Below are positions 1 through 37,812 of a stretch of 37,812 nucleotides of DNA, piece after piece. The notes beneath the pieces are model-generated. The model saw only the letters and a list, made by a program, of their open reading frames with translations, did not search any database and was not told where the DNA came from. Position 1 is the first letter of the stretch; each line of letters starts with the position of its first letter. The position numbers were made by a program, and so were the translations under genes. Location: the NCBI GenBank assembly GCA_001873745.1, contig MNZQ01000159.1, positions 1-37,812 of the forward strand, in the 5' to 3' direction. Source of the DNA: Syntrophaceae bacterium CG2_30_58_14. Its GTDB lineage: Bacteria; Desulfobacterota; Syntrophia; Syntrophales; UBA5619.

Positions 1-150
1 TCAAGTTTATAACTGCCTGAAATCATGGATGCCCGATAAGAGCATTCGGGCATGACAAAACGTTTTGCAATTACCTCCTTTTTCCAATCGGCGGTTTGTC
101 TTCTCTTGACTCATAAAGATCGCAGGCCGCAGCTTGCAGTTTGCGGAGGT

Positions 151-669
151 TTATTTTCCCGCCAGCTTCAGCCAGATCTTCGCCGTCATGCGGGCGTCGT
201 CGAGGGCGCGGTGATTCTGCCGGTGAAGGCCGGCGTCGGGGAAGAGGTGGAGGTAAACGGTCTCCAGGGTGTGGTCCGAAAGGCGGGGGAGGAGGCGCCG
301 GCTTAGCTCCAGCGTGCAGACGTGCGGATGAGGAAGGCCCAGCCCCAGCCGGGCAAACTCGTGGCGGAGAAAGCGGACGTCGAAGGCGGCGTTGTGGGCG
401 ATCAGGACGCTGTCGCGAATGAACTTGTAAAACAGGGGAAGGACTTGCTCCGGCGTCGGCTGCCCGGCGAGCATCTCGTCGGTGATCCCATGGATCGCCT
501 GAACGGCGTAGGGGACCGGCACGCCAGCGTCGATCAGCGAGGTAAACTCCCCGACGACGGTCCCCTCCTCGATGGCGACCGCGCCGATCTCGATCACCCG
601 GTGTCCTTGCCGGGGCGAAAGCCCCGTCGTTTCGACGTCCACGACCACGTGGCGGTTAAACAAGCTCAT
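151..669 (-). CDS. DnaQ-family 3'-5' exonuclease (DNA polymerase III epsilon-like)
   Basis: 172 aa ORF with VVDVETTGLSP (ExoI), IAHNAAFDVRFL (ExoII) and HRALDDARMTAKIW (ExoIII) motifs. Confidence 0.9.
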   Translation of the reverse strand: MSLFNRHVVVDVETTGLSPRQGHRVIEIGAVAIEEGTVVGEFTSLIDAGVPVPYAVQAIHGITDEMLAGQPTPEQVLPLFYKFIRDSVLIAHNAAFDVRFLRHEFARLGLGLPHPHVCTLELSRRLLPRLSDHTLETVYLHLFPDAGLHRQNHRALDDARMTAKIWLKLAGK

Positions 670-797
670 GATTTAAGACTTCTGAAATTCTATTCTGGCT
701 CAGCGGCATTGAATATGGATCCATCCCTTCTGCCCTCCCACTCCCCAGCGGGTCGAAAGAGGATTTGAAAATCGGGATGATCTCCCCGGAAACCGCT

Positions 798-1076
798 TCA
801 CCGCGGGGCGCCCCCCGGTGAAGAAGGGACAGCGGGCAACACCATGGTTTGTCTGACGAATGTCGCAACGTCCTCCGTGAGGAGCGTGAGGCCGAGATGC
901 CGGGTCATGTCGAGAAGGGTGTCGAGATGGTCGATATGGACGCCCAGGGTGATGTCGATGTCCCGCGTGAGCCGGGGTTCTCCATACAACAGCACGGCCT
1001 GTCCCCCGATAATCATGTAGGGGATCCCGTATCTTTCGAGAGAAGCGCCTATTCCGGCAAGGGTTTCGTCAAACAT
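798..1076 (-). pseudogene. Truncated nucleotidyltransferase (AbiEii/MNT-like) remnant
   Basis: From the internal ATG at 1076: MFDETLAGIGASLERYGIPYMIIGGQAVLLYGEPRLTRDIDITLG (NTase GGxA...RxTxDID motif). The ORF ends after 92 aa with unrelated ...SSPGGAPR, whereas the family is usually longer. Confidence 0.6.
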
Positions 1077-1324
1077 GCATTGAGAATTCCGGCCACCCGG
1101 ATGTCCACATCGATGCCTTCCAGCGGGTCCGCGGGGGGAAACACCCCGAGCAGGACCGCCTCCCGCCACATGCCGGTAAAAAGTCTCAGAGACTGTTCAT
1201 AGGGCAGGGGGCCTTGGACGCGGAGGAAATCATCTTCAAATTTTCCGAGGATTTCCGGATGATTGATCATGGCTAACCTATAACAGAAATCTGCCGAAAT
1301 GTCATGGGTATTCCGCTGGGTCAT
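1049..1324 (-). CDS. Conserved hypothetical protein, overlaps the NTase start (probably its operon partner)
   Basis: 91 aa from ATG at 1324 (MTQRNTHDISADFCYRL...VAGILNACLTKPLPE); overlaps the NTase start by 28 nt. The longer ORF start (1507) lies antisense/out of frame in the downstream part of the ADP-forming ligase gene. Confidence 0.6.
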   Translation of the reverse strand: MTQRNTHDISADFCYRLAMINHPEILGKFEDDFLRVQGPLPYEQSLRLFTGMWREAVLLGVFPPADPLEGIDVDIRVAGILNACLTKPLPE

Positions 1325-1361
1325 GAAAAACGAGAGGCGTTCTTCATGACCCAGCGGAAGG

Positions 1362-3509
1362 TCATGCCTGGAGGACAAACAGCGCGTCGGCGACGACGGG
1401 CTTGGAGCCCGCGATGATGATCGGGTTAAGGTCGATCTCGGCGATTTCGGGGTGGAGGAGGGCGATCGCGCCCACCGCCTGGAGGATCCCGGCGATGGCC
1501 GGGCCATCCACGGCGGGAAGGCCGCGGAACTCGCCCAAAAGCGCCTTCGCCCGAATGTCGGTCAGCATCTCCTCCGCCTCGACGGCGCTGAGGGGCGCGG
1601 CGCGGAAGGCGGTATCCTTCAGCGCCTCGGTGAAGACGCCGCCCAAGCCGAACAGGACGCAGGGGCCGAAGCCGGGGAAGCGGGTCATTCCGGCGACGAA
1701 TTCGCGGTTTCCCGAAACCATCTCCTGGATGAGGACGGCAATCGGCTTCCCGGCGGCCTCGCGGACCGACCGGAAGGCTTCGCGGAGGGCCTCTTCCGAC
1801 CGGATGTTCAGGGCGATGAGCCCAAGGCCGGACTTGTGCATGATCTCCCAGGCGCACGCCTTGACGGCGACGGGGAAGCCGATTCCGTTAGCAATTTTTA
1901 CCGCCTCGTCTTCGGTCCGGGCGATCTCCTCCCGGGTGACCGGAACGCCATAGGCGTCGAGGAGCTGTTTTGCCTGGTGCTCGTCAAGCGCCTTCTGACC
2001 GGCGGCGAGGGCCGTCCGGATGATCCCTACGGCTGCAGGGCTGGCCGGAGGCAGGACAGGCGTCACAATGGATTTGCGCCGGCGGATCTCAAGGCGGCGC
2101 AGCAGCGACGCCATCCCCCGCGCCGCCTTTTCCGGCGAGTCGAAGACGGGGATGTCATGGTCCATGTACAAGGAAGTGAAGTTGTCCTCCCGCCCGAAGA
2201 ATGAGGAGACCACCAGCGGGAGATCGTATTTCCGGGGCAGCTCCATAGCGGCAGGCATGTCCTTTGCCATCATTTCCAGAAAGGCTTCCCGCGAAACATC
2301 GGCGATCAGTCCGCTAACGTGGGGATAGACCATCTTCAAAAAGCCGGAATTCACCGCGCCGTGGAGGATGAGACCGTCCACCTCGCCGCTCTCCATGATG
2401 AACCCGGGGATGGTCAGGGCCAGTACCTGCGTGTCGAGGTGAAAGGTGAGATCCACCGGATTGCCGCTGGCGGCATGGGGCGGTATCAGCGGCCGGATCT
2501 TCGCCTGAAGGGCGTCGGAGAAGCGGGGGACCGTCATGCCTCCCCGATCGGCGGTATGGGCGATGGCTGTTCCCGGCCCTCCGGAGTTGGTAACGACGGC
2601 AAGCCGGTTGCCGCGCAGCGGCGGCTGGGTGGCGTGGACCCAGCCGTGGGCGTAGAGATCTTCGATCGTGTGACAGCGGATGATCCCGGCCTGCCTGAAG
2701 ATGCCCTCATAGAGTAAATCAGGGCCGGTGAGCGCCCCGGTGTGGCTTTTGCCGGCCTGGGCGCCGGAGACTGATCCGCCCACATACTGGGCCAGCACCG
2801 GCTTGTGGGGGGTGATCCGCCGGGCGGCCTCGATGAACCGCCGGCCGTCGCGGAGCCCCTCGATGTAGAGGATGATCGCCTTCGTCTGTTTGTCTTCCCC
2901 CAGGTATTCGAGGACGTCGATCATATCGATATCCGCCTCGTTTCCGCAACTGACCGCCTTGCTGAATCGGATTCCCCGCTCATTGAGGTAGGGGAGCGTT
3001 TGCGCGACGTAGGTGCCGCTCTGGGAGGCGAAGCCGAGGGCGCCTTCTCTTTTGGGAAGCTCGCCGATGGTCATGTTCAGGGCGGTTGCGGTATTCATGA
3101 CCCCCATGCAGTTGGGGCCCAGGAAGCGCATCCCGGATGCCGCGGCAATCTCCTTGAGCCGCCCTTCCCGCTCCCGCCCGACGTCGCCGGTCTCCCTGAA
3201 GCCGGCGCTGATGATGATCGCCCGCTTCGTCCCGATCTTCGCGAAATCTTCGAGTACAGGGATGACCTGGTCGGTTGGGACGACGATCAGGGCGAGGTCC
3301 GGGGTTTCGGGGAGGTCCAGCGGCGAAGCGTAGGCCCTGTGACCGAGGACGATCTTGTCGGTGGGGTGGATGGGATAGAACTTGCCTTGATAACCGTCCT
3401 TGATCAGCGAGAGGGCTTGCAGGGTTCCCATTTTCATGGGATTGTTTCCCGCGCCGGCCGTGGCGACGGATCGCGGGTGCAACAGCAGATGCAGCGGATT
3501 GTCCGGCAT
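1362..3509 (-). CDS. ADP-forming acyl-CoA (acetate-CoA) ligase, fused alpha/beta
   Basis: 715 aa; N-terminal CoA-binding domain (LLHPRSVATAGAGNNPMKMG), succinyl-CoA-synthetase-like GPNCMGVMN and SHTGALTG, C-terminal ATP-grasp (GFPVAVKACAWEIMHKSGLG...LFGLGGVFTEALKDTAFRAAPL). Confidence 0.92.
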   Translation of the reverse strand: MPDNPLHLLLHPRSVATAGAGNNPMKMGTLQALSLIKDGYQGKFYPIHPTDKIVLGHRAYASPLDLPETPDLALIVVPTDQVIPVLEDFAKIGTKRAIIISAGFRETGDVGREREGRLKEIAAASGMRFLGPNCMGVMNTATALNMTIGELPKREGALGFASQSGTYVAQTLPYLNERGIRFSKAVSCGNEADIDMIDVLEYLGEDKQTKAIILYIEGLRDGRRFIEAARRITPHKPVLAQYVGGSVSGAQAGKSHTGALTGPDLLYEGIFRQAGIIRCHTIEDLYAHGWVHATQPPLRGNRLAVVTNSGGPGTAIAHTADRGGMTVPRFSDALQAKIRPLIPPHAASGNPVDLTFHLDTQVLALTIPGFIMESGEVDGLILHGAVNSGFLKMVYPHVSGLIADVSREAFLEMMAKDMPAAMELPRKYDLPLVVSSFFGREDNFTSLYMDHDIPVFDSPEKAARGMASLLRRLEIRRRKSIVTPVLPPASPAAVGIIRTALAAGQKALDEHQAKQLLDAYGVPVTREEIARTEDEAVKIANGIGFPVAVKACAWEIMHKSGLGLIALNIRSEEALREAFRSVREAAGKPIAVLIQEMVSGNREFVAGMTRFPGFGPCVLFGLGGVFTEALKDTAFRAAPLSAVEAEEMLTDIRAKALLGEFRGLPAVDGPAIAGILQAVGAIALLHPEIAEIDLNPIIIAGSKPVVADALFVLQA

Positions 3510-3643
3510 GAGTTCCCCTTCTTGTGTAACGGATTCTTGCTGATTCCCAACAAAACAGCGGCACTATAGGCAATCCGGCGCACCGCGTCAAGGCATAATG
3601 GCAAAGGAAGGGTTTCTTTTACGGCATAGCTTTGTGATCCGGC

Positions 3644-3673
3644 GGCAGCAAGTTTCTTGACATGGTCGGATCG
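3644..3673. repeat. 30-bp short dispersed repeat, copy 1
   Basis: GGCAGCAAGTTTCTTGACATGGTCGGATCG; 27/30 identical to 8609..8638. Confidence 0.75.
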
Positions 3674-3683
3674 GGGGTGAGAA

Positions 3684-3747
3684 CAGATAACCGCCGGGAG
3701 TGCTGCCGAGGCATCGCCTGGTTCACTCTCCAGCAACCTGACTGCAA
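3684..3747 (-). repeat. Second copy of a 64-bp HD-gene fragment (direct repeat of 5827..5890)
   Basis: CAGATAACCGCCGGGAGTGCTGCCGAGGCATCGCCTGGTTCACTCTCCAGCAACCTGACTGCAA differs from 5827..5890 at 2 positions; translates to (V)RLLESEPGDASAALPAVIC. Confidence 0.9.
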
Positions 3748-3754
3748 GCTGAAT

Positions 3755-5599
3755 TTAAGATTTATCTGCATCGCTGCTAACCTGCCTGCGGAATTTTGAT
3801 ACCTCATGCGCCACTTTTCCGAGACCCAATTCGTTCAACTTTTCCACCGTAGGCATCCCGTTTTTATCATAACCCATAAAGTCATAATACTCATCCAGGA
3901 GGCTGTCCATCTTCCTGATGACCTGCCCTGTAGAAGGCCCGGCATTCTTCAGGGGCTCTTTGAACATCCTCTCCGGAAGCGTATCGTCCTTTCTGCTGAA
4001 CCCTTCCCGGACATTAAAGCATCTTTCTAAGCAGACAATCCTCTCGCCAAACTTGTTGATGTTTTTGGCCTCTGCCAGATCGCTTCGGCCCGTAGCGCTC
4101 ACAAAGAGGTCGCAGATCAGTTGCGGAGTAATATTGGTGTCGGCAAAATTGCAGAGGATACCCGTTTCCTCCACCGCCTTTTTTATCTGGTTCCATCCCG
4201 CCACGTCACCCTTGCCTTCATCGGCAAAACGGTCTATTTCTCTCGGTTGCATGAAGCCGGATATCTCCTGGCGGGCATAGCCGTACATGTGGCTGCCGCC
4301 GATGTTCGAGGTGGCATAACCAAGACCGTGAGCCTTGGCCGCCCGCGGGTCGTATCCGGGAAGTTCCAGCCCTTTTGCGGTCATGGCATAATATTCCGCG
4401 CCTTTCCCGATCAGTTGACCGGCCTTTCTTGTCCCTTCAGCCAGGATGTTGCCGATGCCTTCTCTCTTAGCTACTTTTTCGATGAGTTTAAAGAGCGCCT
4501 CATGGTCGCCCCACTCCGGCTTCATACCATCCAATTCCTGCGCGCTCAAAATGCCCTTTTCGTAAAGCTCCATCACAAATCCAGCCACCACGCCCATGCT
4601 GATCGTGTCCAACCCCAGGCGATCACAGAGGGCGTCGGCCGCGATAATCGCCCCGGCGTCCGTGTTGGCGATTTCTCCGCCGAAGGAGAAGATCGTTTCG
4701 TACTCCGGCCCTTCACTTTCCGCCCCCTTATAAGGTCCTTCCGCGGCCTTGAAGACATTGCCGCAACGGGTCGAACAGGCATAACAGCCGTAGTCGGCTG
4801 TTTTCAATTTCTGGAACGCCTCGCCATCGATCTTCTCCACACCCGGCAGGCAACCTTCCTGGAAATTCTTCACCGGAAAAATCCCCATCTCATGCATCTT
4901 CGAGGTCATGAAGGTTGTGCCGTAGGTGGTCATTTTCTTCCGCCGGACATGGGTTTTGAGGATCTTGTTGTGATCCTTGACCAGCTTCAGGAAGGCTTCC
5001 CGGTCGTGGAGTGCAGGCGTATTCGCACCGGTTGTGTGAATTACGAGGGCCTTCAAATTTTTGGCCCCCATGACCGCGCCGACGCCGCCCCGGGCCGCCG
5101 CCCTTTTCTCATGGATGATAGCGGCAAATTTTACGAGATTCTCGCCCGCCGGTCCGATGCAGGCAATATGGGTATGGGTTTTGCCATATTTGTCCCGGAT
5201 TTTATCCTGGGTGGCAAAGGTATCGAGACCCCACAGGCAGTCAGCATCAAGGAACTGAACACCCTCACGGCTCAGATATACGAAGGTGGGCTTGTCCGCC
5301 TGGCCGTGGACAGCAATAAAGTCGTACCCGCCATTCTTGATGGCGGCCCCGAATTTTCCTCCTCCCACCGATCGGATATAAGCGCCGGTAAGGGGGCTCT
5401 TGGTGGCTACGATCCATCTCGAAAACCCGGGGGCGCTGGTTCCGGCAAGGATTCCCGGGAGAAACAGGAGAATATTATCGGGGCCAAGGGGGTCCGTATG
5501 GGGCGCCAGATGTTTACCCTGCTGCCATTCTCGGAAATATACTTTCCCATCAGGTGGGCCACATGATGGGAGCCCATATGACTCAGGCGGAAATGCCAC
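3755..5599 (-). CDS. Aldehyde:ferredoxin oxidoreductase family (tungstopterin) protein with an abnormal N-terminus
   Basis: 614 aa; PLGPDNILLFLPGILAGTSAPG, GPAGENLVKFAAI, GGVGAVMGAKNLKALV, CYACSTRCG (CxxCxxxC) and GLELPGYDPRAAKAHGLGYATSNIG. The first ~30 residues do not match the usual AOR start (GGRGLG segment absent). Confidence 0.85.
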   Translation of the reverse strand: MAFPPESYGLPSCGPPDGKVYFREWQQGKHLAPHTDPLGPDNILLFLPGILAGTSAPGFSRWIVATKSPLTGAYIRSVGGGKFGAAIKNGGYDFIAVHGQADKPTFVYLSREGVQFLDADCLWGLDTFATQDKIRDKYGKTHTHIACIGPAGENLVKFAAIIHEKRAAARGGVGAVMGAKNLKALVIHTTGANTPALHDREAFLKLVKDHNKILKTHVRRKKMTTYGTTFMTSKMHEMGIFPVKNFQEGCLPGVEKIDGEAFQKLKTADYGCYACSTRCGNVFKAAEGPYKGAESEGPEYETIFSFGGEIANTDAGAIIAADALCDRLGLDTISMGVVAGFVMELYEKGILSAQELDGMKPEWGDHEALFKLIEKVAKREGIGNILAEGTRKAGQLIGKGAEYYAMTAKGLELPGYDPRAAKAHGLGYATSNIGGSHMYGYARQEISGFMQPREIDRFADEGKGDVAGWNQIKKAVEETGILCNFADTNITPQLICDLFVSATGRSDLAEAKNINKFGERIVCLERCFNVREGFSRKDDTLPERMFKEPLKNAGPSTGQVIRKMDSLLDEYYDFMGYDKNGMPTVEKLNELGLGKVAHEVSKFRRQVSSDADKS

Positions 5600-5706
5600 C
5601 CCCGGTTTATCATCAGGGGCACTAAATAACCCAGACCTTCGAGGTCGTAATCAAGCCCCCACATGGTGGCGAGATAGAGGAAGAGCGTCCGGACCTTGTC
5701 GTTTAA
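5520..5706 (-). pseudogene. Fragment of an NAD(P)/FAD-dependent oxidoreductase (phytoene desaturase/CrtI-like)
   Basis: Reading frame DLNDKVRTLFLYLATMWGLDYDLEGLGYLVPLMINRGWHFRLSHMGSHHVAHLMGKYISENG is interior CrtI-like sequence with no start, N-terminal Rossmann domain or C-terminus. It lies between the HD fragment and the AOR. Edges are approximate. Confidence 0.55.
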
Positions 5707-5981
5707 ATCTCCTGCGCCAGTTTTACACCTTCAATCTCATGCAAGCGAGTCAGCTTCGGGTCGGCTGTGGGCCCGAAGGCCTTCAAATGCAGTTCCTCCG
5801 GCACCTTGATCCAGCCTACGTCATGGCAGATAACCGCCGGGATTGCTACCGAGGCATCGCCTGGTTCACTCTCCAGCAACCTGACTGCAAAACGATAAAC
5901 GATCTCCGTATGAATATCGTTTCTACGAATATTCAGGTAGGGTTTGGCCAGTTGAAAAATATGGCGGTACTCAGCGTACAT
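5703..5981 (-). pseudogene. Truncated HD-domain (HDIG-type) phosphohydrolase
   Basis: 92 aa: IHTEIVYRFAVRLLESEPGDASVAIPAVICHDVGWIKVPEE...RLHEIEGVKLAQEI*. Carries the first H..HD part of the domain, then stops at the junction with the CrtI-like frame. Confidence 0.65.
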
Positions 5982-5992
5982 TTTTTCTCTCT

Positions 5993-6178
5993 TTACACGA
6001 GCGATATCGCATCGGATATGTTGAGTTCCAGCATCTTCGTGCTCGCGAGGAGCCGAACAAGATTCTTATTTACGGCCTCGATATCTCCCCCCAACTCCTG
6101 GAGTTCTTCTGCGGCTTTCCTTATCTCTTTGATCTTGGCATCCATTTTTTGGATGTTATACCCGGTTGTCATGGTCAA
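5993..6178 (-). CDS. Small hypothetical protein (61 aa, predicted helical)
   Basis: Compact ORF MTMTTGYNIQKMDAKIKEIRKAAEELQELGGDIEAVNKNLVRLLASTKMLELNISDAISLV directly downstream of the PaaK-like gene; upstream GAGGAGC-like RBS. Confidence 0.65.
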   Translation of the reverse strand: MTMTTGYNIQKMDAKIKEIRKAAEELQELGGDIEAVNKNLVRLLASTKMLELNISDAISLV

Positions 6179-6200
6179 TGCTCCTCATTATGCTGACTTA

Positions 6201-7529
6201 CTAATGCTCTCTCAGATCTTTGAACCTCTTCGCCTTCAAGGCGTACCTGGGCAAGCTTTCGTATGGGTGAATTTCCATTTTATAACCGAGATTCGTCTTG
6301 ACCCGGAGTTGATCTTTTAAACGCTTGAGAATATCCGGTTCCTTCTTCTCGAGTCCCGGCATGATCTCTATCTTAAGGAGGATTTCATCGATGTCGCCCT
6401 TTTTGCTTACCACAACTTCATATTCATTGCCGAGCTCGGTAATACTCCTAACCACTTCCTCAATGGCCGTCGGGGCCAGGAGTACGCCCTTGACCTTGGT
6501 AATGTCATCGGTCCTGCCGACGATACCGCCGTCGATACTCCTGAAGGTGCGGCCGCAATCGCATTCATAGTCGGCCCAACGGATCACGTCTTTCGAGTCG
6601 AAACGGATGCAGGGCTTGGCCATCCGGTCCAGGGCCGTGATAACCATCTTGCCGTTCTTTCCGGGCGTATCGATGATTTCACCGGTATCGATATCCGCTA
6701 TCTCGACGAGGAAGAAGGCCTCGTTCACGTGAAGGCCCTTCTGGAAGGTGCAACTGTAACTCCACGCGCCTATCTCCGTGGCGCCGATGTGGTCATATAC
6801 CTTCGCACCCCAGGCATCCTCGATCCTCTTCTTCGTGGTGGGGATGCTGGCGCCCGGTTCACCGGCGCAGGTGATCCTCTGGATGCCGATCGACCGGGGA
6901 TCAATCCCGATCTTTCTCGCCGTGTCGGCCATGCCGAGCACATAAGTCGGGGTAGCTCCGAAGGAGTTGCACTTGAGTTCCTGCATCTTCATGATCCGTG
7001 CCTCCGTGTCCAGCACCCCGCCCGGCACCACCTCGCAGCCGAGCTTCTCCGCTCCGTAATGACAGGCCCAGAAGGCAACAAAAATGTTGTACCCGAAGGG
7101 GATGAACATCCTGTCCGTATCGCGGTAACCCTGGGCATAAAGTATATAGGCCCAGCACTCCGCCCACCATTCCCAGTCCTGCCAAGTGTCTGCCTGATAT
7201 ACAGGGGTTCCCGTGGTGCCGCTGGTTTGCCTAAACTCCGTGACCTGACGGAGCGGAACGGCCAGCATATCGCCATAGGGGAAAGGCGGCCGGCTCTGGA
7301 CGTCTCTCAACATGCCCTTATCTGTCCGGGGGACCTTCTTGATGTCCTCATAGGTTTTGATGTCGCCCGGCTCCATGCCGGCATCCCGGTAAAGTTTCCG
7401 ATAAAACGGCGAGTTTTCGTAAGCCCAGGTGAAGATCCGCCTGAACTTCTTCACCTGAAGCTCCCGGAGTTTTTCGCGCGGCATCGTTTCCATGACGGGA
7501 TTCCAGTAAATGCTTCCATTCTTGGTCAT
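6201..7529 (-). CDS. Phenylacetate-CoA ligase family (PaaK-like) AMP-forming ligase
   Basis: From the internal ATG at 7529 with upstream GAAGG (M TKNGSIYWNPVMETMPREKLRELQVKKFRRIF); RQTSGTTGTPVYQ P-loop, ATEIGAWSYSC, RFDSKDVIRW. The annotated 501 aa start is too long. Confidence 0.9.
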   Translation of the reverse strand: MTKNGSIYWNPVMETMPREKLRELQVKKFRRIFTWAYENSPFYRKLYRDAGMEPGDIKTYEDIKKVPRTDKGMLRDVQSRPPFPYGDMLAVPLRQVTEFRQTSGTTGTPVYQADTWQDWEWWAECWAYILYAQGYRDTDRMFIPFGYNIFVAFWACHYGAEKLGCEVVPGGVLDTEARIMKMQELKCNSFGATPTYVLGMADTARKIGIDPRSIGIQRITCAGEPGASIPTTKKRIEDAWGAKVYDHIGATEIGAWSYSCTFQKGLHVNEAFFLVEIADIDTGEIIDTPGKNGKMVITALDRMAKPCIRFDSKDVIRWADYECDCGRTFRSIDGGIVGRTDDITKVKGVLLAPTAIEEVVRSITELGNEYEVVVSKKGDIDEILLKIEIMPGLEKKEPDILKRLKDQLRVKTNLGYKMEIHPYESLPRYALKAKRFKDLREH

Positions 7530-7569
7530 CACATTACCTTCATTCATTTTTTTTTCGTACACATATAAA

Positions 7570-7725
7570 GTAGATGATCTTTCCCATGCAATGCAGGAGC
7601 TCAAAGAGAAACATGTCAAACTAATCGACAACAAACCACGAAAGCTCTTCGGGAACCGATATGCCTTCATACACCATCCCAATAAGCTCAGCGGGGTGCT
7701 TACCAAACTGATTGAAGGGGAGTTC
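7570..7725 (+). pseudogene. C-terminal remnant of a VOC-fold / methylmalonyl-CoA epimerase-like protein
   Basis: VDDLSHAMQELKEKHVKLIDNKPRKLFGNRYAFIHHPNKLSGVLTKLIEGEF resembles the C-terminal half of methylmalonyl-CoA epimerases (VDDI..AL..L..KGV.LID..PR....G...AFIHP....GVL.EL.E). No N-terminal half is present. Confidence 0.6.
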
Positions 7726-7728
7726 GAT

Positions 7729-8565
7729 TCAACCTTCGGTCCAAGGTCCCAGCGGTAGATAACGAACCGCCAGCACGCCGGGTATGGCTGCGATCAAATC
7801 AACGACCTGTTGCGGCACTTGACTGTCGACGTCGACCAGCGTGTAGGCCACCTCGCCCTTGGACTTGTTGATCATGTTGTGAATATTGAGGCTGGCCTTC
7901 GCCATCACCGTCGATATCTGGCCGAGCATGTTGAGTACGTTGGCATTAGCGATGGCAAGGCGGTAATTCGACTCGCGCGGCAAAATCACCGCCGGGAAAT
8001 TCACTGCATTCAGTACGTTGCCATGCTCGAGGTAATCATGCAGTTGGTCAGCCACCATGACCGCACAATTCTCCTCCGCTTCGCCGGTCGAGGCGCCGAG
8101 ATGCGGCAAGGCAATAACCTGCGGATGGCGATTGACCTCCGGGCTGGGAAAATCGCAGACGTAGCAGCTTAGTTTCTTTACCTCCAGCGCAGCGAGCACT
8201 GCCTTCACATTGACTACCCCATCACGCGAGAAGTTGAGCAGTATGGCCTCGGGCCTCATCTGCCCTATGTTGCCGACGTTCTTGATTGCTGCATCGGCGA
8301 CCAGGCAACCGATCTTGCCCAAGCCGATTACTCCCAGAGAGTGTCCAGTCAGTTCGAATCCGGTGTAGTTTTTTTTGCCGTTCTCGACCTTCTTCTCCAT
8401 GCCGGGATCAGCCGGATCGAGTGCGGAAACAAATTCCATCGCGCCGCGCAAATTTCTGGCCGCCAGCAGCATTCCGGCAATCACCAGCTCCTTGACCGCA
8501 TTGACATTGGCCCCCGGGGCATTAAACGCCGGCACACCGCGATCGGACATCGCCTTCACGGGGGC
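7729..8565 (-). pseudogene. serA: Internally deleted D-3-phosphoglycerate dehydrogenase (serA) remnant
   Basis: RGVPAFNAPGANVNAVKELVIAGMLLAARN..., GVIGLGKIGCLVADAAIK joined directly to NVGNIGQMRPEAILLNFSRDG, then CDFPSPEV...LPHLGASTGEAEENCAVMVADQL and a C-terminal ACT domain (YTLVDVDSQ). The N-terminal ~90 aa and part of the NAD-binding domain are missing. Confidence 0.75.
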
Positions 8566-8608
8566 GTGAGTATAGGGGGGCTGTTTTTGCTTGTCAATGG
8601 ATATTTTG

Positions 8609-8638
8609 GGCAGCAAGCTTCTTGACATTGTCGGACCG
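8609..8638. repeat. 30-bp short dispersed repeat, copy 2
   Basis: GGCAGCAAGCTTCTTGACATTGTCGGACCG; 27/30 identical to 3644..3673. Confidence 0.75.
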
Positions 8639-8754
8639 AGAGAGATATAGGAGAACCCACAGGGCAGGTTTTCCGCACGAGACCCGTTCTATTGGCGTTA
8701 TGCAATTTCGCACCTTGAATATGCTGAAGAAGGAAAGGATATTTGGAGGCTGAC

Positions 8755-9195
8755 ATGAAACTAAAACAGATCGCCATTCATATTGAAAATTCACCCGGCC
8801 GGTTGTTCGAGATTACCAAGACCCTTGGAGATGCGGGGGTAAACCTGAGGGCCCTGAACCTCGTCGATACGGGTGAGTTTGGAATCTTGAGGCTCCTGGT
8901 TTCAGATCTGGCAAAAACCAGGCGCATCCTGATGGAAAAACAGATACCCGCAAAGGTGGATGAGGTGGTAGCTGTCGAGATTGAAGACAAGCCGGGCCAG
9001 CTTGCGGCGCTCCTGAAGCCCCTGCAGAAAGCGAAAGTCAATGTGGCTTACATGTACGCATTCATCGGATTTTCATCGAAAAGGGCGGTCATGATTTTCC
9101 ATTTCAACGACAATGACAAGGCTATCGAGATACTCCTGAAAAACGGCATCAAACCGATCGACGCGGAGGCATTCGGGATGCTTGAAACAAAGTAG
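8755..9195 (+). CDS. Tandem ACT-domain protein
   Basis: ~146 aa from ATG at 8755: MKLKQIAIHIENSPGRLFEITKTLGDAGVNLRAL... and second repeat VDEVVAVEIEDKPGQLAALLKPLQKAKVNVAYMYAF; RBS GGAGG upstream. Confidence 0.88.
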   Translation: MKLKQIAIHIENSPGRLFEITKTLGDAGVNLRALNLVDTGEFGILRLLVSDLAKTRRILMEKQIPAKVDEVVAVEIEDKPGQLAALLKPLQKAKVNVAYMYAFIGFSSKRAVMIFHFNDNDKAIEILLKNGIKPIDAEAFGMLETK

Positions 9196-9269
9196 CGACC
9201 CACGCCCCGGCGGCGCTTTATCGTTGAGTGACTTCTTTGAAGTTACTCGGAAGGCGGCGCCGATGCCGG

Positions 9270-10811
9270 TTATCGGCAATATCGATCCCTCAATACGCGA
9301 TGTAATATTTTCCCCGTTGGCGTTCGCGGCATTTCTTCGGCTTTGATAAAGAGTATCTGCTTGGGCCGCTTGAATGCGGCGAGTTTGTCCCGGCAATATT
9401 CGAGAAGCGTGTTTTCATCGACATCCGCCTTGGGGATAACCACCGCGACCACTTTTTCACCCCATTTCTCATCGGGCATGCCGATGACCGCAGTGTCGAA
9501 GACGGCAGGATGACTCCCAACAACCTCTTCGATTTCGCTTGGATAGGCATGCTCACCCCCGGTGATGATCATGTTGTCCTTCCGGTCCACGATCTGATAA
9601 TACCCGTCCTCATCCCTTCTGGCCAGATCCCCCGCCGAGAACCATTCTCCCCGAAAAGAGGAGGCGGTCTTTTCCGGCATTTTGTAATACCTGTCAAAAA
9701 GCATCGGCCCGCGTGAGTAGAGCTCCCCGACTTCTCCAATGGCGGCCTCGTTTCCTTCCGCGTTGATGATTTTCACAAAATCGGTGCCGACCGCTTCGTA
9801 TCCGATGGAACCGAGCTTTCTCATCTGATCTTCCGGTTTCAATATCGTGACAATGCCGGCCTCCGTAGATCCGTATGCCTCATACAGCTCGACGCCGGGG
9901 AAGAAATCCAGGATGGCAAGCTTCATGTTTTTGCGGACCGGGGCAGAGGAGCAGAGCAGCTTGCGGATGGAGCCGACATTTCGTTTCCGCGCCTCGGGAG
10001 GCGTGTTCAATATGAGGTTGTAATGGGTGGGGATCAGAGAGATGAAGGTGATCTTTTCCCTTTCGATGATCTCCAGGATCTCTTCGGCCTTGAACGACCG
10101 GGCCGGATGAATATAGGCTGTGCCGCCGATATAGAGGAACGTGAAGGTGTAAAAGGTTGAGTTGATATGGCACAGCGGCATGACATTGAGGCAAATGTCC
10201 TGGGGGGTGAATCCGGAGTCCACCGCATTCAGCAGATAGAAAGCAATGTGTGATTCGTGGGAACGGATGACCCCCTTGGGCTTTCCGGTGGTCCCGGAGG
10301 TGTAGATCAAAATCCACGGGTCCTTCGGGAGAACGTCAACTTCCGGTTCCTTGTCCGCCGAACCTTCGATCAACCGTTCATATTCAACGTAACCCTCTCT
10401 CTTCGGGCCGACCACGACATAGCCGTCTCCGGCAATGTTACCGAGCCCCGGCCGTATATCCTCGATCAGCGGGACGAATTCGTTGTCAATCATCAGCATC
10501 TTTGCGTCGGAATTGTTGACGATATATTCGATGTCTTTCCCCGCAAGCCGAAAGTTTATCGGCACGATGACGATGCCCGTTTTGGCTGTAGCCAGATAAA
10601 CCTCAATGATTTCAAGACAATTTTCGAGGAGGACGGCAACCTTGTCTCCCTTTTTCAGCCCCTTGGAAAGAAGGCTCGCTGCAAGCCGGTTTACACGTCC
10701 GTTTGTTTCCGGATAGGTGAAGCTTCTTTCCTTATCCTTGATGGCAGTCTTTGCGGGGAACTTCTTTGCGTTCACTTTCAGCATTTGACCGAGATTCATC
10801 CAGTAAGCCAT
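9270..10811 (-). CDS. AMP-forming acyl-CoA synthetase (FadD-like / aromatic or alicyclic acid-CoA ligase)
   Basis: From ATG at 10811 (GAGGTG RBS): ILIYTSGTTGKPKGV, YEAYGSTEAG, GEWFSAGDLARRDEDGYYQIVDRKDNMIITGGEHAYPSEIE, PRTPTGKILHRVLR. Confidence 0.93.
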   Translation of the reverse strand: MAYWMNLGQMLKVNAKKFPAKTAIKDKERSFTYPETNGRVNRLAASLLSKGLKKGDKVAVLLENCLEIIEVYLATAKTGIVIVPINFRLAGKDIEYIVNNSDAKMLMIDNEFVPLIEDIRPGLGNIAGDGYVVVGPKREGYVEYERLIEGSADKEPEVDVLPKDPWILIYTSGTTGKPKGVIRSHESHIAFYLLNAVDSGFTPQDICLNVMPLCHINSTFYTFTFLYIGGTAYIHPARSFKAEEILEIIEREKITFISLIPTHYNLILNTPPEARKRNVGSIRKLLCSSAPVRKNMKLAILDFFPGVELYEAYGSTEAGIVTILKPEDQMRKLGSIGYEAVGTDFVKIINAEGNEAAIGEVGELYSRGPMLFDRYYKMPEKTASSFRGEWFSAGDLARRDEDGYYQIVDRKDNMIITGGEHAYPSEIEEVVGSHPAVFDTAVIGMPDEKWGEKVVAVVIPKADVDENTLLEYCRDKLAAFKRPKQILFIKAEEMPRTPTGKILHRVLRDRYCR

Positions 10812-10812
10812 G

Positions 10813-11619
10813 TTACACCTCTTGTTTGATACATGCGGCCTTGCCTGCTTCAAGGGCGTAGAGTGCGGCGCCGATCGCGCCCGTCAATTGGGGATGGTCC
10901 GGAACGAGCAGCTTCCTTCCGATCCTCTCTTCGGCCATGGTGACGAGAAACGGATTGTGGGCCACAACGCCTCCCGTCATCACAATATTCTCCGTCAGGG
11001 AGTCCATTTCCAGAATCCTCTTGATGACGGAGAGAAAAAGGCCTTTGACGATGTCCGGAACTTTTTTCCCCTGGCGGATTTTTTCCAATACCTCCGTTGC
11101 CGAGAAGACGGTGCAGAAACTTCCCAGTTCGATCATATTCCGGGATTGCCTGGCCAGGCCGTCCATCTTTTCGAGGGGGATGTCTAAGCGGATGGACATT
11201 TCCTCGAGAAAGGCCCCTGTCCCGGCGGCGCATTTTCGATTCATTTTAAAACCGGTGCGACGGCCCTCACCGTCTAACTTGATAATTTTATTGTCCTGGC
11301 CTCCGATATCGATAATGCTTATTTCGAAAGGGAATTCGTGAAAACACCCCTTGCCGTGGCAACTGATTTCCGTCTTTTCAGCCGTGGCAAAGGAGACGTT
11401 TCTTCTTCCGTATCCGGTTGAAATGGAGGCGAATATCTCTTCCCTGGACGCGTTCGCCATCGCGAGTGAAACCGCCAGGCCGTTTTCCGCGGCGGCGCCG
11501 AAATCGTTCCCTGACTTGGAAACGGCATGCCCTATAAGCCTTTTTGCCGAATCGAGTACGGCAACCTTGGTTCTGGAGGCGCCGATGTCCACGCCGACAA
11601 ACACGGGTCGAGAATTCAT
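10813..11619 (-). CDS. BadF/BadG/BcrA/BcrD-type ATPase: activator of a 2-hydroxyacyl-CoA dehydratase/benzoyl-CoA reductase-like enzyme
   Basis: 268 aa; FVGVDIGASRTKVAVLD (phosphate 1), DIGGQDNKII, MNRKCAAGTGAFLEEMSIRLDIPLE ([4Fe-4S] cysteine), VMTGGVVAHNPFLV. Confidence 0.93.
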   Translation of the reverse strand: MNSRPVFVGVDIGASRTKVAVLDSAKRLIGHAVSKSGNDFGAAAENGLAVSLAMANASREEIFASISTGYGRRNVSFATAEKTEISCHGKGCFHEFPFEISIIDIGGQDNKIIKLDGEGRRTGFKMNRKCAAGTGAFLEEMSIRLDIPLEKMDGLARQSRNMIELGSFCTVFSATEVLEKIRQGKKVPDIVKGLFLSVIKRILEMDSLTENIVMTGGVVAHNPFLVTMAEERIGRKLLVPDHPQLTGAIGAALYALEAGKAACIKQEV

Positions 11620-11625
11620 ATCGGT

Positions 11626-12570
11626 CTATTTCGGTTCCAATGCCTTGACAAGGGCCCGCAGCGTCTTATTGTAAGGCGCTTCCACCCCGGCCTGCCGTCC
11701 ATATTCGACAATCTTGCCGTTCATGAAATCGATCTCCGTCCGGCGTCTGTTTTCGATGTCGATGAGCATGGAAGGTTTATGATCGCCGGCTTTTCTCATG
11801 TACTCGATGGCCTGGGGATAGTAGTTCCAGCCCAGCTCGATCTCGTTGGCCCTGGCAACGGCGATGCACTCTTTCAAGAGCGATTCGACAATCTGCAAGA
11901 CGATTGGATCGTTCATCGCCTGCGCCATGGTCAAGCCGGTCACCGCGCAAACGGGGTTCATCGAGGAATTGAGGATCGCTTTTCGCCAGACCATGGAATT
12001 GATGTTGTTTGTGTGGCTGGTGGGCAGCCCGCACGCGGTCAGGATTTTTGCGATCGCCTGCGCCTCGCCGGCGGAGGCCGGATCGAGCTCCTGCAATAAA
12101 TGGGGGGGATGGTGAAACGCCATATGGACGTGGCCCGGTTTTACCAGGCTGCAGCCCCAATTGACCACGGCTCGCATCACCGGTTTTGCGCCGAGGGTTT
12201 GCGCGATAACCGCTTCCGTGTCAATGCCGTTCTGCCAACTGATGACATAGAGCCCCTCTCTGTAAAAACCTTCGATGGCGGAAGAGATCAGCGGCAGGGC
12301 ATTGGCCTTGACGGTAAGGAAGATGACATCGGGACGATATTCCGCAAGATCGTCAACGCTGGTGCAGGTTCTTGTTACCGCTTGTTGGAGATTTTCAGCC
12401 CCTTCGATGATGATGCCGGGATTCAGGGCCGGCTTGAGCAATTCCGGGAAGACGTCGCACAGGGTCACCTCATACCCGCCTTTGGCGAGAAATGCGGCGA
12501 CAATACACCCGACCGGGCCGGCGCCCACAACCGCAAACGATCGCGGCCGAAAATCCGACTTATCTTCCAT
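11626..12570 (-). CDS. Ketopantoate reductase (ApbA/PanE) family oxidoreductase
   Basis: From ATG at 12570 with GGGGGTG RBS: FAVVGAGPVGCIVAAFLAKGGYEVTLCDV; conserved WRKAILNSSMNPVCAVTGLT. Confidence 0.85.
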   Translation of the reverse strand: MEDKSDFRPRSFAVVGAGPVGCIVAAFLAKGGYEVTLCDVFPELLKPALNPGIIIEGAENLQQAVTRTCTSVDDLAEYRPDVIFLTVKANALPLISSAIEGFYREGLYVISWQNGIDTEAVIAQTLGAKPVMRAVVNWGCSLVKPGHVHMAFHHPPHLLQELDPASAGEAQAIAKILTACGLPTSHTNNINSMVWRKAILNSSMNPVCAVTGLTMAQAMNDPIVLQIVESLLKECIAVARANEIELGWNYYPQAIEYMRKAGDHKPSMLIDIENRRRTEIDFMNGKIVEYGRQAGVEAPYNKTLRALVKALEPK

Positions 12571-12648
12571 AGTAGCACCCCCCTTTTTTTTTCCGTTGCG
12601 AGAACGGAAGTCAAGCATTTACATATGGCGCCGATCCCCAGTGGGTGA

Positions 12649-13365
12649 TCATTGTTTTCCCAGGTAGGCATGGCGCACTTTTTCGTCAGATAGGAGATCT
12701 GCGGTCGGGCCTTCGATCGCCACGGAGCCGGTTTCCAGGACATAGCCGTACCGGGCGATTTGCAACGCAGCCCGGGCGTTTTGCTCCACCAGAAGGATGG
12801 TGGTCCCCTGGTCATTCAATTTTTTAATGACCCGGAGGATTTCTGCAACGAGCATGGGGGCGAGGCCCATGGAGGGTTCATCCAGGAGGAGCAGCTTGGG
12901 CCGCGACATGAGGGCCCGCGCGATAGCCACCATTTGCTGTTCCCCGCCGCTCAGCGTGCCGGCCAGTTGCCTGGTTCTTATCTTGAGGAGCGGAAATATC
13001 TGGTATATCCACTCCAGCCGCTTCTGAATTTCAGCCTTGGTTCGGTTGCTGTAGTACAAATAGGCCCCCAGATGGAGATTGTCTATGACGGTCAAATGGG
13101 AAAAGAGCTGCCTGCCTTCCGGGACCTGGGAAATGCCCAAGGAGACGATCTTGACCGGCGGCAGGGAAGATATTTCCGTTCCTTCGTAGGTGATGGAACC
13201 GGTCTTCGACTGGATGAGGCCGGAAATCGATTTCAGCAGGGTTGTTTTACCCGCGCCGTTGGCGCCGATAATGGTTACCATGCTGCCGGGCGGAATGGTC
13301 AGGGAAACATTCTTCAACGCCTGGATATTTCCATAGGAGGCATTCACCCCTCTCAGTTCAAGCAT
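12649..13365 (-). CDS. livF: Branched-chain-type ABC transporter ATP-binding protein LivF
   Basis: Walker A GANGAGKTTLLKS, signature LSGGEQQMVAIARAL, Walker B LLLLDEPSMGLAP. Confidence 0.93.
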   Translation of the reverse strand: MLELRGVNASYGNIQALKNVSLTIPPGSMVTIIGANGAGKTTLLKSISGLIQSKTGSITYEGTEISSLPPVKIVSLGISQVPEGRQLFSHLTVIDNLHLGAYLYYSNRTKAEIQKRLEWIYQIFPLLKIRTRQLAGTLSGGEQQMVAIARALMSRPKLLLLDEPSMGLAPMLVAEILRVIKKLNDQGTTILLVEQNARAALQIARYGYVLETGSVAIEGPTADLLSDEKVRHAYLGKQ

Positions 13366-14141
13366 AATAAGGCTTCTCCTCCCAGATAGGCTTCGATGAC
13401 CTTCTGGTCATTCTGAATCTGCGCCGGCGGCCCCTCGGCGATCTTTTCCCCGTAATTGATTACAAGAATTTCGTCCGATACCTTCATAACGAGCGACATG
13501 TCATGCTCAACAAGGAGGATCGTAACGCCGCTGTCCCTGATGCTGTACAGCAGGTCCGCCATTTTTTGCGTCTCCACCTCGTTCAGGCCGGCGGCCGGTT
13601 CATCGAGAAGGATGAGCTTGGGGCCGGTGGCGAGGGCCCTGAGGACTTCCAGCGTCTTCTGTTCTCCCAACGGCAGGCTTCCGGCGGGAAGATCGGCCCT
13701 TCCCAGCAGGCTGCCCAATTTCAATATCTCGAAGGATTGATCCCGTATCCATTTTTCCTCTTTTCTCATGTGCGGAAGTCTGAACCCGGATGAAAACAGG
13801 CCGGCCCGTGATCGGGGATGGCAACCGACCATTACGTTTTCAAGAACCGTCATCTGGGAAAAAAGCTCGACCGTCTGGAACGTTCTTGAAATACCCAACC
13901 TGGCAATAACATGGGGTTTAAGGCCGTTGATGGGCTTTCCCTGGAAATGGATTTTGCCGGAGGAGGCGGGATGCACACCTGTGATCAGATTGAAGAGGGT
14001 CGTCTTGCCGGCCCCGTTGGGTCCGATGACGGACTTGATCTCCCCCTCCCGTACCTTGAAGGAAAGGTCGGAAATCGCCATCAGGCCGCCGAAGGCTTTA
14101 TGCAGGCACTCCGCATCGAGTATAAATGGATTGGTGGTCAT
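13353..14141 (-). CDS. livG: Branched-chain-type ABC transporter ATP-binding protein LivG
   Basis: GPNGAGKTTLFNLITG, LPLGEQKTLEVLRALATGPKLILLDEPAAGLN, LLVEHDMSLVM; overlaps livF. Confidence 0.93.
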   Translation of the reverse strand: MTTNPFILDAECLHKAFGGLMAISDLSFKVREGEIKSVIGPNGAGKTTLFNLITGVHPASSGKIHFQGKPINGLKPHVIARLGISRTFQTVELFSQMTVLENVMVGCHPRSRAGLFSSGFRLPHMRKEEKWIRDQSFEILKLGSLLGRADLPAGSLPLGEQKTLEVLRALATGPKLILLDEPAAGLNEVETQKMADLLYSIRDSGVTILLVEHDMSLVMKVSDEILVINYGEKIAEGPPAQIQNDQKVIEAYLGGEALLCLN

Positions 14142-15088
14142 GCCTCGCCTCGCTTGAAATATTTGCGGTAGAGCATCGGTATTCCCTCTAAAAATCCTTC
14201 CGGCATAAACAGAAGGATCGCCAGCAGGATGGCGCCGTAGATCAAGATATCGAACTCTTTGAATACCCTGAGGTATTCCGGCAGGAAAGTCATCAGCGAC
14301 GCCCCCATGACGGCGCCCCAGATGTTGTGGAGCCCGCCGACGACGCCCATCATGAGGAACATGATCGAGTTCATAAATGCAAAATTGTTTGGCGCGATGA
14401 AACTGACGAAGTGGGCATAAATGCTGCCGGCAATCGAGGCGTAAATGGCGGAGAGGACAAATATCTGGATCTTATAGGCCGACAGATTGATCCCCATCGC
14501 CCCAGCGGCCACTTCGCTGCCATGCATGGCCTTCAGCGCCCTTCCCACCCTGGAATGGATCAGATTCAGGGAAAACCAGAGGATGACCAACAATGCGCCC
14601 CAGACAAGATAATAATACTGGATGCTGTGGCTGAATGGATAACCGCCGACATGAAAGGCGGGGATGTTGGAGAGGCCGGAAGGACCGCCGGTCAGGCCTA
14701 CCATTTCATTGAAGATGATGTAGATGATCTCGCCGATTCCCAGGGTGGCGATTGCGAGATAGTGCCCCTGAAGCCGCAGCGCGGGGATGCCGATGATGAC
14801 GGCAACCAGCGAGGAGAAGAGGATGCCGCACAGAAATGCGGCGTAAATGGAAAGGCCGAACTGGGTGGTCAGGATACCCGTGGAATAGGCGCCGATGCCA
14901 AAGAAGGCGGCATGCCCCAGGGATATCTGGCCGGCATAACCCATCAGCAGACTCAAGCCGACAACGACCATGCAGTTGATTCCCATGAAGACCAGGATGC
15001 TCAGGTGGTAATCCCCGCTGACGATCAGCGGGACCACCGCAATGATGGCAGCCATTACCAGGAGCTTGAGGTAATTGTTCTTTCCCAT
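14138..15088 (-). CDS. livM: ABC transporter permease LivM
   Basis: Hydrophobic 316 aa; GLSLLMGYAGQISLGHAAFFGIGAYSTGIL, GLTGGPSGLSNIP, GVVGGLHNIWGAVMGA. Confidence 0.93.
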   Translation of the reverse strand: MGKNNYLKLLVMAAIIAVVPLIVSGDYHLSILVFMGINCMVVVGLSLLMGYAGQISLGHAAFFGIGAYSTGILTTQFGLSIYAAFLCGILFSSLVAVIIGIPALRLQGHYLAIATLGIGEIIYIIFNEMVGLTGGPSGLSNIPAFHVGGYPFSHSIQYYYLVWGALLVILWFSLNLIHSRVGRALKAMHGSEVAAGAMGINLSAYKIQIFVLSAIYASIAGSIYAHFVSFIAPNNFAFMNSIMFLMMGVVGGLHNIWGAVMGASLMTFLPEYLRVFKEFDILIYGAILLAILLFMPEGFLEGIPMLYRKYFKRGEA

Positions 15089-15097
15089 ACAATATCC

Positions 15098-15994
15098 CTA
15101 TATTTTTTTAATTTTTCCGACTTCAGCGCTGCCGAAGATGCCGCTCGGCTTGATGAACAGAACAAGGATCAGGATGATGAGGGCGGTCGCTTCCTTGAAT
15201 GCCGATGAAATGAATCCCGTCGTAAATGATTCGATCAACCCCAAGAGAAAGCCGGCAACGACCGCCCCGGTGCCAAAGCCCAGCCCGCCCAGGACCGCAG
15301 CGCAAAACCCCTTTAACGCGAGCATGGGCCCCCGGTCATATTCCATCAGCGCAATCGGGGTAATCGATGCCCCCGCCAGGGCGCCCAGTGTGGCGCTCAG
15401 GGCGAACGAGAGCAGCACCATTTTGGAGACGTCAATCCCCACCAAAGAGGCCGCCACACGATTGACCGCGCAGGCGCTCATGGCCTTTCCCGTAATGGTC
15501 CGGTTGAAGAAGATGTTCATCAGGATGACCGCCAGGAGTGACAGGCCCAGGATCCAGAATACCTGGGGAAGGATCGCCGCTCCGCCAATAATGATGGGTT
15601 CCGGGGAAGAAAAATGGGGGAGGCTGTACGGCTCTTTCCCCCAGATAAACATCGCGATGCCGCGGAAGAAAATGGAGACCGCCACCGTGATGATCAGCAG
15701 GGTCATCAGCGGGGCTGTTTTCGACGGGTGATGGATGAAGAGTCGCTCATAGAGCATGCCGATGCCGGTGGTCAGCGCCAGCGTGATGAAGAATGACAAG
15801 AACAGCGGAAGGCCGAGCGTGGTTGTGAAAAAAACCATGATCAGGCCGCCAAACATCACAAACTCGCCCTGCGCCAGATTGATGATGCCCGTGGCATTGT
15901 AGATGATCGTGAAACCCAGGCCCACCATGGCGTAAATGCTGCCCAGGGTGAGCCCCGTTGCCAGATATTGAATGATTTGACCCTGCAGATCCAT
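15098..15994 (-). CDS. livH: ABC transporter permease LivH
   Basis: From ATG at 15994: MDLQGQIIQYLATGLTLGSIYAMVGLGFTIIYNATGIINLAQGEFVMFG; AAVLGGLGFGTGAVVAGFLLGLIES. Confidence 0.93.
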   Translation of the reverse strand: MDLQGQIIQYLATGLTLGSIYAMVGLGFTIIYNATGIINLAQGEFVMFGGLIMVFFTTTLGLPLFLSFFITLALTTGIGMLYERLFIHHPSKTAPLMTLLIITVAVSIFFRGIAMFIWGKEPYSLPHFSSPEPIIIGGAAILPQVFWILGLSLLAVILMNIFFNRTITGKAMSACAVNRVAASLVGIDVSKMVLLSFALSATLGALAGASITPIALMEYDRGPMLALKGFCAAVLGGLGFGTGAVVAGFLLGLIESFTTGFISSAFKEATALIILILVLFIKPSGIFGSAEVGKIKKI

Positions 15995-16027
15995 CTGGTC
16001 TTCCCCGTATGCGTTGGTTATGCAGCA

Positions 16028-16068
16028 GTCAGCGGTTGGCAGTGATCCACCGACTGCCAACCGCTGAC
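16028..16068 (-). promoter_or_regulatory. Perfect 16-bp stem-loop between the substrate-binding protein and livH
   Basis: GTCAGCGGTTGGCAGT-gatccaccg-ACTGCCAACCGCTGAC; arms 16028..16043 and 16053..16068; no T-tract on either side. Confidence 0.75.
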
Positions 16069-16091
16069 GGAACGGAATGTCGCAAACAAGT

Positions 16092-17300
16092 CTATTTGGC
16101 GAAAGCCCAGTCGCCCTTTACGACCTGGATCATCTCGAATGCGGAAAGGTCCAGCCCGGTATGGTCGGTAGCAGACATGTTGAATACACCGCCCGTACCC
16201 GGCCAATTCTTGATATCGTTTTCCAGGAAGTCCCTGACCTTCGTCCTGTCCGGGCCTACGGCCTTGATCGAGTCGATCGCCAGGTAGAGCCCGTCATAGC
16301 CATGGCCGCCAAAGGTTGAAACATCGGACTTGGTTCGCTTTTCGTATTCCGTGGCATAACGGGAGAGGACTTTATACTGGGGATGGATCTTGGGGAGTTT
16401 TTCCCATCCGATAAGACGGCCCAGCGGAGCAATGACCCCTTCGGCGGAACCGCCTGCCAGTTCGATATTCTTTTTGTTGCCGAAGCCGTGACTCTGATAA
16501 AGCGGCATCCCCATGGCCAGGGACTTCCAGTTTTTCGTAACAATCACCTGTGTGGGGCCGATTGACCAGTTAATCACAGCCTGAGCGCCGCTGGTCCTGA
16601 TTTTTGTCAACTGTGCCGTCATGTCGGCATCCTTCGGTCCATACACCTCGTCGGCTACGAGGTTGATGTTGTATTTCGGCGCCATCCGCTTCAGCTCGTT
16701 TCGTCCGGCACTCCCAAAGCCGTCGCTGACCGTGACAATGCCCACCTTGGTGATGCCCTTCTTCTTCATATGGGCGTAAATGGCTTCCACCGCGGAGGTA
16801 TCCGTTTGCGGGGTCTTGAATATCCAGGGACGCTGAACGCGGGGCGATTCAATGGTCCCGGCGATTCGCTTGTATTCATCGGCCGGCGTCACGATCTGCA
16901 GGGCGGCCGCCATCGAGATCATCGGGATTTTGGCGGCTTCGCAGATCGAGGCCATGGCCATCGATTCGCCGGAAGTGGAGGAGCCGATGATCGCGACCAC
17001 CTTGTCCCCATCAATCAGTTTCTTTGTCGCGAGAACGGCTTGGCTCGCATCGCTTTTGGAATCTTCGATGATGATTTGTACCGGAACGCCCTTGATCCCC
17101 CCCTCCTTGTTGATCCACTCCTGAACCATGAGGGCCGTGTCCTTCTCCGGTTGTCCGAGCCAGGAGGCGCCGCCGGTGATGGAGGCTACGAAGCCGATCT
17201 TGATCGGCCCCTGAGCCATGGCCGGACCCGTTAAGGAAAGACAGAAAAACAGGGTAAACGCGGTGATCAGACTGATTTTGCTTAATTTTTTGTGATTCAT
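16092..17300 (-). CDS. ABC transporter substrate-binding protein (LivJ/periplasmic amino-acid or aromatic-acid type)
   Basis: 402 aa with signal peptide (MNHKKLSKISLITAFTLFFCLSLTGPAMAQ) and PIKIGFVASITGGASWLGQPEKDT. Confidence 0.92.
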   Translation of the reverse strand: MNHKKLSKISLITAFTLFFCLSLTGPAMAQGPIKIGFVASITGGASWLGQPEKDTALMVQEWINKEGGIKGVPVQIIIEDSKSDASQAVLATKKLIDGDKVVAIIGSSTSGESMAMASICEAAKIPMISMAAALQIVTPADEYKRIAGTIESPRVQRPWIFKTPQTDTSAVEAIYAHMKKKGITKVGIVTVSDGFGSAGRNELKRMAPKYNINLVADEVYGPKDADMTAQLTKIRTSGAQAVINWSIGPTQVIVTKNWKSLAMGMPLYQSHGFGNKKNIELAGGSAEGVIAPLGRLIGWEKLPKIHPQYKVLSRYATEYEKRTKSDVSTFGGHGYDGLYLAIDSIKAVGPDRTKVRDFLENDIKNWPGTGGVFNMSATDHTGLDLSAFEMIQVVKGDWAFAK

Positions 17301-17454
17301 GCTATTTTCCCCCCTTTTAATGATGAATTATCTTACAATTTCCTGATTGCCTCTTTTCAGGCGATCATTCCAGACGCCTCCACCTCCTTTCAATTTTGAT
17401 GCAGTTGCTATATATTGAAGATTCATGGCCAAGTCAATGGAAGATTGACGGCTT

Positions 17455-18645
17455 CTAACAAACCTTGATGACCAGCGCGGCCCCGGTATCCCCTGCCGCG
17501 CAGCCGGCCCACAGCAGATATCCCCCTCCCAACTTCACCGTCTCTTCAATGCCTTCCATGATGTTGCGCGCGGCGGTGGGGGCCTGGGGGTGTCCATAAA
17601 CGATCGTGCTGCCGTAATTGTTCATCGCGTTTACATCCAGTCCCAGCTCCTTGGCCAGATAGAGGTCGTTTGCGGCAAACGGGTTGTGGGTTTTCACCGT
17701 TTTCACCTGGTCTGCGGCGATCCCGGCCCGATCGAGCGCCATCCGGGCTGCGGGGGCGGTTGCCATCGCCATAAAGCCTTTTTTGGCCCGGCCGTACCCA
17801 TAGGAGAGGATCTGAATCTCCACCTCCGGATCGGCGCTCAACTCTGTTGCCTTTTCCCTGGTTGTGACGATGACGGCGGCGTTGCCGTCCGCCGGATGGG
17901 TCTGCGAACCAAAGGTATGGACCCCCTCCGGGATAACGGGTTTCAGGCCGGCCAGTCCCGCGGCGGTCGTTTCCATGACGCCCTCGTCCTTTTCAACCCG
18001 TAAGGTCTTGTTCTTGCCGGCCTTCACCTCAACCGGAAAGAGGTAACCCCGTTGAAAGGCCCGGTCGTCGGCAAGGGCATCCAGGTATTGTTCATAACGC
18101 CTCAGGCTCAACCGGTCGCACTCTTCCCGCGTGATGCCCGCCTCCCTGGCCACATTTTCCGCGGTCTGGATCATGGGGCCTTTGGCCCAGGGGTCCCGAG
18201 AGAAATTGTCCATCAGCCAATTTTCCGAGATGACCTGACCGCCCGGTCCCTGGGGATTAGGCCAGACGGTATGGGGGCCGTTGGAACAGCGATCCGTCAT
18301 CAGGGCATAGACATTCTGGTAAAGGCCCGTTTCCACACCGACACCGGCCTGAAAAATGCAGGTTGCCGAAGTGTTGCAGGCTTGGCTGATGAGCATACCC
18401 GGGATCGAGGCGGCGCCGATCATGGCCGCGGCCCAGGGACTTCCGTAAAACCATTGCGGCTGGCCGATGGTCATCCCCAGGATGAGATAGTCAAACATGC
18501 CCGCATCCCATTTCCTTTCCATCAGGAACCGTTTCGAGGTTTCGGCAGCCAGAACAATGGCATGCTCATTGGCCATCGCCCCCTGCCATCGTGAGAAAGG
18601 GGTGCTGTAATAACCGCGATAGGGGATGAACGCCTTGGTCAACAT
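17455..18645 (-). CDS. Thiolase (acetyl-CoA acyltransferase family)
   Basis: 396 aa; ISQACNTSATCIFQAG (nucleophilic Cys region), KTHNPFAANDLYLA, YGSTIVYGHPQAPTAARN, GCAAGDTGAALVIKV. Confidence 0.9.
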   Translation of the reverse strand: MLTKAFIPYRGYYSTPFSRWQGAMANEHAIVLAAETSKRFLMERKWDAGMFDYLILGMTIGQPQWFYGSPWAAAMIGAASIPGMLISQACNTSATCIFQAGVGVETGLYQNVYALMTDRCSNGPHTVWPNPQGPGGQVISENWLMDNFSRDPWAKGPMIQTAENVAREAGITREECDRLSLRRYEQYLDALADDRAFQRGYLFPVEVKAGKNKTLRVEKDEGVMETTAAGLAGLKPVIPEGVHTFGSQTHPADGNAAVIVTTREKATELSADPEVEIQILSYGYGRAKKGFMAMATAPAARMALDRAGIAADQVKTVKTHNPFAANDLYLAKELGLDVNAMNNYGSTIVYGHPQAPTAARNIMEGIEETVKLGGGYLLWAGCAAGDTGAALVIKVC

Positions 18646-18715
18646 ATAAGCTCCTCCTTGAGAAAAATATGGTCGATTCGGCTAAAACGTTTTTTACGCT
18701 GAAGCCCCGGCGGAT

Positions 18716-19972
18716 TCAGGCCGCCTCTTCAAGCTGTTCCATAAAAGCCTCGATATTGGTCTTGGCCTGCTCTTCGGAGTAACATCGCAAATCGTTCAGA
18801 TCGCCGTTGATGGTCAATGTGGGGATGCCCAACCGCTTCATCAGCCGTTCCGGCATGCCGTAACGGTTGTTTGAATTGTTGGGACAGGTTTTGGCGTCAT
18901 GAAAGAGGATGCCGTCGAATTGATAGAAATCGCGACAACGGCTGATGTACTGTTCCTTGTACGCTTCATCCCGGACGATATACAGTTCCGTGTAAGCCCG
19001 GGCCATGCTTGCGAAAGGGTCTGCCGGATCGAGCTTTTCGAAAATCCAACTGTTGCAATAGGTGGAGGCCACCACGGATGCGTTCAGTGCGCCGAATTGC
19101 TCCGCGAGAGGCCTCAGTTTTCCCCAGATGGGCATGCCTTCCCAGTATAACCGGTGCTTTTCACCCGGTACCGTGGCGATGCCGGCGGCGGCCCGCTCCC
19201 GGAGTTCCTCCAGAAGCGTTTTATAATATCCGACGCTTTCCCGGGTCCCGCGGGCGACCACGGCAGGGCCCATGTGGATCGTCGCATCGAAGAATGTCCA
19301 CGGCGCGGGGAAGGAGGCGTTCATTTCCAGGCAGGCCTTCCACAGCAGGGACGTATCCCGCGACAGGGAAACCGCCTCCTCGAGGCGATCCCGGCGCAAT
19401 TTCTCTCCCGTCACCTCCTCTAATGCGGGAACCATCTCCTCGATCTGCCTGGCGATGTCGCCGATCTGATATTCCCGGATTTCACCAAGCTCACGATGGG
19501 TATGGATACCCAATAAAGGCGCCTGGAATTCACGGGCATACCAGGCAAACCAGTCTTTCACATCCCGGCATTGGTTGGTGTTGAATACGAGCACATCCGG
19601 CCTCGGCACGGAAGCAATCTGGTAGGCTGCCGTCAGGGGCGTCTTTTTTCGCAGAAAAGAGCCGATGTCCGAAGTCAGATAGGAGCAGATATCGGGTGAA
19701 TAACCGATCGCGTTGGCGTGGGGGATCGAATCGGCGGCCATCCGGGAAGCGCCCAGCATGGCTGCGTGATTCTCAGGGAAATAGACCAGAAAACCCATGC
19801 CCCGAAGCAGCTCGGCAGGTCCCACGCTGGTGCACCAGGCAATCTTTCGGGCGCCGGTGATGGAAGCATCGGCCAGCTCATGAAAATGGCCCGCCATAAG
19901 CTGCTTCAATTTCGCCGTTGAGCGAAAATCCCTCTGCGGTCTCTCTTTTTCCCCGGGCATATTTCCCATCAA
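18716..19972 (-). CDS. 2-hydroxyacyl-CoA dehydratase / benzoyl-CoA reductase (BcrB/HgdB-like) single subunit
   Basis: 418 aa; KIAWCTSVGPAELLRGMGF, VFNTNQCRDVKDWFAWYAREFQAPLLGI, ILFHDAKTCPNNSNNRYGMPERLMKRLGIPTLTINGDLNDLRCYSEEQAKTNIEAFMEQL. Confidence 0.9.
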   Translation of the reverse strand: MMGNMPGEKERPQRDFRSTAKLKQLMAGHFHELADASITGARKIAWCTSVGPAELLRGMGFLVYFPENHAAMLGASRMAADSIPHANAIGYSPDICSYLTSDIGSFLRKKTPLTAAYQIASVPRPDVLVFNTNQCRDVKDWFAWYAREFQAPLLGIHTHRELGEIREYQIGDIARQIEEMVPALEEVTGEKLRRDRLEEAVSLSRDTSLLWKACLEMNASFPAPWTFFDATIHMGPAVVARGTRESVGYYKTLLEELRERAAAGIATVPGEKHRLYWEGMPIWGKLRPLAEQFGALNASVVASTYCNSWIFEKLDPADPFASMARAYTELYIVRDEAYKEQYISRCRDFYQFDGILFHDAKTCPNNSNNRYGMPERLMKRLGIPTLTINGDLNDLRCYSEEQAKTNIEAFMEQLEEAA

Positions 19973-20013
19973 ATATCTTCCTGCTATTATTTATCCGGAA
20001 CCTTGATGCTCTC

Positions 20014-20127
20014 GTAAAAAGTCCGAAAACCCCATATACTGTCATTCCCGCGAAAGCGGGAATCCAGTGAATTCGAGCCGTTCTGGACTCCTGCTTTCGC
20101 AGGAGTGACGGTTTTGGGACTTTTTAC
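20014..20127. repeat. ~114-bp palindromic MITE/REP-like element
   Basis: Ends GTAAAAAGTCC(G)AAAACC ... GGTTTTGGGACTTTTTAC; interior GTCATTCCCGCGAAAGCGGGAATCCAG ... CTGGACTCCTGCTTTCGCAGGAGTGAC. Confidence 0.85.
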
Positions 20128-20174
20128 AGTCCGTCCACTTTGGCCAAGTTCCGGAGCAACATGCCCCCGTGCAG

Positions 20175-20768
20175 CTATCCCGGGCCGGCGTCCCTGCCCG
20201 CGAGAAAGGCCTTCTGGTTCATCTCCACGAATCGCGCCGGGACCAGTTGCTTGATCACCTTCAGCCAAATCTCCCGGCCGCCGCCCACCAGGTTGGACAG
20301 GGCGCCTAACAAGACCACACCCGCCATGGCCGGATTGCCCGCATCCTTGGCCAAGTCGTCGGCGCTCAGCCATTTGACCTTACCGCCTCTCGATTGCAGC
20401 AGATTCTCGATCTCTTTTTCTGAGGGGTACCGCGCTTTCCCCAGAGTGACAAGGAGCGGCGGAATACGAAAACGGTTGATGAACGTTACCGAGTTATTGT
20501 TCAGATAGGTGAGCCAGCGGGCGGCCTCGACCATTTCAAAACCGATGAGGTAATCCGCCATGCCATGTTCCACCAGCGGGGAATGGACCTTTTTCCCCCA
20601 GCGTACATGGCTCTCCACGCTGCCGCCGCGTTGCGCCATGCCGTGAACCTCGGCGGTCTTGACATCATAACCCAGTTCCAGGCCGGTGTGCGCCAGGATT
20701 CTGCTCGCCAGAATGGTTCCTTGGCCGCCAACCCCGGCCAGCAAATAGTCTATCTTTTTCACGGTCAC
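20175..20768 (-). CDS. iorB: Indolepyruvate:ferredoxin oxidoreductase beta subunit
   Basis: 197 aa; YLLAGVGGQGTILASRILAHTGLELGYDVKTAEVHGMAQRGGSVESHVRWG. Confidence 0.93.
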   Translation of the reverse strand: MTVKKIDYLLAGVGGQGTILASRILAHTGLELGYDVKTAEVHGMAQRGGSVESHVRWGKKVHSPLVEHGMADYLIGFEMVEAARWLTYLNNNSVTFINRFRIPPLLVTLGKARYPSEKEIENLLQSRGGKVKWLSADDLAKDAGNPAMAGVVLLGALSNLVGGGREIWLKVIKQLVPARFVEMNQKAFLAGRDAGPG

Positions 20769-20783
20769 TCTCCTATGGACGGA

Positions 20784-22544
20784 TTAATTTTCTTCCTGAC
20801 TGATTGCATCGGAGGGGCAGACCTGCACACAGAGGCCGCAGCCGGTGCACAGCGCTTCGTTAATGCTCACGCAATCCTCCTGCTGAATGAGGGGTGGGCA
20901 GCCAATATCGAGACATGTCCCGCAATTCAGGCAAAGTTCCGGATCGATCCGGGGAGGCGTCCTTCTTTCCCTGGACTGTAGAGCGCAAGGCCGCCGCGCA
21001 ATGATCACCGAGGCCTCGTCGCTTTTCAAGTGGTCTTCCAGTATTTTCCTGAAATCATCCCTCTTATTGGGATCGCATACGTCAACCTTGTTAAAGCCAA
21101 TGCCGCGGATCATTCTCTCCAAGTCAACCTTCACCGTCGGTTGCTTCTGCAGGGTATATCCGGTTCCCGGATGATGTTGATGCCCCGTCATGCTGGTGGT
21201 GCCGTTGTCCGCGATGATCGTCGTTGTTTTCCCCTGGTTGTAAAGGGTGTTGATCAATGGATGGAGGCCGGAGTGGAAGAGCGTGGAATCGCCAATGACC
21301 GCCACAAGACGATCCGGAATGCCCCCCTTGTCCATCCCGTGGGCTACGCCGATGCTCGCGCCCATGCAACCGCAGAAATGGAGCGCCTCGAGCGGCGAGG
21401 CCGCCCCCAGCGTGTAACAACCGATGTCGCCCATCACCACCACGCCGGCCTCCTTCAGGACGGTAAACATGCCGCGGTGGCCGCAGCCGGGGCAAAGGAT
21501 GGGGGGCCGGACAGGGATAGGGATATCCGATGCCGGCGCAGCGGAGAATCCGGAAACCGCCGCCGGAAGAATGCCGGCCTTGATGGCGGCCTGGCGGATC
21601 AGTGAGGGGCTGAATTCGCCAACGATCGGGAAAACGTCCTTGCCGGAAACCGGAATGCCCAACAGGCGGAACTGCTCTTCAAAGAAAGGATCCAGCTCTT
21701 CAATGACCAGGATTTTTTTCACCCGGCCGGCAAACTCCCGTATCCGTTTCTCCGGCAGCGGGTAAACCATGCCCAGACGGAGAAAAGTCGCCTCGGGGAA
21801 CACCTCCCGTGCATATTGATAGACCGCGCCGGAGGCCACGATTCCCCAATCGTCATTCCCCGGTTCGATCCGGTTCAGCGGGGTGGTCTCGGCGTATTCC
21901 CGCAACTTTCCAATCCGTTCCTCCACCACCGGATGACGACGTCGGGCATTTCCCGGCACCATCACAAATTTCCCGATTTCCCGCTTGTATGGTTTGTTTT
22001 CCTTCACGGGAGGAGGAACTGCGGCAGGATCGACATCCACCACCGAAGAAGAATGGGAGGTGCGGGTCACGAAGCGGACGATGACCGGTGTGTCGAAGGT
22101 CTCACTCATTTCCAGGGCCGTGGCGGCGAATTGTTTGGCCTCTTCGCTGTCGGAGGGCTCCAGCATGGGCGCACGGGCGAATTTTGCGTAGTTCCGGTTG
22201 TCCTGTTCATTCTGGGAACTGTGCATGCCCGGATCGTCGGCGCAGGCAATCAAAAGTCCCGCGTTCAAGCCGGTATAAACGGCATAGAAGAGCGAATCGG
22301 CTGCCACATTGAGCCCCACATGTTTCATGGAAACCAGGGCCCTCGTTCCCGCGAAGGCCGCCCCGATGCCTACATCCAGGGCCACCTTTTCATTCGGCGC
22401 CCATTCGGCGTGCACCCCGGGGAAAGACGCAAATTTTTCCATGATCTGCGTGCCGGGCGTTCCCGGGTAGCCCGCCCCCACCCGCACGCCGCTGAGATAG
22501 GCGCCGTAGGCCAGCGCTTCATTTCCTGTCATCAGTTCTTTCAA
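20784..22544 (-). CDS. iorA: Indolepyruvate:ferredoxin oxidoreductase alpha subunit
   Basis: 586 aa; MTGNEALAYGAYLSGVRVGAGYPGTPGTQIME, CPGCGHRGMF, TPP motif GDSTLFHSGLHPLINTLYNQGKTTTIIADN, C-terminal 2x[4Fe-4S] ferredoxin (CLNCGTCLDIGCP, CTGCGLCVQVCP). Confidence 0.95.
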   Translation of the reverse strand: MKELMTGNEALAYGAYLSGVRVGAGYPGTPGTQIMEKFASFPGVHAEWAPNEKVALDVGIGAAFAGTRALVSMKHVGLNVAADSLFYAVYTGLNAGLLIACADDPGMHSSQNEQDNRNYAKFARAPMLEPSDSEEAKQFAATALEMSETFDTPVIVRFVTRTSHSSSVVDVDPAAVPPPVKENKPYKREIGKFVMVPGNARRRHPVVEERIGKLREYAETTPLNRIEPGNDDWGIVASGAVYQYAREVFPEATFLRLGMVYPLPEKRIREFAGRVKKILVIEELDPFFEEQFRLLGIPVSGKDVFPIVGEFSPSLIRQAAIKAGILPAAVSGFSAAPASDIPIPVRPPILCPGCGHRGMFTVLKEAGVVVMGDIGCYTLGAASPLEALHFCGCMGASIGVAHGMDKGGIPDRLVAVIGDSTLFHSGLHPLINTLYNQGKTTTIIADNGTTSMTGHQHHPGTGYTLQKQPTVKVDLERMIRGIGFNKVDVCDPNKRDDFRKILEDHLKSDEASVIIARRPCALQSRERRTPPRIDPELCLNCGTCLDIGCPPLIQQEDCVSINEALCTGCGLCVQVCPSDAISQEEN

Positions 22545-22620
22545 CGTGACTCCTCCCTTTAAAACGGGTTCTCAATATTCTCAAGCCCCGATCCCCTTGG
22601 CCCAACCGCACAATCGGCAA

Positions 22621-23691
22621 TCAGGGAATCAGGATGGGTCGCAACGATGTTTTTCTCTGGTGGACCAGCTCGAACACCTCATTGATCTCGCTCAGGGGGT
22701 AGGCCTTTACGAAAGGGGCTATTCGGACGCTTCCCGCAAGGGCGAGTTTCAGCACGGCCGGGTAATGTTCAGGCACGCAACCCCAGTTCCCCCGCGCCAT
22801 GGCATGAAAGGCCATCAGGTTGGAGAGTCTGATCTCCACCGTGTCCATCGTAAAACCGACCACCTGAAGCGACGCCCCATAGGTAAGAAGCCCGAAGGCC
22901 GTTTTCTGACCTGCCGCCGTGCCGGAGGTTTCAAATATCTTCCATTCTGTCGGGCGTTTATTCCGGCTCTTGATAAAAGCGGATACGGCCTTTTTTAACT
23001 CCTTTGCCGGCAGCTCCAAGGCGTTGAATGTGATATCCACATAAGGGGCGATTGCCGTGAGTTTGTCCGGGTCAATATCCACCGCTACGACCAAAGCCCC
23101 GAGAGCGTGGGCGATCTGCGCCCCGAAGCCGCCGACGCCGCCGATACCGATGAAAATGGCGGTATCTTCCCTGGAGAGGCCCGATCCGACGATGGACTGG
23201 TAAGGGGTCGTTATCGCATCAGCCAGGACGGAGAGCTCCGCCAGTGTAACGCCGGGGGTGGAAATCGGCCGGTATTGATCATCCACGGGAACCGCGCAGA
23301 GACTTCCGGCGGGTACGACAATGTGGCTGGCAAACCCCCCGGGAATGTCGTTGCCGGGCATTTTCTGCACCGGACAGATATTGCCCTTGCCGCGTCGGCA
23401 CACATCACATTGGCCGCATGGCATGACCGCCGGCACGATGACCGCCTTCTTTTCCCACTGCTCGGCGCCGGCGCCGGCAGCCTCGACGATGCCGCTGATT
23501 TCGTGGCCCAGCGTGAGAGGAAGGGGCGTTTTGGTGCGGACGCCGTTATAATAAAAACCGAGGTCGGTATGGCAGACGCCGCAGCCGGCCACCTTGAGCC
23601 GTACCTCTCCAGGGCCGGGAACAGGAAGGGGCGAGACCACTTTCTCGATCGGTTTCCCAGACGCTGTCATTTTCCATGAGATCATTTCCAT
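22621..23691 (-). CDS. bamQ: 6-hydroxycyclohex-1-ene-1-carbonyl-CoA dehydrogenase (zinc alcohol dehydrogenase family)
   Basis: From ATG at 23691 with AAAGGAG RBS; GCGVCHTDLGFYYNGVRTKTPLPLTLGHEISGIV, PCGQCDVCRRGKGNIC, GIGGVGGFGAQIAHALGA; neighbours bamR and bamA. Confidence 0.88.
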   Translation of the reverse strand: MEMISWKMTASGKPIEKVVSPLPVPGPGEVRLKVAGCGVCHTDLGFYYNGVRTKTPLPLTLGHEISGIVEAAGAGAEQWEKKAVIVPAVMPCGQCDVCRRGKGNICPVQKMPGNDIPGGFASHIVVPAGSLCAVPVDDQYRPISTPGVTLAELSVLADAITTPYQSIVGSGLSREDTAIFIGIGGVGGFGAQIAHALGALVVAVDIDPDKLTAIAPYVDITFNALELPAKELKKAVSAFIKSRNKRPTEWKIFETSGTAAGQKTAFGLLTYGASLQVVGFTMDTVEIRLSNLMAFHAMARGNWGCVPEHYPAVLKLALAGSVRIAPFVKAYPLSEINEVFELVHQRKTSLRPILIP

Positions 23692-23704
23692 CGGTTCATC
23701 TCCT

Positions 23705-25744
23705 TTATAGACCCTTATATTCGGGCTTCTTTCGACCCAGCGAAGAGAGGCCTTCCAGCGCATCTGCGGTGGCAAAGATCTCCCCCAGGCGGTCAAGCTC
23801 GATCTCGATCCCCTCGTCCGGAGAGACTTTCGCCTGCCGGTCAATGATCTGGTTGACCAGTTTCAAGGCTAATGGCGCCTTCTTGCCTATGGTTTTCAAA
23901 ATTTTCGACGCAACCGCTTCATCCGCGCCCGGCGGGATTTTCCCTTTCAGAAGGGCTGCCGTGTTTTCTGCATTAAACAGGGTTCGCCAGAGGGCAAATC
24001 TTTCGGGAATCGGCCGCGAACGATACTTGTCCGGCCTGCCTTCCCGAATCAGGTTCCGGATCGCCTCATCCACGGCGGAGGGCTCGACAAGGCGGGTGAC
24101 AATCCCGAGCTCTTGCGCATCGGAGGCGGTCATTGTAGCGCCGGTGAAGATGAAATACTTGGCAAGTTCCGGCCTTAAGAGGCGGCCCAGCCGCAACATG
24201 CCGCCGAGCCCCGGGTAGATCCCGATGCCCGTTTCCGGGAACGAGAGAGAGCCTGCCGGCGTGGCCACAATGGCTTGGCAGGCCAGGGCAAGTTCGCTTC
24301 CGCCGCCCATGGAAAGGCCGTCTAAAAGTGCGATGGTCAGCTTGTTGGAATCTTCAATCCGTCTGAAAAGCTGATGGCCCTTCCGGGTAAAATCCACGAT
24401 GTCGGCAATTTTCCCGGCCTTTATCTTTTCAACAAAGTAGCGTATATCCGCCCCGGCCACGAAGGCCTTTCCAGCGCCCTGAAAAATAATGGCCGACACG
24501 CCGGGACTCTGCTCCGCTTCAGAGAACCGTTCGGTCAACTGCTCCACCACAGTTTCATTCAATGCGTTCATCGCCTCCGGGCGATTGATGGTAATGGTGG
24601 CCATGTCCTTATCGATGGCCAGGTTGACCAGCATAAAGGCAAAGGGTCGGCCCGACTGACGTTGCCTTGTCAGGAGCCCCGGCATTCGGAAGTCGGGATA
24701 TTTTTCGGCCACTTTCTCGACCAGGGCGAAGGTTTTTTCAATGCCCAACCGGTTCATGATCTCAAATGGCCCAAGCGCCCATCGCAGGCCGATTTTCGCT
24801 CCCCGGTCGGTATCCTCCATCGTGGTCACCCCTTCATCGACCAGGGCGGCGGCGACACCGAGACAGACGCCGTAAAGGCGATCCATCACGGCGGCGATCT
24901 TCTCTTCCTGCACTTCGCCGGAAAGATCCCAGTTGGCCTTTTTCTCCATTTGCGACTTCATGATCCCGGCGGTCGCGTAAAAGGGGCCCAGTTCATGGCC
25001 CAGGGTGGCCGAGGCATGGACCGCGATCGGGATGCCGGTCACATTCATCAGTTCAAAAGGCCCCATGCCGATCCGGAAAGCCCGCTTCGCCCCCTCCTCG
25101 ATGGTGGGGATGTCGGCCAGCCCTTCCTCCAACATCCGGGCCGCCTCGTTCAGGAAAGGGACAAAGAAACGATTGACCGCAAAACCAGGCGCGTCCTTCA
25201 CCAGGATGGGGGTCTTTCCATGCAACTTGGCCACCAGCAGCGCGCGGTCGATGGTTTGCGATGATGTTTTTCCGTGGGGGATAACCTCTAACAGGCGGTT
25301 TTTGGCGGGATGATAAAAATAATGGAGCCCGATGACCCGGTCCGGCCTCGAGGTTGCCTCGGCAAATTCGCGGACATAGAAACTCGAGGTATTGGTGGCC
25401 AGGATGGTTTTTTGCATGCAGACGCGATCCAGCCGTTTAAAGACTTCGGTCTTGACAGCCTTGTCCTCAAAGACCGCTTCGATCACCAGATCGGCGTCCG
25501 CCAACGCCTGAAAGTCCGTGGTTCCGGTGATGCGGGACAGGATGCGGCCGATCTCGTCCGGGGAAAAGATCTTCCTTTCCGCCGCTTCCCGGAGCAGCCG
25601 TTGGATATTGTCCATCCCCCGCTTGACCCATTCATCCCCGGTATCCACCATGACGACAGTGAGGCCTTCCTGGGCGATCTTCTGAGCGATGCCACTGCCC
25701 ATATTGCCGGCGCCCACAACACCAATCTTGCTGATTATACTCAT
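23705..25744 (-). CDS. Bifunctional 3-hydroxyacyl-CoA dehydrogenase (N-term) / enoyl-CoA hydratase (C-term)
   Basis: 679 aa; IGVVGAGNMGSGIAQKIAQEG, GLHYFYHPAKNRLLEVI, DAPGFAVNRFFVPFLNEA; then TITINRPEAMNALNE, AGADIRYFV, LDGLSMGGGSELALACQ, FPETGIGIYPGLGG. Confidence 0.93.
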   Translation of the reverse strand: MSIISKIGVVGAGNMGSGIAQKIAQEGLTVVMVDTGDEWVKRGMDNIQRLLREAAERKIFSPDEIGRILSRITGTTDFQALADADLVIEAVFEDKAVKTEVFKRLDRVCMQKTILATNTSSFYVREFAEATSRPDRVIGLHYFYHPAKNRLLEVIPHGKTSSQTIDRALLVAKLHGKTPILVKDAPGFAVNRFFVPFLNEAARMLEEGLADIPTIEEGAKRAFRIGMGPFELMNVTGIPIAVHASATLGHELGPFYATAGIMKSQMEKKANWDLSGEVQEEKIAAVMDRLYGVCLGVAAALVDEGVTTMEDTDRGAKIGLRWALGPFEIMNRLGIEKTFALVEKVAEKYPDFRMPGLLTRQRQSGRPFAFMLVNLAIDKDMATITINRPEAMNALNETVVEQLTERFSEAEQSPGVSAIIFQGAGKAFVAGADIRYFVEKIKAGKIADIVDFTRKGHQLFRRIEDSNKLTIALLDGLSMGGGSELALACQAIVATPAGSLSFPETGIGIYPGLGGMLRLGRLLRPELAKYFIFTGATMTASDAQELGIVTRLVEPSAVDEAIRNLIREGRPDKYRSRPIPERFALWRTLFNAENTAALLKGKIPPGADEAVASKILKTIGKKAPLALKLVNQIIDRQAKVSPDEGIEIELDRLGEIFATADALEGLSSLGRKKPEYKGL

Positions 25745-25789
25745 GCTCCCCCCTTCGATGCTTACGCGATTTCATTCGAAAATACGCCT

Positions 25790-25869
25790 TAAATCCCCCT
25801 CTATCCCCCTTTTTTAGAGGGGGACTTAATAATTCCTCCCTTTGCTAAAGAAGGGTTAGGGGAGATTTT
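25790..25869. repeat. C/G-rich inverted dispersed repeat element (MITE-like)
   Basis: TAAATCCCCCTCTATCCCCCTTTTTTAGAGGGGGACTTAATAATTCCTCCCTTTGCTAAAGAAGGGTTAGGGGAGATTT; internal and end-to-end complementarity. Confidence 0.65.
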
Positions 25870-25905
25870 CTTTGTCCTTTGCGACGGTAGGCCGTCATGA
25901 GGGTT

Positions 25906-26679
25906 TCATCGGTTTTTCCAGTCCGGTTTGCGTTTTTCACAGAAGCTGTTGATCCCTTCCAGCGTATCCTCTGTTTTCATGAGTCTGTTCAGAAACAGGT
26001 CCGTTACCCCCGCCAGGGCCTGCGGAAAGGCCATGCCGAGATGCGTTTTCACGGCGAGCTTGTTGAGCCGGATAATGAGTGGGCTGCTCAGAAGCAGGCT
26101 GCCTGCGACGCTCTCCACGGCCTCGCCAAACTTTTCCTCTCCGGCTACCTGGCTGATCAGACCCATGCCCTTCGCCTCGTCGGCGGAATATATCCTGCCT
26201 GTGATGCAAATCTCGATTGCCCTGGCGGGTCCTACAAGCTGAGGAAGGCGTATGGCTGCGTAGGGAGGGAAAAATCCAAGGCGTATTTCCGGCTGGCCAA
26301 AAGTGGCTTTCGATGAGGCCACGATGATATCGCAGGCAATGGCCAGTTCCATGCCGCCTCCCAGGCAGGGGCCGTGCACCGCGGCGATCAGCGGCACATC
26401 CAGTTTTCCCATGGTTTCAAAGATGCCGTTGAAGGCGCCGATCATCTCCGCCACCATCTCGGGACGATGCTCTCCCACATCAACGCCGGCACACCAGCTT
26501 GGCCCCTCGCCGGAGAGGACCACGCACTTCAGGCCTGCATCCATTGCGAGGGATGAAAGGGCCGCATTCAGCTCCTTCATCATTTCGATGTTGAGCACAT
26601 TGTGCTTGGGACGGGCCAGCGTAATCCGCGCCAGACCGTTTGCATGGTCGGTCTTGATGTGCTGAAAAGACATGTTCAT
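25906..26679 (-). CDS. bamR: Cyclohexa-1,5-diene-1-carbonyl-CoA hydratase (crotonase family)
   Basis: 257 aa; ARPKHNVLNIEMMKELNAAL, WCAGVDVGEHRPEMVAEMI, GPCLGGGMELAIACDIIVAS, FGQPEIRLGFFPPYAA; directly downstream of bamA. Confidence 0.88.
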   Translation of the reverse strand: MNMSFQHIKTDHANGLARITLARPKHNVLNIEMMKELNAALSSLAMDAGLKCVVLSGEGPSWCAGVDVGEHRPEMVAEMIGAFNGIFETMGKLDVPLIAAVHGPCLGGGMELAIACDIIVASSKATFGQPEIRLGFFPPYAAIRLPQLVGPARAIEICITGRIYSADEAKGMGLISQVAGEEKFGEAVESVAGSLLLSSPLIIRLNKLAVKTHLGMAFPQALAGVTDLFLNRLMKTEDTLEGINSFCEKRKPDWKNR

Positions 26680-27815
26680 CCCTCCTTCTTCGGTTCAGGC
26701 AGCACAGCGGCCATAAAATCCATATCAAATGCCGCTCCATCTCCCTGAAGGCGGCGATACTCTATAAAATCGATGGTATCCTTGCCTGTGATCTTCTTTG
26801 TGTTAAATGCGGTGAAGCCGAGATTCGCCTCTGTAGCCATGTTGGCTGCCAGCCAGTGCCGGTTGATGACCTTGGCCTGGTCCCAGAAAAATTTCTTCTT
26901 CAGGCGAACACCCTCGGTGCTTTTAATCAGGCAGCCGGGGAAGAGGTTCGTGAATGTCCATAGTATTTTGTTTACCTCGGCATCCACCAGAGCGAAGTCC
27001 GTCTTTGCATTATGGATGTATTCGCGGGCCTTTTTCGCCTCTTCGCCGGCTTTGAACTCTCCGTAAACGATCTCCCCGTCCTCCAGATAACTGTCCGTAA
27101 CGACGGCAGGGTTGCGAATCCACTTTCCAGAATCCCGGATGACCGGCAGGCACTTGGAAAGGAGACCCAGCCTCTTCATCTTGTACGCGCTCCACATCTC
27201 GCAGGAGATGCAGTTCCATATCGCCAGCTCCATCGGCAGCATCCAGGGAAGGAAATCGGTGCTGCCGCCGTCCGGCGCGGAGCCGTGACGGGGACCGGCC
27301 TGGCCAAAAATCGCCAGATCGCTCGTGATCGTCAGATCACAGGCCATGCCGATCTCCTGCCCGCCCGCCACTCGCATACCGTTTACCCGGCAGATGGTGG
27401 GCTTTTTGCAGCCGAGGATGCCGTCCACCATGGCGATGAAGAGGTCCATGTAGAGGCCGTATTCATTAGGCCGGCCGGCATAGTATTCAGCGTACTCCCT
27501 GGTGTTCCCGCCGGTGCAGAAGGCCTTGTCGCCCACAGCCGTAAAAACGGCAGCCACAACTGTGCTGTCCACCGAAGCCCGTTGGAATCCGGCAATAACG
27601 CCCTTCACCATGCCGGTGGTGTAAGAGTTGAACTGCTTGGGATTATTGAGAATGATCCACGCGGAATAGAGCCCTTCCACGGCCTTCCCCTCCGGGTCCA
27701 GGATGGGCCTTTTTTCGTAAATGACGGACGGCGCTTCCGTTCCGAAGTGCTCCTCCCCCCAGAGGTAATGGTTTTTGTCTTGCGATTCTCTGGGTATCCA
27801 ACTGAGATCGGCCAT
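26676..27815 (-). CDS. bamA: 6-oxocyclohex-1-ene-1-carbonyl-CoA hydrolase
   Basis: 379 aa; LYSAWIILNNPKQFNSYTTGMVKGVIAGFQRAS, DKAFCTGGNTREYAEYYAGRPNEYGLYM, AIFGQAGPRHGSAPDGGSTDFLPWMLP: diagnostic BamA/Oah sequence. Confidence 0.96.
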   Translation of the reverse strand: MADLSWIPRESQDKNHYLWGEEHFGTEAPSVIYEKRPILDPEGKAVEGLYSAWIILNNPKQFNSYTTGMVKGVIAGFQRASVDSTVVAAVFTAVGDKAFCTGGNTREYAEYYAGRPNEYGLYMDLFIAMVDGILGCKKPTICRVNGMRVAGGQEIGMACDLTITSDLAIFGQAGPRHGSAPDGGSTDFLPWMLPMELAIWNCISCEMWSAYKMKRLGLLSKCLPVIRDSGKWIRNPAVVTDSYLEDGEIVYGEFKAGEEAKKAREYIHNAKTDFALVDAEVNKILWTFTNLFPGCLIKSTEGVRLKKKFFWDQAKVINRHWLAANMATEANLGFTAFNTKKITGKDTIDFIEYRRLQGDGAAFDMDFMAAVLPEPKKEG

Positions 27816-27982
27816 AGGTCTCCTCCTTGATAGACGAAAAATGGTGCAGTCTTTTTATGACTGGGGCGGCGAAAGCAATAAACCGCAGCATTTCCAACCG
27901 GCGCCACAGCCGCCGCGAGCGAACATACACAACCGCTCATATGCCGGCAAGATACGAGAAAAAAGAATAACCACATTAGTGG

Positions 27983-28004
27983 AGCTATAATACAGCTATA
28001 CTAC
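27983..28004 (-). promoter_or_regulatory. 11-bp tandem repeat overlapping the bamA promoter (candidate operator)
   Basis: Minus strand GTAGTATAGCT (28004..27994) followed by GTATTATAGCT (27993..27983). Confidence 0.5.
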
Positions 28005-28014
28005 CTTTTGTCAA
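27987..28014 (-). promoter_or_regulatory. Sigma70-like promoter of the bamA operon
   Basis: Minus strand TTGACA (28014..28009) -16 nt- TATTAT (27992..27987). Confidence 0.6.
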
Positions 28015-28113
28015 GAAAAAACTCCCGGCAGAAAAAACCCCTGCCATTCCTTCAGAAACTCCCCTTTCCCCCGTGATGGCGTACATCATTGCATCCCCTG
28101 CGGTAAAATCTCC

Positions 28114-28142
28114 TTGACATGCAAGATTGTATCTCTTATCCT
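28114..28142 (+). promoter_or_regulatory. Sigma70-like promoter upstream of the DUF2080/GNAT/CoA-transferase genes
   Basis: TTGACA (28114..28119) -17 nt- TATCCT (28137..28142). Confidence 0.45.
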
Positions 28143-28208
28143 CATTCCGCTTAACACAAGTCCATGGGACGCCAAGTCATATTTTTCGCAACCCGGAACC
28201 CAAACGCG

Positions 28209-28409
28209 ATGATTTCTCCGAAAAAAGAAAAAATTCCCCGAGAGCAGGCTTCCACGGAAGGGATGGGTTATAAGCCTTTCAGCGTCAAGTTTGAGGCCTT
28301 TGGTGAGGAGATGATCGAAAAAGAAGTCAAACAAAGCGGAAACAGCGGTCGGGTCTATCTGCCCCCGGAATGGGTGGGCAAACACGTTAAAATTATCCGG
28401 ATCGATTAG
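28209..28409 (+). CDS. Small DUF2080-like (transposon-associated / AbrB-like) protein
   Basis: 66 aa from internal ATG: MISPKKEKIPREQASTEGMGYKPFSVKFEAFGEEMIEKEVKQSGNSGRVYLPPEWVGKHVKIIRID; C-terminal KQSGNSGRVYLPxEWVGKxVKII is the characteristic motif. Confidence 0.65.
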   Translation: MISPKKEKIPREQASTEGMGYKPFSVKFEAFGEEMIEKEVKQSGNSGRVYLPPEWVGKHVKIIRID

Positions 28410-28411
28410 TC

Positions 28412-28867
28412 ATGGAAAACAAAGATCAGGTATTCTTCAAGATCAGGAAATTGACGGCAAGAGATCTGCCCCAGGTGGTCGCCATCCAGGGAATTATCAC
28501 CCGCCAGAAAGTCACCGCTGAAAAAATCGCCATTCTGAAGGAACATATTAATAAAGAGGGGAACATCAGCCTGGTGGCGGTAGCGGATAAGCGGGTGGTC
28601 GGTTTTTTGATCAGCGAGCTGATGACCAACAGCTTCGGACTCGATCAGGGGGGCTGGATCAAGAATGTAGGGGTGCTGCCCAAGTACATGGGAAAAGGGA
28701 TCGGCCAATCCCTGGCGAATCACCTTTTTGACGCCTACCGACGGAAGGGAATCAATGAAATTTTTACGGCCTCCCGCTGGGATTGGGGAGATCTGCTTTC
28801 TTTCTTCAAGTCTCTCGGCTTCGAGCGAAGCAATTTTATCAACTTATATAAAAAATTGGATGAATAA
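28412..28867 (+). CDS. GNAT-family N-acetyltransferase
   Basis: 151 aa; FKIRKLTARDLPQVVAIQ, GWIKNVGVLPKYMGKGIGQSLANHLFDAYRRKGINEIFT (V.P.y.gkGiG.sL acetyl-CoA-binding motif), FFKSLGFERSNFINLYKKL. Confidence 0.88.
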   Translation: MENKDQVFFKIRKLTARDLPQVVAIQGIITRQKVTAEKIAILKEHINKEGNISLVAVADKRVVGFLISELMTNSFGLDQGGWIKNVGVLPKYMGKGIGQSLANHLFDAYRRKGINEIFTASRWDWGDLLSFFKSLGFERSNFINLYKKLDE

Positions 28868-28879
28868 CAGGCGCCGCAG

Positions 28880-29794
28880 ATGTCTAAAATCATGACCATG
28901 CGCGACGCCGTTGCGCGGTTTGTGCCGCACGGTTCCAGCGTTGTCATGGGCGCCGCGCTGGAGTCGCTAATCCCATTTGCCGCGGGGCACGAAATCATTC
29001 GCCGGCAGAAGCGCGATTTAACCCTGATCGGCCCCATTTCCGACATCCTCTTCGACCAACTGATCGGCGCGGGTTGCGTCCGGAAAGTGATCGCGGCCTG
29101 GGTTGGCAACGTGAGCGCGGGGCTGGGACATAACTATCGCCGGGCGTGCGAGCAGGGCATTCCGCATCGGCTTGAGGTGATCGACCACAGCAATTTCACC
29201 ATTTCGCTTGCGCTGCTCGCGGGCGGGCTCGGGGCGCCCTACATCCCGACCTATTCGTTGCTTGGAACAGACATCCCAAGGACGAATCCGGGATTCAGGC
29301 AATCCCTATCGCCTTTCGGGGGCGAAAAAATCCTGTTGGTCCCGTCGCTGCAACCCGACGTGGCCATCCTGCACGTTCAGCGTTCGGATGAGAACGGGAA
29401 TGCGCATGCGTGGGGAAACCTGGGCATCAGCGAAGAGGCCGCGCTCGCAAGTCAACGCATCATCATCGTCGCGGAAGAAATTGTCCTGCATCAAATCATC
29501 GTCAGCGATCCCAATCGCGTGATTGCGCCAAGTTTCAAGGTATGCGCGGTCGTCCGCGAACCGGGCGGCGCGCATCCATCGCCGGTGCAGGGGTATTACA
29601 ATCGCGATCATGAATATTACCACGAGTATCATCGCTTAACGCGAACGGTGGAAGGGAATGCCGAATGGCTGGGCCAATGGGTGGCCGAGGTGAAGGACCG
29701 TGCAGGGTATTTGCAGAAACTGGGTAAAGAGCGCCGGCAAGGCTTGCAGTTGAAAGAGCATCGCTATGCCGCGCCTGTGGATTATGGGTACTGA
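28880..29794 (+). CDS. CoA-transferase subunit A (glutaconate CoA-transferase-like)
   Basis: 304 aa; ESLIPFAAGHEIIRRQKRDLTLIGPISDILFDQLIGAGCVRKV, LVPSLQPDVAILHVQRSDENGNAHAWG. Confidence 0.88.
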   Translation: MSKIMTMRDAVARFVPHGSSVVMGAALESLIPFAAGHEIIRRQKRDLTLIGPISDILFDQLIGAGCVRKVIAAWVGNVSAGLGHNYRRACEQGIPHRLEVIDHSNFTISLALLAGGLGAPYIPTYSLLGTDIPRTNPGFRQSLSPFGGEKILLVPSLQPDVAILHVQRSDENGNAHAWGNLGISEEAALASQRIIIVAEEIVLHQIIVSDPNRVIAPSFKVCAVVREPGGAHPSPVQGYYNRDHEYYHEYHRLTRTVEGNAEWLGQWVAEVKDRAGYLQKLGKERRQGLQLKEHRYAAPVDYGY

Positions 29795-29796
29795 AG

Positions 29797-30555
29797 ATGG
29801 ATTACACACCCCAGGAGATCATGGTTGCCGCCGCTGCGCGCGAGATCCGGGATGGTGAAATCGTTTTCACGGGGATGCGTCTGCCGCTCATTGCCTTTGC
29901 GCTTGCCAAACAGATGCATGCGCCGAACGCAGTCGGCCTGTTCGAATGCGGCCTGGTGCGTGATACGCCGGCGCCCGAACTGCTCTATACGATGGGCGAT
30001 CCGCCGAACATTGCCGGCGCGCTCTGGGCGACGCGGATGATCAACATGATGGGATTGCTCCAGCGGGGCGCAGTGGATCTGGGATTTATCGGCGGCGCGG
30101 AAATGGATCGCTTCGGCAACTTGAATACATCGTACCTGGGCAACCCGGAATCGCCGAAGACGAAACTGCCCGGGAGCGGGGGCGCGGCGGACATTGCAAG
30201 CCTGTCGAGGCGGTTTGTCGTGATCATGGCCCATGAAAAGCGCCGCCTGGTCGAACGCGTGGATTATATTACTTCGCCGGGCTTCGGTGACGGACAGGGG
30301 TGGCGCAAACGCGTTGGGCTTAGGCATGGCGGCCCCAGTGCCATCATTACAACGCTGTGTGTTTTCGGTTTCGAATCGTCCATCGGTGAGGCCGTGCTGC
30401 GATCGTATCATCCGGGACAATCCGTCGCGTCGGTTCGCGCGGAGACGGGCTGGGATTTGCGTGTTGCGGAGGACGTGCACGAAACAGCATCGCCGACGGC
30501 AGAAGAACTGACGATCATCCGTCGCTACGACCCACAGGGATTTTGGACGCGGTAA
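29797..30555 (+). CDS. CoA-transferase subunit B (glutaconate CoA-transferase-like)
   Basis: 252 aa; MVAAAAREIRDGEIVFTGMRLPLIAFALAKQMHAPNAVGLFECG, DLGFIGGAEMDRFGNLNTSYLG, ITTLCVFGFE; 2 nt after subunit A. Confidence 0.88.
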   Translation: MDYTPQEIMVAAAAREIRDGEIVFTGMRLPLIAFALAKQMHAPNAVGLFECGLVRDTPAPELLYTMGDPPNIAGALWATRMINMMGLLQRGAVDLGFIGGAEMDRFGNLNTSYLGNPESPKTKLPGSGGAADIASLSRRFVVIMAHEKRRLVERVDYITSPGFGDGQGWRKRVGLRHGGPSAIITTLCVFGFESSIGEAVLRSYHPGQSVASVRAETGWDLRVAEDVHETASPTAEELTIIRRYDPQGFWTR

Positions 30556-30731
30556 ATTCAGTACAGCAATATTGGCATCATCTCTTTCAAATCTGTCCCT
30601 CATATTCAAATCCCCCCAAGCATCTAATCATAAGGCATCGATATTGTTATAAGATATTGCCATGAAAGCCCGCAAACCCTTTGTGGCCAGCAGCGTCCGT
30701 TTTCTCTTAATGATATCGTATAGTTAACTTT

Positions 30732-30746
30732 GATTAGACTCTAATC
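30732..30746. promoter_or_regulatory. 15-bp perfect palindrome upstream of the bamB promoter
   Basis: GATTAGA-c-TCTAATC, centred ~50 bp upstream of the -35 box at 30786. Confidence 0.5.
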
Positions 30747-30785
30747 TTTTTCCAAATGGGGAATTTTGGGGACACCATTTTTTTC

Positions 30786-30814
30786 TTGACACGTAGTTAT
30801 GATGTAGCTATATT
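30786..30814 (+). promoter_or_regulatory. Sigma70-like promoter of the bamBCDE operon, with 11-bp tandem repeat
   Basis: TTGACA (30786..30791) -17 nt- TATATT (30809..30814); tandem GTAGTTATGAT (30793..30803) / GTAGCTATATT (30804..30814). Confidence 0.6.
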
Positions 30815-30982
30815 GTCGTCATATTGTTACGGATGGCATTGATAATTTTTTGTTATCGCCAAGACCAATTTTTGATTCAACCTTCACTAGGGCGGGTGAA
30901 GGCCGTTTTGAGTTAAGTGCCTGCAACCCATGATTAATCAGAAAAAATGCCACGGATTCACGTAATATAGAAGGGGAAAAAA

Positions 30983-32944
30983 ATGAGGTACGCAGAGACA
31001 GGGTTTAATTTGGAAATTGATCTATCCCGGGGAAATATTGAGCGGGTAGAAACGGACCCAAAATTAACCGAACTTCATCTGGGGGGGCTCGGCACGAACG
31101 CCAAGATATTATGGGATAGGGTCCCCCCGGAAACGGAACCCTTTTCTCCCGATAATCTCCTCATATTCGGCGCCGGCCTTTTATGCGGCACGCCTGCTCC
31201 CGGCGCCAATCGTACCATTGTTACCACCTATTCTCCTCAGACGTTGTTAATGGCATATTCGATGATGGGAGGATTTTGGGCGCCGGAATTGAAGTATGCC
31301 GGGTATGACAAAGTAATCATTCGCGGCAAGTCCCCCCGTCTGGTCTATTTGTGGATCAACAATGACAAAGTAGAAATACGGGATGCCTCTCATTTGCAGG
31401 GTAAAGGAGCTGTTGAAACTCAGGAGATGATTCGGCAGGAGTTGAAGGAGCCGAAAGCCCAGGTGACGGCTATCGGCCTGGCCGGTGAAAACAGGGTCTA
31501 TTTTGCTTCCATCGAGCAGGGCAGGTCCAGTGCCAGCCGAGGCGGAATAGGCGCCGTTATGGGAGACAAAGGGTTAAAGGCGATAGCGGTTCGTGGAACA
31601 AAGGACATCCAGATTGCCCGCCCGGATGAATGGATGAAGCTTGTCAACGAAGTGATCCAATATATAAAATTCAGAGAAAAAAATCTAATTCCGGGGGTCA
31701 TACCCATTTTGGCCAGGCTCGGGTCGCCGCAAGAGATGGCAATCCATGATGAGGAGTGGCACACCACCAATTTTATGTGGGGGAATGCCCGCCAGCGGAG
31801 GAGAGATTTTTGGACCAAGGAAGTTGAGCAGCAGTGGAGGGAGACTCAAGAAAGTGTGCGGACGCGGTTAATCAGTTGCTATAACTGTCCGCTGAAATGC
31901 GGGGCAACCATTTCTGCCCCGGGGATTTCAACTTACATGATGAAATGCTTCTCGAAACTTACCTATACCATGGCGGCCTATTCAGACCTGGATTTTGGTT
32001 TTAAAATCGCCGGGCGTGCTACGGAATATGGGGTGGACGGATACTCAACCCCGCAGGTTATGGCCTTCGCCCTGGAGCTTTACGAAAACGGCATTTTGAC
32101 GGACGAGGACATGCCGGGAATGCCCTCCGATACTGAGGGGAGATTTTACTGGCTGCTGGACAGGATTGTTCGGCGGGAAGGGATAGGGGATGTTCTGGCC
32201 AATGGCACTTATTGGGCGGCCCAACAGATTGGCAAGGGCGCAGAGGCATATGCTCATAACAATATCAAGAAACAGGAGCAACTTCCTCTCAAGTTGGGAA
32301 TGCTGAATCCCGTTTATTTCCTGATGTATTCTACCGGCGAGAAGATAAACATTACCCAGATTGAAGGGCAGTTCCCCCAGGCGCCTTTTCCTACGAAAGA
32401 GGAGCGGGAGGCGTTTGTCAAGGATTGGTTCCAGGTTCCTGATGAAAGGTTTAAACAATATTTTCTGGACTGGGAACTGCGCGGAGAAAACTCAAACCCC
32501 TATTACCCAACGGTTGAAGCAACCTGTGAAATTGTCGACTGGCAAGAGAGGATGCACTACATCGATGACGCCCTCGGGATGTGCGCCGGTTTGTCGTCAT
32601 TTCACCTGAAGCCTCCCTATCATATACACAATTTCCCAGCTCTCATCTCATCTGCGACCGGGATCGACATGGATGAAGCCGGACTATCACAAGCGGCCAA
32701 GAGGAACCGAACTTTAATCAGAGCCGTTAATATCAGAAGAGGCATGAGAAGAGCGGATGAGAAGCCGCCTGAAGACCATTGGAAAAAAAGATTTCCTGAA
32801 CTTGAAGCCAAGCTATTGGATGCGTATTACGCATTTAAGGGGTGGGATCATCAGGGTATTCCTACGAAAGCGTCTTTACATGAATTGGATTTGGATTACG
32901 TCGCCGAAGACTTAGAACAGCGAGGGATCATAAAAAATGAGTAA
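30983..32944 (+). CDS. bamB: BamB-like class II benzoyl-CoA reductase active-site subunit (tungstopterin AOR family)
   Basis: 653 aa; LGGLGTNAKILWDRVPPETEPFSPDNLLIFGAGLLCGTPAPGANRTIVTTYSPQTLLMAYSMMGGFWAPELKYAGYDKVIIRGKSP; CYNCPLKCG (CxxCxxxC); followed by bamC/D/E-like genes. Confidence 0.92.
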   Translation: MRYAETGFNLEIDLSRGNIERVETDPKLTELHLGGLGTNAKILWDRVPPETEPFSPDNLLIFGAGLLCGTPAPGANRTIVTTYSPQTLLMAYSMMGGFWAPELKYAGYDKVIIRGKSPRLVYLWINNDKVEIRDASHLQGKGAVETQEMIRQELKEPKAQVTAIGLAGENRVYFASIEQGRSSASRGGIGAVMGDKGLKAIAVRGTKDIQIARPDEWMKLVNEVIQYIKFREKNLIPGVIPILARLGSPQEMAIHDEEWHTTNFMWGNARQRRRDFWTKEVEQQWRETQESVRTRLISCYNCPLKCGATISAPGISTYMMKCFSKLTYTMAAYSDLDFGFKIAGRATEYGVDGYSTPQVMAFALELYENGILTDEDMPGMPSDTEGRFYWLLDRIVRREGIGDVLANGTYWAAQQIGKGAEAYAHNNIKKQEQLPLKLGMLNPVYFLMYSTGEKINITQIEGQFPQAPFPTKEEREAFVKDWFQVPDERFKQYFLDWELRGENSNPYYPTVEATCEIVDWQERMHYIDDALGMCAGLSSFHLKPPYHIHNFPALISSATGIDMDEAGLSQAAKRNRTLIRAVNIRRGMRRADEKPPEDHWKKRFPELEAKLLDAYYAFKGWDHQGIPTKASLHELDLDYVAEDLEQRGIIKNE

Positions 32945-33482
32945 AGTTAAGAAGAAAATCAAGTCAATCAAGATCGATGTTGATAAATGCAATGGTTGCC
33001 GGGCATGTGAGATGATCTGCTCCGCCTTTCACGCCAACCCCAAATATAGCAGCAATAATCCGGAGCGGTCTCGGATCCGGCTGATTCGAGAACCGTTGAA
33101 AGATGTCTATCTTCCTATATATGCGGGTGAGTATGCGAAAGCCGAATGTATGGGCAGGGACAAGTATGTGATTGACGGAAAGGAGTACGGGGAGTGCAGT
33201 TTCTGCAGGGCTTCCTGCCCATCCAGGGATGCTTTCAAAGAACCCGATTCCGGGCTGCCTCTGAAATGCGATATGTGTGAAGACCTTCCGCCGGGAGAAA
33301 AGCCCTTGTGTGTTCAGCGGTGCCTTAATGATGCCCTGATTTACGAAGAAAGGGAAGAGGAAGTAGAAGAAGAAGTGAAGCTGGAAGACGTGGAGACAGG
33401 ATTGGAATCAATGGTAGATAAATATGGATTGCAGAAGATCATGGATACCGTTGCCCGAATGTCAATGTCAAAGAAGGGCTAA
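32937..33482 (+). CDS. bamC: BamC-like multi-[4Fe-4S] ferredoxin
   Basis: 181 aa; IDVDKCNGCRACEMICSAFHANPKYSSNNPERSRIRL, ECSFCRASCPSRDAF, KCDMCEDLPPGEKPLCVQRC; overlaps bamB by 8 nt. Confidence 0.9.
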   Translation: MSKVKKKIKSIKIDVDKCNGCRACEMICSAFHANPKYSSNNPERSRIRLIREPLKDVYLPIYAGEYAKAECMGRDKYVIDGKEYGECSFCRASCPSRDAFKEPDSGLPLKCDMCEDLPPGEKPLCVQRCLNDALIYEEREEEVEEEVKLEDVETGLESMVDKYGLQKIMDTVARMSMSKKG

Positions 33483-33515
33483 AACGGTAAGGCAAAAGGC
33501 GAGGATAAGAAAATA

Positions 33516-34667
33516 GTGGAGACGGTAGCCCCCTACAAAGAGATCATAGAGGTCATTAAAGCGAGCGGCGGAGATGCCTTCAAAAGATGCTTTCAATGCG
33601 GATTATGCGATGTTGTTTGTCCGTGGAATAAGGTTAGAAATTTCAGCATGCGCAAGCTAATCCGCGAGGCTACGTTCGGTTTGACTGAGATAGAAAGTGA
33701 AGAGATATGGCGTTGCACCACCTGCGGAAGATGTCCTCAGCAGTGCCCCAGGGACGTAAAACAGATAGAATCCGGGGTATCCTTACGCCGGATTGCCACG
33801 GAATATGGGGTTTTCCCTACTTCTGTCAAGCCTATCCGCACCATCAGCGGAAGCCTTGTTGGCGAAGGCAACCCCTTTGGTGAAGAGCGAAAAAAGAGGG
33901 CAAATTGGGCAGAAGGTCTTTCTGTAAAAACGTTCACGGAGGGGATGGAAATTCTATATTTCCCCTGCTGTTACCTTTGCTATGACCCAAGATTGAAAAA
34001 GGTGGCCAGAGCCACAGCCACTATCCTGAACAGGGCCGGGGTGGATTTCGGGATACTGGGCGCCAAGGAGAATTGCTGTGGGGAAAGCATCCGCAAGACG
34101 GGCGATGAGGACGTATTCAAACGCCTGGCCAAGGAAAATATCAAAACGTTTATCGATAACGGGGTGAAGAAAATCCTTGTTTCTTCCCCTCATTGCTATC
34201 ATACATTCAAAAACGAGTATCCCGAATTTATGGTGAACTTTGAGGTGGTTCATATCTCCCAATATATATTCCAGCTTATTCATGAGGGAAGGCTTGAGCT
34301 CACCAAGGAGTATGGGAGGAAAGTTACTTATCATGACCCCTGTTACCTGGGGCGACATAATGGCATCTATGGCGAGCCCCGAGAGGTCTTAAAGAAGATA
34401 CCCGGTTTAGAGTTGAATGAGATGGCTGAGTCGCGGGTAGATAGTTTCTGTTGCGGAGGGGGAGGAGGCCGAATTTGGATGGAAACTCCCAAGGGTGAAA
34501 GATTCTCCGACCTCCGATTAGAACAAGCTGTCGGGGTCGGGGCTGAGGTGCTGGTCACCGCCTGCCCCTATTGCATCACCAATTTTGAGGACAGCAGGTT
34601 GAACCGGGAGAATAGCGAGGTCATCCAGATTAAAGACATCACGGAGATCGTCCAGGAAGTAATTTAG
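33516..34667 (+). CDS. bamD: BamD-like HdrD/CCG-domain Fe-S protein
   Basis: 383 aa from GTG; RCFQCGLCDVVCPW and RCTTCGRCPQQCPRDV [4Fe-4S] motifs; CCG motifs YFPCCYLCYDP, NCCGESIRKTGDE, YHDPCYLGRHNGIYGEPREVL, SFCCGGGGGRIW. Confidence 0.9.
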   Translation: METVAPYKEIIEVIKASGGDAFKRCFQCGLCDVVCPWNKVRNFSMRKLIREATFGLTEIESEEIWRCTTCGRCPQQCPRDVKQIESGVSLRRIATEYGVFPTSVKPIRTISGSLVGEGNPFGEERKKRANWAEGLSVKTFTEGMEILYFPCCYLCYDPRLKKVARATATILNRAGVDFGILGAKENCCGESIRKTGDEDVFKRLAKENIKTFIDNGVKKILVSSPHCYHTFKNEYPEFMVNFEVVHISQYIFQLIHEGRLELTKEYGRKVTYHDPCYLGRHNGIYGEPREVLKKIPGLELNEMAESRVDSFCCGGGGGRIWMETPKGERFSDLRLEQAVGVGAEVLVTACPYCITNFEDSRLNRENSEVIQIKDITEIVQEVI

Positions 34668-34700
34668 ACGACCGAAGAAATCGGATGAGGACATAGAGAA

Positions 34701-37700
34701 GTGGGAAAAGAACCAGAAAAAGCACCAGTTGAAGGACAGCTTTTAAAAAGTCTCGCAGACAGCAATTTTGGAGATGTTATGGTTGTCGGCGGAGGGATCA
34801 GCGGTATTCAAGCCGCTCTTGATCTTGCCACGGCGGGTTTTAAGGTTTACCTGGTTGAGAAATCACCGACCATTGGCGGCAAGATGGCCCAGTTAGACAA
34901 GACTTTCCCCACGAATGACTGCTCCATGTGCATTGAATCTCCTAAATTTGTTGAATGCAGCAGGCATCCCAATATAGAGATTATGACCTATACGGAAGTG
35001 GACCGTGTAGAAGGGAAAGCAGGAGACTTCAAGGTAACCCTGATTAAAAAGCCCCGATACATTGATGAGAGCAAATGCACGGGTTGTACGACCTGTGTAG
35101 AGTACTGCCCGGTCAAGTACCCTGATCCCTTTAATCAGGACATATCGTTGAATAAAGCCGTCCATATACACTTTGCTCAAGCAATTCCCCTTAAGCCTTA
35201 TATCGATGAAAGCTGCCTTTACCTTAAAGAAAAGAAATGTGCTATTTGCAAAGGAGTCTGTAAGAGTGGCGCTATAGATTTTAATCAAACGGCGGAGAAG
35301 GTAGAAGTAAAAGTAGGGGCGATCGTTCTGTCTCCGGGCTTTGAGCCGTTTGACCCAAAGCTCCGGGGCGACTATGGCTACGGCAAGTTTGAGAACGTGG
35401 TAACCAGTCTTGACTATGAACGGCTTTTATGCGCCACCGGGCCATACGAAGGTGAGATAAGGCGCGCTACCGACAAGCAGCATCCCCATAAAATAGCCTG
35501 GATTCACTGCGTCGGTTCCCGGCGGGTTACCCCGGGGGACAACAGCTATTGTTCCGCGGTATGCTGCACATATACCCAGAAACAGGTGATTTTGACCAAA
35601 GACCATGACGCTGAGGCCGAGTGTACGATATTCCATAACGACATTCGTTCCTATGGCAAGGATTTCGAGCGCTTCTACCAAAGAGCGGAGAGACTTCCCG
35701 GGATTCGATTTATCAGAAGCTACGTATCCGTAGGAAAAGAGATCCCGGAAAGCAAGAATGTAACGATAAGATATTCTACTCCCGAGGATGGGGTAAAAGA
35801 GGAAGAATTCGATCTGGTGGTATTATCCGTTGGATTGAACCCTCCTGCCGATGCGAAGGGCCTGGCGAATAAGTTCGGCATCGAGCTCAATGATCACGGA
35901 TTCTGTAAAACCCGTTCGGTCAATCCCATGATGACTTCTCGCCCGGGGATTTTTATCAGCGGCGCCTTCCAGGGTCCTATAGATATCCCCGAGTCGGTTA
36001 TGACCGCCAGCGGGGCTGGCTCCCAATGTGGCGAGCTCCTTGCCTGCCAGCGAGGGAAGCTGGCTAAAGACAGGATATATCCACTGGAAAGGGATACCTC
36101 GGCAGAGGAGCCCCGGGTGGGTGTCTATGTGTGTCATTGTGGCGCCAATATCGGAAGGATAGTAGATGTTCCTTCCACCGTTGAATATGCCTTGACCTTA
36201 CCCAATGTTGTTCACGCGGAAGAAAGCCTCTTTATATGTTCGACCGATGCCGCCCAGCGCCTGGCAAACTCGATCCGGGAAAAGGGTTTGAATCGCGTGG
36301 TTGTCGCCGCCTGCACCCCCAGGACACATGAGCCGCTATTCAGGGACACGCTTCGGGAAGCGGGGATTAACCAATATTTCTTCGACTTTGCCAATATTCG
36401 GGAACATTGCTCCTGGGTCCACTCTCGAGAAAAGGAAGATGCCACCCAAAAGGCCAAGGAAATAATCCGGATGTCGGTAGCCCGAACTGCCCATTTGGCG
36501 CCCCTGCAGGAATTTGATCTGCCCGTGAACCCGGCGGGGTTGGTAGTCGGAGGAGGCCTGGCTGGGATGACCAGCGCTCTCTCCATAGCCAGCCAGGGAC
36601 ATGAGGTTCATCTGGTGGAAAAGGAACCAGACCTGGGGGGAATGGCGCGAAAAATTCATTATACCCTGGAAGGACTTGATGTTCAATCCTATCTGCGTGA
36701 TGTTATCCGCAAGGTTTATCAGCACCCCCTAATCCATATATATACGGATGCCGCCATCACCGAGGCTGCCGGCTATGTGGGGAATTTCGTAACCAAGGTG
36801 AAGTCTGAAGGAAGGGTCAAAGAGATAAAACATGGAGCAACCGTCATCGCCATCGGCGCTGATGAATATAAACCCACCGAATACCTTTATGGAGAAGATG
36901 ATCGGGTAATGACCAACCTGGAGTTGGAGGAGCAGATCGCCAAAGGAGAAGAAAGGCTGATGAGCTCTCAGAGCCTGGTTATGATCCAATGTGTAGGTTG
37001 CCGACAAGAAGACAGAAATTACTGCGCCCGGATATGTTGTAGCCACTCTATAAAGAACGCCTTGAAACTAAAAGAGATAAACCCCCGGATGGATATCACC
37101 ATTCTCTTCCGGGATATGAGGACGTATGGGTTTAGCGAGGATTATTACCGGGACGCGTCCAATAAAGATGTAAAGTTCATCCGCTATGAGCCGCAGGATA
37201 AACCCCAGGTGGAAGCGGTTGAGGAGGAGGGCCGGCCTGTTTTGAGGGTTACCGTGACCGATCCTATTTTAGGGAAGAAGCTTGCGATCGATGCCGATGC
37301 AATCGCTTTGGCCGCCGCCGTTATTCCCTCGGCAGCAAGTCAGGAAGTAGCAAAATTATTCAAGGTATCTTTGGGCATGGATGGTTTCTTCACGGAAGCC
37401 CATGTCAAATTAAGACCTGTTGACTTTGGCGCGGACGGCATTTACCTGTGTGGGACAGCCCACTATCCCAAGCATATATCGGAAGCGATTAGCCAGGCTT
37501 ATGGCGCTGCCGGCCGGGTCTTAACGCTTCTCTCGCATGATACCGTCAAAGCCTCCGGTTCTGTTGCCGAGGTCAATGAGAGTGATTGCATATCGTGCGG
37601 GGCATGTATCACCGCTTGTACGTATGGCGCCGTAGAGTTTCATGATACGCCGCAAGGCAGGAAGGCCACGGTTAATCCTGTTCTCTGTAAAGGAGATGGT

Positions 37701-37812
37701 CTCTGCAACACGGTGTGCCCAACAGGGGCTATTTCACTAAAGCACTATACCGATGAAGAGCTCTTATGCCAAATTGACGCGGCGGGCGGGGACCCCTTGC
37801 GGCAAGGTGTCC
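34701..37812 (+). CDS. bamE: BamE-like protein: tandem HdrA flavin/Fe-S electron-bifurcation module (truncated by the window end)
   Basis: GTG at 34701, open frame to 37812 and absent from the supplied ORF track. First HdrA: VMVVGGGISGIQAALDLATAGFKVYLVEKSPTIGGKMAQLDKTFPTNDCSMC; second: VCHCGANIGRIVDV...LVVGGGLAGMTSALSIASQGHEVHLVEKEPDLGGMARKI; C-terminal CISCGACITACTYGAVEF and CKGDGLCNTVCPTGAISL. Confidence 0.9.
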   Translation, partial: MGKEPEKAPVEGQLLKSLADSNFGDVMVVGGGISGIQAALDLATAGFKVYLVEKSPTIGGKMAQLDKTFPTNDCSMCIESPKFVECSRHPNIEIMTYTEVDRVEGKAGDFKVTLIKKPRYIDESKCTGCTTCVEYCPVKYPDPFNQDISLNKAVHIHFAQAIPLKPYIDESCLYLKEKKCAICKGVCKSGAIDFNQTAEKVEVKVGAIVLSPGFEPFDPKLRGDYGYGKFENVVTSLDYERLLCATGPYEGEIRRATDKQHPHKIAWIHCVGSRRVTPGDNSYCSAVCCTYTQKQVILTKDHDAEAECTIFHNDIRSYGKDFERFYQRAERLPGIRFIRSYVSVGKEIPESKNVTIRYSTPEDGVKEEEFDLVVLSVGLNPPADAKGLANKFGIELNDHGFCKTRSVNPMMTSRPGIFISGAFQGPIDIPESVMTASGAGSQCGELLACQRGKLAKDRIYPLERDTSAEEPRVGVYVCHCGANIGRIVDVPSTVEYALTLPNVVHAEESLFICSTDAAQRLANSIREKGLNRVVVAACTPRTHEPLFRDTLREAGINQYFFDFANIREHCSWVHSREKEDATQKAKEIIRMSVARTAHLAPLQEFDLPVNPAGLVVGGGLAGMTSALSIASQGHEVHLVEKEPDLGGMARKIHYTLEGLDVQSYLRDVIRKVYQHPLIHIYTDAAITEAAGYVGNFVTKVKSEGRVKEIKHGATVIAIGADEYKPTEYLYGEDDRVMTNLELEEQIAKGEERLMSSQSLVMIQCVGCRQEDRNYCARICCSHSIKNALKLKEINPRMDITILFRDMRTYGFSEDYYRDASNKDVKFIRYEPQDKPQVEAVEEEGRPVLRVTVTDPILGKKLAIDADAIALAAAVIPSAASQEVAKLFKVSLGMDGFFTEAHVKLRPVDFGADGIYLCGTAHYPKHISEAISQAYGAAGRVLTLLSHDTVKASGSVAEVNESDCISCGACITACTYGAVEFHDTPQGRKATVNPVLCKGDGLCNTVCPTGAISLKHYTDEELLCQIDAAGGDPLRQGV

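Follow-up and report, generated by a model that had tools for sequence, protein, structure and literature searches.

The window analyzed here is a 37,812-nucleotide stretch of DNA that constitutes an entire contig (G000:C140); the genome measures 3.04 Mb and is 96.7% complete. Positions 18716-19972 of its minus strand hold a genuine open reading frame, which encodes 418 amino acids if translation starts at a TTG codon. An AGGAAG ribosome-binding site precedes an ATG at position 19969, which is likely the start and yields a 417-residue protein. Residue numbers below follow the 418-residue version; numbering from the ATG is lower by one. The product belongs to PF06050, scoring 204 bits (E 6e-60) against a gathering score of 28.4. 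The profile match, an AlphaFold model searched with Foldseek, a phylogenetic tree, and the ribosome-binding site with its ATG together define it as a lone-subunit HGD-D protein of the alpha type, similar to HadB and BcrB, which is referred to below as the lone HGD. The 37.8-kb contig has no second PF06050 match, in agreement with the original prediction of a single HgdB/BcrB-type subunit of 418 residues lacking a partner in the window.

The surrounding genes are on the minus strand unless stated otherwise. Adjoining the lone HGD is a thiolase (17455..18645; PF00108/PF02803), copies of which beside lone HGD genes elsewhere are mostly 57-74% identical. Beyond it lie a livFGMHK ABC transporter recognized from its open reading frames (12649..17300), a PanE-family reductase that is a candidate (R)-2-hydroxyacid dehydrogenase (11626..12618; TIGR00745, 204 bits, over the cut-off), an acyl-CoA dehydratase activase (10813..11619), and an AMP-forming acyl-CoA ligase (9270..10853; PF00501, 278 bits) with copies of 45-71% identity beside lone HGD genes elsewhere. 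On the other side are iorB-like and iorA-like genes for the putative beta (20175..20768; best NCBIfam match indolepyruvate oxidoreductase beta, 221 bits) and alpha (20784..22544; TIGR03336, 646 bits, just under the cut-off of 650.9) subunits of an arylpyruvate:ferredoxin oxidoreductase. These are followed by had, for 6-hydroxycyclohex-1-ene-1-carbonyl-CoA dehydrogenase (22621..23844; TIGR03201, 465 bits, over the cut-off), a fused 3-hydroxyacyl-CoA dehydrogenase/enoyl-CoA hydratase (23705..25744; PF02737, PF00725, PF00378), a dienoyl-CoA hydratase-like crotonase in the dch slot (25906..26679; PF00378, 182 bits; TIGR03189, 166 bits, below the cut-off), and a gene matching TIGR03200 (26676..27815; 563 bits, over the cut-off). 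The bamB, bamC, and bamD-like genes of a class II benzoyl-CoA reductase lie on the plus strand (30983..34667; AFOR Pfam match, Fer4 and CCG) and close homologs with as much as 87% identity occur across Desulfobacterota. In other class II loci, more bam genes follow. The set in the window had been called complete-looking, a description that goes too far: it holds BamB, BamC, and a BamD-like protein, and three open reading frames tested in the approximately 3 kb past bamD (34668-37812), beyond 34.9 kb, match no Pfam family. Minor features of the window include a SerA-like D-2-hydroxyacid dehydrogenase gene (7729-8628, minus strand) that seems to be internally deleted, with about 60 residues matching the NAD-binding domain model, and is probably decaying. 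A 64-nt direct repeat, 97% identical between its copies (3684-3747 and 5827-5890), flanks a second aldehyde-ferredoxin-oxidoreductase-family gene (3755-5599).

The order oah, dch, HAD/ECH, had, iorA, iorB, HGD, thiolase is kept in G004, G016, and G018, with one exception: in place of had, G018 has, before oah, an alcohol dehydrogenase with only 42% identity to it. These three genomes and G019, all of the same GTDB family, encode orthologs 91-93% identical to the lone HGD, and close orthologs are found in MAGs labelled Syntrophales, Syntrophus, and Deltaproteobacteria. Three other loci (L101, L103, and L134) carry a cassette of PanE, activase, HGD, (ADP-forming ligase,) ligase, and thiolase, whose members resemble those of the window (PanE about 70%, HGD 62-65%, ligase 66-71%, and thiolase about 70% identical where covered). 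The window PanE is 68-70% identical to its counterparts in these cassettes and in L089. All five cassette genes are present in the window, where the liv transporter parts PanE, activase, and ligase from thiolase and HGD. This transporter splits the cassette in the window's lineage; it adjoins the thiolase in G016, and none was found adjoining the thiolase in G018 or G004. Ligase, thiolase, and IorAB are recurrent neighbors of the lone HGD.

The window activase retains the cysteines of the KCAAGTG and SFCTVF motifs and scores 198 bits with TIGR00241, over the cut-off. Among the best 80 of 452 relatives of the lone HGD, 67 loci have an activase within 3 kb. The activases that adjoin lone HGDs group together at 100/100 on a long branch, separate from those of HadBC-like, Bzd, YjiL, and DCCP systems, and the window activase falls inside this clade, with 73% identity to its counterpart in L061. 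The suggestion that the gene at 10813-11619 serves the lone subunit is thus upheld, and there is strong evidence for a lone-subunit architecture with a dedicated activase. A single ATP-dependent activase is what two-component dehydratases have, and a single subunit with its own activase is the arrangement of DCCP and YjiM. Class I reductases, by contrast, combine a beta subunit bearing a six-Cys [8Fe-9S] site with paired activase genes, neither of which accompanies the lone HGD; one activase gene is found with it, versus two in the bzdNO locus of G026.

The 452 relatives came from one scan of genome contigs and span at least 8 phyla. The best 80 of them are 59-93% identical to the window protein and come from records named Desulfobacteraceae, Desulfomonile, Chloroflexi, Aminicenantes, Zixibacteria, Planctomycetota, Spirochaetia, Bacteroidetes, and Elusimicrobia. 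Plasmid records gave distant relatives only, which served as references. A beta-type HGD lies near the lone gene in just 1 of these 80 loci (L069), where it is part of a distinct system on the opposite strand that includes an alpha subunit and an activase of its own. Family members almost always lack the second (beta) PF06050 subunit of a two-component dehydratase. In two closed chromosomes (G024, CP070825.1; G027, CP070727.1) and in three genomes of 99, 95, and 100% completeness (G138, G156, and G258), the lone HGD is the only PF06050 protein, so sharing of a beta subunit with another enzyme is not a general explanation.

One might still imagine, for the source genome, a conventional heterodimer with its beta-subunit gene at another location, because that genome contains a HadB-like/HadC-like pair on C84 whose alpha member is 38% identical to the lone HGD. 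Such an arrangement is very unlikely. A search of the full genome for an orphan partner, as the original prediction had proposed, returned four further PF06050 genes, which form two adjacent pairs, on C84 (its HadC-like gene broken by assembly Ns) and C26 (one member fused to an activase), leaving no spare beta subunit. Borrowing from C84 or C26 was rejected, since each of these genes belongs to a pair of its own and since the lone HGD stands as the sole PF06050 protein in the five near-complete genomes. The canonical partner that would have overturned the prediction was by and large not found in these genomes. The lone HGD is a member of a partnerless family and not a two-subunit enzyme that lost its partner here. 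Literature searches yielded no paper describing this family, only a one-line mention of a 'singular' FldB-like gene, and the branch is widespread and apparently undescribed. Two side observations concern the pairs. The C26 fusion places a PF06050 subunit and its own activase in a single 696-aa open reading frame (locus L049, 3-3075) adjoining another PF06050 subunit that is cut by the contig edge. A REP/MITE-like inverted repeat (20040-20113) occupies the 200-bp gap between iorB and the lone HGD in the window, and a similar repeat seems to be present beside the C84 pair.

The AlphaFold model of the lone HGD has a mean pLDDT of 89.8, and Foldseek places HadB (3o3m_A) first with a TMt of 0.92, followed by MbdO and BzdO (BcrB-type) at about 0.83; DCCP (about 0.76) and beta subunits (0.72-0.79) rank lower. 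HadB is also the top curated NCBI model, although its 198 bits fall far below the cut-off of 750. The BcrB (130.5 bits versus 486.55) and BzdO (80.3 versus 448.6) models likewise do not assign the protein to the class I benzoyl-CoA reductases. In a 61-row maximum-likelihood tree, the alpha group splits from beta subunits and DCCP/YjiM at 100/100, and the lone family forms its own 100/100 clade within the alpha group. Its sister in the best tree is MbdO of 3-methylbenzoyl-CoA reductase (86/82); approximately unbiased (AU) tests reject neither HadB (p-AU 0.449) nor the C84 alpha subunit (p-AU 0.497) as sister instead. Sequence, predicted structure, and phylogeny agree that the lone HGD is a catalytic alpha-type subunit of the clade of HadB, BzdO, and MbdO, and it does not sit firmly within any known two-subunit dehydratase clade.

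The original prediction had also entertained a double-cubane reductase. As a protein of the DCCP/YjiM kind, it would reduce a small molecule. This reading draws on the shared single-subunit organization with an own activase (DCCP with DCCP-R, YjiM with YjiL) and on cysteines at or near five of the six double-cubane positions, but the remaining evidence makes it extremely unlikely. Placing the lone HGD within the DCCP/YjiM clade costs 136 log units and is rejected (p-AU 4e-105), the fold is alpha-type, the double-cubane model NF040772 gives 56 bits versus a cut-off of 350, and the gene is surrounded by CoA-ester metabolism. The sixth ligand position (Cys293 of BzdN; NCAC/GCSC) holds no cysteine in the alignment, so the full set of six is lacking.

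Across the window protein and 78 long relatives, five cysteines are invariant (79/79): Cys47, Cys96, Cys135, Cys306, and Cys363. Cys397 is present in 71 of the 78 relatives. In BzdO, the cluster is ligated by Cys95, Cys128, and Cys380, and Tyr97 and Tyr298 form hydrogen bonds to the thioester; the [8Fe-9S] cluster of BzdN is held by Cys36, Cys73, Cys100, Cys263, Cys293, and Cys327 (PMC11971306). By alignment to the former ligand list, Cys96 (DICSYL; codon 19685..19687, minus strand), Cys135 (NQCRDV; 19568..19570, minus strand), and Cys363 (KTCPNN; 18884..18886, minus strand) are the putative [4Fe-4S] ligands, corresponding to BzdO Cys95, Cys128, and Cys380, respectively. With Ser49 and Glu67, they complete the three-Cys site and Ser/Glu pair of an alpha subunit. 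Trp46, Tyr98, and Tyr305 are also kept, and the two tyrosines align with BzdO Tyr97 and Tyr298. Of three cysteine contexts singled out previously, all motifs are present, and two belong to the actual ligand set; WCTSVGP (Cys47) had been misjudged as a cluster cysteine, and TYCNSW (Cys306) had been missed.

The two additional invariant cysteines set this family apart. Cys47 (codon 19832..19834, minus strand), at the end of strand 1, falls near the double-cubane ligand Cys36 of BzdN with a register uncertain by one residue, and it also occurs in MbdO and one Proteus alpha subunit. Cys306 (codon 19055..19057, minus strand) aligns with the 'EETC' cysteine of DCCP, a double-cubane ligand column, and none of the two-subunit alpha proteins compared has a cysteine there. 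From its spacing, it would correspond to BzdN Cys263, and because the neighboring Tyr305 matches thioester-bonding Tyr298 of BzdO, Cys306 should lie next to the substrate. Cys47 and Cys306 might bind metal. Together with Cys397 or a non-Cys ligand, they might form a second, distal iron-sulfur unit that replaces the beta-subunit cluster, giving a homodimeric, alpha-only aryl-CoA reductase/dehydratase that keeps the CoA-ester site and unites both halves in one polypeptide. Such a third BCR/HAD architecture is a speculative and unlikely proposal.

The distribution of the lone HGD was compared with that of ring-cleavage genes in 395 Desulfobacterota genomes. Of the 62 that encode a lone HGD, Oah occurs in 51 (Fisher p about 3e-25) and BamB in 55 (about 9e-30); neither p value is corrected for relatedness. 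ATP-driven chemistry beside a class II set had been deemed unexpected; the BamB count shows that it is not unusual. The lone HGD is found in 48 of 86 Oah genomes with BamB or BzdO and in 3 of 15 with neither. These counts indicate that it accompanies benzoyl-CoA reductase and does not replace it. They weigh against an ATP-dependent aryl-CoA reductase, a simplified class I ('class III') enzyme for benzoyl-CoA or a substituted benzoyl-CoA, as do the single activase gene, the missing sixth double-cubane ligand, the lack of a beta subunit with an [8Fe-9S] electron store, and a genome (G028) with a lone HGD and no Oah. This reading nevertheless has points in its favor, and we regard it as doubtful rather than remote. 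The lone HGD is tightly linked to Oah/Dch/Had, MbdO is its sister in the best tree, and Cys47 is common to both. Furthermore, four genomes (G023, G024, G025, and G032) have Oah (fragments in G025) with no BamB-level or class I reductase recognized among the matches, which makes a reductase role possible. Separately, the 15 of 101 Oah genomes without a BamB or BzdO homolog at the thresholds used (for example, G117, G176, G185, G200, G248, G270, and G278) may contain an unrecognized benzoyl-CoA reductase or assembly gaps.

Several lines of evidence favor a dehydratase over a reductase. HadB is the best curated model, the residues Trp46, Ser49, Glu67, Tyr98, and Tyr305 are kept, a single activase gene is present, compared with two in the G026 BzdNO locus, and the double-cubane ligands are incomplete. 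At least one kind of 2-hydroxyacid dehydrogenase occurs in 24 of 37 well-flanked lone-HGD loci. Four unrelated families are involved: an FAD-linked oxidase with CCG domains (L081), PanE (the window, L089, L101, and L130), a D-2-hydroxyacid dehydrogenase (L082), and an Ldh_2-like protein whose best match is sulfolactate dehydrogenase (L161). No such gene was found in the other 13 well-flanked loci, including two of the window's own lineage (L055 and L056), and the FAD oxidase with its CCG protein might transfer electrons instead of oxidizing a hydroxyacid. An aromatic substrate is suggested by the Oah and BamB frequencies and by a Mo enzyme in Aminicenantes, adjoining the cassette in G024 and oah in G025, whose large subunit best matches 4-hydroxybenzoyl-CoA reductase. 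Dehydration of a non-aromatic 2-hydroxyacyl-CoA, perhaps one derived from branched-chain amino acids, with the aromatic link reflecting shared habitat or beta-oxidation, would fit the LIV-type transporters in the window and L082 and the Oah-free G028. It is rather improbable given that the lone HGD keeps its operon with dch and oah in Syntrophales and given the strength of the association with Oah and BamB (Fisher p about 1e-25 to 1e-29 over 395 genomes, uncorrected for phylogeny).

We therefore favor, with a probability of roughly 0.5, a self-sufficient, probably homodimeric, ATP-activated alpha-only enzyme that acts as an (R)-2-hydroxyacyl-CoA dehydratase, probably on aryllactyl-CoA, and feeds cinnamoyl-CoA and thiolase steps toward benzoyl-CoA. 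An ATP-primed dehydratase reaction is likely. Radical acyl-CoA dehydratases are oxygen-sensitive and normally have two different halves, of which the lone HGD corresponds to the one that binds the substrate. In known dehydratases the electron passes through the beta subunit, which counts against an alpha-only enzyme. In the proposed mechanism, an activase dimer carrying one [4Fe-4S] cluster would take an electron from ferredoxin and, at the expense of ATP, transfer it to the lone subunit's catalytic [4Fe-4S] cluster (Cys96/135/363). From there, the electron would reduce the (R)-2-hydroxyacyl-CoA thioester to a ketyl radical, from which hydroxide would leave; upon loss of a proton, the enoyl-CoA would be released and the electron presumably recycled. 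The PanE-type reductase and the ligase would together supply the most likely substrate, an (R)-aryllactyl-CoA (phenyllactyl- or 4-hydroxyphenyllactyl-CoA). The resulting cinnamoyl-CoA-type compound could be chain-shortened to (hydroxy)benzoyl-CoA in hydratase, dehydrogenase, and thiolase steps and would then enter the Bam/Dch/Had/Oah pathway, with IorAB serving a parallel 2-oxoacid branch. The simplest route using all these genes would run from arylpyruvate via (R)-aryllactate, aryllactyl-CoA, cinnamoyl-type CoA, and (hydroxy)benzoyl-CoA to ring cleavage.

To our knowledge, all characterized CoA-ester dehydratases and reductases of the radical family have two different catalytic subunits, and we know of no physiological substrate for the one-subunit members DCCP and YjiM. 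The best solved relative is HadB of HadBC, (R)-2-hydroxyisocaproyl-CoA dehydratase (PDB 3o3m; about 28% identity), which has the same three cluster cysteines, the same Trp, Ser, and Glu positions, and one activase type. HadB, however, needs HadC; members of the lone family do without a beta subunit and have Cys47 and Cys306 as extra invariant cysteines. The class I catalytic subunits BcrB, BzdO, and MbdO (PDB 8s02 and 9g87) are similarly alpha-type, with the same [4Fe-4S] ligand set and thioester-holding Tyr, but a beta subunit accompanies them (with [8Fe-9S] in the case of BzdN), as do two activase genes where these were observed. DCCP and YjiM share the aligned Cys306 and differ in their separate clade and complete ligand set. 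FldB/FldC is phenyllactyl-CoA dehydratase, and the Fld enzymes comprise FldB and FldC with a CoA transferase. They share activase dependence and the proposed conversion of (R)-aryllactyl-CoA to cinnamoyl-CoA, but the lone system uses a ligase and only a single subunit. The 'singular' gene BzS1_13720 of a sulfate reducer that degrades benzene is 30% identical to FldB; its protein was not detected, and a phenyllactyl-CoA to benzoyl-CoA route was also proposed for this organism (PMC13416013). As described there, this gene is FldB-like, partnerless, and from an anaerobic aromatic degrader with the same proposed route.

If the favored reading is true, this widespread alpha-type branch, with one subunit and its own activase, would show that a beta subunit is not essential, and the lone HGD would offer a simpler enzyme for mechanistic work. 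It would also mark an entry into benzoyl-CoA metabolism that has gone unrecognized in many uncultured anaerobes, probably for aryllactates and thus for aromatic amino acids. Two lone-HGD genes per genome occur in G023 (L101 and L147) and in G029, suggesting subfamilies with different substrates. Finally, a lone HGD of 56% identity lies at a contig edge in G002 (C39, locus L046, 2-7117); after it come GlcD-like and CCG Fe-S proteins encoded by separate genes, a ligase of 45% identity, an SDR, and a PanE-like gene.
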